Below, one piece after another: positions 1-64,000 of a stretch of 64,000 bases of DNA. Position 1 is the stretch's first letter, and each line of letters begins with the position of its first letter. The position numbers and the translations under genes are program-made. The notes below the pieces were generated by a model. The model did not search any database and was not told the origin of the DNA. It saw nothing but the letters and a program-made list of their open reading frames with translations. Source of the stretch: Alphaproteobacteria bacterium (GTDB taxonomy: Bacteria; Pseudomonadota; Alphaproteobacteria; Rhizobiales; GCA-2746425); assembly GCA_024743215.1 (NCBI GenBank), contig JANSWZ010000001.1, positions 1,054,001 to 1,118,000 of the forward strand, read 5' to 3'.

Positions 1-1137
1 TACCTGGAAGATTACGCACGCGGGCAAGGGTTGTCAGTTCAGTATGATGCTGGTCAGAACGCGGTTTTTTCACTGCCAGACGACGCGGATGCCAGCAAAT
101 ACATGCTTGTTGGCTCTCATGTAGACAGCGTGCCAAATGGTGGCAATTTTGATGGTTTGGCTGGCGTAATTGCCGGATTGCTGTGTTTGGCCCGTGCCAG
201 ACATGCAGGCATTCGATTTGCCAAGCCGGTTAAGGTGATTGCCATGCGGGCGGAGGAAAGTGCCTGGTTTGGCCCCTGTTACATCGCCTCAAAGGCATTG
301 CTTGGAAAACTCGATGAAGACGAGTTGCAGTCGGTCCATAAAGGGGATGGGCGCAGCCTGAGTTCCCATATGTCGGACATTGGCATTAATATGAACCAGG
401 TGCATCAACATCGTCCCCTCATCGACCCCGACAGCATCGAATCCTACATTGAACTTCACATTGAACAAGGCCCCTTGCTTGTGGAGAAGGATATGCCTGC
501 AGCTGTTGTCTCAGGTATCCGTGGCAACATAAGACATAAGAGAATTCGGTGCGTCGGCGAAGCCGGACACTCCGGCGCCGTCCCACGCGCCTATCGAAAA
601 GACCCGGTGCTGGCCATGGCAGACCTTCTGACGCGGCTGGATGAGAGTTGGCTGACCATTCTACAAAAGGGTGAGGATCTGGTTCTGACCGCAGGCATGG
701 TGGAAACAGACCGAGAGCGACATGCATTGACGCGGATACCTGATCTTGTGGATTTTAGCCTTGATCTTCGCAGTCAAAGTGCTGAGGCGCTCAATGATGT
801 GCGGTCGTTGCTGATGCAGGAAATCAGATCTGTCGAGCGGGAGCGCGGTGTTACGTTTCAGCTCGATAAAGAGCTTCACACTGCACCGGCACTTTGCAAT
901 AAGCAGATGGTGGAAGGCTTGTCCGCGTCTATGGCGCATGTAAGGCAAGAGCCTTTTACAATGCCGTCGGGTGGCGGGCATGACGCCGCCGTATTCGCAA
1001 ATGCCGGCATTCCTTCGGCAATGGTTTTCGTACGCAACAGAAATGGATCCCACAATCCGGATGAGGCCATGGAAATTCCTGATCTCATTGCCGGAACGGA
1101 TATCATCTTCAATTATCTGACAGAGGTGGTTCAGTGA
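1..1137 (+). CDS. M20-family Zn-dependent amidohydrolase (N-carbamoyl-amino-acid hydrolase type), 5' truncated
   Basis: The reading frame is open from base 1, so the true start lies before the window. The protein resembles the hydantoinase/carbamoylase branch of peptidase family M20, which removes N-carbamoyl or ureido groups (L-carbamoylase, beta-ureidopropionase, allantoate amidohydrolase). Visible signatures are a metal-binding [13 protein letters not shown] stretch, an RAEES glutamate motif, [10 protein letters not shown], and a C-terminal GGGHDA with GSHNPDE. Its TGA overlaps the GTG start of pyrC (GTGA), so the two are translationally coupled. The pairing with pyrimidine synthesis suggests a ureido or dihydropyrimidine-derived substrate, but the exact one cannot be read from sequence. 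Confidence 0.85.
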
Positions 1138-2198
1138 CGTCTTCACAATTCATTATTCGGCAACCGGATGACTGGCATTTGCATCTGCGTGATGACGATA
1201 TGCTCAAGGCTGTCATTGGCCATTCAAGCGCCTGGTCGGCGCGTGCCATCATTATGCCAAATCTGATTCCGCCGGTTGTTACAACCAGCCAGGCGCAGGC
1301 CTACAAAGCGCGGATCGAGACCGCCCTGCCCTCTGGCGACGAATTTACACCATTGATGACACTGTACCTGACTGAACAGACCGAGATTGATGATTTGCAG
1401 GCTGGGGCTGATTCTGGTCTGATAACGGCCGTTAAATTGTATCCAGCGGGTGCGACCACGAATTCCGAAAGCGGTGTTAGCAGCTTTGAAAATGTCATGC
1501 CCATTCTGGAGCATATGGCAAAAATCAATCTGCCGCTGCTTGTCCATGGCGAGGTAACCGATGCGGATATCGACATCTTTGACCGGGAAGCGGTGTTCAT
1601 CGAGCGCGTGCTGGATCCAATCCGCAAACGCATTCCGGAACTGCGTGTGGTCATGGAGCATGTCACCACATCCGATGGCATAGACTACGTATCTGCCGGA
1701 GGGGACAACATCGCGGCGACGATCACGACGCACCACATGATCATCAATCGAAATGCTTATCTGGCTGGTGGCATTAGACCCCATTATTACTGCCTGCCTG
1801 TCGCAAAACGTGAAAGCCATCGACTGGCGCTGCGGGCAGCTGCCACATCCGGCAATCCCAAATTCTTTCTGGGCACCGATTCGGCGCCGCATTTTGATGG
1901 CGCGAAGGAAACAGCCTGTGGATGTGCAGGCATTTACACATCGATCAACACGTTGAACTGTCTGGCTCATGTGTTTGAGGACGATGGCGCTCTGGACCAG
2001 ATGGAAGCCTTTACGTCATTGAGTGGTCCTGCCTTTTACGGCCTGAAGCCAAATGACAAAAAGCTGAAATTCACGAAACAGGACGAGCCAATTGCCTTCC
2101 CAAAGCAGATTCCGGTTCAAAACGACCACATAACTGTGTTTGATCCGGGCTTTCCATTGTTTTGGAGCCACGAAACCATTAACGGTGTGGAGATTTGA
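1134..2198 (+). CDS. pyrC: Dihydroorotase, class II
   Basis: Catalyses reversible cyclisation of N-carbamoyl-L-aspartate to dihydroorotate in UMP synthesis; cytosolic zinc enzyme. The 354-residue length fits class II PyrC. The N-terminal metal motif WHLHLRD (His15, His17), the carbamylated lysine context [21 protein letters not shown] and the catalytic-Asp segment LGTDSAPH are all present in order. The start is a GTG overlapping the upstream stop. pyrE follows after 29 bp, so these two de novo pyrimidine steps are co-transcribed. Confidence 0.96.
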
Positions 2199-2227
2199 CC
2201 TGATTTGATCTTCCAAAGGATAGCACC

Positions 2228-2938
2228 ATGAGCACCAGCACTTTCCCTGACCGCAAACTGATGGCCGAAATGACTGCCAAAATGTTGCTGGAGATCGACG
2301 CTGTCCATTTCCGAACAGATAAACCCTTCATGTTCACATCCGGTCTTGCAAGCCCGGTCTATATCGACTGCCGAAAACTCATCTCCTATCCCCGCATCCG
2401 CAATACGCTGATGGATTTTACCGCCGGATTGGTGATGCGGGATATCGGGTTTGAACAAATTGACAGTGTAACGGGTGGCGAAACTGCTGGCATTCCCTTT
2501 GCCGCCTGGTTGGCCGAAAAGCTGAATCTGCCAATGCATTACGTCCGCAAGAAACCAAAAGGATTTGGCCGAGATGCGCAAATAGAAGGCAACTCGATTG
2601 AAGGCAAGCGCGTCCTGCTGGTTGAGGATCTGACAACGGATGGCGGCAGTAAAATCAAGTTCTGCGAGGCCATCAGACATGCTGGCGGAGAAATATCCGA
2701 TACTGTGGTTGTGTTCTACTACGACATTTTCCCTGAGGCCCGGGCAAACCTGGAAAAGATTGGTCTGAACCTTCACTACCTTGCCACTTGGCGTGACGTT
2801 CTGAATGTCTGCAAAACGCAGAAATATTTTGATCCGGAGACCTTGACGCAAGTTGAAAGTTTTCTGGATGACCCCCTGGCATGGTCCAGCGCCAATGGTG
2901 GCGCCACCGAGATTTCCGGTTTGAGTAAAAAGGAATGA
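2228..2938 (+). CDS. pyrE: Orotate phosphoribosyltransferase
   Basis: Transfers the PRPP ribosyl phosphate to orotate, giving OMP. The 236-residue protein carries the PRPP-binding signature [12 protein letters not shown] near residue 135, an upstream [10 protein letters not shown] loop and a phosphate-binding TGGETAG segment. An AAAGGAT ribosome-binding site sits just before the ATG. It lies in the pyrC-pyrE operon, and its stop is only four bases from the next small gene. Confidence 0.95.
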
Positions 2939-2942
2939 TTTT

Positions 2943-3281
2943 ATGCGTATGACTGAGCTTTTGAAGATTATTGAAGACAATGGCAAAGGCGTGCGGGCCT
3001 ATTCGGAATGTGGCCAGGCAGCACGCGAATGCATCAAAACTCAGTCAGACCAGGCGGCCGCCTATTACCTGCTCAGCATTGCAGCAGACAGGTTCGTAGA
3101 GACTTATGACGATCAGCCCCTGCTCAGTCAGGGTGCCGAGGACGCGTATTTGAACTTCAAGAGCTATGTAGAGCAGCTTGCCAAAACAGAGCAGGAAAAC
3201 GATGCAGCGAAAAAGCTCCAAACGCTCAATCGCGTTGCGGCTGAAATTGCTGATGACCGATTCCTGAAGTCCGCAGGATAG
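2943..3281 (+). CDS. Small hypothetical protein downstream of pyrE
   Basis: A 112-residue, probably cytosolic, helical protein without signal peptide or membrane segment. It begins four bases after the pyrE stop with an AAGGA site eight bases before the ATG, so it is almost certainly part of the pyr operon. Features include two cysteines near residues 24 and 31, an internal QAAAYYLLSIAADRF helix and a charged C-terminal helix. I do not recognise a family. The operon position suggests a role tied to pyrimidine metabolism or to the following nagB, but this is only inference. Confidence 0.75.
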   Translation: MRMTELLKIIEDNGKGVRAYSECGQAARECIKTQSDQAAAYYLLSIAADRFVETYDDQPLLSQGAEDAYLNFKSYVEQLAKTEQENDAAKKLQTLNRVAAEIADDRFLKSAG

Positions 3282-3385
3282 TGATTGCGCCTGGACATTG
3301 GTTTCCGCGTCATTTTTGCGGATTCAGACTGCGTACAAAAATGATACTGTCCCGACTCAATCCTGGGTGAAGCAAAGGCCGTATC

Positions 3386-4174
3386 TTGAAAGTCCTGATT
3401 TTTGACACCGCACAACAGGCAGCTGAGGCGGTCGCCGATAAGCTGATCAAACAGGTTTTATCGCATCCGACTTGCACACTTGGTTTGGCGACCGGTGGCA
3501 CGGCGAACCCTGTGTATGAAAAACTGGTCCGAAGCTATCTGGCCGGAGACGTCAGCTTCAAGAGCGTTCGCACTTTCAATCTTGATGAGTATGTTGCGCT
3601 GCCGTTTGCGCACCCGCTTTCCTATCATACCTATATGGCTGAGCATCTGTTTGAGCCATGCGACTTTCAAGCGGAAAATACCCATATCCCGAATGGAAAT
3701 GCGCCTGATCTGGCAAAAGAAGCAGAGCGTTATGAGAAGGCAATAACGAATTGTGGTGGCATAGACTGTCAGTTTCTTGGCATTGGTGAAAACGGCCATA
3801 TTGGCTTTAACGAACCCACGTCCAGTCTGGCGTCCCTCACCCGCGTAAAGACCCTGGCCCCCAGCACGGTAGAAGCAAATAGTCGCTATTTTGATAGCCC
3901 GGCAGATGTTCCGCGCCTGTGTATTACCATGGGTATTGCGACCATTCTCAGAGCGAACGAAATTGCACTTCTTGCAGTTGGGGAACGCAAGTCCGAGGCA
4001 GTACGCAAAATGATTGAAGGACCGCTGGCTGCAATGTGCCCGGCCAGTGCCCTGCAGCTTCACCAGCATACTGAAATCTATCTGGACAGCGATGCTGCAT
4101 CCCGCCTTGAATTGCTGGACTACTACAAGACAATTCATCCATGCGGGAACACAACCGCCGGAAACAACACTTAG
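3386..4174 (+). CDS. nagB: Glucosamine-6-phosphate deaminase
   Basis: Converts glucosamine-6-phosphate to fructose-6-phosphate and ammonia in amino-sugar catabolism. The 262 residues match family length. Signatures are GLATGGTANPVYE (phosphate loop), FNLDEYV with the catalytic Asp, and GIGENGHIGFNEP with the active-site His. The start is TTG, giving MKVLIFDT, typical of NagB. No nagA or amino-sugar transporter is nearby, so it sits apart from the usual nag operon. Confidence 0.93.
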   Translation: MKVLIFDTAQQAAEAVADKLIKQVLSHPTCTLGLATGGTANPVYEKLVRSYLAGDVSFKSVRTFNLDEYVALPFAHPLSYHTYMAEHLFEPCDFQAENTHIPNGNAPDLAKEAERYEKAITNCGGIDCQFLGIGENGHIGFNEPTSSLASLTRVKTLAPSTVEANSRYFDSPADVPRLCITMGIATILRANEIALLAVGERKSEAVRKMIEGPLAAMCPASALQLHQHTEIYLDSDAASRLELLDYYKTIHPCGNTTAGNNT

Positions 4175-4373
4175 GGTTTATACCTTGAGTCTTCACAACT
4201 AAATTATCAATTCCTGAAACTCTCATATCTCTGCCGTAATCTTGGCACTATTTCGCCCAATGCGACACCTATTGAGGACCTGGCAAGTAAGCCATCAATA
4301 CGCACAGCAATCGTACGGCGCATAAGCACCTCCTCCCCTTCGACAGCTGGTGAATTGGGAGTGCGACGGGCGC

Positions 4374-5021
4374 ATGAAGAACGGGACAGGCTTCGGGAAG
4401 CATCAGCGCGGCACTGGACCTGTTGTCGCGTCTGTCCTTTTGCACTTGGTTGCTGCAGGCATAGTTCTGCTGTTTCCACCCAGAACCCATCTGGAACCTC
4501 CCCGAGAAATACCTGTGACTGTTGATGTCTTCACCCCACAGCAATTCCAGGCCATTCGTAATGAGAGTTCACGCATTGAACCATCAACAGATACGACCGT
4601 CCTTTCTGGCAGGAACAGCACTGTAACAGCTGAAAACATCCTCTCCGGCTCCGTTCTGAATGAGCCGGGCAATGAAGAGGCCCGTATCTCCTTGTCCAAG
4701 TTAAGCGGCGATACACGTCTGGAACAATTGTGCATTATTGAGGCAATGGAGCAAATTCACCATTGGCGATCCGACATAAAACCGGAATGGATCGTGACCT
4801 CCGTTCGATCAGACACGCAAACCAAAGACAGCACATATGTTGCTGAAGGCGCTGCATTCCGGCAAGAAGATCGCTGGTATGATCTCAGTTTCAAATGCGA
4901 AGCGACGCCCAGGCTGGAGGAAGTTGTGGCTTTTGAATTCACAGTCGGAGAACGCATACCGCCCAACCAGCTGGAGCGGCACCGTCTGTTCATCGGGCCG
5001 GACCCTCATGCCCATGACTAA
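4374..5021 (+). CDS. DUF930-domain envelope protein
   Basis: About 215 residues: a short basic N-terminus, one membrane anchor (PVVASVLLHLVAAGIVLLF), a proline-rich TonB-like linker (PREIPVTVDVF), then a periplasmic domain resembling DUF930, a family I know mainly from Rhizobiales. Supporting stretches are TRLEQLCIIEAMEQIHHW, GAAFRQEDRWYDLSFKC and VVAFEFTVGERIP. An in-frame GTG at 4350 would extend it by eight residues; I prefer the ATG preceded by GGGAG. Function is unknown. Confidence 0.7.
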   Translation: MKNGTGFGKHQRGTGPVVASVLLHLVAAGIVLLFPPRTHLEPPREIPVTVDVFTPQQFQAIRNESSRIEPSTDTTVLSGRNSTVTAENILSGSVLNEPGNEEARISLSKLSGDTRLEQLCIIEAMEQIHHWRSDIKPEWIVTSVRSDTQTKDSTYVAEGAAFRQEDRWYDLSFKCEATPRLEEVVAFEFTVGERIPPNQLERHRLFIGPDPHAHD

Positions 5022-5063
5022 TGTCCGGATCAAATTGAATTCAGACCCTGGTCATGTTTTCCG

Positions 5064-5396
5064 TCAGAGAAATTTCACAGGTTTATTCCACTGAATCAGC
5101 ACGATGCATCCATCATCGGACCAAACCGCATGGCTGGTGCCCTCAGGATTGGCGATCACCGTTCCTGTTTGATAGGTACCACGCTCATCGCTTTGACTGC
5201 CGGAGAGAACGCAGATGGTTTCAAGACCCGTGTGGAGATGGCGTGGCACAGAGGCACCAGGCTCATATTTAAGCAAGGCCAAAGCTGGCTCGCCTTCAAG
5301 AATTGAGTAGATCTCAACGCCTTTTGCGAAGGGCTGAAATGCCAATTTATCCCACCCCCCTTTGAGCAAACCCTCAAGTTCTATCGGCTCGCTCAT
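5064..5396 (-). CDS. Cupin-domain protein (ChrR-like)
   Basis: A 110-residue single cupin. The histidines in VPRHLHTG and the E in the following LETICVLSG form the first metal motif, and EGTSHAVWSDD supplies the second. It is the last gene of the biuret-type operon, starting within the stop of the preceding hydrolase (ATGA overlap). The small size and lack of other domains suggest either a metal-dependent small-molecule enzyme or a sensor; the operon context favours handling of a nitrogen compound. Substrate unknown. Confidence 0.8.
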   Translation of the reverse strand: MSEPIELEGLLKGGWDKLAFQPFAKGVEIYSILEGEPALALLKYEPGASVPRHLHTGLETICVLSGSQSDERGTYQTGTVIANPEGTSHAVWSDDGCIVLIQWNKPVKFL

Positions 5397-6070
5397 TCGT
5401 CCGCTCCCGCCATGGCCTTTATTAATGTGTCACTATCGGTGGCCCATCCCACAATGGCACCTTGAGCCACAATCATTTCAATCGCGGCCTGTTTGAAGTC
5501 AGGAAAGTAGCTTTCGGTGCAATCGGTTAGCAGTAAACCCTCATAGCCACGGTCGTTCGCTTCGCGCATGGTTGACTGAACACAGACCTCGGTTGTCACT
5601 CCGGTGAAAACCAGTTGGCTGATGCCGCGTTGCTTGAGCAACTCGTCCAGACCGGTCTTGTAGAATGCGCCTTTGCCGGGCTTATCAATGATGATCTCAC
5701 CGTCATTCGGATAGAGTTCAGGAACGATATCCGCCCCCACTTCTCCAGCAATCAGAATGCGCCCCATTGGCCCCTCATCACCAATGCGCAATTTCGGGTT
5801 TCCGCGCTCTCGTTTGGCTGGCGGGCAATCTGACAGATCCGGATTGTGACACTCACGGGTGTGGACCACTGGTAACCCGGTCGCACGGAAGGCAGTTAGC
5901 AGATTTGCCACTGCTGGCACGATGGCGTGACATGGGGCCACGTCATTGCCGAGCGTTTCACCAAAGCCGCCGGGCAGTACAAAATCGCGTTGCATGTCAA
6001 TGATGATCAGCGCGCAACGCTCCAAATCCAGCGGAAAGTCAAATGGACGTGCAGGAACAGAAACGCTCAT
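5393..6070 (-). CDS. Isochorismatase-fold cysteine hydrolase (biuret/triuret-type amidohydrolase candidate)
   Basis: A 225-residue cysteine hydrolase with the Asp-Lys-Cys triad in IIIDMQRDF, IDKPGKGAF and TGVTTEVCVQST. It is a paralogue of the biuret hydrolase two genes upstream, sharing HTRE, GRILIAGE, ELYPNDGE and [10 protein letters not shown] stretches. Two related but distinct amidohydrolases in one operon suggest consecutive steps such as triuret then biuret hydrolysis; triuret hydrolase belongs to this fold, but I cannot assign that activity from sequence alone. It is coupled by ATGA overlaps to the ABC ATPase upstream and the cupin downstream. Confidence 0.85.
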   Translation of the reverse strand: MSVSVPARPFDFPLDLERCALIIIDMQRDFVLPGGFGETLGNDVAPCHAIVPAVANLLTAFRATGLPVVHTRECHNPDLSDCPPAKRERGNPKLRIGDEGPMGRILIAGEVGADIVPELYPNDGEIIIDKPGKGAFYKTGLDELLKQRGISQLVFTGVTTEVCVQSTMREANDRGYEGLLLTDCTESYFPDFKQAAIEMIVAQGAIVGWATDSDTLIKAMAGADE

Positions 6071-7581
6071 GCGTGCCCCGCCATATGGCCACCAATGACA
6101 CCGATATCTGCGGTCTCAATGGGTGTTTCATAGCTGATACGACCTTCTGACATCACCAGAACTCGGTCTGACAGCTCCAGAATCTCATCAAGATCTTCGC
6201 TGATCAGCAAAACCGCAGCGCCCGAATTGCGTGCGGCCATAATGCGCGCACGGATGTCAGCGACCGCAGAAAAATCCAACCCGAAGCACGGATTGGAAAT
6301 GATCAGCAAATCCACCTCGTCACTGAGTTCACGTGCCAATGTCGCGCGCTGTACATTCCCACCGGACAAGGATGCGATTGGACTCTCGAGCGAAGCCATT
6401 TTAACGTTGAATGCGTCAACCAGATCAGCGGCACGACTCGCCATTTTTCGCTTGTTCAACCAAAGACCAAAGCCGTCAGCCTTGTTGTCAAAATTCCGGA
6501 ACATGAGATTGTTCAAGACTGACATTTTCGGAGCGTTGGCATTGTGCAAGGGCTCTTCGGGAACGTAGCGGACCTTCTGGTTCCGCGCTTCGCTGCGGGT
6601 GGCATGAAATGGTTCTGATTTCACAGTAACAGTGCCGGATTGCAAAGGACGCTGGCCCGTTAGCGTTTCCAGCAATTCCATCTGGCCATTGCCGGAAATC
6701 CCAGCAATTCCAACCACTTCACCGGCTGCAACCTTCAGATCGTCTATCTGAATGGATTTCAAACCAGAGCGGTCCGGTGCAACTGCATTTTGCACGGACA
6801 GCACACAATCACCACGCACGCCGCTGCGATCAGCTTTTCGGGCGAAGGACTTGTCGCCAATCATCAAAGCTGCCATTTCATCGGTCGTAAGATCGCTGAC
6901 CTTACCGCCGCCCACATGTTTGCCGCGCCTCAATATGGATACTTCGTCGGCAAAAGCCGTCACTTCTCGGAATTTATGGGTGATCATCAGGCAGGTCAGC
7001 GCGCCGGATTGGGTAAGATCGCGCACCATACCCAGCAATTCTGTTGCCTCATCAGGTGTCAGAACGGATGTAGGTTCGTCCAGTATCAGAAAGTGCCGCC
7101 CCAGATAGAGTTGCTTCAGCAACTCCAGTTTTTGCTTTTCGCCAGCAGCGAGCCGATTGACGGGCTGATCCAGCGGTACGTTGAAAGGCATGGTTGCCAT
7201 GAAGGCGTCCAGAGCTTTCCGCTCCTTCTTCCAGTCAATCCGATGCGGCGCATCTTCGCGTGCGATCACCAGGTTTTCAGCAGCCGTCAGTGACGGAACC
7301 AATGTAAAGTGCTGGTACACCATACCAAGGCCGTGAGCATGGGCAGCTTTGGGGTCAGGTATGCTGACCTCATGCCCCTGCACCATCATTTGTCCCTCAG
7401 TTGGCTGATAGAAGCCCATCATGCATTTTACGAGCGTGGATTTACCGGCACCGTTTTCTCCCAGAAGCGCGTGAAAGCTGCCAGGTGTGATGTTAATTGA
7501 TACATCGTCCAAGGCGGTGAAATTGCCAAAGCGCATGGTCATATGCAGCGTTTCAACGCCTATGGCAGGCTGTTTTTTCAT
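6067..7581 (-). CDS. BMP/CUT2-type ABC transporter ATP-binding protein (two NBDs)
   Basis: A 504-residue tandem ATPase of the type powering nucleoside/simple-sugar importers with BMP-family binding proteins. The first domain has Walker [10 protein letters not shown], a signature-like [14 protein letters not shown] and Walker B LILDEPT. The second has a degenerate P-loop [25 protein letters not shown] and a Walker B changed to [10 protein letters not shown]. This one-active-one-degenerate arrangement is usual in the family. It lies unusually far from its permease genes, between the two hydrolase genes and overlapping both. Confidence 0.93.
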
Positions 7582-8258
7582 GCTGGCAAAGCCTTGATCA
7601 AATCTGCGCTGCTGGACACCGCGCCAAATACGCCGCCTTGCATTTTGACCATTTTGACCGCTGCATCATGATTGCCCTTGTCCGTAGCCCCGCAGCAATC
7701 CTCCAGAAGCACACATTCAAAACCGCGATCATTGGCTTCACGCATGGTGGTGTGCACACAGACGTCTGTCGTAATGCCGGTCAGCACGATGTTTTCGATG
7801 TTTCTGGTGTGCAACAGCAGTTCAAGATCAGTTGCACAAAAACTTCCTTTGCCCGGCTTGTCGATAATCGGCTCACCGTCCTGCGGATACAATTCCTCGA
7901 TAATGTCCCAACCCGGCTCTCCGCGGACAAGAATTTTGCCGCAGGGTCCAGGATCGCCGATCCCAGCACCGATCTGTTGAGATCGCCAACGCTTGTTGGG
8001 CGGCAAATCGGCCAGATCAGGACGATGCCCTTCACGAGTGTGGATGATATGATAACCCTTGCTGCGCATGGCTTCCAGAACACTTTTGATTGGCTCAATC
8101 GGCGCACGGGTCAGGCTCAAATCATAGCCCATAGCGTCCACATAACCGCCTTTGCCACAGAAATCAGTCTGCATGTCGATGATGATCAAGGCGGTGTTTT
8201 CGGGCCGAAGATCCCCATTATAGGGCCATGCATAAGGTTCGGACTTGATGGTAGCCAT
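7578..8258 (-). CDS. biuH: Biuret amidohydrolase
   Basis: Hydrolyses biuret to allophanate and ammonia. I recognise it by strong resemblance to the characterised Rhizobium leguminosarum Biu[57 protein letters not shown] and [10 protein letters not shown]. The Asp-Lys-Cys triad is in [18 protein letters not shown] and TTDVCVHTT. Length (226 residues) fits. No allophanate hydrolase (atzF) is in the window, so the product must be handled elsewhere. It overlaps its neighbours by one to four bases. Confidence 0.85.
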
Positions 8259-9280
8259 TATTCTGCTGCCTCTGTTCTTGCGCTTTCACCGAAAAGTCGT
8301 GTTGGCTCCGGGAAGCCGCAGGACGTGCCATCCTTGACCTTTACTTTGGCTTCCCATGGCAATTCGTATCGGCCTGCCACCATGTCCTGCATATAAGTGT
8401 AAGGACAATCCTGTGCGCCACCTTTGACTGCCGTAAATCCACGATGGCCAAACTGGTAAATGTTGTTTTCAACACCCCAGTTTTCGCGGGCCTCGCGCAC
8501 CAGATCGGGGCGCACTTCTGCGGTTATGATCTCATCAACGCGGCCTGTGGTGCCGTGCGCCAATACCGTTCCATCAAAGTTTACAATCATGCCCTCCCCC
8601 ATGCTGTCGAATGAACCATCCGACCCACACATGCAGACATTGGCGGTGACCATGAGATTGCAGAACGCATTGGATTCATTGGTAAAGCGCCAGCTCTGGC
8701 GGATGGGCGCTGTATAACCCGCTGTGCGGATCATGATTTCCGCACCCTTATAGGCGCATTCACGGGCCATTTCGGGGAACATACCGTCATGGCAGATGAT
8801 CAGGGACAATTTGCAACCATTTGGCCCTTCAATTACGGGGATGCCCAGATCACCAGGCTCCCACGGTTCCACCGGCACCCAGGGATGCAGTTTGCGGTAA
8901 TAGAGTTTGACTTCACCCTGATCATCGATAATCAGACCGGTGTTCCAGGGATAACCATCGGGGTTATATTCCATAATGGAAAAACAGCCCCAAATGTGAT
9001 TGTCGATACAGGCCTGTTTGAAGGCTGCGACTTCCGGTCCATCCATGGAGCACATGATTTCGGGATTGGTATCCATGGATAGCCCGTGAAGGGCGTATTC
9101 GGGGAAGACCACCAGATCCATGGTTCCAAGGTTTCGCCGCGCTTTGCCGACCATTTCGACTATTCTGTCAGTCTGTGCCGCCAGATCGTCAGTGGTGACG
9201 ACCGTTGGCAATTGCAATTGCACCATTCCCAGAACCACGCCATTCGGCGCTTTATTCAGTCCGCCAAGTCCATTCATCAT
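8258..9280 (-). CDS. amiF: Nitrilase-superfamily formamidase / aliphatic amidase
   Basis: About 340 residues of the carbon-nitrogen hydrolase superfamily, closest in pattern to AmiF formamidase (formamide to formate and ammonia) and AmiE amidase. The Glu-Lys-Cys triad is visible as [18 protein letters not shown] and [13 protein letters not shown] place the start at the ATG preceded by AGGAG ([10 protein letters not shown]) rather than the longer frame that runs into the permease gene. The permease stop is seven bases upstream. In this operon a urea-, amide- or biuret-related amide is likely; formamide would yield formate, but the FDH locus is 35 kb away. Confidence 0.82.
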
Positions 9281-9287
9281 TTTGCTC

Positions 9288-10214
9288 CTATTTGGAAATG
9301 CTGAGTTCACCGGGAGCGCCATTCAAGGCGCGCGTGGTTGAACTTGTGGCAATCAGCAGAAGTAGGGTCAGTACATAAGGGGCTGCATAGAACAGGTAGT
9401 AGCCGGAGCTCACGCCAACCGATTGCAATGCCGGACCAAGTGCGCCAGCTGCGCCGAACAGCAAGGCTGCCCAAATGCAATTGATGGGGTTCCAGCGCGC
9501 AAAAATAACCAGCGCAACAGCCATGAGCCCCTGCCCGGAGGAAATGCCTTCATTCCAGCTGCCCGGATAATAAAGGGACAGATAGGCTCCGCCCACACCG
9601 GCCAGCGCCCCGCCGGCTGCAGTCGAGAAAAGCCTGACCTTGTTGGCGCTGATACCAAGTGCCCGAGCAGCGTCACTGCTGTCGCCAACAACTCGGATGG
9701 TGAGACCGATTTTGGTGGATTTGAACATCCACGCAATAGCCACCGCCAATACAAGCCCGAGAATGAATAATACATTGACTTGAAGCGCTGCCTGAACTTG
9801 CGGCACATCGGACCAGAATCCAAACGATAATGCAGGCAAATCAGGCGCCACCGGCTGAATGTAGGGCTTGCCGAAAAAGAAGGCCAAGCCCATGCCCAGC
9901 AGCATGAGTGCAATGCCAATGGCAATATCGTTGACCTTTGGCAGCTTGCATATCCAACCATGGAACAGACCAAACAAAGCTCCAAAAAAGGCAGCTCCCA
10001 AGACGCCCAGCCAGGCAGAACTGGTTTCATAGGCAATGGCATAACCACTCATCGCTCCGAACACCAATGTGCCTTCAAGGCCCAGGTTAATACGTCCAGA
10101 GCGCTCGGTAATACACTCACCGAGACTGACAAAGATGAAGGGTGTCGACACGCGGATGGCACCGCCAAGCATGGCAATCGGGACAGCCCACAATCCAATA
10201 TCGGACTCGCTCAT
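9288..10214 (-). CDS. BMP-type ABC transporter permease 2
   Basis: A 308-residue, largely hydrophobic inner-membrane protein of the branched-chain/BMP nucleoside permease family. Recognisable stretches are ERSGRINLGLEGTLVFGA near the N-terminus and DSSDAARALGISANKVRL, the cytoplasmic coupling loop typical of this family, followed by AAGGALAGVGGAYLSL. It overlaps the preceding permease by ATGA. With the other permease it forms the membrane channel of the importer. Confidence 0.92.
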   Translation of the reverse strand: MSESDIGLWAVPIAMLGGAIRVSTPFIFVSLGECITERSGRINLGLEGTLVFGAMSGYAIAYETSSAWLGVLGAAFFGALFGLFHGWICKLPKVNDIAIGIALMLLGMGLAFFFGKPYIQPVAPDLPALSFGFWSDVPQVQAALQVNVLFILGLVLAVAIAWMFKSTKIGLTIRVVGDSSDAARALGISANKVRLFSTAAGGALAGVGGAYLSLYYPGSWNEGISSGQGLMAVALVIFARWNPINCIWAALLFGAAGALGPALQSVGVSSGYYLFYAAPYVLTLLLLIATSSTTRALNGAPGELSISK

Positions 10215-11329
10215 GACCGGTCTCCGATATGCGGCTGGAACAGTTTGAAGCGGCCTGTAAGGGTTTCACTCAGCAAGATAGCCACAAATACAAAGCCCTG
10301 AAGCACAAGGATAGTTGCATCGGGCAAATCCATACGCCGCTGAATGAGGCCGCTGGAGGCTTCAAACCCAGCGAGCAGGATGCCAACTGGAATAATGGCG
10401 ATCATGTTGTGACGGGCAAGAAAGGCGATCAAAATGCCTGCGTAACCATAGCCGCTTGCCAAAGAGCCATTTGCAGTGCCGTGAACAGCTGCCACTTCCA
10501 TCATGCCAGCAATTCCAGCAAAAGCGCCGGCCGAGGCGCAAAAGCCAACCATCAGAAGCCCGACAGGCAGGCCCTGAACCTGAGCGGCCCTTATATTACC
10601 GCCAACAATACGGGCGGCAAAACCCCATGTTGTGCGTTCAATCAGCACCCACATGGCGATACACGCGATGATGCCGATGGCGAGCCCCCAATGGACATCA
10701 AGCCCGGGAATGTTACCAATGCGGTAAGTTTCCCCCAATGGCGCCGTGGAGGGTTTGTTCAAACTGGCAGGATCACGAAACGGCCCTTCAACCAGATGGT
10801 TCATAAGGGCAATGGCGATGTAAGCCATCAGCAGGCTGGAGATGGTTTCGTTAACGCCTCGTTTGAAACGCATGGCCCCGACAGCACCAATCCAAAGCGC
10901 TCCGGTCAGAGCGCCGCAGAGGAACATTCCGACAATTCCCATGAATCCTGGAAGGCCGGGAAGAAACATACCAAAAGCGCCAGCAGCGACACCGCCCAGT
11001 ACGATAGCACCCTCACCACCAATTACGACCAGACCCAACCTGGCAGGAATTGCCACGCACAACGCTGCCAGCAACAACGGCGCTGTACGCGACAAAGTAT
11101 TGTTCCAGGAAAATGCTGTTCCAAACCCCGCCTTATAGACAAGAGAATAGAACTCAACAGGCGACTTTCCGACGAACAACAAAAAGACAGAGAATGCGGC
11201 CAGCCCTGCCAAAAGCGCACCGAAGGGCAACAGGAAGGCCTCCGCCTTGTGGCCCCAAACCTCCATAACAGAGGAATTGGAACCCTTGATAGGCGCAGGG
11301 CCTGCCATTGTCTTGGCCGCATCCGTCAT
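10211..11329 (-). CDS. BMP-type ABC transporter permease 1
   Basis: About 372 residues with many membrane segments; family signatures include RLGLVVIGGEGAIVLGGVAAG, RFKRGVNETISSLLMAYIA and a C-terminal GYGYAGILIAFLARHN. The start MTDAAKTM has a GGAAG site eight bases upstream; a longer frame would run into the binding-protein gene. It forms the heteromeric membrane domain with the second permease. Usual substrates of this class are nucleosides or purine-like molecules; the linked enzymes suggest a ureido or biuret compound here. Confidence 0.92.
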   Translation of the reverse strand: MTDAAKTMAGPAPIKGSNSSVMEVWGHKAEAFLLPFGALLAGLAAFSVFLLFVGKSPVEFYSLVYKAGFGTAFSWNNTLSRTAPLLLAALCVAIPARLGLVVIGGEGAIVLGGVAAGAFGMFLPGLPGFMGIVGMFLCGALTGALWIGAVGAMRFKRGVNETISSLLMAYIAIALMNHLVEGPFRDPASLNKPSTAPLGETYRIGNIPGLDVHWGLAIGIIACIAMWVLIERTTWGFAARIVGGNIRAAQVQGLPVGLLMVGFCASAGAFAGIAGMMEVAAVHGTANGSLASGYGYAGILIAFLARHNMIAIIPVGILLAGFEASSGLIQRRMDLPDATILVLQGFVFVAILLSETLTGRFKLFQPHIGDRS

Positions 11330-11348
11330 CGTTCTATCTTCCAGATGC

Positions 11349-12473
11349 TCAGGATGCAGAGCCGATGACACCTTCAACAAGGTAGTTCATGCTTTCAAGC
11401 GACACATCTGTTTCCTCGAAAGACTGTCCTGCCTCAGCGATGACATTTCCGGTATTATCTTTCATCGGGCCGTTGATGACGGCAAATCCGCCTTTCATGA
11501 TCGAGGCCTTAGTCGCTTCGAATTGATTGCGGGCAGCATCTGACACGGCTGGGCCCAGAGGGCTCATCTTGATGAAGCCTTCCGCCAGTCCGCCACGGAC
11601 AAAGTTGTCAATGGAGCCACCGGCCAAAACTGATTGAACCATATTGGTGTAGACATTCGCCCAGTTCCACTCTGCACCAGTCAGATACAGATCCGGAGCA
11701 AGCGGGCTTTGGTCAGCATGGTAGCCACATACAAATGCGCCGCGACCGGCTGCGGTTTCCATAACGACTTTTGGGCCGTCGACATGGCAGGTGATCACAT
11801 CCACACCCTGATCTGCCAGGGCGTTGGTTGCTTCAGCCTCTTTCACGGCCATCGACCATTCACCGGTAAATATCACCTGACAGGTGATTTCCGGATCAAC
11901 AGAGCGCGCACCCAGCAGGAAGGAATTGATGTTCAGCATCACTTGCGGAATTGGTTTTGCCGCCACAAACCCGATTTTCTTGGATTTGGTGGCATGACCG
12001 GCAGCGATACCATTCAGATACTGACCCATGCCGATGTATCCGAAATAGGATCCCACATTCTGAGGATGTTTATCAGCACTCCAAAGTCCACCAGCATGCT
12101 GGAAGCGGACGTCCTCATGCTTGGGAGCCACTTCAAGGATATGTGGATCAAAATAACCGAAAGATGTTGGGAAAATCAGCTTTGCACCATCGAAATTGAT
12201 CATGCTCTCCATGGATTTCTGGACGTCTACAGTTTCCGGTACATTCTCTTCTTCAACCAGCGTAACGCCCTCGATGCCTTTGACGGCAGCAGCCCCCTCA
12301 GCATGGGCCTGATTGTAGCCAAAATCATCCTTTGGGCCGACATAGAGGAAGCCGACCGTCAATCCGGCCGCGAAAGCTGAGCCAGGCACTACGCTGCTGA
12401 GCGCAGTTGCCCCTGCCAGACCTGCCATGCCCTTGATAAGGCTGCGACGGGATGTGTGAAACTTGGAACTCAT
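11349..12473 (-). CDS. BMP-family ABC transporter substrate-binding protein
   Basis: About 374 residues. The start MSSKFHTSRRSLIKGMAGL has a clear AGGAG site eight bases upstream, and its SRRSLIKG segment looks like a Tat signal with cleavage after AFA. The mature part has the BMP/Med-family pattern VGFLYVGPKDDFGYNQAHAEG, FGYFDPHILEVAPKHEDVRFQHAGG and NVGSYFGYIGMGQYLNG. It should capture the substrate in the periplasm. It is the first gene of the eight-gene operon and follows a leader with two inverted repeats. Confidence 0.92.
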   Translation of the reverse strand: MSSKFHTSRRSLIKGMAGLAGATALSSVVPGSAFAAGLTVGFLYVGPKDDFGYNQAHAEGAAAVKGIEGVTLVEEENVPETVDVQKSMESMINFDGAKLIFPTSFGYFDPHILEVAPKHEDVRFQHAGGLWSADKHPQNVGSYFGYIGMGQYLNGIAAGHATKSKKIGFVAAKPIPQVMLNINSFLLGARSVDPEITCQVIFTGEWSMAVKEAEATNALADQGVDVITCHVDGPKVVMETAAGRGAFVCGYHADQSPLAPDLYLTGAEWNWANVYTNMVQSVLAGGSIDNFVRGGLAEGFIKMSPLGPAVSDAARNQFEATKASIMKGGFAVINGPMKDNTGNVIAEAGQSFEETDVSLESMNYLVEGVIGSAS

Positions 12474-12508
12474 TTTGATCTCCTGATATTGCGCGAAACT
12501 GCGAGTGA

Positions 12509-12584
12509 TACGACGCTCCCATTCAAACCAAGACGAGCGTCGTACCCGGTTAACAGCAGCCTGCCCCAGTGGCACCGCTGCTGT
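12509..12584 (-). promoter_or_regulatory. Two tandem inverted repeats in the leader/promoter of the biuret-transport operon
   Basis: On the minus strand, in transcript order: ACAGCAGC (12584-12577), a 16-nt spacer, GCTGCTGT (12560-12553); then TACGACGCTC (12544-12535), a 16-nt spacer, GAGCGTCGTA (12518-12509). All arms are perfect and both spacers are 16 nt. They lie 36-111 bases before the binding-protein start. They could be two RNA hairpins in the leader or a pair of protein-binding sites for the divergent LysR regulator. I do not recognise a known riboswitch class. Confidence 0.6.
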
Positions 12585-12645
12585 CTTCTGCTATATTCGC
12601 ATCAAGCCGCTGCAAAAAACGCATCACTAACTCTGAGATTGTTCC

Positions 12646-13548
12646 ATGAAACACCTTACAACCCTCCGATATATTGACGCCATTGCCAGGACCGGATCCA
12701 TTCGGGGAGCCGCCGACTTTCTATCCATCACCTCAACAGCGCTGAATCGTCGCATTCTGGCGCTGGAAGAGGAGTTGGGCGTTCCCATCTTTGAGCGTCT
12801 TCCGCGTGGGGTGCGTTTAAGCAGTGCGGGTGAAATCCTGATCCACCACATTCGCTCTCAATTGTCAGATATGGATCGGGTCAAGTCACAGATTGCAGAT
12901 TTGTCTGGTGTCCGGCGCGGCCATGTATCCATTGCCTGCAGTCAGGCACTCATTCCCTATTTTCTACCAGAGCAGATCAAAGCGTATCGTGACCAGCATC
13001 CAGGAGTAACGTTCGGTGTGCATGTGCGCGACCGGGATGCAGCTGAACAGGCGCTTGCCGACCACACGGCAGATCTTGCTCTGGTGTTTGAACCGATTCG
13101 AATGTCAGACTTTCAAACCATCCTCACGGCGCCGCAGCATATTCACGCGATTATGGGCCCTAACCATGCCTTGGCAGACAAAAAGCAACTGCGTTTGAAG
13201 GAATGCCTGTTACATCCGGTGGCCATGCCAACACGGATTTATGGCGTGCGGCATCTCATTGAAATTGCGCTGATAGATTCGGGAATGTCGATCGATCCGG
13301 TGATAGAATCCGACAATTTCGAGTTTCTGCGCAGTTATGCGATAGCCGAGAACATCCTTTCATTTCAATTGCCCGTTGGCCTTCCGGACAGCAGCGCCGA
13401 ACGGGGCCTTCTAACGAAACTCATCGATCCGCGCGATGTGCCACCGGGTCTTATACATTTCGGACAATTGCGTGGCCGCACCCTTCCGGTGGCAGTTGCC
13501 AAGTTTGCAGATCAAGTGGCGAAGGCCCTGACAGCACGGTTTCTATAG
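12646..13548 (+). CDS. LysR-family transcriptional regulator
   Basis: A 300-residue LysR protein. The N-terminal winged helix is clear: LRYIDAIARTGSIRGAADFLSITSTALNRRI then EEELGVPIFERLPRGVRLSSAGE; residues from about 90 form the effector-binding domain. It is divergent from the biuret-transport operon across 172 bp, the usual arrangement for a LysR regulator and its target, with an inducer probably related to the imported compound. The downstream ABC importer on the same strand is an alternative target. Confidence 0.9.
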   Translation: MKHLTTLRYIDAIARTGSIRGAADFLSITSTALNRRILALEEELGVPIFERLPRGVRLSSAGEILIHHIRSQLSDMDRVKSQIADLSGVRRGHVSIACSQALIPYFLPEQIKAYRDQHPGVTFGVHVRDRDAAEQALADHTADLALVFEPIRMSDFQTILTAPQHIHAIMGPNHALADKKQLRLKECLLHPVAMPTRIYGVRHLIEIALIDSGMSIDPVIESDNFEFLRSYAIAENILSFQLPVGLPDSSAERGLLTKLIDPRDVPPGLIHFGQLRGRTLPVAVAKFADQVAKALTARFL

Positions 13549-13590
13549 CGTCCCGCCTCGCCATTCTAAATTCGATTTACAAGTGAAATC

Positions 13591-13606
13591 GTTTCATATA
13601 TGAAAC
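13591..13606. promoter_or_regulatory. Perfect 16-bp palindrome GTTTCATATATGAAAC, candidate operator
   Basis: The 16 bases read identically on both strands. A second, overlapping TGAAA-TCG-TTTCA inverted repeat lies directly to its left (from 13584). The site is about 50 bases before the ribose-type ABC ATPase gene. The shape resembles TGAAA/TTTCA-type operators of some IclR-family regulators, and an IclR gene closes this same cluster, so it is the natural candidate ligand. Confidence 0.6.
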
Positions 13607-13654
13607 ACCCAGAGCTTCAGTTTGAATGAGGCCTTTGGGGAAAGGGCTGCTTCT

Positions 13655-15217
13655 ATGCAGATCCAGGAGGAACGGCTCAGCGGCATTTCGTTGGGCGAGA
13701 GCAAAATTGCATTGGAACTGAAAGGCATTGGAAAGTCCTTTGCCGACATTTCGGTTCTGCGCGACGTTGACCTGATCATCAATGGTGGAGAAATCCACAC
13801 TTTGATGGGTGAGAACGGCGCCGGAAAATCCACCCTCGTAAAAATCATTAGTGGCGTGAACACGCCCAGCGCCGGTTCCATGACAATCGATGGTGTTCCT
13901 GTGCGCTTTGAGACACCGCGCGATGCGGAATATCAGGGCATTGCCATCATGCATCAGGAACTCAGCCTCATTCCGGAGATGACGGTCGCGGAGAACGTGA
14001 TGCTGGGCCATGAGCCGCTGATTGGCGGTCTCATTGTCGATCGCGCCCGCATGCGGGAAAAGGCCAAGGAAGCCCTCGCACGCTTTGGCTTTACAATCGA
14101 CATTGATACGCCGGTCAAACAATTGCGTGTTGGCGAACAGCAATTGATTGAGATTGCACGCGCTCTGCTGATGGATGCGCGTCTGCTGATCATGGATGAA
14201 CCAACATCTGCCCTCTCGCAGACTGAAGCCGACATTCTGATGGAGGTGATCCGCGATCTGGCTCTGAATGGCGTTGCCGTACTTTACATTTCGCATCGCA
14301 TGGACGAGGTGTTTGAGATATCCGACAGAATTACGGTCCTGCGAGACGGGGACTATCTGGGCACCGTTCTGGCAAGTGACACAACGCCCACAGATGTCAT
14401 TGAACTGATGGTCGGGCGCCGAATTGAAGTTGTTCGCATCGACCGCAAGACCAAGCCTTCCGACGAAAAAGTTTTAGAGGTCGAAAACCTGACGGTCTCA
14501 TCCGGAGCTTCATCTGGTGGGCGACCGATCCTTCAGGATGTGTCGTTCTCGCTTCACAAGGGTGAAATTCTGGGCGTAGGCGGCCTGTTGGGCGCGGGAC
14601 GAACAGAACTGCTGGAAACATTGTTTGGTGCCAGAGACGGCAATCATACCGGCCGTTTGGTTGTTGAAGGCGAAGAGGTAAATCTGCGCAGCCCTGTGGA
14701 TGCAGTTGACCGCGGCCTTGCGCTCATCACTGAGGATCGCAAGGCAACTGGTCTCATCCTCAATCACAGCATTGCCGACAATGTAATTCTGCCTCTCCTG
14801 CCCCGCACCACCCGATTTGGCTTGCGCTCTGAAACGCGCAAGCAGGAAGAGGCGCAGGCTGTCATTGACAAACTGAGTGTTACGGCGCGCGGGCCTGACC
14901 ATACTGTCGGCCAGTTGAGCGGCGGCAATCAGCAGAAAATCGTTCTTGGTAAATGGCTGGCCACGTCGCCCCGCATCTTGCTGCTGGATGAACCAACAAG
15001 GGGCATCGATATCGGTGCAAAAGATGAAATCTACACCCTGATCGGCAAGCTTGCTGACGAAGGTATCTCGATCATTCTGGCCAGTTCGGAAATTCCGGAA
15101 TTTCTGGCCGTCTGTGACCGGGTCATGGTGCTTTGTGAAGGCAGGGTTACCGGAACGCTGGAGAGCGACGAGATGTCCTATGACGGCATCAAGCACCTGG
15201 CGATGCAGTTCTTATGA
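13655..15217 (+). CDS. Sugar ABC transporter ATP-binding protein (ribose/RbsA type, two NBDs)
   Basis: About 520 residues with two nucleotide-binding domains. The first has [24 protein letters not shown] and LLIMDEPTSAL; the second has a degenerate P-loop GLLGAGRTEL, LSGGNQQKIVLGKWL and LLLDEPTRGID. This is the CUT2 pattern of ribose, xylose, galactose and erythritol/inositol importers. The ATG at 13655 is my choice; a TTG at 13622 in frame is also possible. The neighbours are a cognate permease and binding protein, and an IclR regulator. No catabolic enzyme in the cluster reveals the sugar. Confidence 0.92.
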   Translation: MQIQEERLSGISLGESKIALELKGIGKSFADISVLRDVDLIINGGEIHTLMGENGAGKSTLVKIISGVNTPSAGSMTIDGVPVRFETPRDAEYQGIAIMHQELSLIPEMTVAENVMLGHEPLIGGLIVDRARMREKAKEALARFGFTIDIDTPVKQLRVGEQQLIEIARALLMDARLLIMDEPTSALSQTEADILMEVIRDLALNGVAVLYISHRMDEVFEISDRITVLRDGDYLGTVLASDTTPTDVIELMVGRRIEVVRIDRKTKPSDEKVLEVENLTVSSGASSGGRPILQDVSFSLHKGEILGVGGLLGAGRTELLETLFGARDGNHTGRLVVEGEEVNLRSPVDAVDRGLALITEDRKATGLILNHSIADNVILPLLPRTTRFGLRSETRKQEEAQAVIDKLSVTARGPDHTVGQLSGGNQQKIVLGKWLATSPRILLLDEPTRGIDIGAKDEIYTLIGKLADEGISIILASSEIPEFLAVCDRVMVLCEGRVTGTLESDEMSYDGIKHLAMQFL

Positions 15218-15254
15218 GCTGTTCGACTTTGATAGATTAAACAGGAAGACCAAA

Positions 15255-16544
15255 ATGAAAGCGACGCCCCTATCAAAGCCGCAAGGTATGACTGGAAAAA
15301 CAACCACCGTAATTTTTTTGTCTCTCGTTGCCAAAACGAAGCTCTATTGGGGCCTTGCGGCGCTCATCGTCTTCGGCATCTTCACATCACCCCTGTCGTC
15401 CAAAGGCAACAACATATTCATGTCCGTGGGCAATCTGACTGACGTTCTGAGGCAGGTCTCTGTCACCGGCATTGTTGCTGTCGGCATGACGCTGGTTATC
15501 TTCATCGCCGGCATTGATCTGTCTGTTGGATCGATCCTGGCTTTGGGAACAGTCATCTGCGCTATGCTTCTGACCCAGGAGGGCTGGACAGCGGCGAGTT
15601 ATTTTGGCGTTCCCGCAACCGGTGCGGTATTGTTTGTCATCATCTTTGGTGCCGCTGCCTTCTTGAAAAAAAACATTGTCAGCCGGGATCAACCGGCAAG
15701 CCAGAGCAAGGGAATTCGCAATAATATTGTACCGCTGATCATTGCCGTTATCATTGCAACTGCAGCTATGGTTTGGCTTGCCAGTCAGGTTCAGACCAAG
15801 TTTGGCGTGCTGGCAGTTCTTCTGGCAGTGCCCTGTATCGGAGCCGTCATGGGTACGTTGAATGGTTCGCTGATCGTACACGGCCGATTGCAACCGTTTA
15901 TCGTCACGCTGGCCATGATGGTCGGTGCCCTTGGGCTGGCACGCGTTATAGCCGGGCAGGATACGGCGGTCTATCCGGTATACACAGGCAGCAATGCCGC
16001 TGAATCATTTGAGGTTTTGCGCAGCCTGTTTCTGGGAGTGATCCCCGTCCCCGGCCTGTTTTTCCTCGGTGTGTTTGTAATTGCCTATCTGGCGGCGCGT
16101 TTCACGACCTATGGCAGCTATTTGCTGGCCATTGGCGGGAATGAAGAGGCTGCGCGTCTGGCCGGCATCAATGTCGATCGCGCCAAAATCACCACTTACG
16201 CCATTGCGGGCGCATTGTCGGCCTTTGCCGGCATTCTGTATGTCGCGCAATTTCGCCAAGGCAAACCGGATGCGGGCCTTGGTCTGGAACTGGATGCCAT
16301 TGCGGCCGTCGTCATCGGCGGAACCAGTCTCATGGGCGGACGAGGCTCGATCATCGGTACGCTGGTCGGCGTGCTGATTTTCGGCTTCCTCAGCAATATT
16401 CTGCAGCTCAACAATATCGACAGCAATTCACAGCTCATCCTGAAAGGCATGATCATCATCGTTGCGGTGCTGATTCAGGAAGGACGGCTGGAACAGGTCT
16501 CTTTGGTCATCAGGCAAATGCTTAGGCCAAAAAGAAATCTCTAA
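15255..16544 (+). CDS. Sugar ABC transporter permease (ribose/RbsC type)
   Basis: A 429-residue multispanning permease starting at an ATG preceded by AGGAAG. Family signatures are VGMTLVIFIAGIDLSVGSIL near residue 85, a cytoplasmic loop GGNEEAARLAGINVDR, and AIAAVVIGGTSLMGGRGSIIGTL. It is longer than typical RbsC (about 320) because of an insert around residues 130-175 containing an extra charged loop (LKKNIVSRDQPASQ) and membrane segment. It is co-transcribed with the ATPase upstream and the binding protein downstream. Confidence 0.92.
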   Translation: MKATPLSKPQGMTGKTTTVIFLSLVAKTKLYWGLAALIVFGIFTSPLSSKGNNIFMSVGNLTDVLRQVSVTGIVAVGMTLVIFIAGIDLSVGSILALGTVICAMLLTQEGWTAASYFGVPATGAVLFVIIFGAAAFLKKNIVSRDQPASQSKGIRNNIVPLIIAVIIATAAMVWLASQVQTKFGVLAVLLAVPCIGAVMGTLNGSLIVHGRLQPFIVTLAMMVGALGLARVIAGQDTAVYPVYTGSNAAESFEVLRSLFLGVIPVPGLFFLGVFVIAYLAARFTTYGSYLLAIGGNEEAARLAGINVDRAKITTYAIAGALSAFAGILYVAQFRQGKPDAGLGLELDAIAAVVIGGTSLMGGRGSIIGTLVGVLIFGFLSNILQLNNIDSNSQLILKGMIIIVAVLIQEGRLEQVSLVIRQMLRPKRNL

Positions 16545-16587
16545 CCCCGCAAATCTTGGAGGATCACAGGGTTAGAGACATCGCAAA

Positions 16588-16606
16588 GGGGCACATTGGG
16601 TGCCTC
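16588..16606 (+). other. Intercistronic hairpin before the sugar-binding-protein gene
   Basis: GGGGCAC, a five-base loop ATTGG and GTGCCTC form a seven-pair stem with one G-T pair, in the 83-bp gap between permease and binding-protein genes. Stems here commonly stabilise or segment importer mRNAs so that the binding protein is made in excess. No T-run follows, so it is not a standard terminator. Confidence 0.4.
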
Positions 16607-16627
16607 CTCATGACAAGGGAGAATATT

Positions 16628-17596
16628 ATGAACAGAAGGTCTTTTAGCAAGTGGTTTATGGCCGTTGCCTCAACCACGCTTCTGGTAACCACCGCTGGAA
16701 CAGGTGCGCTGCAAGCTGCAGACAAATATGTCATCGGTTTTTCACAGGTCACGACAGTTGAACCATGGCGGGTCCAATTCAACAAGGATTTGCGGGCAGA
16801 AGCAGCCTTGCACGACAATGTTGAATTGCTCATTTCCGACGCCAATGACCGCACGGAAAAGCAGGTTGCTGATGTTGAAAACTTCATCCGTCAGGAAGTC
16901 GATGCACTTCTGATTTCACCAAAAGAAGCTGCTGGCCTCACCGGCGTGGTTGAGCAGGCAACAGATGCCGGTATACCGGTGTTTGTGCTTGACCGTAACG
17001 TCGAGACCGACAAGTTCATCCAGTGGGTTGGCGGCAACAACGCATTAATCGGTGTTGCGGCTGGCAAGTTTGCGCTGGAGGCATTGGGCGGCAAAGGCAA
17101 TGCAAAAGGCAAAATCGTTGAAATCTGGGGTGGTCTTGGCATCACGGCCACATTCGAACGGTCTGAAGGCTTTCATGATGCATTTGAAGGTGAAGAAGGT
17201 GTTGAGTTCCTGCTGGATCAGCAATCCGGCGACTGGAAACAGGACCAGGCCTACGACATCATGTCCACTGCGCTGCGCAATTTCGAGGATATCACCATGG
17301 TCTATGGTCACAATGACCCAATGGCTTATGGCGCATATCTGGCTGCCAAAGATGCCGGACGTGAGAAAGACATCATCTTCATCGGTGTTGATGGCCTTCC
17401 CGATGAAGGCGTGATGTGGGTTCACAAGGGCGAATTGTCAGCAACCTTCCTGTACCCAACTCCGGGTGCGGAAGGTCTGCGTCAGGCGCTGAAGCATCTT
17501 GCCGGCGAGGAAGTTGAAAAATCCGTCGTTCTGGGAACGGAGGCAATCACCTCCGAAAATGCCGAGGAAATCCTCAAACGCAATGGACTGATGTAA
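16628..17596 (+). CDS. Sugar ABC transporter substrate-binding protein
   Basis: About 322 residues. The start MNRRSFSKWFMAVA follows an AGGGAG site; a signal peptide ends near LQAADKY. The mature domain is the type-1 periplasmic binding fold of the ribose/xylose class: IGFSQVTTVEPWRVQF, LLISPKEAAGLTGVVEQA, GIPVFVLDRNV, VYGHNDPMAYGAYLAAKDAG and IFIGVDGLPDEGV. A later in-frame ATG placement is not supported. It is the third structural gene of the importer. The ligand is not identifiable from sequence. Confidence 0.93.
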   Translation: MNRRSFSKWFMAVASTTLLVTTAGTGALQAADKYVIGFSQVTTVEPWRVQFNKDLRAEAALHDNVELLISDANDRTEKQVADVENFIRQEVDALLISPKEAAGLTGVVEQATDAGIPVFVLDRNVETDKFIQWVGGNNALIGVAAGKFALEALGGKGNAKGKIVEIWGGLGITATFERSEGFHDAFEGEEGVEFLLDQQSGDWKQDQAYDIMSTALRNFEDITMVYGHNDPMAYGAYLAAKDAGREKDIIFIGVDGLPDEGVMWVHKGELSATFLYPTPGAEGLRQALKHLAGEEVEKSVVLGTEAITSENAEEILKRNGLM

Positions 17597-17609
17597 TAAG
17601 TAACCGGAT

Positions 17610-17638
17610 GAAAACAGAATAGTGTTTATGCTGTTTTC
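17610..17638 (+). terminator. Weak AT-rich terminator-like stem after the sugar-binding-protein gene
   Basis: GAAAACAG and CTGTTTTC pair around a 13-nt loop just past the stop codon. A second small GC stem (GGCGGC-CCA-GCCGCC, 17653-17667) is followed 11 bases later by CTTTTTC. Either could attenuate readthrough into the IclR gene; neither is strong. Confidence 0.35.
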
Positions 17639-17742
17639 TCTAATGGCGTGGAGGCGGCCCAGCCGCCCCCGCGCCTTTTTCAAAATCTGTTCGAAGGTTC
17701 TCCCAAGAGGTCTTCTGTTCCAGCCAAAGGGCAACAGTCACA

Positions 17743-18549
17743 GTGTCTGACCCGCAATCCAAATTGCAGAAATATTCAGCCCCTGCTCTGGAAAAGGGCC
17801 TGGATATTATCGAGTTTCTGTCACTCACGGATTCCGCTCCCTCCCTTTCGCAGCTTGCGGCTGGCATTGGCCGGTCCAAGAGCGAGATTTTTCGCATGAT
17901 GATCGTGCTGGAAGAGCGGGGCTATATCAGACGGGCACAAGGTGACCAGTTTGTACTCACTGACCGGTTGGGTGTTCTAGGGGCCGAACGTCCGCTCAAC
18001 AACAAGCTTGCAGATCTTGCGACTCCTATCCTGCTGGACCTGTCAGAGAAGACTCGGTATTCGTGCCATCTATCTGTTTTACATGGGAAAAACTTTATTG
18101 TCGTAGCTCATGCGACCCTTGCAAAGAGCTATGGATTATCAGTGCAGATAGGCCACACATCGCCTGTCATGAACACGTCAGCTGGCGCTTGTTTTCTCGC
18201 ATTCCTGCCGCACAAGGAACGTCTTGAATTCATGTCCTATTTTGGTGACCCGGATCATCGCAATCACACGGAATTTGCCGAGGAAATTGAAAAGTGCCAG
18301 CAGGATCATCTGGTGTCCATGCCGAGTCTGGAATCTGATTCAATCTGTGAGTTGTCAGCGCCAGTCCTGCACACCACGCACAAGGGAACCGTTGCGGTCG
18401 TAACCATCCCCTATATGGATACCAGAAAATCAGAAGGTATTCGTCAGGGGATTGCGGACGATCTTCTGGCAGCAACGCGGCTGTTGCGCGACAAAATCAG
18501 CATTACGATGCCCAATCTCGTCCTTCCTGCCCTTGTGCAGTCTTCCTAA
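17743..18549 (+). CDS. IclR-family transcriptional regulator
   Basis: A 268-residue IclR protein starting at GTG. The N-terminal winged helix is seen in ALEKGLDIIEFLSLTDSAPSLSQLAAGIGRSKSEIFRMM, followed by a C-terminal effector domain with CHLSVLHGKNFIVVA and GACFLAFLPHKERLEF. It closes the ribose-type ABC cluster and is the likely local regulator, with the palindrome upstream of the ATPase gene as candidate operator. A decayed copy of part of its effector domain lies near 21.35 kb. Confidence 0.9.
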   Translation: MSDPQSKLQKYSAPALEKGLDIIEFLSLTDSAPSLSQLAAGIGRSKSEIFRMMIVLEERGYIRRAQGDQFVLTDRLGVLGAERPLNNKLADLATPILLDLSEKTRYSCHLSVLHGKNFIVVAHATLAKSYGLSVQIGHTSPVMNTSAGACFLAFLPHKERLEFMSYFGDPDHRNHTEFAEEIEKCQQDHLVSMPSLESDSICELSAPVLHTTHKGTVAVVTIPYMDTRKSEGIRQGIADDLLAATRLLRDKISITMPNLVLPALVQSS

Positions 18550-18764
18550 GTGCGGGATCCATCAGTTAAGTGGTGTCTTTTCATACTGTGTTGAATGAAC
18601 AGAATCTGACAATTATCGACATGGTCTTTTCTGTCTTAAAATTATCATTTTTCAAATAGATTGCGCCACCCATCAAGTAAAACTTTCCGCGTGCAACCAC
18701 ACTTTAAACCTCGCTTGCGCATGTTCCTGAAGCGAGCCTGTATTGTCATGAACTTAAAAACAGA

Positions 18765-21014
18765 TCACAGCTCCTCCATCTCGGCCCGCACGGCTTCGAA
18801 GTCAACAACTTCCGGACTTTTCTGATGCCCAGCAATTGTCACACAGTCCCGGCCTTTCCCTTTCGAAGCGTATAGCGCCTCGTCGGCAACGTTCATCAAT
18901 TCCTGCGGAATGTTGCCATGAACCGGATAGACAGCAATACCGACGGAGATGCTGATTTTTGGCAATGTCTTGCCGCCGTAATTCACTGTAATTTCATTGA
19001 TGCTCTTACGCAGGGCATTGGCTTGCGCCTCAGCCGCCTCCGCAGTTGAGCCTGGCATAAGCACCATAAACTCTTCACCGCCAATGCGGCAGGGCAATTC
19101 TTGTCCCACGCACATCCGCTCCAGCGTGGAGCCAACCGCCCGCAGCACCATGTCGCCAGCATCATGACCGTGGTTATCGTTGAATTTCTTGAAGTGATCC
19201 ACATCGACCGATGCAAGGCAAAAGATCTCTCCGGTGCGAGAGGAACGTTCAACTTGATGCCTAAGCATATCGATAAAGTGCCGCCTGTTGAATAGCCCGG
19301 TCAATGGATCCTGTATTGACTGTTGACGTAGTTGGTCACGCATCTTTCCATTTGCGATTGCCAGGCTAATTTGTTCTGCCGCAGCTTGAGCAAGCTTGAA
19401 ATTGGCAAGAAAGTCTTCTTCGGATACACCTTCGCAAGGGGTGAGATGGATCAAGCCAACGGTCTCGCCATGAGCCAGGATGGGAAGACAGGTGTAGGTT
19501 TCATCATTATGCGGCTTGGTGTGTTCGCAGGAAAATTTGATCTCTCCAGACTGATAGGTATAGCTGCGGCCACGCCTGAGAGACCAGCAATCATCTGGTT
19601 TTATATGAGCATGTAGCGAGGCATCATTCCAGGTGCACACACCATCCAATACGTCGCGAGAATTGGAGTAGACATAGACGCTGCCTTTGCAATTTGGCAG
19701 CATCCTTTGCATGAATTTGCTGGTCATCTCGAACAATTCGTCCAGCGATGTGCTGGACTGCAACCATTCATTGAGATCGGACAGCAGCTTAACCTCAGTG
19801 ATTAACGCGCGCTCGCGTACAATATGCACTTGTTCTGCTTGCTGTGACACACGCAACCTTGTCTTGAATTCATTCAGACTGCGAGCCAGTTGGCCTATTT
19901 CATCTTTTTGCAGAACGTCGTCTAGCGCCCCTTCGTTGGCATCGGCCCCTTCTGGCCTATCATCAAGGGGGTCGATGTTCATCGCCCTTACAACCCGATG
20001 AATTGGTGGAACAACCGACATGTAGACCAATATCGAAATCAGCACAGTCAGAGCGATGACACCAATGGATAAAACAAGCCTCGTTATGAACGCTGACTTC
20101 AATTCAGCTGTCGCCCCTGCAGCAAATTCGAACAGCCCCAGGGCCATCTTGTCCTCAACATCTTTGAGCGCCTCAATCCGGTTGGTACTGGCCTCAAACC
20201 ATTGTCTGGCACTGACCTGTGAAATGTCCGCTCCAAATGGCGAACTGTAGGCCTGCTGACGCAGGACTTCGACTTCGTCAGTCACGGAACCAGTCAAACG
20301 CTGGTCCAAAAAAACAATATCGCGAGGATGCGCATTGAGACGAAATGTTTCGAGATAGCTTGTCTGAATCGCATTCAAACGGGAAAATCTCTCATAGGTT
20401 TCCAGATCAAATTTACCAGCGGCGAAACCAGCCGATCCTGCGGCGCGTTCAAGCCCCGCATGTTCTTTGGCTTCCAATACAGCCAGAAACGCCTCGAATG
20501 CGCGAAGCGTATCTGCCTCTTCAACCAACAAAACAACGCTTTTCACCATCGCAAGCAGATCTGAAATAATCAGAGTGAAAAAACGCTCAGCCTGACCCGA
20601 TCGCAGAGTTTTCCCGTCGATCTCATCGCGGACAGTTGGCAGTTGGTTTATGACTTCATGAATATGACTGCGCAACTGCGAAAACTCGCTGCCTGTCAGA
20701 GCGGGGATCGTTGTTAGAAAACGGGCCAGAACGGCATCACTGGCAGCTCGACTCGCGATAATTTCGTCACCAAAAACCAGTCCATTGGATTCAATAAAGC
20801 CTACCGACAGGCCGCGCTCTATCTGCAACTCATGGACCAAGTCGGTAATGGCCGGTGTATAGGCTAAAACATCCTGCGTGAAATCTGAACTCTTGAAAAG
20901 CTGATAATCACGGTTCAACGCAACCGAATTCGTCACGATAATCAGAATAAGTGGCAGAACAGGCAAAAGGCCGATCTTGAAGCCAATATTACGGTCAGCG
21001 ATGAACTTGAACAT
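18765..21014 (-). CDS. NIT-HAMP-GAF-GGDEF protein (probable diguanylate cyclase)
   Basis: About 749 residues. A membrane helix near residues 14-30 is followed by a large periplasmic domain with the nitrate/nitrite-sensing (NIT) hallmarks LQIERGLSVGFIES and EHAGLERAAGSAGFAAGKF, a second membrane helix near 310-335, a HAMP region, a GAF-like domain (about 430-560) and a C-terminal GGDEF domain with active-site GGEEF in RIGGEEFMVLMPG. This predicts c-di-GMP synthesis in response to a periplasmic signal, perhaps nitrate or nitrite. No RxxD inhibitory site precedes GGEEF. I prefer the ATG (MFKFIADRN) over an upstream TTG. Confidence 0.9.
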   Translation of the reverse strand: MFKFIADRNIGFKIGLLPVLPLILIIVTNSVALNRDYQLFKSSDFTQDVLAYTPAITDLVHELQIERGLSVGFIESNGLVFGDEIIASRAASDAVLARFLTTIPALTGSEFSQLRSHIHEVINQLPTVRDEIDGKTLRSGQAERFFTLIISDLLAMVKSVVLLVEEADTLRAFEAFLAVLEAKEHAGLERAAGSAGFAAGKFDLETYERFSRLNAIQTSYLETFRLNAHPRDIVFLDQRLTGSVTDEVEVLRQQAYSSPFGADISQVSARQWFEASTNRIEALKDVEDKMALGLFEFAAGATAELKSAFITRLVLSIGVIALTVLISILVYMSVVPPIHRVVRAMNIDPLDDRPEGADANEGALDDVLQKDEIGQLARSLNEFKTRLRVSQQAEQVHIVRERALITEVKLLSDLNEWLQSSTSLDELFEMTSKFMQRMLPNCKGSVYVYSNSRDVLDGVCTWNDASLHAHIKPDDCWSLRRGRSYTYQSGEIKFSCEHTKPHNDETYTCLPILAHGETVGLIHLTPCEGVSEEDFLANFKLAQAAAEQISLAIANGKMRDQLRQQSIQDPLTGLFNRRHFIDMLRHQVERSSRTGEIFCLASVDVDHFKKFNDNHGHDAGDMVLRAVGSTLERMCVGQELPCRIGGEEFMVLMPGSTAEAAEAQANALRKSINEITVNYGGKTLPKISISVGIAVYPVHGNIPQELMNVADEALYASKGKGRDCVTIAGHQKSPEVVDFEAVRAEMEEL

Positions 21015-21303
21015 GAAACACGTACCTGACTCATTCAAAATTTCAATTGTTTCAAAGCTAACTCATCAAACACAAATGTTCCCTAATGTTGGAAGAATTA
21101 TGGGCAGTAAAATGTGTAAATGCTTAAATATTCTCAATGTGGTTAATTAAAATAATTCAAATATTTGCATTCGTAGCCACCGCTATTTTTATAGAAAATC
21201 ATGACTGAAATCATTAACCACGAAGTGATATTTGCGGGGCGTGCTGTTTGATAGCTGCTCAACACAACACGAGACTCAGATTGTCTGAATTGCTGACGGT
21301 ACG

Positions 21304-21406
21304 GAAGAAGCATCCGGTACCCATGCCGAGCATGGAATCCAATTCAATCAGTGAGTGGTGGGCAGGTGAGGTACAGACGATTCACAATGAAGCGGTTGAT
21401 GCCGTA
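21304..21406 (+). pseudogene. Remnant of an IclR-family regulator gene
   Basis: In the 416-bp gap between the GGDEF gene and the protease gene, the plus strand encodes HPVPMPSMESNSISEWWAG and continues with matches to the effector domain of the IclR protein at 17.7-18.5 kb (there HLVSMPSLESDSICELSAP). Nucleotide similarity is obvious by eye, for example CCATGCCGAG and TTCAATC shared in register. No HTH or start is attached and similarity ends abruptly. It is best read as a decayed fragment of a duplicated or related regulator. Confidence 0.55.
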
Positions 21407-21430
21407 AGCCAATGGAATGCGCTTGTTGAA

Positions 21431-22927
21431 TCACCTGCCGCAAAGCGATGCAGCATTCACCAGACCATGTCCAAACACCGGGTCAAAACCAGGTTCGCCA
21501 AGGTCTTCGCGCATGGCAGCCATCGCCTCGACCGCCTGCTCTTTGGTCTTGATCAATGGGTTTTTGCCGACCAGCACAGCCAGAACGGCTGTCACATAAG
21601 GTGTTGCAAAAGAGGTTCCCGTTTTGGGGCGGGCACCGCGAATTGAGGCCGCCGTCCAGATTTCGACACCGGGCGCTGCAAAGGTGACATGATCCCCGCG
21701 CCCTGCCCGCCGATAGACTTTCTTGTTCCCATCAATAGCGGTAACGGCAATTGTCGAATTGTAGGCGGCTGGATAAGCGGGCGGTGATTTCGGGCCAGCA
21801 TTGCCCATTGCAGCAACCACAAGGATTCCTTTGTCGGCAAGGTTGGAAAGCATGTTCTCCAAAAGCGCATTTGCGGGGCCAGCCAAGCTCAGATTTACAA
21901 TGCCAGCGCCTTCGCGGTCCAGAATATCCAGCGAGCGAACCAGCGTATACACGTCACTGCGATGGTCGTCAGATGCAGCTCTGTAAAAAGCATCGACTGC
22001 AATCACCTCGGCATCAGGCAGCAATCCGGGAGACCGGCTACCGCGCGCGCCGATAAGAATGGATGTCACAGCCGTCCCATGTTTCCGGCTGGAAGCCGTC
22101 AAACTTTCCTCCGAAGAACGCAGCACAGTCAGATTGCTGTGTTCAAACGCCTCATGCGCAGGATTGATTCCAGTATCCACGATCCCGATTTTCACATCTG
22201 TTGAACAAGAATTCTGTGCCGTTGAAGTCAGAGGCCAGTTTATAAGTTTGGGCGCCCGGCACCAGGGATCGTTGCAGGAAGCAGTCTCTTCTGCACTGCT
22301 CAGAGGTCGATAGAAGTGATTGAGATCAGCGACACCATCTGGCTGCAATTCCTGAATCTGGATACGGGCTTCTGCGAGGTCAACACCATCAGGCACACGC
22401 AACCGTGTCACGAACGAGCCGATGAGATTTATCTCGCTACGTTGCAATACAACGTATTGCTGGCTCTCCAAGGCGGTTATATCTGCGTCACTTAATCCAA
22501 TTGCCACAAGTTCAGCTTCTGCAAACTGAGCCAATGGCGCACGGGGCTGTGCCCTGCGCACAGGCGCTTGCCGGACCGCAGGGGCTGGCGCGCGCCTTTG
22601 GAAAAACCTTATGATTGGATTGCTGCTGCCGGATTGTGTGCCCGTTGAAGATGATCGCTGAGTCTCCTGCCCCCTGTTGCGTGAATTGTCACGATCATCT
22701 GAAGAACTTTGCCCGCTGCCGCCATTATCATCGTCGTCATCATCATCACTATCGTCGTCGTCATCACTATCGTCGTCGTCATCATCAGCAAAAGCCATAT
22801 CCACATTAGCCGAGAATACCGGGGCTGCCATTGTCCCCAGAAAAGCAAGGAATGCGACCAACGACAAGCGCACAACCAGCGTGAGGAAAATAGATGAGAT
22901 CAGGCCAATTGGGGAATTGTTAAACAT
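21431..22927 (-). CDS. S8-family subtilisin-like serine protease with poly-Asp N-terminal segment
   Basis: About 498 residues. A long hydrophobic signal or anchor (residues 9-40) is followed by an almost pure Asp/Ser run (about 48-69), a Ser/Arg-rich linker, then a subtilase domain. The catalytic Asp is in IGIVDTGINPAHE, His in RKHGTAVTSIL, oxyanion Asn in AAMGNAGPKS, and Ser in GTSFATPYVTA. I place the start at MFNNSPIG, which has GGAA upstream and a TATAAT box about 25 bases before. It is divergent from an ECF sigma/anti-sigma pair, which suggests a regulatory or envelope-stress link. The acidic run may bind calcium. Confidence 0.9.
   Translation of the reverse strand: MFNNSPIGLISSIFLTLVVRLSLVAFLAFLGTMAAPVFSANVDMAFADDDDDDSDDDDDSDDDDDDDNGGSGQSSSDDRDNSRNRGQETQRSSSTGTQSGSSNPIIRFFQRRAPAPAVRQAPVRRAQPRAPLAQFAEAELVAIGLSDADITALESQQYVVLQRSEINLIGSFVTRLRVPDGVDLAEARIQIQELQPDGVADLNHFYRPLSSAEETASCNDPWCRAPKLINWPLTSTAQNSCSTDVKIGIVDTGINPAHEAFEHSNLTVLRSSEESLTASSRKHGTAVTSILIGARGSRSPGLLPDAEVIAVDAFYRAASDDHRSDVYTLVRSLDILDREGAGIVNLSLAGPANALLENMLSNLADKGILVVAAMGNAGPKSPPAYPAAYNSTIAVTAIDGNKKVYRRAGRGDHVTFAAPGVEIWTAASIRGARPKTGTSFATPYVTAVLAVLVGKNPLIKTKEQAVEAMAAMREDLGEPGFDPVFGHGLVNAASLCGR
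22743..22778. repeat. Two exact 18-bp tandem repeats inside the protease poly-Asp segment
   Basis: TCATCACTATCGTCGTCG occurs twice in tandem (22743-22760 and 22761-22778), flanked by further TCATCA/CGTCGT triplets over about 22725-22790. On the coding strand each unit encodes Asp residues with one Ser. In-frame 18-bp or 3-bp slippage would change the length of the acidic run without a frameshift. Confidence 0.85.
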
Positions 22928-22950
22928 TCGCATTTCCAACTTACTGTTCC

Positions 22951-22956
22951 ATTATA
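22951..22956 (-). promoter_or_regulatory. Candidate -10 box (TATAAT) for the protease gene
   Basis: A perfect TATAAT on the minus strand lies 24 bases before the chosen protease start. No good -35 hexamer stands 16-18 bases upstream, so recognition may need an activator. The 77-bp divergent region also serves the ECF sigma gene. Confidence 0.35.
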
Positions 22957-23016
22957 GGTTGGTATGATAACGAACCACCGGACGTTTTATTCCAGATAAG
23001 ATTCTCGGGACAGCAT

Positions 23017-23544
23017 ATGGCCGAATCCTTCGGACAAAATCTCATTGAACTGCTCCCCAATTTGCGGCGATTTGCCCTGTCCATCACGCGTTCGGCAACC
23101 AAAGCAGATGATCTTGTCCAAATTACCTGCGAAAAGGCACTGGCAAACCAGACAAGTTACCAATCCGGAACTCGGTTGGATGCCTGGCTGTTCCGGATCA
23201 TGCGCAATTCATGGATTGACCAGATACGGCGTGATAAAACAGGCGGCACCAAGGTTGATATAGACGATGCATTCGATCTTGCCGGTGAAGATGGTCGGAC
23301 AATCACCGAAAACAGCCTGATGGTCAAAACGACCCAAAACGCTATTTCTCGACTGCCGGATGATCAAAGGGAAGTACTGGTGCTGATATGTGTGGAGGAA
23401 TTGTCCTATCAGGAAACTGCCAGCCTATTGGATGTTCCCATTGGAACCGTTATGAGCCGATTGGCGCGAGCGCGCAAAAAAGTTGCCGATGCCATGGGAA
23501 TAAATGCCCAACTGACCCGTTCTTCCAAGAGTGAGGAACTGTGA
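23017..23544 (+). CDS. ECF-type RNA polymerase sigma factor
   Basis: A 175-residue group IV sigma factor. Region 2 is seen in TRSATKADDLVQITCEKAL and RLDAWLFRIMRNSWIDQIRR, and region 4 in LPDDQREVLVLICVEELSYQETASLLDVPIGTVMSRLARAR. No extra C-terminal domain is present. It is followed at once by a membrane anti-sigma gene and is divergent from a secreted protease, so all three probably form one signalling unit. Target promoters are unknown. Confidence 0.93.
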   Translation: MAESFGQNLIELLPNLRRFALSITRSATKADDLVQITCEKALANQTSYQSGTRLDAWLFRIMRNSWIDQIRRDKTGGTKVDIDDAFDLAGEDGRTITENSLMVKTTQNAISRLPDDQREVLVLICVEELSYQETASLLDVPIGTVMSRLARARKKVADAMGINAQLTRSSKSEEL

Positions 23545-23545
23545 G

Positions 23546-24331
23546 ATGAAACAGGAATTTAGCGACGAACAGTTGATGGCGTACGCCGATGGCGAGTTGG
23601 AGCCATTGCAAGCCAGCGAGATTGAAACGGCATTGGCCGAAGACGAGTTGCTGACTGATCGTCTGGCGCTCTTCATCGAATCACGCGCAGGCGCTGCCCT
23701 GGCTATGGACCCGCTTCTCAAGGAACCCGTTCCCGCCAATCTGCAAGCCAGCATTGAAGCCATGATTGCCGATTCAGAGGCGGACCAGGCTGACAGACCT
23801 GCCACAACAAATCCTCCGAATGTGGTGGCCTTTCCGACACGGCTGCGTCGGCTCCTTCCGAGTTATGAGATGGCTGCAGCAGCTTCGATTGCATTGATAG
23901 TTGGCGGCGTAGTTGGCTTTTCCCTCTCGGGCACGACCAATTCACCAGATAATGTTGTGATCGCCAGCAGTCTCACTGCATTGTCCAGAGCGGATGTTGT
24001 GGCCGCAATGACGTCCGTTGCATCTGGCGATGAAATCGCCTTGGAAGATGGTAGCCGCTTCCGCGCCATCGCATCTTTCGAGGATGAAAATGATAATCTC
24101 TGTCGAGAGGTGGAGATAGACAGTCTCGATGTTTCAACTGTTGTTGCTGTAGCTTGCGCCGAAAACGCGATCTGGAATATCCGCTTCACAGTCGTCGCAG
24201 CATCTGTTGAAAATGGTTACGCCCCAGCCTCGTCACTTGAAGCTCTGGACGCTTACCTGCAGGCCGTTGGTGCTGGTGACCCGCTGTCGGATGAAGCGGA
24301 ACAATCAGCGTTGGCCTTGCTTCGAAACTAG
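23546..24331 (+). CDS. Membrane anti-sigma factor
   Basis: About 261 residues, starting one base after the sigma stop. The N-terminal cytoplasmic part has the anti-sigma pattern SDEQLMAYADGELEP, but without the zinc-binding His/Cys set of ZAS proteins. A single membrane helix (AAAASIALIVGGVVGFSL, about residues 112-130) follows, then a periplasmic domain of about 130 residues with two Cys (CREVEI, VACAEN) that could form a disulphide. It probably holds the partner sigma inactive until a periplasmic signal arrives. Confidence 0.82.
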   Translation: MKQEFSDEQLMAYADGELEPLQASEIETALAEDELLTDRLALFIESRAGAALAMDPLLKEPVPANLQASIEAMIADSEADQADRPATTNPPNVVAFPTRLRRLLPSYEMAAAASIALIVGGVVGFSLSGTTNSPDNVVIASSLTALSRADVVAAMTSVASGDEIALEDGSRFRAIASFEDENDNLCREVEIDSLDVSTVVAVACAENAIWNIRFTVVAASVENGYAPASSLEALDAYLQAVGAGDPLSDEAEQSALALLRN

Positions 24332-24401
24332 TGCGGCCTAATGACCCGAGTGCTACGAGTCCAACAGTCCTCTTCCCCCGCAAACCGTTGAAAGCCTGGA
24401 G

Positions 24402-25964
24402 CTAAACACTCATCTCGATGTGGCAGGCGCAAAAGCGATCGCTGATTGAATCTGCTACGGGTTGAAGTATGAGCACAGTTGCTTTGCGGGCTTCAAGTTC
24501 TTCCAGTAGGTCGTTCAAAATTGGGGTGTCGTTGAGAAGCCCATGATCATCAATGATCACAATTCGTGGTTTTCTGAGAAGAATCCGCGTCGCTTTCAAT
24601 GCATTCAAGTTTTCAAATGAGTATCCTGTGGAACCAGCTTCGCAGAGTCCGAACCGCTTACAAATCCTGGTTTGTTCATCTGCAGATACGCGTGAGGCCT
24701 GTCTGAGCAATGTGGCGTCAGCTTTTCCATTCGCAAAATGGCGTGACCCAATGGCGGCCACCTGCCGCCAGATATCACGTCGGTTGATGCTGGCAAAGGA
24801 CCGAGACCCGAGAGATATGTTTGCAAGACTGTTTTCACCAGCCACTCCACACAATGCAGATACCAGCGTGGATCGCCCTTCCGAGCTCAGACCTGACAGA
24901 ATTGAAAGTTGGCCGTTTTTGAAACTTGCGGACACGCTTGTCGGCTGACGGACTTCGTCTTCGAACTCAAGCTTATGAATGACAATGTCATTCTGCCAAT
25001 CTGCAGACCTCATGCGTGTGAAGCCTTCAACCGGCAAGGCTGGATTTTCCAATGAGTTAGCCACGCGCTTCAATGCGATGCGCGAGCCTTGGAAATACTC
25101 GAACCCGAATGACATGATCGTCAGTTGCGCACTGATGAAGCTGGCAATCATGAAAAACAGCGTTGGCGAGGCCTGCCGCTGCAACGGCATTGGAATGGTC
25201 AGATACAAAAACGCCGCGACTGGAAAAATGAGGTGGCCGGACGCCCGCAAAACACCAGACCATGTAGCCCGTGTTATCAAGGCACGGGTCAGCCGGTCAC
25301 TGCGTCTTTTCAACTGCATCATGGTCGGACCAAGGCGGCCATTCAGCAAAAGATCCAGACGGTTTTGAAAAATGGCCCCTGCGAATCCGGCGATCGCACC
25401 CCTGCGATTTCGCGTGGTTCTGATTGCGCATGTCAGCGGGTATATTGCGATGAGGACAAGCGCGGACCAAATTCCAACCGTAATGGACAAGACAATGAGC
25501 AAAGACGGTGCATTGAAATAAAGCCATGCGGCGATGGTTCCCATCATCGGAACAACAGAAACGAAAGCGATCAGCCCGCGAGACAGCCAAAGCTTGACCG
25601 CAGACATGTCATTCACGACCCTGGTCAGAACATGACCGACCTTGCGTGACGGGTTTTCAACCGATTCCAGAAGCACATGTTTCATGAATGTCAGGCGCAG
25701 ATCATGAATATAGGAAACAGCGAACACTTCGGCATAACGAAACTGGAAGAAGGCCAGACTGGCAGCAGCCAACGCACTGACAATCATCAAGGACTTTGCG
25801 TGTCCGTTTGCAAATCCGGTATCACCGCCCAGAAGAGCCGCCGCGGCAACCGATAGCACGAGTGTAGCAATGGCTTGCGCGATACCGCCCACCGCCAAAG
25901 CACAACACTGTGCCAGGCGGCGTACGGTCCACAATTGTGGAAGGCCGTTTTTTGACGTGAACAT
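24402..25964 (-). CDS. ABC exporter-like fusion protein with degenerate ATPase motifs
   Basis: A 520-residue half-transporter with an N-terminal type-IV TMD (about residues 15-315) and a C-terminal NBD. The NBD fold is recognisable but its catalytic elements differ from consensus: Walker A is GLSSEGRST (Lys to Arg), the signature LSGGQ is replaced by FENLNALK, Walker B ends IIDDHG (Glu to Asp), and the H-loop His is Gln in LILQPV. ATP hydrolysis is therefore doubtful. It begins five bases after the stop of the DUF1611 gene, so the two are one operon. The frame is intact over its full length, which argues against simple decay. Confidence 0.75.
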   Translation of the reverse strand: MFTSKNGLPQLWTVRRLAQCCALAVGGIAQAIATLVLSVAAAALLGGDTGFANGHAKSLMIVSALAAASLAFFQFRYAEVFAVSYIHDLRLTFMKHVLLESVENPSRKVGHVLTRVVNDMSAVKLWLSRGLIAFVSVVPMMGTIAAWLYFNAPSLLIVLSITVGIWSALVLIAIYPLTCAIRTTRNRRGAIAGFAGAIFQNRLDLLLNGRLGPTMMQLKRRSDRLTRALITRATWSGVLRASGHLIFPVAAFLYLTIPMPLQRQASPTLFFMIASFISAQLTIMSFGFEYFQGSRIALKRVANSLENPALPVEGFTRMRSADWQNDIVIHKLEFEDEVRQPTSVSASFKNGQLSILSGLSSEGRSTLVSALCGVAGENSLANISLGSRSFASINRRDIWRQVAAIGSRHFANGKADATLLRQASRVSADEQTRICKRFGLCEAGSTGYSFENLNALKATRILLRKPRIVIIDDHGLLNDTPILNDLLEELEARKATVLILQPVADSISDRFCACHIEMSV

Positions 25965-25969
25965 TTACT

Positions 25970-27025
25970 CTATTCCGCCGCAACCGGTCGCAACTGGTAC
26001 AGCCTGTCCATCAATCCATGAGCGCAATCAGGGTTTTGAAGGTCGTCCAGATGCAACATTGGGGTGTCCAGTTGACTGGCAGCCTCTGCAGACGCCAGAG
26101 GCGATCTCATAACGGCACCGGACACGCCCAGAACAGTGTGCCCCATGCTCTCCAGTTTGGAGACACCGGTTACCGCTCCAAGTGCGTCATTGGCAGCAAA
26201 GTAAACACCGTCGATCATGGCTTTGAGCGCGGGATGGGCCGCCAATTGGCTGGTTTCTTTCTGATAAAGACCATCTGCAACTTCGATGACGGCAACGTCA
26301 CAACCAGACTTACCAAGCACCCGCATCAAATTCTCAGCGCCCGCCATTATCTCACTCACAGGTTCCATGAATGTTGTTGTGAAACCGGCGTCTGTAAAAT
26401 CAAACACCTCGCTGGCACCATAATCCCGCATCAACCAGGTATCGCCACCAGCAGCCGTCCCGGTGATTTTGAGCGCACCGACACGGAGCCCCGTATCGGC
26501 AAATCCCTTCACCAATGACGCCGCTGAAATGGTCTTTCCGGCGTTCATGGATGATCCGAACACGGCAATTGCAACAGGCGGCACGGCGCAGCAAACATCC
26601 TCGCAACGGAACTGACCAAGGTTGACCGCGGCTCCGTTTGAATCGGCGACGACACCGATTGGCTGAATCGCGGTTGGCCCGGCCAGGCGCTCGTGCCAAC
26701 TCACTGCACGCGCTGCAACGCCGCCGGCGACAACCATATGACACGGCCCCAGATCTGTTGGCACATAAGCCTCATACTGATCGGGTGCATAGCGATTGCC
26801 ATAGGCCAGAAGAATCTCGTCACCCAGCTGCAACTTTGCACGGCGCCCTGTTGGCAGTTCAATCCGTGAATGGGATCCCAGTTCCACAATCCTGGCAAGG
26901 ACGAGATCTCCTGCGACAGGTGCGTAGTCACTGACCTTCAATTTGGTACACAGATCGAGATTGACTCGGCGAGTGGAGAATGCGCGTTTTGATTTATGAA
27001 GACGATTGGTGGTGAGTATTTCCAT
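25970..27025 (-). CDS. DUF1611-family P-loop protein
   Basis: A 351-residue protein. An N-terminal beta-rich part (about 1-150) precedes a P-loop NTPase domain with Walker A AVFGSSMNAGKTISAAS and downstream KITGTAAGGDTWLMRDYGA, VIEVADGLYQKET and YFAANDALGAVTGV. This fits the DUF1611 family, some members of which are D-glutamate N-acetyltransferases paired with a racemase-like enzyme; no such partner is here. The actual partner is the degenerate ABC protein downstream. Function is not assignable. Confidence 0.75.
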   Translation of the reverse strand: MEILTTNRLHKSKRAFSTRRVNLDLCTKLKVSDYAPVAGDLVLARIVELGSHSRIELPTGRRAKLQLGDEILLAYGNRYAPDQYEAYVPTDLGPCHMVVAGGVAARAVSWHERLAGPTAIQPIGVVADSNGAAVNLGQFRCEDVCCAVPPVAIAVFGSSMNAGKTISAASLVKGFADTGLRVGALKITGTAAGGDTWLMRDYGASEVFDFTDAGFTTTFMEPVSEIMAGAENLMRVLGKSGCDVAVIEVADGLYQKETSQLAAHPALKAMIDGVYFAANDALGAVTGVSKLESMGHTVLGVSGAVMRSPLASAEAASQLDTPMLHLDDLQNPDCAHGLMDRLYQLRPVAAE

Positions 27026-27042
27026 GGTGTAAGCCTTTTTTG

Positions 27043-27066
27043 TAACGTCCCCTGATTGGGATGTTA
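27043..27066. promoter_or_regulatory. Inverted repeat before the DUF1611 gene
   Basis: TAACGTCCC-CTGATT-GGGATGTTA has nine-base arms with one mismatch and lies 18-41 bases before the DUF1611 start. It could be an operator, or a hairpin at the start of the transcript with one G-U pair. Confidence 0.45.
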
Positions 27067-27371
27067 GGCAAACGCGGGCCGTTCATAAAAATTCCCGCAG
27101 CACGCAGAAAAAACCACTGTGAGATCGCAAATCACTTAAATCATTATGTTTTTTCGTGTTCTAATTTTGGGCGTACATAAACAAACTTGCTGCACTGAGC
27201 GGGGATAGAATCCTGAAACCCGGATTTTCAAGGCAAGCCGGATTGGGAATTCCATACAGAATGCAGGCCTGAAATTTGTTATAGGATATTATTCAGACAT
27301 CCATTTTACACTGGTTGGATGCTATCAGTCCAAACGTACAGGTTCGGCCTGGCAATTCTTGGAGTTCTAAT
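27067..27371. other. Intergenic region without recognisable gene
   Basis: About 305 bases between the divergent DUF1611 and aroQ genes. AT-rich around 27120-27180. I see no ORF with a ribosome-binding site, no tRNA and no long repeat; it presumably holds the promoters of both genes. Confidence 0.6.
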
Positions 27372-27812
27372 TTGTCACTCATCTTCGTCCTGAATGGACC
27401 AAACCTCAATTTGCTGGGAAAGCGCCAGCCTGACATTTATGGGCATGAGACCCTTGCAGATGTTGAAGCGGATTGCCGCTCATTGGCATCCGGGTTGGGT
27501 TTTGACATTCGTTTTCACCAGTCGAACCGGGAGTATGAACTGATTGACTGGATACATGAGGCTCGGGAAACCGGCGCTGCGATTGTTATCAATCCTGCGG
27601 CGTTTACGCACACCAGTATTGCCATACTGGATGCCCTGAATACATTTGAAGGGCCGGTTTTGGAGGTGCATATTTCCAACGTGCATCAACGTGAGTCCTT
27701 TCGCCACCACTCCTACGTTTCCATGCGCGCTGACGGTGTCATTGCTGGCATGGGCACACAGGGTTACCAATTGGCGATTCGCCGAGCCATTGCCCAACTA
27801 CAGGGTGATTAG
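27372..27812 (+). CDS. aroQ: 3-Dehydroquinate dehydratase, type II
   Basis: Dehydrates 3-dehydroquinate to 3-dehydroshikimate in the shikimate pathway; dodecameric cytosolic enzyme. The 146-residue length from the TTG start fits the family. Signatures are [30 protein letters not shown], and [16 protein letters not shown] with the catalytic His. The TTG has GGAG seven bases upstream and gives MSLIFVLNG; a longer frame upstream lacks family similarity. The usual accB-accC partners are absent; the next gene converges on it. Confidence 0.93.
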
Positions 27813-27840
27813 ACTGCAGACTGTTCAGATCGCTGGCTGG

Positions 27841-28743
27841 CTAGTTGGTAGGTGGGCTGATCTGTTTTTCGCGAAACCAGATCATCAGTCCCGCAACAAT
27901 AATGATGGCGCCGCCTATCAAGGTCCAGCGGTCGGGCAAATGATCGAAAATCAGAAAACTGGCCACGGTTAGATACAGAATGAAGGTGTATCCAAAGGGC
28001 GTCAGAGTGCTTGCGGGTGCAAAACGGTGAGCGTTGGTCAGCAGTTGATGGCCGAGCCATCCGAACACGCCAATCACAAGCATAATGGTCCAGTCCAGTC
28101 CATTTGCCGGGTTCTGCCAGGTTAAAATTGCAAATGGCAGCAATGCTGCAGTTCCGACAAATCCGGAGTAGAATTGCAGCGTGTCCACCGCCACAACGCC
28201 CGCCAGTTTTCGAGTTAAGATCGAGTATAGCGCAAAACAGAATGCAGCGGACAGAGACATCGTAACGGCCCAATGAAAGCTGGAATCAAACGGGCGAATG
28301 GCGATCAGAATTCCCACAAACCCGATCATGATTGCGCTCCAGCGCCAGAAGCCCACACGCTCGCCCAAGAGGGGCCACGACAGGGCGCAGATGATAATCG
28401 GTGTGGAAAACAGGATCGTCGATGTCAACGTAAGCGGCAGATAGAAGACTGCACTGAAATTCAATATGGTGGACCCCATCAACAACGCGGCACGCAGAAC
28501 CACCAATACCATTCTGTCGCTTGAAAAGCGGTTGACGCTCATCCCCCCTCTTCCGATGAGGAACAGGGAAATCAGAAAATGGCCCAAATAGCGCATGAAT
28601 GCCAATTGCAAGGCAGACAGCCCTGCAATAGCGAGCCATTTTGCACTGACATCGACAAAGGCAAAAAACAGATATGCGCCCAGCATCAAGAGGATGCCGC
28701 TCATGACCCTGTCTTCATTCGCCTTTGCGGTCAGTCCCGACAT
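27841..28743 (-). CDS. DMT-superfamily (EamA) transporter
   Basis: A 300-residue inner-membrane protein with about ten hydrophobic segments in the two-repeat EamA layout; segments such as MLGAYLFFAFVDVSAKWL and PLTLTSTILFSTPIIICALSWPLLGERV are typical. It lies 21 bases downstream of the oxidoreductase gene on the same strand and may move a metabolite of that sugar-acid cluster. Substrate unknown. An alternative start 39 bases further in is possible. Confidence 0.88.
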   Translation of the reverse strand: MSGLTAKANEDRVMSGILLMLGAYLFFAFVDVSAKWLAIAGLSALQLAFMRYLGHFLISLFLIGRGGMSVNRFSSDRMVLVVLRAALLMGSTILNFSAVFYLPLTLTSTILFSTPIIICALSWPLLGERVGFWRWSAIMIGFVGILIAIRPFDSSFHWAVTMSLSAAFCFALYSILTRKLAGVVAVDTLQFYSGFVGTAALLPFAILTWQNPANGLDWTIMLVIGVFGWLGHQLLTNAHRFAPASTLTPFGYTFILYLTVASFLIFDHLPDRWTLIGGAIIIVAGLMIWFREKQISPPTN

Positions 28744-28764
28744 CGGGCTCTTGACCCTGACTGT

Positions 28765-29664
28765 CTAACTGGAACCCGGCTCTGCGTATTTCTCTGCCAG
28801 AAAATCAACCATCTCGCTGACCATTTTGTCACCGAATCCAGCATCTACGGCGCTGGACAGCGCCTCGCGCACCGATTTGGACATGATTGAATCCACATTC
28901 ACGTCAGATGCCATCTGTCCGTAATAGCCAACATCCTTGTTCGCGTTCTTAATCGCAAATTCCAGCGCATTCGAATTTCCATCAACCGCATAGGCTTTGA
29001 CAAAATCCATCATGCTGGAATGGTTGGGCCCCGCCGACATGACCGCATAGACCTGTTCACGTGCAACGCCCATCTTGTCTGCAATGGCAAATGCTTCGGC
29101 CATTGCATTCGCAGTTGTCATGGCAAAGAAGTTGTTGATCAGCTTGATCGTATGGCCCGACCCCAGCGCACCCAGATGGAAAACATTCTCGCCCAAATCC
29201 TTCAGCACCGGCTCGACACGATCATATGCAGCACGGTCACCAGAACACATGATGTTCAGGGCACCATCCAAAGCGTGAGCAGGTGTCCGCCCCAATGGTG
29301 CATCCAGATAGGTCGCATCTTTGGCTGAAACAGCTTCGCCGATAGCCCGTGTGGAGTTTGGCAGAGAGGTTCCAAAGTCAATTGTGACTGCCTGAGGGTT
29401 GAGACCCGCAATCACTCCGTCATCGCCATACATGCGAGATTCCACTGAAGCTGATGTATCCATACACAGCATGACGATGTCACTGCGCTCGGCAACTTCC
29501 CGTGCCGTTTTCACTTCAACCGCACCACGTGCGACTGCCTTGTCCACATTCTCACGTGATCGATTTGCGATGACCGTCAGCGGATAGGACAAATCCAGCA
29601 GACGTTGGCACATGGCCGAACCCATAAGTCCGAGGCCGAGAAATCCGATTGAGGGTTTTGACAT
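28765..29664 (-). CDS. 3-Hydroxyisobutyrate dehydrogenase-family NAD(P) oxidoreductase
   Basis: A 299-residue beta-hydroxyacid dehydrogenase. The Rossmann motif is IGFLGLGLMGSAMCQRL, followed by substrate-site DAPLGRTPAHA and the catalytic lysine helix GSGHTIKLINNFF. The ATG has AAGGAAG upstream. Relatives oxidise 3-hydroxyisobutyrate, tartronate semialdehyde, L-threonate or related acids. Clustering with an altronate-dehydratase-type enzyme and a DenD-like dehydrogenase favours a sugar-acid substrate. Confidence 0.9.
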   Translation of the reverse strand: MSKPSIGFLGLGLMGSAMCQRLLDLSYPLTVIANRSRENVDKAVARGAVEVKTAREVAERSDIVMLCMDTSASVESRMYGDDGVIAGLNPQAVTIDFGTSLPNSTRAIGEAVSAKDATYLDAPLGRTPAHALDGALNIMCSGDRAAYDRVEPVLKDLGENVFHLGALGSGHTIKLINNFFAMTTANAMAEAFAIADKMGVAREQVYAVMSAGPNHSSMMDFVKAYAVDGNSNALEFAIKNANKDVGYYGQMASDVNVDSIMSKSVREALSSAVDAGFGDKMVSEMVDFLAEKYAEPGSS

Positions 29665-29786
29665 TTTCTTCCTTTTATCAAATGCTTATTTGATTGCGTT
29701 GATAGAATGATTCTGGGGCGAATTCCGCCTGATGTGACCGATCTGCTGTCGTTCGACATATCCCGACCGGAGACTTTGCCTTTGCG

Positions 29787-31298
29787 CTACATGGTCGCGC
29801 CAATTTGCCACGGCACAAATTCGTAATCGCCAAGGCCCTGCGCTTCTGATTTCGATTCCTCGCCAGAAGCAACACGAATGAGGAGTTCATAAATCTCACG
29901 GCCCTTCTGTTCCAGAGTGACCCCATCCAGCAGCATTTCACCGGCATTAACGTCCATATCTCCGGTCATGCGTTCGTACATTTGAGAATTGGTGGCGATT
30001 TTGATGCAAGGAGATGGTTTGGAACCAAAGGCAGATCCCGTGCCCGTCGTGAACGCAACAAGATTGCAACCCGATGCGATCTGACCTGTTACGGAAGCTG
30101 GATCGTAGCCGGGTGAATCCATAAAGGTGAAGCCCTTGGCTGTGACCTGTTCGGCGTAGCGATAAACACCCGCCAACGGTGTGGTGCCGCCCTTCGCTGC
30201 GGCTCCAAGTGACTTTTCCAAGATGGTAGTCAGACCACCCTTCTTGTTTCCTGGACTTGGATTATTGTCCATGGAGCCCTTGTTGCGCTCCGTATAATCT
30301 TCCCACCAGCGCACGAGATTGACCAATTTCTTCCCTGTTTTCTCATCAACGGCCCGACGGGTCAAAAGGTGTTCGGCACCATAGATTTCCGGTGTTTCAG
30401 CCAGAACGCCCGTTCCGCCCTGCGCCACCAGAAGGTCACAGGCGTAACCCAAAGCTGGATTTGCGGTAATACCTGACCAGGCATCTGATCCGCCGCACTG
30501 CAAGGCCACACACAATTCAGAGACGGGGCAAGGCTCCCGTTGGAATTTGTTGGCTTCCGGCAGCATGGCTCGGACTTTTTCTATGCCAATGTCGACGGTT
30601 TTCTTCAGACCAGCGACATCCTGAATATTCATTGCATGGAACAATGGTCCGCTCTCAATGCCCATGGCTTCCAGGAGCCACTCGATCTGGTTCATCTCGC
30701 ATCCAAGACCGACCATCAAAACACCGGCGTGGTTCGGGTGACGTGCATAGCCCCACATGACCCGCTGCAAAGCATCAAAGCCTTCGCCATCGCCAGCCAT
30801 GCCGCATCCGGTTCCGTGGACAAACGCCACAACGCCATCGACATTCGGATAGTCTGCCAATTCTTCCGGTCCAAATGCCTGAGCAATCCTGCGCGCGGCG
30901 GTGGCCGAGCAATTCACCGAGGTTAATATGGCGATATAGTTTCGGGTGCCGACCTTACCGTTGCTGCGGCGATACCCCATAAAGGTGTCGCGCGCTTGCT
31001 CCGCTACGGGTTCAACCGCCCGCAGATCTGTTGAAAATTCGTAATCAGCCTGCGTATTGCGGAACTCAATGTTCTGGGTATGCACATGTGCACCGGCCGG
31101 AATATCCTCTGATGCGTAGCCTATGATCTGGTTGTATTTCCTAACCGCCTCACCTGACTTAATGGGAATCGTTGCCACCTTGTGCCCGCGTGGCACCAAA
31201 GACCGGGTTTCGGTGTTTTCAATTGGCTGCCCAGCCTCTGTTGGCTTGGTGACTGTGACCACATTGTCTGCGGCATCGAGGCGGATAAAATCCGACAT
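29787..31298 (-). CDS. UxaA/GarD-family sugar-acid dehydratase (altronate dehydratase type)
   Basis: About 503 residues. The N-terminal SAF-type domain (IRLDAADNVVTVTKP to QNIEFRN) is joined to the large catalytic domain with NCSATAARRIA, FVHGTGCGMAGDGEGF, GLGCEMNQIEWL and ALQCGGSDAWSG, the iron-binding dehydratase pattern. Family members dehydrate altronate or galactarate to 2-keto-3-deoxy acids. The ATG at 31298 is preceded by AAGGA. A GntR-like palindrome lies about 180 bases upstream. Substrate specificity cannot be fixed. Confidence 0.88.
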   Translation of the reverse strand: MSDFIRLDAADNVVTVTKPTEAGQPIENTETRSLVPRGHKVATIPIKSGEAVRKYNQIIGYASEDIPAGAHVHTQNIEFRNTQADYEFSTDLRAVEPVAEQARDTFMGYRRSNGKVGTRNYIAILTSVNCSATAARRIAQAFGPEELADYPNVDGVVAFVHGTGCGMAGDGEGFDALQRVMWGYARHPNHAGVLMVGLGCEMNQIEWLLEAMGIESGPLFHAMNIQDVAGLKKTVDIGIEKVRAMLPEANKFQREPCPVSELCVALQCGGSDAWSGITANPALGYACDLLVAQGGTGVLAETPEIYGAEHLLTRRAVDEKTGKKLVNLVRWWEDYTERNKGSMDNNPSPGNKKGGLTTILEKSLGAAAKGGTTPLAGVYRYAEQVTAKGFTFMDSPGYDPASVTGQIASGCNLVAFTTGTGSAFGSKPSPCIKIATNSQMYERMTGDMDVNAGEMLLDGVTLEQKGREIYELLIRVASGEESKSEAQGLGDYEFVPWQIGATM

Positions 31299-31474
31299 AG
31301 TAAATTCCTTAGGCACAACGATGCGCTTCAGACGCCCCGTGTTTCGTGGTGTTTGGAGTTGCTGCGTTGATAAACCGCGAGCATGTTTCCTGACTTAAGC
31401 AAGCCGCCGACCGCGATCCGGTTTCCGGCGGGCCATAAAGGCTGGCAGCGAAAACAGGTCCGTACGGCCAACAG

Positions 31475-31488
31475 ACTGGCATACCAGT
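31475..31488. promoter_or_regulatory. GntR-type operator-like palindrome ACTGGCATACCAGT
   Basis: Five-base arms ACTGG/CCAGT flank CATA, close to the TGGTATACCA core bound by FadR-subfamily GntR regulators of hexuronate and sugar-acid genes. It lies in the 296-bp gap between the DenD-like and UxaA-family genes, suggesting a separate promoter there. No GntR gene is in the window. Confidence 0.5.
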
Positions 31489-31594
31489 TTTATTGCACTG
31501 GACGGCAAATGACCATCGTAAAGATGCGATCTCCAGATAAGAAAGATATGAACGCCCAAAACGAAGCTATCCGACCAAAGATACCTTCTCTTTC

Positions 31595-32575
31595 TTATGA
31601 CCCTGGCTGTTCTTCAGAGATGTAGATTTTGATGATCTGATCAAAACTGGTTTCTGCTGAGAAACCAAGTGCCAAGGCCCGCTCTGGAGCGAAATCCTGA
31701 GCCCAGGTTTTAACGATATTCATAATTGCATCATTGGGTTCGCGGCGGATCAGCTTGACTGCATCGGAACCGGCGATAACGCGAAGTGCGTCAATTTGTT
31801 CCGCCACCGTGCAGGAAACACCGGGCATGTTCAATGCACGGCGTGCGCCCAATGCTGATGTATCCATATTGGCTGCATGAACGAGAAACCCAACCGCAGA
31901 GCGTGGAGAGGCATGCCAGTGCCGTACAGTGTCCGGCACCGGTAAAATAGCTTCCTGCCCGTTCAAAGGCTCGCGAATAATACCGGAAAAGAAGGAAGAT
32001 GCCGCCAGATTCGGCTTGCCCGGGCGCACACAAATTGTCGGCAGACGGATTGAAACACCGTCAATGAAGCCTTTGCGGCTGTAATCATTGACCAGCAATT
32101 CCGTCATCGCCTTTTGAGCTCCATAGGAGGTTTGCGGTGCTGTCAGAAATTCATCAGTGATCTTGTCTGGAAAAGGTGCGCCGAACACAGCGATTGAGGA
32201 GGTGAAAACAAGTTTGGGACAATAGGCCTGTTCACTGGCCTCGGTTTCTTCGCGCAATGCTTCCAGAAACCACCAGGTGCCACGTGCATTTATGTCCCAA
32301 CCCTTGACGAAATTCTGCTCTGCTTCGCCAGACACAATGGCCGCCAGATGAAAAATGATGTCCGGCTTCAACTTGGCCAGTTTCCTGGCTTCATCCGGAT
32401 CGGCAAGGTTGCCAACCAGCCCTGTCACAGGGAAAGACGCCTCGGGTTTCGCCGCTGCTACAACATCATGAAGGATCAATTCGCTGATTGTGCCCGCACT
32501 CAACCCATCAGCGATCAGGCGACCGACAAGTTTCCGACCAACCATCCCGGCGCCGCCCAAAATCAAAACTCTCAA
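31595..32575 (-). CDS. denD: NAD-dependent epimerase/dehydratase, DenD-like (D-erythronate dehydrogenase family)
   Basis: A 326-residue extended short-chain dehydrogenase. GGAGMVGRKL is the NAD-binding motif, and Ser and YxxxK catalytic residues appear in TSSIAVFGAPFP and SYGAQKAM. The stretches HLAAIVSGEAEQNF, RLPTICVRPGKPNLAASSFFSGI and PRSAVGFLVHAA are characteristic of the DenD branch, which oxidises D-erythronate to 2-oxo-tetronate. The partner kinase and decarboxylating enzymes of the tetronate pathway are absent, so the name is tentative. Confidence 0.75.
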   Translation of the reverse strand: MRVLILGGAGMVGRKLVGRLIADGLSAGTISELILHDVVAAAKPEASFPVTGLVGNLADPDEARKLAKLKPDIIFHLAAIVSGEAEQNFVKGWDINARGTWWFLEALREETEASEQAYCPKLVFTSSIAVFGAPFPDKITDEFLTAPQTSYGAQKAMTELLVNDYSRKGFIDGVSIRLPTICVRPGKPNLAASSFFSGIIREPLNGQEAILPVPDTVRHWHASPRSAVGFLVHAANMDTSALGARRALNMPGVSCTVAEQIDALRVIAGSDAVKLIRREPNDAIMNIVKTWAQDFAPERALALGFSAETSFDQIIKIYISEEQPGS

Positions 32576-32614
32576 ACTACCAGCTCTCCCCGTGATGTGT
32601 GATTTTTGACCAAA

Positions 32615-33040
32615 TTACTGCGGGTTTACCGGCAGTATGGCACAGTCGTTACATGTTCCACGCAGTTCAACAATGGACTGTTTCAAGACAAAGCGATGAT
32701 CATCGGCAACCTCTTTTAGGTTGGAGGCGAGCCTTTCATCTGCGACTTCATCAACCAGTCCGCAAGTATCACAGATCGCAAACACAACTGTTGTGTGGTC
32801 AGCGCATGTGGGATGGCTGCAGGCAACAAACGCATTGAGCGATTCCAGTCGATGGACCAATCCCAGGTCGATTAATTTCTCCAGAGCCCGGTAAATCTGC
32901 AAAGGCGCGCGCAATCCGTCGGCACGCAGTTTATCCAGCAAGGTGTAGGCGCTTTGAGGTTCTTCCGTTCCTGAAAGGGCCCCAAACACCAGTTCCTGAT
33001 TCTTGGTCAGGGGTTTTCCAATTGATGCAATTTGTTTCAT
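32615..33040 (-). CDS. zur: Zinc uptake regulator, Fur family
   Basis: A 141-residue Fur-family repressor. The winged-helix part has SAYTLLDKLRADGLRAPLQIYRALEKLIDLGLVHR, and the metal sites include HPTCADHTTVVFAICDTCG and a C-terminal CNDC, the paired CxxC motifs of the structural zinc. Its start overlaps the znuB stop (ATGA), so it is autoregulated with znuCB. A Zur-box-like site precedes znuC. Confidence 0.9.
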   Translation of the reverse strand: MKQIASIGKPLTKNQELVFGALSGTEEPQSAYTLLDKLRADGLRAPLQIYRALEKLIDLGLVHRLESLNAFVACSHPTCADHTTVVFAICDTCGLVDEVADERLASNLKEVADDHRFVLKQSIVELRGTCNDCAILPVNPQ

Positions 33041-33864
33041 TTGAGCAACCCTTCCCTTGTTTCAGAGCGTTTTGTAAGCCTGCGGATAGCAGATGACAGG
33101 CTGAGAATAAACAATACCATAGCGGCAACCACAATAGAGGGGCCCGATGGTGTGTCCCAACGTAAAGAACCCGACAGACCGCCAATCACAGCCACCGCTC
33201 CGATCAATGCAGACAAAACAGCCATTTGTTCGGGGCCTGTTGCAAATCTGCGCGCTGTTGCAGCAGGCACAATCAGCAAAGCTGTGATCAGCAATACACC
33301 TACAATTTTCATCGCTATTGCAATGACCATCGCCATCAGAAGCATGAAAACGATATTGGCGATCTCAGGGCGCATTCCCTCAGCTTCTGCCAGTTCGGGA
33401 CTGACAGTGGCTGCAAACAAGCGCCGCCAAATTGATATCAGAATCAAAAGGACGGCCAATCCACCGCCATAAATCATGGCGATATCTGCCTTGGAAACTG
33501 AGAGAATATCGCCAAACAACAGCCCCATCAGATCAAAGCGCACCGAGCCCATAAAGGCCAGTACAACAAGGCCAAGTGCTAATGCCGAGTGTGACAACAG
33601 TCCCAGCAATGCATCTGATGACAGTCCGGCCCTTTTTTGGAGCAGCAACAGCAATATGGCCACCGTAGCCGACACGAAGAACACGGTTGCCGTGATATTG
33701 ACTTCCAGCAAAAACGCTAGTGCAACTCCCAACAAAGCCGCATGGGCCAGAGTATCGCCAAAATAGGCCAGACGCTGCCACACGATAAAACAACCCAGCG
33801 GTCCAGCAATCAGCGCTACGCCAATGCCAGCGATCAAAGCGCGCACAAAAAAATCATCAAGCAT
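33037..33864 (-). CDS. znuB: Zinc ABC transporter permease
   Basis: About 275 residues, hydrophobic throughout, of the metal ABC-3 permease family. MLDDFFVRALIAGIGVALIAGPLG is the usual ZnuB N-terminus, and LAYFGDTLAHAALLGVAL and LLIVPAATARRFA are family signatures. The chosen ATG overlaps the znuC stop; longer in-frame starts lie inside znuC. It carries zinc across the inner membrane with ZnuC. Confidence 0.93.
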   Translation of the reverse strand: MLDDFFVRALIAGIGVALIAGPLGCFIVWQRLAYFGDTLAHAALLGVALAFLLEVNITATVFFVSATVAILLLLLQKRAGLSSDALLGLLSHSALALGLVVLAFMGSVRFDLMGLLFGDILSVSKADIAMIYGGGLAVLLILISIWRRLFAATVSPELAEAEGMRPEIANIVFMLLMAMVIAIAMKIVGVLLITALLIVPAATARRFATGPEQMAVLSALIGAVAVIGGLSGSLRWDTPSGPSIVVAAMVLFILSLSSAIRRLTKRSETREGLLK

Positions 33865-34699
33865 GTGACGGGTCATCCGTTGTCTTGGGCTGATCCGCCC
33901 CATGGTCGTGGTGACCATCATCCGGGTGGCAGTGCTCGGTCACAGTTCCGTCAGCATGCCGCACAGTTCCATCGGGCAGATGGGTATGGTCATGATGATG
34001 TTGATAGACAGCAAGGCCCGATGATGCGCGCGTACCGAACAGCTTCATGTATTCCGGACTTTCAGCCACCGCGCTTGGTGTGCCCTTGCAACAGACATGA
34101 CCGTTCAGGCAAATAACCTGATCAGTCGCCGCCATTACCACATGCAGATCATGGGAAATCAGCAGGATGCCACAGCCCAATTCGTTGCGTATGCTTGAAA
34201 TCAATTCATAAAGTGCCAGCTCGCCAGTAAAATCGACACCTTGCACCGGCTCATCCAACACCAGCAGATCCGGTTTTCGGGCAATGGCTCGGGCCAGCAT
34301 AGCGCGCTGAAATTCTCCACCCGATAGATGGCGCACCTCGGCGGCGACAAGGTGGGCAATGCCAGTCCGTTCCAACGCCTTTGCAATCTCAGAACCACTG
34401 AGACGGGTTGTGAGTGTCATCAGCCGGCGCACTGTCAGTGGCAATGTCCAGTCAACATGCAGCTTTTGAGGGACATAACCAACGCGCACGCCTTGTAGCC
34501 GCGTCACCTTGCCCTCACTGGGCTTCTGTAAACCGAGGACCATTTTGGCTGTTGTGGACTTGCCGGACCCGTTCGGTCCGATCAAAGTCACGATCTCACC
34601 GCGCTGAATATCAAATTCAATGCCGCGAACCAGCCACTTGCTGTCGCGATACACGCCAGCATTGCTCAGAGATGCGATTGGATTTTGCGTAATTGTCAC
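33857..34699 (-). CDS. znuC: Zinc ABC transporter ATP-binding protein with His-rich tail
   Basis: A 280-residue ATPase. Walker A is LIGPNGSGKST, signature LSGGEFQRAMLARA and Walker B LLVLDEPVQGVD. The C-terminal 50 residues are rich in His and Asp (YQHHHDHTHLPDG, HPDDGHHDHG), a probable zinc-binding tail. It is the first gene of znuC-znuB-zur. The binding protein znuA, often divergent from znuC, is not here; the next gene upstream is gnd. Confidence 0.93.
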   Translation of the reverse strand: MTITQNPIASLSNAGVYRDSKWLVRGIEFDIQRGEIVTLIGPNGSGKSTTAKMVLGLQKPSEGKVTRLQGVRVGYVPQKLHVDWTLPLTVRRLMTLTTRLSGSEIAKALERTGIAHLVAAEVRHLSGGEFQRAMLARAIARKPDLLVLDEPVQGVDFTGELALYELISSIRNELGCGILLISHDLHVVMAATDQVICLNGHVCCKGTPSAVAESPEYMKLFGTRASSGLAVYQHHHDHTHLPDGTVRHADGTVTEHCHPDDGHHDHGADQPKTTDDPSHA

Positions 34700-34748
34700 T
34701 TTTGACAGGCCACCGGATAAGTGCGACAGGGTCGCGACTTATCACATA

Positions 34749-34763
34749 TGTTATAATATTACG
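34749..34763. promoter_or_regulatory. Zur-box-like site TGTTATAATATTACG
   Basis: The sequence closely resembles the TGTTATANTATAACA core of Zur operators, with the right half imperfect, and lies 50-64 bases before znuC. This position fits zinc-dependent repression of znuCB-zur. Confidence 0.65.
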
Positions 34764-34802
34764 CAAGAATGAGCGATTGATGACCTGTTGACAATGACGC
34801 CT

Positions 34803-36227
34803 TCAGCCCTGCTTCCATGGGCCGTGATGGCTTCCTTCTGAATCCAGCCGCTCGAAGGAGTGGGCACCAAAGAAATCGCGTTGACCCTGGATCATATTTG
34901 CAGTCGAGCGGCCTGTCCGCATCATATCGAAGTAGGACAACGCGTTGCTCAGCGCAGGCAGCGGCAATCCATGCAAGGCACCAGCAGCAACGACACGTCT
35001 CAGACTGCCTTCGGTCTCGGCCAGCTTCTGCGAGAAGTAAGGCGCGAACATCAGGTTCTGATCAGCGTTTTCGGTCAGAGCATCTGCCATGTCATTCAAC
35101 ATTGTGGAGCGGATGATACAGCCTTCACGCCAGACCCGTGCGACATCAGGCAAGGGCAGTGACCAGTTGAAGTTTTCAGATGCTGTCCGAAGCAGTTGAA
35201 ACCCTTGCGCATAACAGACAATCTTGCCAGCAATCAGTGCCATTTCCAGCGACTCAGTGGAAAGTGCCTCTGTGCTCAGGCTTTTCGGTGCAGCGCCAAA
35301 AATGGCTTCGCCGGCTTTGCGCTCTTCCAATCTTGAAGACAGGTTCCGCGCAGCAACGGCTGCATCGATGGCAGTGATTGGCGCGCCCAGATGCTGGGCT
35401 TCGATGACGGTCCAGCGACCTGTGCCTTTCTGTCCGGCCTTGTCGAGAATAATATCCAGAATAGGACCGCCGGATTTTGCGTCATTGGATTTGGCAACAG
35501 CTGCTGAAATCTCAATCAGATAGGATTTCAGAGTGCCTGCATTCCAGGTGTCGAACACGTCGCCGACTTTTGCCGCGTCCATTCCGAAACCATCGCGCAT
35601 GATGCCATAGACTTCGGCAATCATCTGCATGTCCGCATATTCAATACCGTTATGGACGGCCTTGACGAAATGACCAGCACCGCCCTCACCCATCCATGTC
35701 GCACAAGGCGTGCTTTCATACTTTGCAGAAATTGCTTCCAGAATATGGGAGACGCGATCCCATGCCGGTTTTGGACCTCCGCCCATGATAGACGGGCCGT
35801 GACGCGCGCCTTCTTCTCCGCCGGACACACCAATACCAATAAAGGGCACGCCTGCCTCTTTCGCATCTGCAGCGCGTTTGTTGGTGTCGTGGAAATTTGC
35901 ATTGCCCGCATCGATGATCAGATCATCCTTGTCCAGCAAGGGGCGCAAAGCAGCGATTTGCTGATCAACAGCATCACCAGCCGGGACCATCAGAATAATG
36001 GCGCGCGGTGCCTTTATGGCCGCAACGAACTGCTCAAGTGTTTCCGTTGGAACAACGCGCTCAGTGAGATCACCTGCGTTGGCGTAGAACTCATCCGTCT
36101 TGGATGTGGTCCGGTTGAAGACTGCGATCGGGAATCCCTTCTCAGCAATGTTCAGAGCAAGACTGGCTCCCATTGTGCCAAGGCCAATCAGGCCGATTTC
36201 CGCGCTATTTGAATCACTTGTGGTCAT
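34803..36227 (-). CDS. gnd: 6-Phosphogluconate dehydrogenase, decarboxylating
   Basis: About 474 residues. Converts 6-phosphogluconate to ribulose-5-phosphate in the pentose phosphate pathway. The NADP site is GLGTMGASLALN, substrate and catalytic segments are GVSGGEEGARHGPSIMGGG and KAVHNGIEYADMQMIAE, and the C-terminal DYFDMMRT-like stretch reads SYFDMMRTGRSTANMIQGQRD. The start MTTSDSNSAEIGLIGLG is chosen over a longer frame. It stands alone, without zwf or pgl. Confidence 0.95.
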   Translation of the reverse strand: MTTSDSNSAEIGLIGLGTMGASLALNIAEKGFPIAVFNRTTSKTDEFYANAGDLTERVVPTETLEQFVAAIKAPRAIILMVPAGDAVDQQIAALRPLLDKDDLIIDAGNANFHDTNKRAADAKEAGVPFIGIGVSGGEEGARHGPSIMGGGPKPAWDRVSHILEAISAKYESTPCATWMGEGGAGHFVKAVHNGIEYADMQMIAEVYGIMRDGFGMDAAKVGDVFDTWNAGTLKSYLIEISAAVAKSNDAKSGGPILDIILDKAGQKGTGRWTVIEAQHLGAPITAIDAAVAARNLSSRLEERKAGEAIFGAAPKSLSTEALSTESLEMALIAGKIVCYAQGFQLLRTASENFNWSLPLPDVARVWREGCIIRSTMLNDMADALTENADQNLMFAPYFSQKLAETEGSLRRVVAAGALHGLPLPALSNALSYFDMMRTGRSTANMIQGQRDFFGAHSFERLDSEGSHHGPWKQG

Positions 36228-36432
36228 AAATGTCTCTGTTGGTTTAACTAGGAGCTCGAACGAGTTGGATGGGTCTTGTATAACAGTTCCAGTCATTCCT
36301 CAATCGGGCTGACTTGAATTCATATGCCAATCAATACCGTGGTCTTAAGCAGGAACACCGCCGAGCATTAGCAGCAGATACTTTCGCCGCAAATTGTATC
36401 GCAATGGCTGATCAGAGAATTGGAAACCAAAT

Positions 36433-36870
36433 CTAGAGGCCCAGCTTCTTAGGGTTCTGCTTGATGGAAACCAGAAGGTCCTTCAGATCTTCCTCCATAA
36501 CCCGTTTTGCAGCGCCTTTGGCGGAAAACCATTTCCTTTTACGTTCATTGCGCTCGGGCCAACGGCGCAGCAGCTTTGTAACCCGCATTGGATACAGAAC
36601 GACCTCGCACGGAATATCTGCACCATCTTCAATACGCTTCAGATAATGGTAGACACCGATGGGGTTCTTCGAAATTTGTCCAATGACCCCCGCTTCTTCC
36701 AAGGCTTCCTGTTCAGCTGCCTGACGTAGGTTTTTACCCTTCATCGGCCAGCCTTTAGGCAGCACCCAGCGCCCCGTATCACGTGAGGTGATCATAAGAA
36801 TGCGCCAGTCCCCACTCTCTGATTGTCTGAGTGGGAGAGCGGCCATCTGCGTTTGGGTGCCACGAGGCAT
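36433..36870 (-). CDS. Nudix hydrolase
   Basis: About 145 residues. The Nudix box is GKNLRQAAEQEALEEAGV, preceded by WVLPKGWPM. The layout (PKG before the box, YPMRV and a basic C-terminus with WFSAKGA) resembles diphosphoinositol polyphosphate- or dinucleoside-polyphosphate-type hydrolases of alphaproteobacteria. The ATG has AAAGGAAA nine bases upstream; a longer frame is not supported. Confidence 0.88.
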   Translation of the reverse strand: MPRGTQTQMAALPLRQSESGDWRILMITSRDTGRWVLPKGWPMKGKNLRQAAEQEALEEAGVIGQISKNPIGVYHYLKRIEDGADIPCEVVLYPMRVTKLLRRWPERNERKRKWFSAKGAAKRVMEEDLKDLLVSIKQNPKKLGL

Positions 36871-37082
36871 TTTCAATGGTTTCCTTTGATTTTCAGGGTG
36901 TACAGCGATTCTGTGACAAAACAAAAACGACCGTCATCGGACTGACGTGGTCCGGTGATATGGGTCGCATTGCTTAGCCAGAAATGTGATTTGGTACCGC
37001 CAAAGAACGACTCGCTGATTGCAAAGAATTACTTAACCGCCTAATAAACTATTATCAAAAAAAGAAAAGCAAGGAGAACGGG

Positions 37083-38084
37083 ATGAAATTAAGTAAGCGA
37101 CTGATGGGTAGCTGCGCTGCTCTGGTAGGAACTGTGGCTCTGATGTTGGGTTCGGTTCCAACATCTTTTGCAGCGTCTCATGTGGAAGATTGCCCGCGCG
37201 GCACTCTTGATGAGCGATATTGCGACCGGGATGGAGACCTTGTAGCTGACACACCAACAGATGCGTCCAAGCTTGCAGATCCGGACACACTTATCTTTGC
37301 CTATACGCCGGTTGAAGACCCTGCGGTTTACAAAGAAGCCTGGGCAGATTTCCTGACGCATCTTGAAGCCGTTACCGGCAAGAAGACATTGTTCTTCCCT
37401 GTTCAGTCTAATGCTGCGCAGATCGAAGCAATGCGGTCCGGGCGTCTTCACATTGCTGGCTTCAACACAGGTTCGAATCCTTTGGCTGTGAATTGTGCCG
37501 GCTTCAGCCCATTCACCATCATGGCGTCCAAGGACGGCAATTTTGGCTATGAAATGGAAATCATCACTTACCCAGGTTCCGGCATCGACAAGGTGGAAGA
37601 TATCAAGGGCAAGCAACTTGCTTTCACTTCGCCAACGTCAAATTCCGGATTTAAAGCACCAAGTGCTATCCTGAAAGCCGATTTCGCCATGGAAGCCGAA
37701 CGTGATTTTGAACCGGCGTTTTCCGGAAAGCACGACAATTCCATTCTTGGTGTTGCCAATAAGGATTATCCGGCTGCGTCCATCGCAAACTCTGTTCTGA
37801 AACGGATGATAAGCCGCGATGTGATCAAACCTGAACAGGTTAAATCCATCTACAAATCCCAGACTTTCCCGACAACAGGTTTTGGTGTCGCGCACAATCT
37901 GACACCTGAGCTGAAAGCTAAGGTCCGGGAAGCCTTTTTCAGCTTTGAATGGGACGGCAGCAGCCTTCAGAAAGAGTTTGAAAAATCCAATGAAGGTCAG
38001 TTCCTGGAGATGACTTACAAGGAATTCTGGGACGTCATCCGCAAAATTGATGCGGCCAATGGTGTTTCCTACTCCTGCCAGTAG
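37083..38084 (+). CDS. phnD: Phosphonate/phosphite-type ABC substrate-binding protein
   Basis: A 333-residue periplasmic protein with a strong AAGGAG site and a signal peptide ending near FAASH. The PhnD-like domain shows FAYTPVEDPAVYKEAW, FFPVQSNAAQIEAMRSGRLHIAGF, KQLAFTSPTSNSGFKAPSA and FSGKHDNSILGVAN. Between signal and domain is a short segment with two Cys and a calcium-like DRDGDLVAD motif; a Cys near the C-terminus could pair with one of them. Followed by phnC and two phnE genes. Substrate could be a phosphonate, phosphite or phosphate ester. Confidence 0.88.
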   Translation: MKLSKRLMGSCAALVGTVALMLGSVPTSFAASHVEDCPRGTLDERYCDRDGDLVADTPTDASKLADPDTLIFAYTPVEDPAVYKEAWADFLTHLEAVTGKKTLFFPVQSNAAQIEAMRSGRLHIAGFNTGSNPLAVNCAGFSPFTIMASKDGNFGYEMEIITYPGSGIDKVEDIKGKQLAFTSPTSNSGFKAPSAILKADFAMEAERDFEPAFSGKHDNSILGVANKDYPAASIANSVLKRMISRDVIKPEQVKSIYKSQTFPTTGFGVAHNLTPELKAKVREAFFSFEWDGSSLQKEFEKSNEGQFLEMTYKEFWDVIRKIDAANGVSYSCQ

Positions 38085-38170
38085 TTTTCAGTTAGTATCT
38101 GAATCATTAGGACGGGTGCGTATTTCAGACAAATGCGCACCCGTTAATTGTGCCACCTTACGAGATATTT

Positions 38171-38965
38171 ATGCTCAAATTAGAACAGCTTACCAAAGTG
38201 TACCCAACCGGCGATAAAGCGCTGACCGATGTAACTTTGGAGATTCCAAGTGGTCAGGTGGTGGCCCTGATCGGCCCTTCGGGTGCCGGGAAATCAACAC
38301 TGATACGCTGCATCAACCGGTTGGTGAGCCCATCATCAGGCAAAGCAATTCTGGACGATGTTGAACTGACAGCCCTTGGTTCTGCCGGATTGCGCCGCGA
38401 GCGTCGCAGGATGGGGATGATCTTTCAGGAATATGCTCTGGTTGAGCGGTTGACGGTGATGGAAAATGTTTTGTCCGGACGCCTTGGCTATGTGGGTTTC
38501 TGGCGCAGCTATTTTCGAAAATTCCCACAAAAGGATGTGGATGAGGCATTTCGCCTGCTGGACCGTGTTGGCCTTCTGGCCATGGCGGACAAGCGCGCCG
38601 ATGAATTGTCCGGAGGACAAAGGCAGCGTGTCGGCATTGCCCGCGCACTGATTCAAGACCCTGCCCTGCTGTTGGTGGATGAACCGACCGCATCGCTTGA
38701 CCCAAAGACATCTCGTCAGATCATGCGTTTGATTTGTGAGTTGTGTAAGGAACGGGATCTGGCTGCCATCATCAATATTCATGATGTGGCGCTGGCCCAG
38801 ATGTTTGTCGAACGTGTCATTGGACTGCGCTTCGGTGTCGTCCAGTTTGACGGCCCGCCAGAGGGCCTGACCCCTGATGTTCTGACCACAATTTATGGTG
38901 AGGAAGACTGGAAGGAAACCATCCAGAAAGTGGATGAAGAAGACTTGCAAGACGTCGTCTCATGA
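38171..38965 (+). CDS. phnC: Phosphonate-type ABC transporter ATP-binding protein
   Basis: About 264 residues. Walker [12 protein letters not shown], signature [15 protein letters not shown] and Walker [13 protein letters not shown] are all intact, and the insertion around [22 protein letters not shown] is typical of PhnC. The ATG at 38171 gives [14 protein letters not shown]. Its stop overlaps the first permease start (ATGA). Confidence 0.93.
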
Positions 38966-39798
38966 GCCGCACCTCCACCCTTCAAACAGATGTCCGACTG
39001 GAAGATCTGGTCGGTCGCCAATGGCAAAAGCCTGCTTTCATCAAATCCAATATGTGGCGGTGGGGTCTGACCATCGGCGCGATCATTTATCTTATTCTGG
39101 CAATTGGCTCCCTTGAGGTGAACTGGGCGCGCGTGAGCGAAGGCCTGGACCGCGGTCTGCAATTCGTTCTCGGCTTTGCCAATCCCGATTTCAGCTCACG
39201 TGCTGTGGATATAAGAGAAGGCCTTATTGAAAGCGTCGAGATGACCATTGCCTCCACGGTTGTTGGCATTTTGATTTCCATTCCAATCGGCCTTGGTGCC
39301 GCCCGAAACATTGCTCCGCTGCCGGTGTATATCGTCTGTCGCGGCATTGTTGCCGTGTCGCGTGCGTTGAACGAAATTATCGTTGCCATTCTTCTCGTGG
39401 CAATTTTCGGGTTTGGTCCGCTGGCAGGCTTTCTGACTTTGAGTTTCGCAACAATTGGTTTTCTGGCCAAACTGTTGGCGGAAGACATTGAGGACATGGA
39501 TAAGGTTCAGGCGGAAGCCATTCGCGCCACCGGCTCGACGTGGACACAATGGATCAATTACGGCGTTCAACCTCAGATAATGCCGCGCCTCATCGGGCTG
39601 TCGATCTATCGACTTGATATCAACTTTCGTGAATCCGCCGTCTTGGGGCTTGTGGGTGCGGGCGGCATCGGTGCCACCCTCAACACGGCTTTTGACCGCT
39701 ATGAGTTTGATACGGCCGCAGCCATTCTTCTAATCATTATAGTCGTCGTCATGGTGCTGGAATATCTGTCCGGTATCATTCGCGCAAAGGTACAATAA
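38962..39798 (+). CDS. phnE: Phosphonate-type ABC transporter permease 1
   Basis: A 278-residue inner-membrane permease. The PhnE-type coupling loop is [24 protein letters not shown], followed by [21 protein letters not shown]. The N-terminal 35 residues are cytoplasmic. It shares its stop/start junction with the second permease (TAATG), and the two should form a heterodimer. Confidence 0.92.
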
Positions 39799-40616
39799 TG
39801 CCAGTTTCGTCCAACAAGAACGGTCTGAAAGTCTGGCAAAGGCGCGACCGCAACAGTCAGTTGCTGAACTGGGCTGGCTGGCTGTTTGGCACCATCATCT
39901 TTCTCTATTGCTGGGCTCAGATTTCTGACGCAACCGAATGGTTTTTTGTGTGGGATGCACCCCGCATTGCAGCCGATATCGGGACGCGTGCCCTGCCGCC
40001 GCGCTGGGGTTATATTGGTACGCTCTGGGAACCCATCTGGGATACATTGAACATCGCAACTCTGGGAACATTATTCGCCCTCGTTCTGGCGGTTCCCGTT
40101 GCCTTTCTGGCAGCGCGCAACACAACACCCAATCGATATATCATCCGGCCCATTGCCTTGCTGATTATCGTCTCTTCACGTTCCATCAACTCGCTGATAT
40201 GGGCACTGCTGCTGGTCGCTATTGTTGGGCCGGGAATCTTTGCGGGCATGCTGGCCATTACCATCAGGTCCATCGGCTTCTGTGCCAAGCTGCTTTATGA
40301 GGCGATTGAGGAAATTGATCAGAGCCAGGTTGAAGCCATCACGGCCACCGGCGCCAGTCGTTGGCAGGTGATGGCCTACGGTATCGTGCCCCAAATCCTG
40401 CCCGCCTTTGCTGGCATTGCCGTGTTCCGATGGGACATCAATATTCGCGAATCAACTGTTCTTGGGCTGGTTGGCGCTGGCGGCATCGGCCTGCAATTGC
40501 AGGGCTCACTGAATACGCTGGCTTGGCCACAGGTCAGTCTTATCCTGCTGGTCATCCTCGTCGCCGTTCTCATCAGTGAATGGGTTTCTGCCAAGGTTCG
40601 CGGCGCAATTATCTAA
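39798..40616 (+). CDS. phnE: Phosphonate-type ABC transporter permease 2
   Basis: A 272-residue permease, paralogous to the preceding gene, with EAITATGASRWQVMAYGIVPQILP and [21 protein letters not shown]. It ends the operon just before a strong terminator. No C-P lyase, phosphonatase or phosphite dehydrogenase gene is in the window. Confidence 0.92.
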   Translation: MPVSSNKNGLKVWQRRDRNSQLLNWAGWLFGTIIFLYCWAQISDATEWFFVWDAPRIAADIGTRALPPRWGYIGTLWEPIWDTLNIATLGTLFALVLAVPVAFLAARNTTPNRYIIRPIALLIIVSSRSINSLIWALLLVAIVGPGIFAGMLAITIRSIGFCAKLLYEAIEEIDQSQVEAITATGASRWQVMAYGIVPQILPAFAGIAVFRWDINIRESTVLGLVGAGGIGLQLQGSLNTLAWPQVSLILLVILVAVLISEWVSAKVRGAII

Positions 40617-40636
40617 AGCTGACACGCACTCCCTGG

Positions 40637-40675
40637 AAGCACGCGTTTGAAAAAACGCGTGCTTGTTGTTTTTTT
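40637..40675 (+). terminator. Strong intrinsic terminator after the phosphonate-type operon
   Basis: A perfect 12-bp stem AAGCACGCGTTT / AAACGCGTGCTT closes on a GAAA tetraloop and is followed by GTTGTTTTTTT. It separates the phn-type operon from the tungstate operon that begins 70 bases later. Confidence 0.93.
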
Positions 40676-40702
40676 CTCAGTATTTGGTAAATTACATCAA
40701 AT

Positions 40703-40728
40703 AATGCATCAAAATGCGCTTGAATGCG
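40703..40728 (+). promoter_or_regulatory. Three AATGC direct repeats at exact 10-bp period upstream of tupB
   Basis: AATGC begins at 40703, 40713 and 40723, so the copies lie on one face of the helix, the last one 22 bases before tupB. The first two also include GCAT-CAAA-ATGC as an inverted pair. They are a candidate operator for the convergent HTH/molybdate-binding-like regulator at the end of the tup operon. Confidence 0.5.
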
Positions 40729-40744
40729 TATTTGGGAGAGGAAA

Positions 40745-41452
40745 ATGCAGGATATCCAGGCTGCTTTTTTGGCCGCCTTCAATCTGATCGTCAGTCTGGA
40801 TGCCGATCTGTTTGAAATTGTGGGCCTGTCTCTGACTGTCACACTCAGCGCAGTTGCCATCTCCTGCCTGTTGGGGTTTCCACTCGGTGCTTTGCTTGCC
40901 ATTTCCCGTTTTCCCGGAAGAGGCATGATTGTAGTTTTCATCAGTTCACTGATGGGATTGCCCCCGGTCGTTGTCGGTCTGACGGTGTATCTGTTTCTGT
41001 CCAGCGCTGGACCGCTTGGTAGCTGGCAGATGCTCTACACGCCAACAGCAATGATCATTGCCCAGACCCTGCTTGTGACACCCATTGTTGCTGCCCTTAC
41101 CCGACAGATCATTGAAGATTTGAATGGCGAGTACAGCGAATTGTTGCGGTCCATGAGCGCACGCCGACGTGACATCTTATCCACCCTGTTGTGGGATGCG
41201 CGCTATTCTCTGATTACGGCCTCACTGGCCGGTATGGGACGCGCGCTGGCTGAGGTTGGTGCGGTCATGATCGTGGGGGGAAACATCAATCATGTTACCC
41301 GTGTCATGACCACAGCCATCGCACTTGAAACCTCCAAGGGTGAATTGGCGCTTGCCTTGGGCCTTGGCATCATTCTGGTTTTGCTGTCCATCTCCATAAA
41401 CGCTGCGCTCATGTCGCTACGCACCAATATGGAACGGTTTGCGTATGCCTGA
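40745..41452 (+). CDS. tupB: Tungstate ABC transporter permease
   Basis: A 235-residue permease starting at an ATG with GGGAGAGG upstream. Features are LTVTLSAVAISCLLGFPLGALLA, GLPPVVVGLTVYLFLS, and the coupling loop LRSMSARRRDILSTLLWDARYSLITA followed by GRALAEVGAVMIVGGN, all typical of TupB. With tupC and tupA it forms a high-affinity tungstate importer, matching the formate dehydrogenase genes a few kilobases away. Confidence 0.92.
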   Translation: MQDIQAAFLAAFNLIVSLDADLFEIVGLSLTVTLSAVAISCLLGFPLGALLAISRFPGRGMIVVFISSLMGLPPVVVGLTVYLFLSSAGPLGSWQMLYTPTAMIIAQTLLVTPIVAALTRQIIEDLNGEYSELLRSMSARRRDILSTLLWDARYSLITASLAGMGRALAEVGAVMIVGGNINHVTRVMTTAIALETSKGELALALGLGIILVLLSISINAALMSLRTNMERFAYA

Positions 41453-42194
41453 AGCGGATATCGTTCAACTGCATGATGGAGCAGAGCCTAATCCGGCCAG
41501 GCTGATTGCCAAACTGGAAAATGTGGTGTTTGCGGCCAGGTCGCGAAAACTTGTCGACGGGCTGACATTTTCCCTCCGCAACAATGGCATTACCACAATA
41601 ATGGGACCGAACGGAGCTGGTAAGTCACTGGCCCTGCGTCTGCTTGCAAGATTGCTGCTGCCCATGGACGGATATGTGCATGAATGTGGCCTCGCCGCTC
41701 GCGATATTGCCCTCGTGTTCCAAAAACCTGTGATGTTACGACGGTCTGTCAAAGGGAATTTGATCCACGCGCTCAAACTACATGGCGTGAACCGAAGAGA
41801 ACGGCCTGAGCGACTTGCTGAGTTGTTGCGGATGGCTGATCTGGAGCACTTGTCCAGTTCACCTGCCAGATTACTGTCCGGTGGTGAACAGCAACGCCTG
41901 GCACTCGTTCGGGCGCTTGCAGCCCAACCCAGATTGCTGTTGCTGGACGAGCCCACTGCGAGCCTCGACCCTCAGGCAACGCAAGCCATTGAAAAGCTGG
42001 TAATGCAGGCCAGCAATAATGGAACCAAAATCGTGTTGGTTACGCATGATATCGGACAGGCCCGGCGACTGGCCTTTGATGTGGTCTTTCTGCATCAGGG
42101 GTTTGCACATGAACACTCACCTGCAGAGACATTCTTTACAGAGCCGCAATCGCTGGAAGCGATGGCATATCTGAAGGGTGAGTTGCTGGTTTGA
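41445..42194 (+). CDS. tupC: Tungstate ABC transporter ATP-binding protein
   Basis: About 249 residues with Walker A IMGPNGAGKSLALRL (Ser-Leu where Ser-Thr is usual), signature LLSGGEQQRLALVRAL and Walker [13 protein letters not shown]. The ATG lies inside the end of tupB. It energises tungstate uptake. An H-loop is present in VLVTHDIGQAR. Confidence 0.92.
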   Translation: MPEADIVQLHDGAEPNPARLIAKLENVVFAARSRKLVDGLTFSLRNNGITTIMGPNGAGKSLALRLLARLLLPMDGYVHECGLAARDIALVFQKPVMLRRSVKGNLIHALKLHGVNRRERPERLAELLRMADLEHLSSSPARLLSGGEQQRLALVRALAAQPRLLLLDEPTASLDPQATQAIEKLVMQASNNGTKIVLVTHDIGQARRLAFDVVFLHQGFAHEHSPAETFFTEPQSLEAMAYLKGELLV

Positions 42195-42215
42195 ACACTT
42201 ATTGGGAGATCTGAA

Positions 42216-43037
42216 ATGAACAGGTATTTTTGTCATCTCACCGGGCTTTGCCTTCTGGCACAGACTGCTTTGTTGGGATCAGCCTTGGCTGAGGATTTCA
42301 TCATCGTTCAATCGACCACATCGACCCAGAATTCCGGGCTCTATGATGCGCTTTTGCCCGAGTTTAAAGAAATGTCCGGGATTGAAGTTCGTGTTGTCGC
42401 GGTTGGCACAGGACAGGCCATCAAGAACGCAACAAATTGCGATGGTGATGTGCTTCTGGTTCATGCCAAATCATCGGAGGAAAAATTCGTTGCTGATGGA
42501 TACGGCCTGACCCGATCCGACGTCATGTATAATGATTTCGTGATTGTGGGTCCTGCTTCTGACCCTGCTGGCATTGCCGGCCGCAATGATATTGCCTTGG
42601 CCCTGCAAAAGATCGCTGAAACCAAAGCTGCTTTTGCGTCACGCGGTGATGACAGTGGCACCCATAAGAAAGAACTCAGCCTTTGGAACAGTGCCGGAAT
42701 TGACGGGCCTGCGGCCAGTGGAAGCTGGTATCGCGAAACCGGCTCCGGCATGGGTGCCACGCTGAATGTCGGTATTGGTATGGATGCTTATGTGATGACA
42801 GATCGCGCCACATGGATCGCATTTGGCAACAAAGGAAACCACACAATAGTTGTGGAAGGTGATCCGGCCATGTTCAATCAATATGGAATTGTGGATATCA
42901 GCCCGGATCGCTGCCCGAATGTGAAGACCGATTTGGCAGATCAGTTTATCGACTGGATTCTATCATCAAATGGCCAGGATGCCATTGCCGCCTACCAGCG
43001 CGATGGGCAACAATTGTTCTTTCCGAATGCCAAATAG
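42216..43037 (+). CDS. tupA: Tungstate-binding periplasmic protein
   Basis: A 273-residue binding protein with a signal peptide ending near ALAEDF. The TupA anion-site motif TTSTQNSGL is at residues 34-42, followed by LLPEFKEMSGIEVRVVAVGTG, GDVLLVHAKSSEEKFV, RGDDSGTHKKE and WYRETGSGMGATLN. These are the hallmarks of the TupA/WtpA-like tungstate family rather than ModA. The C-terminal WILSSNGQDAIAAYQRDG segment is echoed in the cytochrome c protein at 57.2-58.0 kb. Confidence 0.94.
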   Translation: MNRYFCHLTGLCLLAQTALLGSALAEDFIIVQSTTSTQNSGLYDALLPEFKEMSGIEVRVVAVGTGQAIKNATNCDGDVLLVHAKSSEEKFVADGYGLTRSDVMYNDFVIVGPASDPAGIAGRNDIALALQKIAETKAAFASRGDDSGTHKKELSLWNSAGIDGPAASGSWYRETGSGMGATLNVGIGMDAYVMTDRATWIAFGNKGNHTIVVEGDPAMFNQYGIVDISPDRCPNVKTDLADQFIDWILSSNGQDAIAAYQRDGQQLFFPNAK

Positions 43038-43046
43038 AAGCGGCGT

Positions 43047-43925
43047 CTAAGCGCCATTCCAGTGTATTTTGCCATGGCCGGATAAATCATACCCGCCAAT
43101 ATCTTCGGCGTGCTGTTGAAATTCGGGAGATCGGCAAAACTGAAGAAGAGCCTGCATGGGCGGCTCAAACCATGAGCGGCGATCTATCAGCAGATCGTAG
43201 CGTTCCGTTGCAATTGGCAGAAAGCCAAGGTCAAATTGTCTGGCCAGGCCCGACAGCCCGGGGGCCGCGTCGGCCTTGCCGGACACGACGGCCAGAGCCG
43301 CATCTGTTTCTGTTCGGGCATAGTCTGGAAGCAACTCGAAGTCCTGCGGCTTGATGCCTTTGGCTTTCAGCTCGTGCAGGAACAACCGCCCTGCGCCTGA
43401 TGCTGGTTGTCGTTGCGCAATCCGCCTGCCTTTCAACTCGGCAAGAGATGCGATTGAAGCAAGTTTGGCAGACAGGATAAGCCCCTGTTCGCGCCGCGCC
43501 CATTCCATCAGAACCATCGCTTCTTCCGAAAAAGCATCCTGCACAAATGACAGGTTCCACTCATTGCCGCTGTTTTCCACCAAATGAACTCCGGCGGCTA
43601 TGGCCTGACCGGATTTCAGTTGGTCAAGCCCATCCAAACTGCCGTCGAAAAAAGTCGCAAGGCCACATCCGCTTGCACGGATCGCCCAATCCAGCAACGG
43701 ATCGTGACTCCCTGCAATGATATGGGGCAGGATTTTGGTTTGTACCGGGCTCGCTGGTTTGGCACCGCTTAACCAGGCATCAACCTCGGATTTGGGAAAG
43801 AGCAACTTGCCGGTAATACGGCGACAGGGAATTTCCCCAGCGCTTGCAAGATCATAGACCTTACGCTCCTTCACGCGCAAAATATCGGCAAGTTCTTTGG
43901 TCGTGAGGAATTGAGGTTCAGTCAT
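43047..43925 (-). CDS. Excisionase-type HTH plus molybdate-binding-like (PBP) domain regulator
   Basis: A 292-residue cytosolic protein. Residues 6-55 form an excisionase/MerR-like helix-turn-helix (LTTKELADILRVKERKVYDL, RRITGKLLFPKSEVDAWL). Residues about 70-285 resemble the PBP-like domain often fused to such HTHs in molybdate/tungstate regulation, with GRRIAQRQPASGAGRLFLHEL and ALAVVSGKADAAPG. It converges on tupA, nine bases away, and lies between the importer and FDH genes, so a tungstate- or molybdate-responsive regulator is likely. The ligand is inferred. Confidence 0.85.
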   Translation of the reverse strand: MTEPQFLTTKELADILRVKERKVYDLASAGEIPCRRITGKLLFPKSEVDAWLSGAKPASPVQTKILPHIIAGSHDPLLDWAIRASGCGLATFFDGSLDGLDQLKSGQAIAAGVHLVENSGNEWNLSFVQDAFSEEAMVLMEWARREQGLILSAKLASIASLAELKGRRIAQRQPASGAGRLFLHELKAKGIKPQDFELLPDYARTETDAALAVVSGKADAAPGLSGLARQFDLGFLPIATERYDLLIDRRSWFEPPMQALLQFCRSPEFQQHAEDIGGYDLSGHGKIHWNGA

Positions 43926-43979
43926 GCTGTATTCCGAACAGAGGCCAATGACCTGTTTTAGTCAGCTTACTCTGTCCAA

Positions 43980-44108
43980 CTAATCATCCAGCCGCACAGA
44001 ATCGTTGTCGCCACTTTCTACGCCGGGAATATCAACCCTTGGCAGTCCGTAATCAAACAGGATTGCAATTCCGGCAATCGCAACAATTGCACAAAGAAAC
44101 GCACGCAT
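43980..44108 (-). CDS. 42-residue single-helix membrane peptide in the FDH operon
   Basis: ATG at 44108 with AGAGGA nine bases upstream, stop TAG at 43980. The N-terminus MRAFLCAIVAIAGIAILFDYG is a membrane helix, followed by a polar acidic tail ending SVRLDD. It starts 25 bases after the stop of the WD40-cytochrome c gene on the same strand and so ends the FDH operon. Such peptides often assist membrane complex assembly. The helix could also be an uncleaved signal or lipid-free anchor. No family recognised. Confidence 0.65.
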   Translation of the reverse strand: MRAFLCAIVAIAGIAILFDYGLPRVDIPGVESGDNDSVRLDD

Positions 44109-44133
44109 GTTCTAAATTCCTCTCATTATTGGA

Positions 44134-45495
44134 CTATTCAGCCCCGACCTGACCATTTTGGCTGTTTGAATTAGCGTCCGAAGCATCCAGATCAGTCGCT
44201 CTTTTCAGATACTCTACCAGATCAATGCGGTCCTGCGCATCGGTAATTCTTTGCATCGGCATTTTAGAGCCCGGGGTCAATTCATCAGGCCCTACATCAA
44301 ATAATGCATTGATGGTGTCGTCATTCCAAACGAGGTCATTGCCAGTCAGCGCTGAGGAATAATTGTACCCTTCCACGGTTCCGGCCAAGCGACCGAACAC
44401 GCCGCCAAGCGGCGGACCGGCCTGCCTGTTCACCGCAGCACCCAAGCTATGGCAGATGGAACATTTGCGTACGAATTGCCGCTCGCCGTTTTCCATTTCA
44501 TTCGGCGGGCGATGGAACGGCTGCTGGTCCGCACCTTGCGCCGCGACACGTCCCTCTTCCGGCCAGATCGTGACAGCTTCATCCAGCCCACCGGACAGGA
44601 GGCGTCCATCATGTGTGTAGGCCAAGGCCCAGACCGGTCCCGATTTTGCAGCCCGAAAATCACGGGCGATGGACCAGTCAGTGGTATCAAGGACCATTAT
44701 GTAGCCGTCACCGTCACCAACAGAAAGTCGACTTGCGTCAGCATTGAGAGCCAGCGACAAGATGGGGCGGCGTTCAAGTGTCACGTCAGCGATCACGTCA
44801 CCATTGTTGACATCGATGACCCTTGTACCACCATCCAGGCTTCCATAGGCCAGCCATCCCTCGCCGTCATTGACCACGAGCCGGTTTACGCCGAAGCCAT
44901 GATTGACCTCAACCCGTTCTGGACTGCCATCTGCCACATTCCAGCTTCTGATCGTTCCGTCCATCGAAGCGGAATACAAAAGCGTGCCGTCCTTGCTGAA
45001 AGCAACATCATTCACACCGCTCTTGTGGCCTGTCAGCCATGCGCGCAACGCACCGGTGTTCGCATCCCACAGGCCGATTCGGCTGTCCCAGCTTGCGGAT
45101 GCAATAAGCGTGGTATCCGCTGACACGGTTACGGACATGATTTTTGCCGTATGACCTTCAAGCCGCTGCAGCATTTTTGCAGATGGCAGGTCCCAAAGGA
45201 TCAGCGTAAAGTCATCGCCTCCAGACACGGCACGATCATTTCCCAGAAATGCAACGCTGTTAACTGCGGCCTTGTGGCCTTCCAGCCATGTCGGTTCGCT
45301 ATCAGTCCAATGACCAACCGAGTAATCGAAGCTGGCGCTGAGCTTTTCGTTCGTGTCTTTTGCTGCAGCCACACCCATGACCGGACCGCCATGGCCGCTG
45401 AGACGTTCAAACCCGTCATTTGCCACGGCCAAGCTTGCGGTTAGCAGGTAACCGGCTGCGGCCAAGGCTTGCACCTTATTGGCTGACAGCCTCAT
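44134..45495 (-). CDS. Periplasmic WD40-repeat cytochrome c
   Basis: A 453-residue secreted protein: signal peptide (about 1-25), then six or seven WD40 repeats forming a probable beta-propeller (SGGDDFTLILWD, SASWDSRIGLWD, SASMDGTIRSWN, SGGLDEAVTIWP), then a class I cytochrome c domain with heme motif CSICH (345-349) and axial Met in SKMPM (Met 412). It begins two bases after the FDH gamma stop. It may dock FDH to a periplasmic electron acceptor, with the propeller as binding platform; that role is inferred. Confidence 0.88.
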   Translation of the reverse strand: MRLSANKVQALAAAGYLLTASLAVANDGFERLSGHGGPVMGVAAAKDTNEKLSASFDYSVGHWTDSEPTWLEGHKAAVNSVAFLGNDRAVSGGDDFTLILWDLPSAKMLQRLEGHTAKIMSVTVSADTTLIASASWDSRIGLWDANTGALRAWLTGHKSGVNDVAFSKDGTLLYSASMDGTIRSWNVADGSPERVEVNHGFGVNRLVVNDGEGWLAYGSLDGGTRVIDVNNGDVIADVTLERRPILSLALNADASRLSVGDGDGYIMVLDTTDWSIARDFRAAKSGPVWALAYTHDGRLLSGGLDEAVTIWPEEGRVAAQGADQQPFHRPPNEMENGERQFVRKCSICHSLGAAVNRQAGPPLGGVFGRLAGTVEGYNYSSALTGNDLVWNDDTINALFDVGPDELTPGSKMPMQRITDAQDRIDLVEYLKRATDLDASDANSNSQNGQVGAE

Positions 45496-45497
45496 GA

Positions 45498-46805
45498 CTA
45501 TTCAGCGGGCTGCGCTGTTCGAGCCGGGTCGTCCGGTTTTGTGGACTTGGGATTTTTTTTCGCCTCTTCCGCTTCCACCTTTTCAACCCACAGATTGTGG
45601 TGTTCCTTGGCCCAGTTCTTATCCACCTTGCCGGAGCCCATGGCAGCGAAAGCGCCCTGCATGCCGACCGAACCAATATAGATATGGGCAAGAATGATCA
45701 CCGTCATCGCGAAGGCAATAATTGTGTGCCAGAGTTGGGCGTATTGCATCTCCTCATGAAGCTGCAACTCGGTGGGAAGGCTGGTCTCCAGCCCTATCAG
45801 GGGCGCAAGTTCATTGATCTTTGCAAATGTCGCCGCAAACATCGGGAATTCAAAGGGAAACAGCAGTGATATGCCAGAGGCAGACACAGATGCGCCGAGT
45901 AGAATAACACTCCAGAAAATGATCTTCTGTCCAGCATTGAACTTTTTGGAAGGCGGATGAACACCTTTTACGAAAATGCCACCGCCTTTCAGCAACCAGA
46001 TGAGGTCGTGCCGGTTGGGAATATTCTGGAAGACCCACTGGAAGAAAACCAGGATCAACCCGGCGATAAAGGCCCAGGCTACATTGTTGTGCACCCATTT
46101 ACCGGCGCTGGCGATTTGCGAATAAAGCTCCGCTCCGAACCATTCTATCAATACGATTCTGCCGAACAACAGCCATAACCCGGTCAAGGCCAGTAGAATG
46201 AAAGAAATGGCCAGCAACCAGTGTCCAAACCGCTCTATCCCGGAAAAGCGCTGCATTAGGACGCCCGACAAGCCATGTTCAATCCGGATGCGCCCACGCA
46301 GAAGATAGAACAGAGCAAGCAACACGATCGTGCCTCCTAGCGCATAAGCACCGTAGGTGGCTAAGGGTCCTTCCCGCCATTCAAGCCAACGCATGCCGCC
46401 ATCCTGAATGAGGATGCGGTCTACAGGTTTACCGGTTGAGACCGTCACGTCACCGGTCCCAAATCTCAATTGTCGATAGATGTCTGAGTCAGAGGCAGCC
46501 CCTCTAACTCCCAGTTGTGAAGAAATGGCATCAGCATTCGCGGCGGCGCCGGTTTGGGAACGACGAAACGCGTCATCAACAGGCTCTCCGCGCTGACGGC
46601 GCAGAATGTCTTCAAGTGTCTGAGCGCCCCCTGTGCTGGACCGGGCGTCTTGAGGATCGACAGTTTCTGATTGATCAATTGCTGCATCACCGTCCTGAGC
46701 AAATCCGGAACCGGCCACCAGCATAAATCCGATGACCAGAAGGACAGCGAGTGCCAGACTTTGTGAAGTCGCCCTTACCACTTTTGCCAATTCTGATGCG
46801 AACAT
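45498..46805 (-). CDS. Formate dehydrogenase gamma subunit (cytochrome b556)
   Basis: A 435-residue protein. A signal or anchor helix (LALAVLLVIGFMLVAGSGFA) is followed by about 110 residues of periplasmic extension, then the FdnI/FdoI-like cytochrome b core with four to five helices, including FGHWLLAISFILLALTGLWLL, WAFIAGLILVFFQWVF and LWHTIIAFAMTVIILAHIYIG, whose histidines are heme-b ligand candidates. It is about twice the length of E. coli FdnI because of the N-terminal extension. It anchors the FDH complex and accepts its electrons. Confidence 0.9.
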   Translation of the reverse strand: MFASELAKVVRATSQSLALAVLLVIGFMLVAGSGFAQDGDAAIDQSETVDPQDARSSTGGAQTLEDILRRQRGEPVDDAFRRSQTGAAANADAISSQLGVRGAASDSDIYRQLRFGTGDVTVSTGKPVDRILIQDGGMRWLEWREGPLATYGAYALGGTIVLLALFYLLRGRIRIEHGLSGVLMQRFSGIERFGHWLLAISFILLALTGLWLLFGRIVLIEWFGAELYSQIASAGKWVHNNVAWAFIAGLILVFFQWVFQNIPNRHDLIWLLKGGGIFVKGVHPPSKKFNAGQKIIFWSVILLGASVSASGISLLFPFEFPMFAATFAKINELAPLIGLETSLPTELQLHEEMQYAQLWHTIIAFAMTVIILAHIYIGSVGMQGAFAAMGSGKVDKNWAKEHHNLWVEKVEAEEAKKNPKSTKPDDPARTAQPAE

Positions 46806-46897
46806 GATGGCTTTGTCCTTCTAAACGGATGCTTGTAAATTTCAAAAAAACACGCCCCAAAGCACAGATAATAATCTCAGTGTCAGAGCAGACGAAA

Positions 46898-46920
46898 ACG
46901 GGCCGCATCTAGCGGCCCGT
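46898..46920 (-). other. Perfect 9-bp hairpin between FDH beta and gamma genes (attenuator-like)
   Basis: On the minus strand ACGGGCCGC-TAGAT-GCGGCCCGT is followed by TTTTCG. It lies in the 185-bp gap between the beta stop and gamma start, within one operon. The short T-run makes partial termination or mRNA-end protection plausible, giving less gamma than alpha/beta transcript. Confidence 0.65.
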
Positions 46921-46990
46921 CTCCAATAATTGCCAAGGTCAATGATCTGCTGATCTGAGACCGGCTGATCGGAAGTCGGGCAAACTGTGT

Positions 46991-47599
46991 TCAGTTGCCC
47001 TTCTGGCCGTATGCTGTACCCCAACCCCAGGCGCCGGAGCCGAAGCCGCGGGCTACAACGCGCTCGCGGTAAATCGCGGATACGTCATCGCCATCACCTG
47101 CAAGCAATGCCTTGGTTGAGCACATTTCCGCACAGATAGGCAATTTGCCTTCTGCAATACGGTTACGGCCGTATTTCTGGAACTCGACCGTGGAATGGGT
47201 CTCTTCCGGGCCACCTGCGCAGAATGTACATTTGTCCATTTTGCCACGGGAGCCGAAATTGCCAGCTTGCGGAAATTGCGGCGCGCCAAACGGACACGCA
47301 TAGAAGCAATAACCACACCCGATGCACAGATCTTTTGAGTGCAGCACGACGCCATCTTCTGTCTGGTAGAAACAATCAACCGGGCAGACAGCCATACATG
47401 GTGCATCAGAGCAATGCATACAGGCGACGGAGATCGACCGTTCGCCGGGGCTACCATCATTAATGGTCACCACACGACGGCGGTTGATGCCCCAAGGCAC
47501 CTCATGCTCGTTTTTGCAGGCGGTGACGCAGGCGTTGCATTCAATGCAGCGTTCCGCGTCGCAAAGGAATTTGGCTCTAGCCTGTCCTCCAAGTGCCAT
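46991..47599 (-). CDS. fdh3B: Formate dehydrogenase beta subunit (4Fe-4S, FDH3 type)
   Basis: A 202-residue iron-sulphur electron-transfer subunit with cysteine groups CIECNACVTACKNEHEVPWG, CMHCSDAPCMAVCP, CIGCGYCFYACPFG and CTFC, enough for four [4Fe-4S] clusters. It is shorter than E. coli FdnH and lacks its C-terminal membrane helix, as in the FDH3-type beta subunits. It passes electrons from alpha to the cytochrome b subunit and starts 13 bases after the alpha stop. Confidence 0.93.
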   Translation of the reverse strand: MALGGQARAKFLCDAERCIECNACVTACKNEHEVPWGINRRRVVTINDGSPGERSISVACMHCSDAPCMAVCPVDCFYQTEDGVVLHSKDLCIGCGYCFYACPFGAPQFPQAGNFGSRGKMDKCTFCAGGPEETHSTVEFQKYGRNRIAEGKLPICAEMCSTKALLAGDGDDVSAIYRERVVARGFGSGAWGWGTAYGQKGN

Positions 47600-47612
47600 A
47601 TTCTATTCTCCC

Positions 47613-50504
47613 CTATGCCGACCAGATCTTACAGAGCGTTGCCTTGGTCTCTTGCATTTGAGTGACCGAGTCATAGCCGTAAGTCTGAGCTGTGTTTGTG
47701 GATTCGCCGAGCACATAAGGATCAGCGCCTTTTGGGTATTTGCTTCGTTGGTCTTCTCCCTGGAAATGACCGCCAAAGTGGAACGGCATGAACGCAACCC
47801 CGGAGCCAACGCGCTCCGTAACCATCGCCATGACTTTCACCTTGCCGCCTTCAGGGCCTTCGACCCAGACCTGTTTGCCATCCCTGATACCGAGATCATT
47901 GGCATCACGCGGGTTAATTTCAACAAACATGTCCTGCTGCAATTCAGCCAACCAGGGGTTGGACCTGCTTTCATCACCACCGCCTTCATATTCAACCAAT
48001 CGACCAGAGGTCAGAATGATCGGATAATCTTTCGAGAAGTCCTGCTTCTGGATCGACGCATAGAGTGTCGGCAGACGATAGAACTTGCGATCCTCATAGG
48101 TTGGGTAGTCTTCAACCAGATCACGACGATTTGTGTAAAGCGGCTCACGATGAACCGGCACTGGATCCGGGAAGGTCCAGACTACAGCACGGGCCTTGGC
48201 ATTCCCGAATGGCGCACATTCGTGCTTGATCGCCACGCGCTGAATACCGCCGGACAAATCGGTTTTCCAATTTGTCTTGTCTCCGGCAACCGCTTCAATG
48301 GCAGCACTCTCTTCTGCGGTGAGATCACCATCCCAGCCGAGTTCTTTGAGCATCGCCATGGTAAATTCGGGATAACCATCCTGAATCTCGGAATCCAGCG
48401 AGTAAACGCCTTCTGCCAACAAATTGTCCCCATCACGTTCAACACCAAAGCGTGCCCGGAAAGTCAGGCCGCCCTCGCTGACGCGCTTGGACATATCGTA
48501 CAGATTTGGCGTTCCGGGATGGCCCATTTCCGCAGTGCCCCAACAAGGCCAGGGCAATCCGTAATAGTCACCATCAGCCGGGCCACCAACCGCTTGCAAC
48601 GTTGTGCGATGGAAGGTGTGCTGATTGGCCATGTGAAGCTTGATACGCTCTGGAGACTGGCCAGTATAACCAACTGTCCACATGCCACGGTTAAACTCGC
48701 GTGTGACATCTTCAACAACAGGCTCATCACCTTCCAGGGCAATGTTCCGGAAGAAGCGATCAGCCCAACCAAACTTCTTGGCAAATTTCGCGATGATCGT
48801 GTGATCCGGCAGGCTTTCATAAAGCGGATCAACCACTTTGTCGCGCCATTGGATCGACCGGTTTGAAGCGGTGACAGAGCCACGTGTTTCAAACTGGGTA
48901 CAGGCTGGCAGCAGATAGACACCATCCTTGCGGTCAGACAAAACAGCTGAAACTGTCGGATATGGATCGACCACGACCAGCATGTCGAGTTTTTCCATGG
49001 CCGTTTTCATTTCGACCATACGGGTCTGAGAGTTGGGCGCGTGGCCCCACAGAACCATCGCCCGGACATTTGTGTCCTGATCCATGTTGTCGACATCTTC
49101 AAGTACACCGTCAATCCAGCGAGAGACCGGTATGCCGGTTGATGTCATCAGGTTCTTGTCTTTGCCATCGGCGCCCTTGACGGTTGCGAACTGGCCTTTG
49201 ATCCAATCCACATCTTCGCCCCAGACACGAGCCCAGTGAGCCCAGGACCCGGCAGCAAGACCATAATAGCCCGGCAATGTATGTGATAGAACACCAAGAT
49301 CCGTTGCACCTTGAACGTTGTCATGGCCGCGGAAAATATTGGTACCACCACCGGATGTGCCCATATTACCCAGCGCCAATTGCAGAATGCAGTAGGCTCG
49401 GGTGTTATTGTTACCATTGGTGTGCTGAGTGCCACCCATACACCAGATGACGGTTCCAGGACGGTTGTTGACAAGTGTTCTGGCAACCCGGCGCATTTGC
49501 GATCCGGGAACACCTGTTACCCGCTCAACTTCTTCCGGCGTCCAATTGGCCACTTCTTCCTTGATCTGGTCCATACCCCAGACACGCGTGCGGATGAATT
49601 CCTTGTCTTCCCAGCCATTTTCAAAAATGTGCCACAGAAGACCCCACACCAGACCAATGTCGGAACCTGGACGGAAGCGAACATACTCATCGGCATGCGC
49701 TGCGGTGCGCGTGAAGCGCGGGTCGCAGACGATCAAAGGCGCGTTGTTCTGTTCTTTGGCACGCAAGACATGCAGCAATGAAACAGGATGCGCTTCTGCG
49801 GGATTGCCGCCGATAATGAAGATCGCTTTGGAGTTATGAATATCATTGTAGCTATTGGTCATCGCACCATAGCCCCAGGTGTTTGCAACACCGGCAACTG
49901 TGGTCGAGTGACAGATACGCGCCTGATGATCCACGTTATTGGTGCCCCAATAACCAGCAAATTTGCGGAACAGATAGGCCTGTTCATTGCTGTGCTTGGC
50001 TGAACCCAGCCAATACACAGAATCAGGACCGCTTTCCTCGCGCATTTTCATCATGCCGTCGCCAATCTCATTGATGGCGTCGTCCCAACTCAAACGGGTC
50101 CACTCGCCATTAACGAGCTTCATGGGATATTTCAGGCGGCGTTCGCCATGCGCGTGTTCGCGCACTGCCGCGCCTTTTGCACAATGGGCGCCCAGATTGA
50201 ATGGGCTGTCCCAGCCAGGCTCCTGCCCGACCCACACACCATTATCGACCTCGGCAACCACGGTGCAACCGACCGAACAGTGTGTACAAACTGATTTGAT
50301 GTTTTTGACATTACCGCTGGCCGCGCCTTGGGCTTCCGCCTTGCGCACTGTACCGCCAGTTGCTGTCAACGCTGCCAGTCCGCCAATAGCCAGACCGGAT
50401 CCACGCAAAAATCCACGCCGATCAACTGAAGTTGATGCCGCACGGGAAAGGACCGACTCGTCACGGGAGCGTCGCGCAATCCCGTTCGTCTTTTTCCTAA
50501 GCAT
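47613..50504 (-). CDS. fdh3A: Formate dehydrogenase alpha subunit (Mo/W-bis-MGD, Cys form)
   Basis: About 963 residues from MLRKKTNGIA, which has GGAGGA upstream. A Tat signal contains VDRRGFLRGSG (Arg 29-30). Cys73, Cys76, Cys80 and Cys108 bind the proximal [4Fe-4S] cluster. The metal ligand is Cys198 in ARICHSTT, where E. coli FdnG has selenocysteine, so no SECIS is needed. NPAEAHPV and the C-terminal molybdopterin dinucleotide-binding domain are present. Periplasmic formate oxidation with tungsten or molybdenum; linkage to tupBCA favours tungsten. Confidence 0.95.
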   Translation of the reverse strand: MLRKKTNGIARRSRDESVLSRAASTSVDRRGFLRGSGLAIGGLAALTATGGTVRKAEAQGAASGNVKNIKSVCTHCSVGCTVVAEVDNGVWVGQEPGWDSPFNLGAHCAKGAAVREHAHGERRLKYPMKLVNGEWTRLSWDDAINEIGDGMMKMREESGPDSVYWLGSAKHSNEQAYLFRKFAGYWGTNNVDHQARICHSTTVAGVANTWGYGAMTNSYNDIHNSKAIFIIGGNPAEAHPVSLLHVLRAKEQNNAPLIVCDPRFTRTAAHADEYVRFRPGSDIGLVWGLLWHIFENGWEDKEFIRTRVWGMDQIKEEVANWTPEEVERVTGVPGSQMRRVARTLVNNRPGTVIWCMGGTQHTNGNNNTRAYCILQLALGNMGTSGGGTNIFRGHDNVQGATDLGVLSHTLPGYYGLAAGSWAHWARVWGEDVDWIKGQFATVKGADGKDKNLMTSTGIPVSRWIDGVLEDVDNMDQDTNVRAMVLWGHAPNSQTRMVEMKTAMEKLDMLVVVDPYPTVSAVLSDRKDGVYLLPACTQFETRGSVTASNRSIQWRDKVVDPLYESLPDHTIIAKFAKKFGWADRFFRNIALEGDEPVVEDVTREFNRGMWTVGYTGQSPERIKLHMANQHTFHRTTLQAVGGPADGDYYGLPWPCWGTAEMGHPGTPNLYDMSKRVSEGGLTFRARFGVERDGDNLLAEGVYSLDSEIQDGYPEFTMAMLKELGWDGDLTAEESAAIEAVAGDKTNWKTDLSGGIQRVAIKHECAPFGNAKARAVVWTFPDPVPVHREPLYTNRRDLVEDYPTYEDRKFYRLPTLYASIQKQDFSKDYPIILTSGRLVEYEGGGDESRSNPWLAELQQDMFVEINPRDANDLGIRDGKQVWVEGPEGGKVKVMAMVTERVGSGVAFMPFHFGGHFQGEDQRSKYPKGADPYVLGESTNTAQTYGYDSVTQMQETKATLCKIWSA

Positions 50505-50632
50505 AGGTTTTCCTCCAAATAGGCCTTGAGGCCCGGTTTCTTTATTGGTCCTTGACGAACCAACTGGGTCCAATCATGAAGGGTCTGGGCGTCACGCAAC
50601 CGTCCCCTGGATATGATTTTCCCCCACTTTGG

Positions 50633-50818
50633 TTAGAAGCGTGCCGAATCCAGATATTTCTGCACATGCTCCGTCTTGCGCAAACCTTCACCTGTTATTG
50701 GTTCAGCTGCTTCCGCTTCAGTGCCGCCTGTAATCACTGCCACTGCAGCAACTGGCGCACCAGCTCCTGCAAGCTTCAGAAAATCCCGCCGACTTGCGGT
50801 TGTGGCTTTTTCGCTCAT
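50633..50818 (-). CDS. Formate dehydrogenase-region Tat-target peptide
   Basis: A 61-residue protein with AAGGAG just before the ATG. SRRDFLKLAGAGAPVAAVAV is a Tat-like signal (Arg 10-11), leaving a small mature tail ending YLDSARF. This matches the small Tat-target family found beside formate dehydrogenase alpha genes. Its role is not known; it may assist export or assembly of the alpha-beta complex. It lies between the chaperone and alpha genes. Confidence 0.85.
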   Translation of the reverse strand: MSEKATTASRRDFLKLAGAGAPVAAVAVITGGTEAEAAEPITGEGLRKTEHVQKYLDSARF

Positions 50819-50864
50819 TTCCTCTCCTTTTCCGACCGCTTTTGCGGCCCGTCGTTTGAAGGGC

Positions 50865-51476
50865 TCAGCCTTCCATCCGAAATCCGTTTTGTTCAATACT
50901 CGTGAAAGCCCGGCCAATCGTACCAATTGGCGCATAGAGTACTGAGGTCTCAGCGGATTCCAGATCCTTGAAGAACAACTCTGCCCATGGGGCCAGATGC
51001 GCTTCGAAGAATTCTCTTTGTTCTGATATGGTTGCAGGCGCGCCAAAGCGGCCGCGAATGAGGCCAGACATCATCTCACATACAGATGCTATGTTGTCTT
51101 CCGGCTCGTAGACATTTTCCTCACGCTCGATGCCAAGGCGCGCCATATCGGCGCGCAGTTTGGCCAGCGGTTTTTCGTTCAGAAAGCCTGTCAGGTAATA
51201 ACTGCCGTGGGGTAACAATTCGCCTCGACCCAATCCGATGAACAGCGCATTGAACTCGCTATGTGCGTCTCTCGGGTCAACAGCATCAGCCAAACGCGCC
51301 AAGGCTGCTATGCCGCGACCAATTTCGCTGTCATCACCTTCAAGCTTGGCGGATTGTGTGAGAAGAATTCCAGAAGGTGGGCGAGCCAGAAACGCACTCA
51401 GAAAGTCATACATATCCGCCCGAAGTAAATCTTCAGGACTGACATTATCCAACTTGGCTGCATGATCTGTTGGCAT
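50865..51476 (-). CDS. TorD/DmsD-family molybdoenzyme chaperone
   Basis: About 203 residues, all helical. LLRADMYDFLSAFLARPP, EFNALFIGLGRGELLPHGSYYLTGFLNEKPLA, EPEDNIASVCEMMSGLI and FFEAHLAPWAELFF are typical TorD-family stretches. Such proteins bind the Tat signal of their enzyme until cofactor loading is complete; here the target should be FDH alpha. It is the first gene after a recognisable promoter, so it begins the torD-tat-fdhABC transcript. Confidence 0.88.
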   Translation of the reverse strand: MPTDHAAKLDNVSPEDLLRADMYDFLSAFLARPPSGILLTQSAKLEGDDSEIGRGIAALARLADAVDPRDAHSEFNALFIGLGRGELLPHGSYYLTGFLNEKPLAKLRADMARLGIEREENVYEPEDNIASVCEMMSGLIRGRFGAPATISEQREFFEAHLAPWAELFFKDLESAETSVLYAPIGTIGRAFTSIEQNGFRMEG

Positions 51477-51515
51477 ACCCCTCCCCGAGCACGTCAAACG
51501 TTACATTCAAAACAC

Positions 51516-51545
51516 AGAATAACACCGGTCTGGATTTCTGTCCAA
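51516..51545 (-). promoter_or_regulatory. Candidate sigma-70 promoter of the FDH operon
   Basis: On the minus strand TTGGAC (51545-51540) and TATTCT (51521-51516) are 18 bases apart, 40 bases before the chaperone start. Directly upstream are the TGCGACAT repeats. Confidence 0.5.
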
Positions 51546-51554
51546 CAAATGTGT

Positions 51555-51575
51555 TGCGACATAATGGTGCGACAT
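51555..51575. promoter_or_regulatory. Two TGCGACAT direct repeats at 13-bp spacing upstream of the FDH promoter
   Basis: TGCGACAT occurs at 51555-51562 and 51568-51575, separated by AATGG, immediately upstream of the candidate -35 box, the usual place for an activator. The core CGACAT recurs in the inverted repeat between the DUF3305 and ferredoxin genes. Confidence 0.5.
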
Positions 51576-51649
51576 TTTTGACATGAGATGCGTCTGATAT
51601 CTGCAAGCTGCGGTTGCGCCCGCCCAAAGGATCAGCCTTACTCGAGGCG

Positions 51650-52366
51650 TCATCCTTCAAAATTGAACCGCATGCGATTCAAAGGTCTGACCGGGGTCAG
51701 CAGTTCCTCGGCATCCAACTCCGCATGTTCCAAATCCGAGTTTGCAGAGCCGGTCAGTGGCTCTTCATGCGAGGACTCGCCTACACTGGGTTTGATACTT
51801 TGCTCTTCGTCTTCGGGCTCGATGTTGTCATCAGCCTCTGTTTCCGAATGGGTTTCTGCCTCAGCCTCAAGCCTCTCGGATACTTCCGATTCGTCGCTGC
51901 CTGCCAATTCCTCAATCTTGCGAACAATCCCCTTGCCGACCTGGTAAGCTGTCTTCATGTCGGGCATCACAGTGGCCGCATCGGTGAAATCATCTCCATA
52001 GTCGACCAGCCTATCCACATTCGCCAGCACCGGGTTACTGAGCCAAAGCTTTCTGAGAGCGAGGTTTCTAATTCGTGCAGGAATTGCGGATTTCATAAAG
52101 ACGGTGAAATCGTCGCCCTGCTTGAGAGTGTCAGGATCCGGCAGATCAAAATGGTCCAATAATTGCTCGTCGCTGAGCAAATCCATTTCTTCTGCAGTAA
52201 GCTGTGTTGACGCATCATCTGCTAAATCTTGCGGATCTTCGGTCTGCAACGGTTCCCGGTTGGCCGTGTCCTTCCGCTTTGCCTCGACCTTTCGCTGAGA
52301 CCATCTGGACAGAAAATCCCGTTGGCCGGGCGCAGTATCAGCTGAATATTTGTCATCAGCACTCAA
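51650..52366 (-). CDS. DUF3306 protein
   Basis: A 238-residue, strongly acidic, probably cytosolic protein without membrane helix. The N-terminal FLSRWSQRKVEAK and the core LTAEEMDLLSDEQLLDHFDLPDPDTLKQGDDFTVFMKSAIPARIRNLALRKLW-type region (residues about 60-110) match the DUF3306 family; the rest is low-complexity Glu/Asp/Ser. It overlaps the DUF3305 stop by ATGA. DUF3305/3306 pairs occur with FDH loci; a role in assembly is inferred. Confidence 0.8.
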   Translation of the reverse strand: MSADDKYSADTAPGQRDFLSRWSQRKVEAKRKDTANREPLQTEDPQDLADDASTQLTAEEMDLLSDEQLLDHFDLPDPDTLKQGDDFTVFMKSAIPARIRNLALRKLWLSNPVLANVDRLVDYGDDFTDAATVMPDMKTAYQVGKGIVRKIEELAGSDESEVSERLEAEAETHSETEADDNIEPEDEEQSIKPSVGESSHEEPLTGSANSDLEHAELDAEELLTPVRPLNRMRFNFEG

Positions 52367-52956
52367 TGCAGCGTTTCCTTTGGTTTGTCCGGATCCGATC
52401 GCGTCGGTTTGGTCTGTGATGGTGTGCGATAGACATCTGCCGTCTGGCGGATTCTGGGATCACCAATACCGTCCTCTTTCAAATCTTCAAAATATCTGCG
52501 GCGTTTGCGCTTTTTGAATTGTTCTTCTTCGAAATGAACATCGGTAAATGAACGAACCCAGGCAACCAGCCCCTCAGGCATTGGCACAGGTTCGACAATT
52601 TCTTCGCCACTATCCTGATAGTCCTGGGCCTCATAGGCCGATGCTGTGGCGGTATGAACCGCATAGTCATGTGGTGATTGCGGATCATCATCATGGCGCA
52701 GAACGACAAATACAGTCGGCGGCTCCATGGTGAGCGATACCTTGTAAGCCTCGGCATCAGCCCGATGCAGGTCAAGTGGGACGGTAGCCGCATGGAATTC
52801 CACCACATCTCCGTCTCGTCTCAGTTCTGCCCAATCAGCCGGACCTGCTCCTGGCAAAACGGCGACCACGCGCCAGACATGTTTGGCCCACCGGGTCACA
52901 CCAGGTTGTCGGCGGATCACGATGCCCAGCGGCATTGTAATCTTGCTTGTCTCCAT
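52363..52956 (-). CDS. DUF3305 protein
   Basis: About 197 residues starting METSKITMPLG after GGGAGGGG. The core has VIRRQPGVTRWAKHVWRVVAVL, DLHRADAEAYKVSL and FVVLRHDDDP, matching DUF3305, and the C-terminus has a KKRKRRRYFEDLK basic stretch. It is translationally coupled to DUF3306 and divergent from the ferredoxin-like gene. No enzyme motif is visible; probably an accessory factor of the FDH system. Confidence 0.8.
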   Translation of the reverse strand: METSKITMPLGIVIRRQPGVTRWAKHVWRVVAVLPGAGPADWAELRRDGDVVEFHAATVPLDLHRADAEAYKVSLTMEPPTVFVVLRHDDDPQSPHDYAVHTATASAYEAQDYQDSGEEIVEPVPMPEGLVAWVRSFTDVHFEEEQFKKRKRRRYFEDLKEDGIGDPRIRQTADVYRTPSQTKPTRSDPDKPKETLH

Positions 52957-52982
52957 GAACCCCTCCCAAAAGGACACTTGTC

Positions 52983-53026
52983 GATGTCGTCGACATCACT
53001 ATAGGCTGGCGCAAATATAAATTTGC
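52983..53026. promoter_or_regulatory. Two inverted repeats in the divergent DUF3305 / ferredoxin-like promoter
   Basis: GATGTCG-T-CGACATC (52983-52997) is a perfect 7-bp inverted repeat, and GCAAAT-ATAA-ATTTGC (53011-53026) is a perfect 6-bp one. Both are within the 148 bp between divergent starts. The first shares CGACAT with the repeats before the FDH operon. Confidence 0.5.
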
Positions 53027-53104
53027 AAAAAAATCCGAGTCTGGAGATTGCATCGCCACAATATGGCACGCAATCCGCAAATTGGATGAGGTGGGGGTTG
53101 ATCA

Positions 53105-55096
53105 ATGCCGGATACAAAACGACTGCTTGTCTGCGATTGCGCTGGGTCCATGGCACTTAATCCGGAAATTCTGGGGAAAGCGGCCGGCGTTGAAGGTGTA
53201 ACTGCGTGCAGTTTTTTGTGCACGGACCAGGTTCAGGTGGCCACCGATGCCCTGTCAGAGGGCGGCGATGTAACAATTGCCTGCCGCCAAGAGGCTGATT
53301 TCTTTGAAGACCTTGCCGAAGAGCTTGGTGCAAGCGAGCGTTTGCAGACAGTTGATATTCGCGATCGTGCAGGCTGGACAAACGACGAAAATGCCGTTCC
53401 AAAACAGGCCGCGCTGCTTGCAGAAGTAGCACTCCCACGCCCGCAGACACCATCCAGGGATGTGACATCAGGAGGGGTTTGTTTGATTCTCGGCGCTGAT
53501 GAGACAGCTCTGACTGCGGCTAAACGTCTCTCTGATGTGTTGGCCGTTACCTGCCTGATGACAGAAGCACCGGACTTTGTGCGTCCGATCAACAGCTATG
53601 ATCTTGCGATGGGAAACATCTCAAAGGCCAGCGGAACAATTGGCAGGTTTGAGGTGACTGTTGATCAGTACGCTCCCATGCAACGCACCGGGCGCGGCCA
53701 TCCAGGGTTTCTAGCGGCGAAAGACGGTGCCCGTTCACAGTGCGATATAATACTCGATATCAGAGGCCAAACTCCGCTGTTTCCTGCGCCGGAAAAGCGC
53801 GATGGCTATTTCCATGCTGATCCAAAAGACAAGCTGGGTGTTGAACGCGCAATTTTCGACGCGTCGCAAATGGTGGGTACGTTTGAAAAGCCTCTGTACA
53901 TTCGTTTCGACCCGTCGATCTGCGCCCATTCGCGGGCACAGCAAACCGGTTGTAGCAAGTGTCTGAACATCTGCCCGACAGGGGCCATTACTCCCGCAGG
54001 AGATGTGGTCTCCATAGACGAGAATATCTGTGCCGGTTGCGGCGCCTGTGCAGCTGTCTGCCCATCTGGTGCTGCCAGCTATGATGACCCTTCGGTTGAC
54101 TACCTGTTCCGCCGTTTGCGTGTCCTTTCACAGACATTTCGAGATTCTGGCGGGGTATCGCCCAGAGTTCTGTTCCATGACGAGGAACATGGCGGAGAAA
54201 TGATCCGCCTCTCTGCGCGTTTTGGGCGTGGTTTACCGGCAGATGTTATTCCAGTCGATGTTTCCAATGTCGAGGGCGTGGGCCATGCCGAGCTGATTGC
54301 GGCTATGGGCGTCGGTTTCACCGAAGCGCTGATACTGATCGGGCCGAAAACGGATCTGACTGCGCCAGAAACAGAAATTGAAATCGCGCGTGCAATTCTT
54401 GAAGGCGGTGGCCACAATCCGGAGTTGGTGCGCCTGTTGCGCCCTCAGGCACCGGATGATCTGGAAGCCATTTTGTATGATCGTCCGATTGAGCCCATCA
54501 AGGTGGAACCTATCCTGCCTCTTGGCAGCCGCCGCGATGTGACCCGGCTTGCATCGGCAACTCTGTCGCCAGCAGTCGAAGCGCCCATCGAATTGCCACA
54601 AGGTGCGCCCTATGGTGCCATTGTAATTGACAAAGACCTTTGCACGCTTTGCCTGTCCTGCATTTCTTTGTGTCCAGTGGGTGCTCTGACAGATCATGCT
54701 GATCGTCCGGCGGTGAATTTTCAGGAAAGCGCCTGCCTTCAATGTGGCATCTGCAAAAGCACATGTCCGGAAAGCGCGATTTCTCTGATGCCGCAACTGA
54801 ATCTTTCCAAGCAAGCTATCATTCCGCAAATGCTGCATGAGGAAGAGCCGTTCGAATGCATCGAATGCAGCAAGCCCTTTGGCGTTAAAAGCACAATCAA
54901 CAAGGTGGTTGAGAAGCTTGAAGGCAAGCACTGGATGTATACAAATTCCGACAATTCCAAACTTATTCAGATGTGTGATGACTGCCGCGTGAGAGCGCAA
55001 TATCATGGCGAAAACTCACCTTTCCAGGCTGGCGAGCGACCTACAATCCGCACAACCGATGATTATCTGACCGGTAAACTGGACGATACGGAATAA
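53105..55096 (+). CDS. Large multi-cluster 4Fe-4S ferredoxin-like protein of the FDH locus
   Basis: A 663-residue cytosolic protein. The N-terminal third has CDCAGSM and a CRQE segment; two ferredoxin motifs, CSKCLNICPTG and CAGCGACAAVCPSG, lie near 283-320; two more, CTLCLSCISLCPVG and CLQCGICKSTCPES, near 515-560. A C-terminal CIECSKPFG with CDDC looks like a zinc ribbon. No signal peptide. It may carry electrons or build Fe-S or bis-MGD centres for FDH. It precedes the phosphatase-like gene by 12 bases. Confidence 0.88.
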   Translation: MPDTKRLLVCDCAGSMALNPEILGKAAGVEGVTACSFLCTDQVQVATDALSEGGDVTIACRQEADFFEDLAEELGASERLQTVDIRDRAGWTNDENAVPKQAALLAEVALPRPQTPSRDVTSGGVCLILGADETALTAAKRLSDVLAVTCLMTEAPDFVRPINSYDLAMGNISKASGTIGRFEVTVDQYAPMQRTGRGHPGFLAAKDGARSQCDIILDIRGQTPLFPAPEKRDGYFHADPKDKLGVERAIFDASQMVGTFEKPLYIRFDPSICAHSRAQQTGCSKCLNICPTGAITPAGDVVSIDENICAGCGACAAVCPSGAASYDDPSVDYLFRRLRVLSQTFRDSGGVSPRVLFHDEEHGGEMIRLSARFGRGLPADVIPVDVSNVEGVGHAELIAAMGVGFTEALILIGPKTDLTAPETEIEIARAILEGGGHNPELVRLLRPQAPDDLEAILYDRPIEPIKVEPILPLGSRRDVTRLASATLSPAVEAPIELPQGAPYGAIVIDKDLCTLCLSCISLCPVGALTDHADRPAVNFQESACLQCGICKSTCPESAISLMPQLNLSKQAIIPQMLHEEEPFECIECSKPFGVKSTINKVVEKLEGKHWMYTNSDNSKLIQMCDDCRVRAQYHGENSPFQAGERPTIRTTDDYLTGKLDDTE

Positions 55097-55108
55097 GGAG
55101 TTGCCATC

Positions 55109-55687
55109 TTGGCAGATGTGTTGCGCTATCTCTCGCACCCACAAGTGCGCGTGGACCCCACAATTGCAGTGCCAGACTGGGGCCTTTCGGACATTGGCCG
55201 ATCGCGAACCGAAAGCATCAGCCATTCGCTTTCACTCCAGAGCACCGCGTCGATCATCAGCAGTTCAGAACGAAAGGCCGTCGAAACCGCAGACCTGCTG
55301 GCAAGGCCATTGAAACTGCGGGTCCAGGAGCGGCCAGCCACTCATGAGAATGACCGCAGTGCGACCGGCTTCTTATCACCCGATATTTTTGAAGAAACCG
55401 CCAACCGATTCTTTGAATGCCCTCTTGAGAGTATTGATGGTTGGGAACGCGCTATTGATGCCCAAAGCCGAATTGTAGCTGAGGTGAATTCCGCCATCCA
55501 AGACCATGTATCGGGCGATCTGCTGATTGTGGGACATGGCGGCGTTGGAACCCTGCTTTATTGCCATTTTGCAGATATGCCAATCTCGCGCGCATATGAT
55601 CAACCCGCTGGCGGCGGCAATTTTTTTACAATCGATCTGGCGACACGAAAACCGCTTCACCACTGGCTGCCAATGGAAGAGCTCTAA
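55109..55687 (+). CDS. Histidine phosphatase-superfamily protein with altered RHG motif
   Basis: A 192-residue protein from a TTG with AAGGAG eight bases upstream. The second half fits the phosphoglycerate mutase-like fold: SSSERKAVETADLLA, THENDRS and the second catalytic His in LLIVGHGGVGTLL. The first motif, normally LxRHGQ, reads YLSHPQ: the His is kept but Arg and Gly are lost, so phosphate binding is probably changed. Part of the ferredoxin-like operon. Confidence 0.82.
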   Translation: MADVLRYLSHPQVRVDPTIAVPDWGLSDIGRSRTESISHSLSLQSTASIISSSERKAVETADLLARPLKLRVQERPATHENDRSATGFLSPDIFEETANRFFECPLESIDGWERAIDAQSRIVAEVNSAIQDHVSGDLLIVGHGGVGTLLYCHFADMPISRAYDQPAGGGNFFTIDLATRKPLHHWLPMEEL

Positions 55688-55727
55688 GCCCGGACCGTTG
55701 CCAAAGCTCATGGTATGGTAAAATTGG

Positions 55728-56894
55728 TTAAGCCTCAGGGGCAGATAGCAAATGTGCCTGAACGGCGCGCGCAATAATGCGCTCCTCATCTGTGGAAATA
55801 ACCATCAGACGTGTTGCACCATTTCCGATATCCCGGGCATTTTCTTGGTTTTTTACCTGATCTACAGCAAGGCCAAGATAGCCCAGACCATCGACAATCC
55901 GCTCACGGATTACGGTTGCATTTTCTCCAATGCCCCCACAAAAAACCAGCGCGTCCAGGCCGCAGAGCACTGCGGTCATTGCGCCAATTTCACGGCGTGC
56001 ACGAAACACATAATAGTCAATTGCTTCAGCTGCTTGCGGACTGTCTGACGCCAGCAGACTGCGCATATCGCTGGATTCCCCAGACAGACCCAAGAGCCCG
56101 CTGCGTGTGTATAAGAGGCTGTTCACGTCCTCCGGGCTCATGCCATTTTGCTGCATCATGTAAAGCACAACGCCAGGGTCAAGCTGCCCGCAACGCGTGC
56201 CCATCGGCAATCCATCCAGCGCGGTGAACCCCATCGTCGAGCCAATGCTTTTGCCAGCTTTTATGGCACACATGGATGCGCCATTTCCCAAATGCGCAAC
56301 AATAACGCGGCCCTGATGCAGATCCGGATAGTCTCTTTTAAGAACACCGGTGATGTAATCGTAACTCAACCCATGAAACCCATAACGGCGGATACCCTGG
56401 TCATAAAAAGAGCGAGGCAATGCGAACGTGTCGTTGACCCAAGGGTGACTGCGGTGGAAAGACGTATCGAAGCATCCGATCTGCACGGCATCGGGAAACA
56501 CGTTACGCGCCACTTCCACGCCAGCCAGATTGTATGGTTGATGAAGTGGTGCCATCGGACAGAGTTTTCGCAAAGCCTCAACGGTTGACGGTGTCAAAAG
56601 TGCGGGCTTGGTAAATTGGAGCCCCCCATGAACAATGCGATGGCCGATTCCGGCAATTTCCAAACCTTCCTGGTGTGTCTCCAAAGCCTTTAAAGCAACA
56701 GCCAGTGCTTCAGAATGGGTTGCAGCGGCAACCGGTTGGTCGAATGTTGCGGCATCGCTCTGGATACTCAGTTGGGCAGCCTGCCCGATCCTGTCGACCT
56801 GCCCGTCTACCAGCATCACCGGTTCCACAGACGCTCGATATAGACCAAATTTCAGCGACGACGAACCGGTATTCAGAATCAGGATGCCTGTCAT
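55728..56894 (-). CDS. ackA: Acetate kinase
   Basis: A 388-residue acetate/propionate kinase forming acetyl phosphate from acetate and ATP, or the reverse. NTGSSSLKFGLY, GIGHRIVHGG, CFDTSFHRSHP, RRYGFHGLSYDYI, VAHLGNGASM and VFCGGIGENA are the family signatures. No pta gene is adjacent. It stands between two parts of the FDH accessory set, facing the phosphatase-like gene. The 293 bases upstream hold no convincing gene. Confidence 0.94.
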   Translation of the reverse strand: MTGILILNTGSSSLKFGLYRASVEPVMLVDGQVDRIGQAAQLSIQSDAATFDQPVAAATHSEALAVALKALETHQEGLEIAGIGHRIVHGGLQFTKPALLTPSTVEALRKLCPMAPLHQPYNLAGVEVARNVFPDAVQIGCFDTSFHRSHPWVNDTFALPRSFYDQGIRRYGFHGLSYDYITGVLKRDYPDLHQGRVIVAHLGNGASMCAIKAGKSIGSTMGFTALDGLPMGTRCGQLDPGVVLYMMQQNGMSPEDVNSLLYTRSGLLGLSGESSDMRSLLASDSPQAAEAIDYYVFRARREIGAMTAVLCGLDALVFCGGIGENATVIRERIVDGLGYLGLAVDQVKNQENARDIGNGATRLMVISTDEERIIARAVQAHLLSAPEA

Positions 56895-57187
56895 TGCCCA
56901 GTCGCTTCGCTGTAAAAGAGAACCATCAAAGGCATGGAGAGTCTGGACCGATTACCATTGGCATTGCCGAATGTTTTGGCGCCGATGATATGCGCAATTT
57001 CAATGGTGTCTTTGAACAAAATCCGTGTCCTTACAAGTTCATGATTTGCCAGTTTTAACCGGTCGGCATGACAGTAAGACTGTTAAATCTGATTCCCGGA
57101 CGAAAACGAACAGCCCAAATTCCATTGTTGAATATGATTTATCATATACCGCTTTACGAAAATGAATGTGACCCACGTCAAAAGCCC

Positions 57188-57973
57188 TTATCGGGCTTCA
57201 ACAGTGCCCCCCAAATCTTTCGTAGGCATTTTTGCAACGAATGAGGCGATTGCTTCAACATCCTCGATTGTCATGACGAGAGGCGCGATAGGGGACGGAC
57301 GCGCCGGGTCAAACGGTTCGGTGATACCTTCAATCTGGGTAAAAGCAGGATGCGGATTGATGGTCCAGAATGCGGCAAAGCTTTCAGGCCAGTCAGGGAG
57401 CGTTTTCAGCGCCCCAAAAGACGGCGTTGACCCGATACCACCAAAGGGATTGCGGTTGTCGACGACATGACATCGACCACAATGCAACAAGGCCAGTTTT
57501 GAACCAAGATTTGCATCGCCTTCAATTTCAACTTTTACTTCTTCGACAATCTTTTTCGCACCGGGCGTGAACAATTGACTGCCGTCTGGTTTGAAACTTT
57601 CAATCGCCGCGCGCCCAGGACCGCTTTGCAGCCAGTCCAGCAATTTGGCGATTTTTTCCTGGAGGGCCGGATCGGGAGAGATTGGTGCCAGAAAATACGG
57701 CACGCCATCTGCCGAACTCATGACCGCAACACCATCTGCAGCTTCAGGCAGCAGGCTTGCTGCACCAAGCTCCCCTTCCACAACCGCTTCAACCCGAATA
57801 CGGGTCTTGAAGCGAAACCGCGGAAACAAGTGTTGTGTGAGCCCACTTTCAATGAGGTGATCCGGGACAATCAGTCGCAGATCAGCTTCCTGTGCATCCG
57901 CAATGGGCAGCTTTAGCCCCAATACAGCTATCGCGGATATCAAAAGACTTCCTATCAGATGTTTGACAGGCAT
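57188..57973 (-). CDS. Cytochrome c with a shortened TupA-like N-terminal domain
   Basis: A 261-residue secreted protein. After a signal peptide (about 1-27), residues 30-145 resemble the two ends of TupA joined with the middle missing: ESGLTQHLFPRFRFKTRIRV against NSGLYDALLPEFKEMSGIEV, and ISPD then DWLQSGPGRAAIESFKPDG against ISPD then DWILSSNGQDAIAAYQRDG. The tungstate-site TTST is lost. A cytochrome c domain follows, with heme motif CGRCH (165-169) and a possible Met ligand at 234. It may have a structural or electron-transfer role with FDH. Confidence 0.8.
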   Translation of the reverse strand: MPVKHLIGSLLISAIAVLGLKLPIADAQEADLRLIVPDHLIESGLTQHLFPRFRFKTRIRVEAVVEGELGAASLLPEAADGVAVMSSADGVPYFLAPISPDPALQEKIAKLLDWLQSGPGRAAIESFKPDGSQLFTPGAKKIVEEVKVEIEGDANLGSKLALLHCGRCHVVDNRNPFGGIGSTPSFGALKTLPDWPESFAAFWTINPHPAFTQIEGITEPFDPARPSPIAPLVMTIEDVEAIASFVAKMPTKDLGGTVEAR

Positions 57974-58053
57974 TTCCCTCTCCCTGGATATTCGCTACAC
58001 CTTAATCGCAGAGAAATGTGCTGTGCAAGAAAACAAGTGACGCAGCTATTTGA

Positions 58054-58072
58054 GGTGCAAACCAATTGCACC
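58054..58072. promoter_or_regulatory. Inverted repeat GGTGCAA-ACCAA-TTGCACC before the DUF6494 gene
   Basis: Perfect 7-bp arms around a 5-base spacer, 22 bases before the DUF6494 start, in the 120-bp divergent region shared with the cytochrome c gene. Operator or leader hairpin. Confidence 0.5.
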
Positions 58073-58093
58073 CATAAAAACAGGGAGACCAGC

Positions 58094-58306
58094 ATGGACA
58101 ACGAAGCCTTCAATATGTCCCTTCGCAAATTTCTGAAGAAGGTCGGCGTGACCTCTCAGCAGGAAATAGAGGAAGCAGTACGTGCCGCCAGAGACGCTGG
58201 CTCACTTGGGGACGGACCATTGAGAGCCCGCATGGTTCTGACGCTTGATGGCGTCGAGCTTGAGCATGTGGTCGAAGGTGACATCGCGCTGATGGATACT
58301 CAATGA
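58094..58306 (+). CDS. DUF6494 small protein
   Basis: A 70-residue cytosolic protein, MDNEAFNMSLRKFLKKVG onward, with AGGGAG upstream. It matches the small DUF6494 family by its N-terminal helix and TLDGVELEHVVEGDIAL tail. Its stop overlaps the Mrp start (ATGA), making it the leader of a four-gene operon linked to FDH loci. Function unknown. Confidence 0.8.
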   Translation: MDNEAFNMSLRKFLKKVGVTSQQEIEEAVRAARDAGSLGDGPLRARMVLTLDGVELEHVVEGDIALMDTQ

Positions 58307-59412
58307 GCGAACCAACTCTTGAGGCAGTCCGGGCCGCTCTTTCCAAAATTATTGACCCGGCGCAGGGAAAAGACATCATCTCCACAGGCCAAGTGCAGGG
58401 GTTGGGTGTTAACGGCGAACGCGTCAGCTTCATTCTGGAAGTGGATCCCAACCGTGGGTCTGCCATGGAACCCTTGCGCAAGGCCGCGGAGGAAGCTGTA
58501 AAATCCGTTCCAGGTATTGTTGCAGTGAATGTAGTGATGACCGCACACTCAGGTGAAGGTCAGGCAAAACCGGCAGCGGCTGCCCCAAAAGGCGCGCCCC
58601 CCGGTTTTCCGATCAAAGCGCCCAAGCCATTGGAAGGCGCGTCAAAACGGGTGCCCGGTGTTGACCGGATCATCGCTGTTGCATCTGGCAAGGGCGGTGT
58701 CGGGAAATCAACCGTCTCGTCCAATCTGGCTGTGGCTCTGGCGGCACAGGGCAAGCGGGTCGGCCTGCTGGATGCTGATGTTTACGGGCCCAGCCAGCCA
58801 CGCATGCTGGGCGTTTCAGGACGACCGTCAAGTCCTGATGGTCATATCATCCTGCCGCTGCGCAACCACGGCGTTACGCTGATGTCGATTGGCCTGATGA
58901 CCGGTGAAGATGAAGCCGTTGTCTGGCGTGGTCCCATGCTGATGGGTGCCTTGCAACAGATGCTGACACAGGTGCAATGGGGCCGTCTCGACGTGCTTCT
59001 GGTCGATTTGCCGCCCGGCACCGGTGATGTGCAGATGACTCTGTGCCAAAAGGCTGAGGTCGATGGTGTCGTTATTGTCTCGACGCCTCAGGATATTGCA
59101 CTGATTGACGCCCGTAAGGGCATCGATATGTTCCAGAAAATGGACACACCCATTCTGGGCATTATCGAAAACATGTCGTCTTTTATCTGCTCAACCTGCC
59201 AGACCGTGCATCATCCATTCGGTCATGGCGGCGCAAAGGCAGAAGCCGAAAAGCTGGGTGTTCCTTTTCTCGGCGAGATTCCGTTAGATTTGGATATCCG
59301 CATTGCCAGCGATGGCGGCGCGCCTATTGTGGCAGCCAAGCCGGACAGTCCGCAGACAAAGGCTTTTTGGGATGTTGCTGAGAATTTGATGAAATCGGAT
59401 GCAATGACATGA
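58303..59412 (+). CDS. apbC: Mrp/ApbC-family Fe-S cluster carrier ATPase
   Basis: A 369-residue P-loop ATPase. An N-terminal MIP18-like domain (about 1-85) is followed by a Pro/Ala linker and the deviant Walker A VASGKGGVGKST, LLVDLPPGTGD and the C-terminal CSTC motif that binds the transient cluster. It delivers [4Fe-4S] clusters to apo-proteins. Here it is overlapped on both sides by FDH-associated unknown genes, so a dedicated role for the FDH or ferredoxin-like protein is likely, though housekeeping use is possible. Confidence 0.92.
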   Translation: MSEPTLEAVRAALSKIIDPAQGKDIISTGQVQGLGVNGERVSFILEVDPNRGSAMEPLRKAAEEAVKSVPGIVAVNVVMTAHSGEGQAKPAAAAPKGAPPGFPIKAPKPLEGASKRVPGVDRIIAVASGKGGVGKSTVSSNLAVALAAQGKRVGLLDADVYGPSQPRMLGVSGRPSSPDGHIILPLRNHGVTLMSIGLMTGEDEAVVWRGPMLMGALQQMLTQVQWGRLDVLLVDLPPGTGDVQMTLCQKAEVDGVVIVSTPQDIALIDARKGIDMFQKMDTPILGIIENMSSFICSTCQTVHHPFGHGGAKAEAEKLGVPFLGEIPLDLDIRIASDGGAPIVAAKPDSPQTKAFWDVAENLMKSDAMT

Positions 59413-60137
59413 TCCTTGGCCAACCTGACCCGGAGGTGCCGCAATTCCCGCCCATGTTCCGTGGTGAACCGTTGCGCGCAAATCTTGATCCTTTTTCCAA
59501 GGCGATTTCTTCGGCTATGCGCGGTATTGATCCGGGATTGATCGTTTGGTCGGAAGACAAAAACACAGCAAAAGCTGCTCTGGTTCTGGCACCTGAAGAG
59601 CCTTTGGAAACTGCCATTGGAGCGGTGTTTGCAGCCTTTCTGGGCCTGAGCGACAGTCTTGGTGCCCTCGCACCACCTGAAGTTGCCGTTCATTTTCAAT
59701 GGCCTAATCGGATCAAGGTCAATGGTGGACTATGCGGCCGCATAAAAATTGCCGCTGATACCACCATCCCCGATCAGGAGCCCAATTGGATTGTCATTGG
59801 CCTTGAACTGCCGCTTTTGCCCGATCATGAATATGAGCCTGGCGATAGCCCGAATGAAACCACTTTGGTCGAGGAAGGTTGTGGCGAAATTACCCGCACT
59901 CAGTTGATTGAGGGCTGGTCACGTCACACCCTGGTCTGGATAAACCGATATGTGGATGATGGATTTGCGCCGTTGCATGCGGCCTGGCGCAGCAAGTGCG
60001 ATTCACTCGGCGAGCCGATCGAACTGCCGCGTAAAGGCGTGTTCATGGGCCTTGATGAGCTGGGCGGCATGCTTTTGAAAGATGATGACGGGACCCATAT
60101 CATTCCCCTCACCCAACAGTTGGAGGCGACCGCGTGA
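59409..60137 (+). CDS. Biotin/lipoate-ligase-like protein (DUF4444 type)
   Basis: A 242-residue protein resembling the biotin/lipoate A/B ligase superfamily: VVW-like VWSEDKNTAKAALVLAPEEP, HFQWPNRIKVNGGLCGRIKIA and WIVIGLELPL in the ligase core, and a C-terminal MGLDELGGMLL region like DUF4444. The KVNGGLCGR segment corresponds to the ligase lysine motif. It overlaps both neighbours. Which acyl or cofactor group it transfers, if any, is unknown. Confidence 0.78.
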   Translation: MILGQPDPEVPQFPPMFRGEPLRANLDPFSKAISSAMRGIDPGLIVWSEDKNTAKAALVLAPEEPLETAIGAVFAAFLGLSDSLGALAPPEVAVHFQWPNRIKVNGGLCGRIKIAADTTIPDQEPNWIVIGLELPLLPDHEYEPGDSPNETTLVEEGCGEITRTQLIEGWSRHTLVWINRYVDDGFAPLHAAWRSKCDSLGEPIELPRKGVFMGLDELGGMLLKDDDGTHIIPLTQQLEATA

Positions 60138-60610
60138 AACTGGCCCGAACAATTCGTTTCGATGATTCAGACCTGAATGTCTTTGAAAACACGGCAGAAC
60201 TGGATGAGTGGGCGCTTTCAGGCGCATTCGAATTTTCCAATTGGACCGAAGCAGATTTGACCGGCAAGGGACGCCAGGCTTTCGCAAATGGCTGGATGGG
60301 TCTTGAGAGCTTTGGACGGTCAACCTTTGTGGCCGTTACGGCCATCAGTGAGCGCGAATATGACGACCTGATCGACAGGCTATCGGTCCATTTCGTTCAG
60401 CGCTATGGCGCACCCAGTCTTGAAGCTGCGCGCGGTCCCGCAGTTGAAGAAATCGAACACATGCGCCAGATGTGCGAAGATCATGAAGACAACACCTTGC
60501 TGATTGTCGAACGTGAACTTGTTGAAAGCGGCGTTAAAGAAAGCTTTCGTGTTCTCAAACCGCAAGATGCGGATTTGGCGCAGTTTGCGGTCCATGGAGA
60601 TATGGAATAG
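60134..60610 (+). CDS. DUF6505 protein
   Basis: A 158-residue cytosolic protein starting at GTG within the stop of the ligase-like gene. KLARTIRFDDSDLNVFENTAELDEWALSGAF and GRQAFANGWMGLESFGRSTFVAV match DUF6505; the C-terminal half is acidic with EEIEHMRQMCEDHEDN. It ends the DUF6494-apbC-ligase operon at a long stem-loop. Function unknown. Confidence 0.8.
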   Translation: MKLARTIRFDDSDLNVFENTAELDEWALSGAFEFSNWTEADLTGKGRQAFANGWMGLESFGRSTFVAVTAISEREYDDLIDRLSVHFVQRYGAPSLEAARGPAVEEIEHMRQMCEDHEDNTLLIVERELVESGVKESFRVLKPQDADLAQFAVHGDME

Positions 60611-60630
60611 GCAATGATGCCCGTTGCGGC

Positions 60631-60661
60631 AGCCTGACAATCTGATTCAGATCGTCAGGCT
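60631..60661. terminator. Bidirectional terminator-like stem between convergent genes
   Basis: AGCCTGAC and GTCAGGCT enclose a single mismatch and an inner ATCTG-ATT-CAGAT stem, 13 pairs in all. It lies between the ends of DUF6505 and the isomerase gene. No long T-run follows on either strand. Confidence 0.6.
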
Positions 60662-60684
60662 TAACTGTTGATATCGTTATTAAA

Positions 60685-61740
60685 TCACAGACCCAGCATG
60701 GACTTGATTTGCGCTTCATCAGTTTCGCCACCGGCAAAGTCGTCAAACGCTTTTTCTGTCACTTCAATGATGTGGTCTGAGATAAATGGGGCGCCTTCCG
60801 CAGCGCCCTGCTCAGGATGTTTCAGGCAGCACTCCCATTCCAGAACCGCCCAGCTATCGTAATTATACTTGGACATTTTTGAGAAGATGCCGGCAAAATC
60901 AACTTGTCCATCGCCCAGAGAGCGAAAGCGCCCTGCCCGATTTTCCCAGGATTGATAGCCCGAATAAACACCCTGACGGCCATCGGGATTGAACTCTGCA
61001 TCCTTGACGTGAAAGGCAGAAATTCTCTCATGATAAATGTCGATAAAGGCCAGGTAGTCGAGCTGCTGGAGCACGAAATGCGATGGATCATAATTGATCA
61101 TGCAGCGCTTATGCCCCTTTAGCTGCTCCAGAAACATTTCAAATGTGACGCCGTCAAACACATCTTCGCCGGGATGAATTTCGTAGGCGACATCGACACC
61201 CTGGTCCTCATAAGCATCCAGAATCGGTTTCCAGCGCCGCGCAAGTTCAGCAAAAGCTTCTTCGATCAAACCCGCCGGACGCTGTGGCCATGGGTAAAGG
61301 TATGGGAAGGCCAATGCGCCGGGGAAGGAAACGGATACATCAAGCCCCAGATTGCGGGATGCCACTGCAGCCTTCACCATCTGATCCACCGCCCATTCCT
61401 GACGGGCTTTCGGATTGCCGTGAACTGACGCGGGCGCAAATGCGTCAAACTGACTGTCATAAGCGGGATGAACGGCAACAAGCTGGCCCTGAAGATGCGT
61501 GGAGAGCTCCGTAATCTCAACGCCGGAATCTGCACAGATTCCTTTCACTTCATCACAGTAGGTCTTTGATTCTGCAGCTTTTTCCAGATCAAACAGAGAG
61601 CCTACAAAGGTTGGTATCTGAACTCCCTTATAGCCATGATCTGCCGCCCATTTTGTGATGTTCGGCAAGGTGTCAAAAGGTGCTGCATCCCCTGCAAATT
61701 GTGCCAGAAAAATTGCCGGTCCTTTTATTGTCGTCGCCAT
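60685..61740 (-). CDS. Sugar phosphate isomerase/epimerase, xylose-isomerase-like TIM barrel
   Basis: A 351-residue AP-endonuclease-2/xylose isomerase-like barrel. Metal-site residues appear in YEIHPGEDVFDG, MINYDPSHFV, HVKDAEFN and LEWEC. It is longer than IolE or IolI and belongs to the isomerase group often beside Gfo/Idh oxidoreductases. With iolB and iolC upstream on the same strand it probably acts on an inosose or related cyclitol. Confidence 0.85.
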   Translation of the reverse strand: MATTIKGPAIFLAQFAGDAAPFDTLPNITKWAADHGYKGVQIPTFVGSLFDLEKAAESKTYCDEVKGICADSGVEITELSTHLQGQLVAVHPAYDSQFDAFAPASVHGNPKARQEWAVDQMVKAAVASRNLGLDVSVSFPGALAFPYLYPWPQRPAGLIEEAFAELARRWKPILDAYEDQGVDVAYEIHPGEDVFDGVTFEMFLEQLKGHKRCMINYDPSHFVLQQLDYLAFIDIYHERISAFHVKDAEFNPDGRQGVYSGYQSWENRAGRFRSLGDGQVDFAGIFSKMSKYNYDSWAVLEWECCLKHPEQGAAEGAPFISDHIIEVTEKAFDDFAGGETDEAQIKSMLGL

Positions 61741-61776
61741 AGTCTACTCCCTGATTTGTGTCTTGAGAATTTCGGC

Positions 61777-62583
61777 TTAACCGCCAGCATCCCGCTGCGC
61801 GATCCAGTCATGATCTGGATGATTCTTGAAACGCCACTTCCGCATCGGACCGGCCATGACATTCAGATAATACATCTCATAGCCATAGGGGCTGCCACAG
61901 GGGTGATGCCCCTTCGGCACAAGAACAACGTCTCCATCATGAACAGCCATGGTTTCATCCAGCGTCCCGTCTTCGGTGAACACGCGCTGGATGCCATAGC
62001 CCTGCCCCGGGTTCAGCCGGTGATAATAGGTCTCTTCCAGATAAGTCATGTCTGGAAAATTGTCCTCATCATGCCGGTGTGGCGGATATGAGGACCAGTT
62101 TCCCTGGGGCGTAAACACTTCGGTGACCAACAGGCTGTCTGCCACGTCCCGATCTTCCATAGCGATGGGGTGGATGAAGCGTGTGTTAGCACCCTTGCCG
62201 CGTTCTTCAAATCCAATGCCATCCAGCCTTTGCGCCGGATAGTTTCCTTTCCCTGGCGCGCTGCAGACCGCCAGTTCGCACCGCGTGGTGGCAGTTGCGC
62301 TCCACTCCTCACCATTTGGAATATAGACGCAATGAGGTTTGGTGCGCTCAAAAACGCTCATTCGCTCACCCATTTCGCCAAAATCCTGACCAGCTCCGGC
62401 AATTTTGGCCTTACCCTCGACCAGAACGAGGATGACTTCCTTGTCACCAGTGTGTTCAGAAATACTGTCGCCTGGCTCAAGCTTGTAAAGCCCAAAACCG
62501 ACATACCCCCAGCCTGCGCTTTCCGGCGAGATATCATGCACCTTGCCCATTGTGCCGTTGGGTTTGATCTGCAGTTCAGCCAT
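61777..62583 (-). CDS. iolB: 5-Deoxy-glucuronate isomerase
   Basis: A 268-residue bicupin isomerising 5-deoxy-glucuronate to 5-dehydro-2-deoxygluconate in myo-inositol catabolism. The C-terminal metal motif is YPPHRHDED with GDVVLVPKGHHP, and YYLNVMAGPMRKW is diagnostic of IolB. It lies between the isomerase and iolC genes in one minus-strand operon. Confidence 0.95.
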   Translation of the reverse strand: MAELQIKPNGTMGKVHDISPESAGWGYVGFGLYKLEPGDSISEHTGDKEVILVLVEGKAKIAGAGQDFGEMGERMSVFERTKPHCVYIPNGEEWSATATTRCELAVCSAPGKGNYPAQRLDGIGFEERGKGANTRFIHPIAMEDRDVADSLLVTEVFTPQGNWSSYPPHRHDEDNFPDMTYLEETYYHRLNPGQGYGIQRVFTEDGTLDETMAVHDGDVVLVPKGHHPCGSPYGYEMYYLNVMAGPMRKWRFKNHPDHDWIAQRDAGG

Positions 62584-62679
62584 TCAGATATTTCCTCCAC
62601 TTGCTGCTATCATCCATACAACGCCTATCAGATCGCGTCGATGCGTGGCGATTGAAGGTTATGATAGCTGACTTATCTG

Positions 62680-64000
62680 TCAGTTTGCTGATTTGCGGCG
62701 CGCATCATCCCATAATTGGCAAAGACGGCTGTAGCGATTTGCCATTTCTGTCACAGCCTCTTCATCTGATAGTGCCGACTTGAACCATTGTCGGGCGACC
62801 TGTCCAAAAATCGTGCGGCCAACGGCAAAGCCTTTCACCAAGGGGTAGGATGCTGCGATGGAAAAACTCTCGGACAATTCGGATTCAGGTGCATCCAGCC
62901 CGAGAACGACAATGCCTCGAATGTGTGGGTCATGCTCACTAATGGCTGCACATGTAGCGGTCCAGGCGGCGGTGCTGCGCATCGGTTCCAGTTTCCACCA
63001 ATCGGGATAAACCCCAAGCTGGTAGAAACGCCTTATGATCTGCGCCGTCGTTTCGTCTGATACAGGCCCAACCTTTGATGGGATAACTTCCAGCAGAAAC
63101 TCAAGATTGTTACGTCGTGCGGCCTCCGAAAGGCGCAGGATGGTCGCCTCTTGGTCCGCTTTCATCACCGCGTCGTCATCCGGATGATAAAAACTCAGAA
63201 CCTTGACCACCTGCTCCCGTGGCCATTCGGCCAAAGCAGAGCCAAAATCCAAACCCATTTCAGATTCAAGCTGGAGCGGGCGTGATCCCGGCAATTCCAC
63301 AGGTCGGCCAAGCCACAAGCCAGACCCGGTTGCGGCATAAAGCGCATTCCGGCCAAGACGGTTGTCACAAAGGACGCCGTAGCCGTGGCGCCCCTGGGAA
63401 ACCTTGTGCGCCGCCCTCAGGCAGAGTTCTTTGAATGGGCCTATCCTGGCTTCATCCGCCCCGGCCTCTTTCGCAATGTCTTCCAATTGTGATCTGTGAT
63501 CGAATGCAAAGACGCGCAGTTCTGGCCAATCTCCCACACGATTGGTGGACCAGTGAATTTGCTCCAATGCCTCATCATGACGCAATGCCGGGTTTTTTAC
63601 GCCTCTGGAGAAGAAAAACTGCAGCTCTTCCCAACTGGGATAGGCCGGTGCGCAACCGTGACGGGACACAGCGAATGCGCCACAAGCATTGGCGTATTTC
63701 AGCGTGGTCGTCCAGTCTTCGCCAGTGAGCCAACCCTTCAGCAGGCCGGACATGAAGCCATCCCCCGCGCCCAGAACGTTGAAAACCTCTATCGGAAACC
63801 CCGGACCGGACAGACCGTCATCAAGACTGTCAGCAATTTCACCATCAAACGCAACGGCACCCATGGGGCCGCGCTTGCAGATCAACGTCGCGTCACTGTT
63901 CTGACGAACGGCCCTTAACGCGGCCACAGTGTCCGTGGTGCCGCCAGCGATGTGAAACTCTTCTTCAGTGCCTACAACAACATCAAACAGATGTAAGGTG
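62680..64000 (-). CDS. iolC: 5-Dehydro-2-deoxygluconokinase fused to DUF2090 aldolase domain, N-terminus outside window
   Basis: The frame is open to the window edge, so the N-terminus is missing; visible from TLHLFDVVVGTEEEFHIAGG. The kinase part shows the ribokinase-family anion-hole motif NVLGAGDGFMSGLLKG. From VFAFDHRSQLEDIA onward a second, DUF2090-type domain follows (WWKLEPM, VVLGLDAPESEL, FAVGRTIFG), which resembles the IolJ-type aldolase step, so the protein may phosphorylate and then cleave the inositol intermediate. Confidence 0.93.
   Translation of the reverse strand, partial: TLHLFDVVVGTEEEFHIAGGTTDTVAALRAVRQNSDATLICKRGPMGAVAFDGEIADSLDDGLSGPGFPIEVFNVLGAGDGFMSGLLKGWLTGEDWTTTLKYANACGAFAVSRHGCAPAYPSWEELQFFFSRGVKNPALRHDEALEQIHWSTNRVGDWPELRVFAFDHRSQLEDIAKEAGADEARIGPFKELCLRAAHKVSQGRHGYGVLCDNRLGRNALYAATGSGLWLGRPVELPGSRPLQLESEMGLDFGSALAEWPREQVVKVLSFYHPDDDAVMKADQEATILRLSEAARRNNLEFLLEVIPSKVGPVSDETTAQIIRRFYQLGVYPDWWKLEPMRSTAAWTATCAAISEHDPHIRGIVVLGLDAPESELSESFSIAASYPLVKGFAVGRTIFGQVARQWFKSALSDEEAVTEMANRYSRLCQLWDDARRKSAN

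Follow-up and report, generated by a model that had tools for sequence, protein, structure and literature searches.

TupA, the tungstate-binding component of the TupABC transporter, for which structures are available (5my5 and 3lr1), is the closest described relative of one half of the protein studied here. According to the description of 5my5 (PMC5517513), lobe A is made of residues A2-R76 and Y201-E251, a central strand runs from T77 to P89, and lobe B comprises A91-Q200. The TTTS motif belongs to lobe A and lies opposite R118, T124 and D170, three residues of lobe B that are proposed oxyanion ligands. Another system to be considered is lanthanide-dependent methanol oxidation, in which, as reported in PMC7391723, the loss of XoxG or XoxJ is like the loss of XoxF. 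The literature covered, which includes few subscription papers, yielded no description of a TupA lobe fused to a cytochrome c, and the parts available of PMC6147048 (on domain fusions of molybdoproteins), PMC13197769 and PMC4464133 do not mention such a fusion.

Domain layout and the TupA-like half of the protein

The gene occupies positions 57188..57973 of the window (the whole stretch of DNA analysed, 64,000 nucleotides) on the minus strand, as do all features of the fusion given below. It starts with ATG, is single-copy (one match in a search of the whole genome) and encodes a 261-residue exported TupA-lobe/cytochrome c fusion. Residues 1-28 (57890..57973, ending in ADAQ) are a likely signal peptide, judged by hydropathy only from a hydrophobic stretch at about residues 6-20. 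An N-domain of about 115 residues (approximately 29-146) lies between this signal and a class I-like monohaem cytochrome c domain (residues 150-250; 57224..57526) delineated by Pfam and PDB profile matches. Within the N-domain, a first piece (residues 30-72; 57758..57886) matches TupA residues 27-70 and is devoid of the TTST motif, and a second piece (residues 93-140; 57554..57697) matches TupA residues 223-273. The protein has both a CxxCH motif and an export signal, as c-type cytochromes do, and we place it in the periplasm for this reason. It appears to be a secreted, soluble, monohaem c-type cytochrome whose N-terminal half would come from a lobe of TupA. An intact TupA, a relative of the N-domain, is encoded in the same window (42216..43037, plus strand), together with TupB (40724-41452) and TupC (41439-42194).

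An earlier, sequence-only reading of this DNA had aligned the N-terminal half with both ends of this TupA, and BLASTP, hhalign and a PDB profile search all bear this out. In a single BLASTP comparison, fusion residues 93-140 matched residues 223-273 of the window TupA with 41% identity (E 5e-9), and residues 5-67 matched residues 7-64 with an E value of 0.003, which is weak alone and includes the signal peptide. Using hhalign profiles of 52 distinct fusion homologues and 47 TupA sequences, with each end tested apart, residues 30-73 matched TupA 27-70 with a probability of 96.4 and a score of 52.1 (at most 19.9 in 200 column shuffles), and residues 104-139 matched TupA 237-272 with a probability of 98.4 and a score of 67.4 (at most 18.9 in 200 shuffles). 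Both pieces match the correct end of TupA and their order is preserved. When aligned in one piece, the C-terminal stretch alone was matched, because the fusion lacks the roughly 150 residues that lie between the two pieces in TupA. In a blind search with a profile of 23 of the 52 available N-domains against 177,635 PDB sequences, the first five entries were 3muq (E 3.4e-6), 5my5 (4.8e-5), 3cvg (2.2e-4), 3lr1 (2.6e-4) and 3kn3 (0.035). Both ends of the N-domain align, in order, with 3muq and 5my5, and the first piece is matched by 3lr1 as well. Chance resemblance was rejected on the basis of this search and of the shuffles, none of which (0/200 for each piece) reached the score obtained.

Against the genome of the window itself, the N-domain profile found the fusion first (E 5e-33), tupA second (E 3e-6) and a weak third match (E 0.17). 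A general likeness to substrate-binding proteins, not specific to TupA, was rejected as the two other binding-protein-type proteins of the window, the only two tried, gave no match (probabilities 0.2 and 0.9). A scan of the fusion alone against NCBIfam returned TupA as sole match (E 0.17, 11 bits versus a curated cut-off of 400). Out of 18,950 models, this one was matched by 8 of the 11 alignment members at E<=1 (best 0.006), and five others were matched by one member each. The N-domain is thus homologous in sequence, over lobe A, to TupA and hence to type 2 periplasmic binding proteins. At this level the comparisons show that it descends from lobe A of TupA, the fold of which it presumably shares.

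Structure prediction was of low confidence. AlphaFold gave a mean pLDDT of 34.3 for the full-length protein with a two-row alignment, and of 63.5 (pTM 0.59) for the N-domain with a four-row alignment, the other four models reaching 40-52. In our reading, the order of strands and helices in this N-domain model would be that expected of lobe A. A fold comparison, which had been named beforehand as the test that could refute the kinship, gave no Foldseek match at E<=0.001 for this low-confidence model, and its best 50 of 398 matches (top probability 0.11) comprised no substrate-binding protein. The likeness to TupA could then be convergent or accidental and the N-domain an unrelated small domain, with which the modest values of the single stretches matched in the PDB (9e-4 for 3muq, 5e-4 for 3cvg, 0.011 for 5my5) would also agree. 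We find this hardly credible, given that two independent segments match in order, that the five entries heading the blind search are the same five TupA relatives found by the window TupA, and that a single fusion sequence used as query retrieves TupA-like C-termini (22 rows, two confirmed on tupA genes).

The BLAST match of the fusion to TupA begins exactly at Y93. This residue corresponds to Y223 of the window TupA, itself aligned with Y201 of 5my5 (chain residue 224, if a 23-residue tag is allowed for), i.e. the published start of the second lobe A segment. The N-domain can therefore be read as a trimmed lobe A. The central part of TupA had been described as missing and the TTST motif as lost, and this applies to the whole family: the N-domain measures 105-118 residues in 52/52 homologues, with no counterpart of the approximately 150 residues holding lobe B, and the TT(S/T)(S/T) motif is found in none of the 52 versus 33 of the 47 TupA rows. 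The attachment of a cytochrome c to this collapsed domain, also proposed, proved to be an architecture conserved across the family. The two lobes with a cleft that characterise type 2 binding proteins are not found in the N-domain. As lobe B and the TTST motif are lost, the metal site would be lost too, and from its sequence the fusion cannot be expected to trap tungstate. That it acts as a tungstate-binding protein was rejected, since both elements are missing and TupA is kept elsewhere in the genomes (in 41 of 42 tested, 36 of them fusion carriers, the miss being a 75%-complete genome). Two other positions are worth comparing: R52 is invariant in the fusions (52/52) and no residue reaches 10/47 at this position in TupA, and K56 is also invariant, a lysine being common there in TupA as well (18/47).

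The haem domain and its stand-alone relatives

In the haem attachment motif C165-G-R-C168-H169 (57467..57481), C165, C168 and H169 are invariant in 96/96 cytochrome domains. The Pfam Cytochrom_C model scores 15.5 bits in the fusion itself, below the gathering score of 21.3, and is matched by 11/11 alignment members at E<=1 (best 2e-4). The top solved match of the domain is cytochrome c2 (E 0.027). However, the Met sixth ligand near the C-terminal helix typical of class I cytochromes c was not found. No Met is invariant, and in 52/96 domains the segment from His208 onwards contains none. The position opposite the Met ligand of cytochrome c2, as placed by a weak alignment to 2c2c, is A230, which is variable and a Met in 2/96 domains; residue 234 is a Met in 24/96. 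A Met is also present 8 residues after the CxxCH His in 50/96 domains, but we do not think that it can be a ligand. His208 (57350..57352), invariant in 96/96 domains, is the candidate sixth ligand because it is the only invariant His or Met besides H169. His208 would most likely be the sixth haem ligand. The haem is predicted to be bis-His or five-coordinate, and bis-His coordination via His208 would make it a low-potential haem. Weak PDB matches of the domain include cytochrome c549 (E 0.25) and PsbV (E 0.46), which are bis-His cytochromes.

Small stand-alone cytochromes form a widespread family, to which the cytochrome half belongs. The 44 stand-alone domains, from alphaproteobacterial loci, are mostly 38-47% identical to the fusion over residues 150-250 approximately, and share with it the CxxCH...GSTPSF...PHP pattern and the lack of a conserved Met. 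In contrast to the fusion, they have no TupA lobe, and in the 11 inspected the signal-peptide region directly abuts the cytochrome. The sequence-only reading had suggested that the whole protein may be a partner of formate dehydrogenase (FDH) arisen from a binding protein; such an origin stands for the N-terminal half, whereas the cytochrome half comes from this other family.

Distribution and linkage to FDH3 clusters

The large genome searches scored up to 6-9 candidates per genome, and the absences reported here are thus approximate. Among 292 genomes of the order of genome G724, 91 matches were found, spread over 39 of 112 genera. Both halves are present in 88 of them, two (G882, G999) have the cytochrome only, and one (G976) is truncated close to the end of its contig and contains a stop. 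In the window's own order, 83 of 397 genomes match at E<=1e-3, at 95 places. Eight of these places span both halves, 46 are confined to the cytochrome and cover most of it, 17 cover a smaller portion of the cytochrome, and 22 match only residues 93-152 or so, the TupA-like end; two of these 22 (G002, G022) lie on tupA genes found independently. The fusion was also found in 8/14 genomes of the order of G758, and matches in 17/385 genomes of a class-wide sample (7 with both halves) and in 10/398 of a phylum sample, all ten labelled as own, same order or same class. A scan of viral contigs gave 0 relatives. We rejected the idea that the fusion is an isolated curiosity of the window's genome in view of the 39 genera and of the wider samples. 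Five plasmid records carry it (three Sagittula, one Tateyamaria, one Sulfitobacter), annotated as 'hypothetical protein' (four) or 'c-type cytochrome' (one). On the Sulfitobacter plasmid (L010, 10179-14497), the genes for Mrp, the ligase and the 4Fe-4S protein are split into several overlapping matches, which suggests broken frames or sequencing errors.

In the window, an FDH3 cluster (44134..52977, minus strand) encodes a WD40-cytochrome c, FDH gamma, beta and alpha, a small Tat-type protein region, TorD, DUF3306 and DUF3305. The beta subunit matches NF038355 (FDH3_beta) with 347.7 bits versus a cut-off of 240, and the alpha subunit has a twin-arginine-type leader (RRGFLRGSG), from which a periplasmic location is expected. 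A 4Fe-4S protein gene (53105..55096, plus strand) flanks the fusion gene in most relatives inspected. On its other side, the genes for DUF6494 (a name taken from plasmid annotation), Mrp/NBP35, a biotin/lipoate ligase-like protein and DUF6505 (58100..60610, plus strand) are divergent from it. The typical order in the family is DUF6505, ligase, Mrp and DUF6494 in one direction, the fusion in the other, and then the 4Fe-4S protein, DUF3305, DUF3306, TorD, FDH alpha, beta, gamma and WD40-cytochrome.

Other genes of the window can be mentioned here. The gene joining a WD40 beta-propeller to a cytochrome c (44134-45495, minus strand), beside FDH gamma, recurs at this position in several FDH3 loci, both those that have the fusion and those that do not. 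Next to tupA, the product of 43047-43925 (minus strand) combines an excisionase-type helix-turn-helix with a domain resembling the tail of PRK14498, a molybdopterin biosynthesis protein, and looks like an oxyanion-sensing regulator; relatives lie beside tup or FDH3 genes in five loci (L122, L179, L188, L189, L191). An acetate kinase-like gene (55728-56894, minus strand) is located between the fusion and 4Fe-4S genes here and in the near relatives L001 and L106; the remaining fusion contexts inspected showed no such gene.

In the order of G724, FDH3, as detected with NF038355, is present in 90/91 fusion-matched versus 56/201 unmatched genomes (Fisher p 1e-34, a statistic that ignores phylogeny). 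Of the 91 matches, 85 share the strand of fdh3B and lie 7.8-9.4 kb upstream of it, and five are far from this gene or on another contig, two of these being cytochrome-only and three fusions (G854, G824, G894; 3/88). Outside this order, FDH3 was found in 15 of 16 fusion genomes (the miss being G1068) and in 0 of 4 non-carriers tested. The connection with FDH made by the sequence-only reading holds as far as gene linkage is concerned; a partner role in function would go one step further. We also compared 29 fusion and 35 stand-alone contexts, chosen from the best matches and not at random. Mrp or DUF6494 neighbours the fusion in 28/29, the exception (L100) being a contig that ends 1.1 kb further on. 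Two contexts from the window's genus (L107, L108) have no FDH3 gene beside the fusion within the stretch examined.

The fusion is not present in every FDH3 locus, as a core subunit would be: 56 of the 146 FDH3 genomes of the order of G724 have no match. In 16 FDH3 loci from unmatched genomes it was absent from all 16, and 12 of these are otherwise collinear with an empty slot, the 4Fe-4S gene directly adjoining DUF6494/Mrp. The fusion can therefore be regarded as an insertable accessory. Of the remaining four loci, one is cut (L183) and three (L184, L185, L189) have another gene order. The latter represent a second, rearranged FDH3 cluster type of this order, with Mrp beside FDH gamma and no fusion in the stretch. 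By gene linkage, we have shown that the fusion is a conserved optional accessory of the FDH3 cluster and not a core subunit. Neither the fusion nor its lobe is essential, because of these 56 genomes and because G491 has, at the usual FDH3 position, the cytochrome alone without the TupA lobe.

The neighbours of the fusion gene are maturation-type genes (Mrp/NBP35, biotin/lipoate-ligase-like, 4Fe-4S protein, then DUF3305/3306 and TorD) and not structural subunits. This could mean that the cytochrome aids FDH3 assembly or protection, through a redox step, the delivery of haem or clusters, or protection from oxygen, and has no part in turnover. We consider this unlikely, as the products of these neighbours are presumably cytoplasmic but the signal peptide and CxxCH of the fusion imply the periplasm, and as the 12 collinear fusion-less loci keep the same neighbours. 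The tupBCA genes offer another explanation. They are found in the examined stretch of 9/29 fusion contexts (L086, L088, L090, L091, L093, L095, L096, L009, L010), and in 5/35 stand-alone contexts the cytochrome gene is co-oriented with tupBCA and lies 51-980 bp upstream of it. In binding-protein transporters, both lobes touch the permease, and a single lobe could therefore keep this surface. The fusion could then be a haem-based regulator of tungstate uptake, docking by its lobe on the TupB permease, the redox or ligand state of the haem gating delivery by TupA to match the need of FDH3. However, tupBCA is also beside FDH3 in 6 of the 16 loci without the fusion (L177, L180, L182, L187, L188, L190), and a regulatory role of this kind seems to us quite doubtful.

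Origin, constraint and proposed role

In a tree of the 96 cytochrome domains (102 columns, many open forks), a branch with 97/97 support separates the 52 fusions and three stand-alone proteins (G491, G882, G999) from 41 stand-alone domains. As the three sit among the fusions, just 2% of bootstrap trees have the fusions on a side of their own. Lobe loss explains this most simply, though other readings exist: three label changes between fusion and stand-alone are needed, most simply one gain and two losses of the lobe. The 35 stand-alone contexts include tupA in 9 and FDH3-cluster genes in 15. Since some of the stand-alone cytochrome genes (5/35) are neighbours of tupBCA, an origin by fusion of neighbouring genes is plausible. 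Independently of any fusion, the five loci with a cytochrome upstream of tupBCA (L157, L158, L159, L168, L171) point to a possible tie of the stand-alone family to tungsten uptake.

The table of dN/dS values comprises 235 pairs, most of them saturated, and only close pairs were used. In four of these, the N-domain gave 0.13 (L002/L003), 0.14 (L009/L052), 0.26 (L036/L058) and 0.06 (L037/L075), and the cytochrome 0.03-0.09, below the lobe in all four. The lobe may thus matter less than the haem domain. Pairs from the order of G758 run higher, with 0.18-0.55 for the lobe and 0.06-0.40 for the cytochrome. The faster divergence of the lobe, together with the G491 cytochrome that does without it, would be in line with the N-domain being a relic, i.e. 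a TupA signal peptide and TupA ends carried along by accident beside a cytochrome that alone is functional. Such a relic is improbable: G44, P51, R52, F53, K56, W114 and G120 are invariant in 52/52 homologues, the dN/dS of the lobe is well below 1 in close pairs, and both halves are kept in 88/91 matched genomes of one order. To judge from these substitution patterns, constraint acts on the lobe but is stronger on the haem domain.

We propose, with a probability of about 0.55, that the protein is a periplasmic accessory cytochrome of FDH3 that reuses a TupA lobe for docking, with a haem that is probably bis-His via His208. Haem would be bound at C165, C168 and H169, with His208 as the sixth ligand of a low-potential bis-His haem. 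The TupA lobe, without its partner lobe, would not trap tungstate and would still present its surface. The retained lobe could serve as a docking module holding the haem domain on FDH3 or on its membrane or cytochrome subunits, and the docked haem might pass on electrons from formate oxidation or keep the enzyme active. An extra electron carrier is not obviously needed, because FDH3 clusters encode a membrane cytochrome b and often the WD40-cytochrome c. A broader version, which we advance very tentatively, is that the lobe is a stable docking domain coupling the haem to FDH3 or TupB, so that tungsten supply would be tied to formate oxidation through redox, and that a single fusion event between adjacent cytochrome and tupA genes gave rise to it. 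Widespread (88/292 genomes of the order of G724) and unnamed, the fusion is part of a gene cluster for formate oxidation. A binding-protein remnant that has kept one lobe and is maintained by selection would be an uncommon way of reusing this fold. As loci with and without the fusion are otherwise collinear (12/16), simply removing the gene from cultured Roseobacter-group strains would be a way to probe its role.

Compared with known systems, the fusion shares with TupA the first strand and helix with SGLxxxLLPxF and the C-terminal Y...DWLxSxxGxxxIxxFxxxGxxLF block. In contrast to TupA, it lacks lobe B, the central strand, the TTST/TTTS motif and residues of the R118/T124/D170 type, and has a cytochrome c after the lobe. 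With class I cytochromes c its family has the Cytochrom_C match in common, but an invariant His208 and no conserved Met ligand. In the XoxG and XoxJ pair, as described in PMC7391723, a cytochrome c and a binding-protein-type protein also assist a periplasmic dehydrogenase. However, XoxG (the cytochrome) and XoxJ (the binding-protein-like activator of methanol dehydrogenase) are separate proteins, whereas here a single chain combines one TupA lobe with the cytochrome, and the enzyme concerned is a Mo/W formate dehydrogenase. By analogy, the fusion resembles this pair in outline, which may be its nearest precedent.
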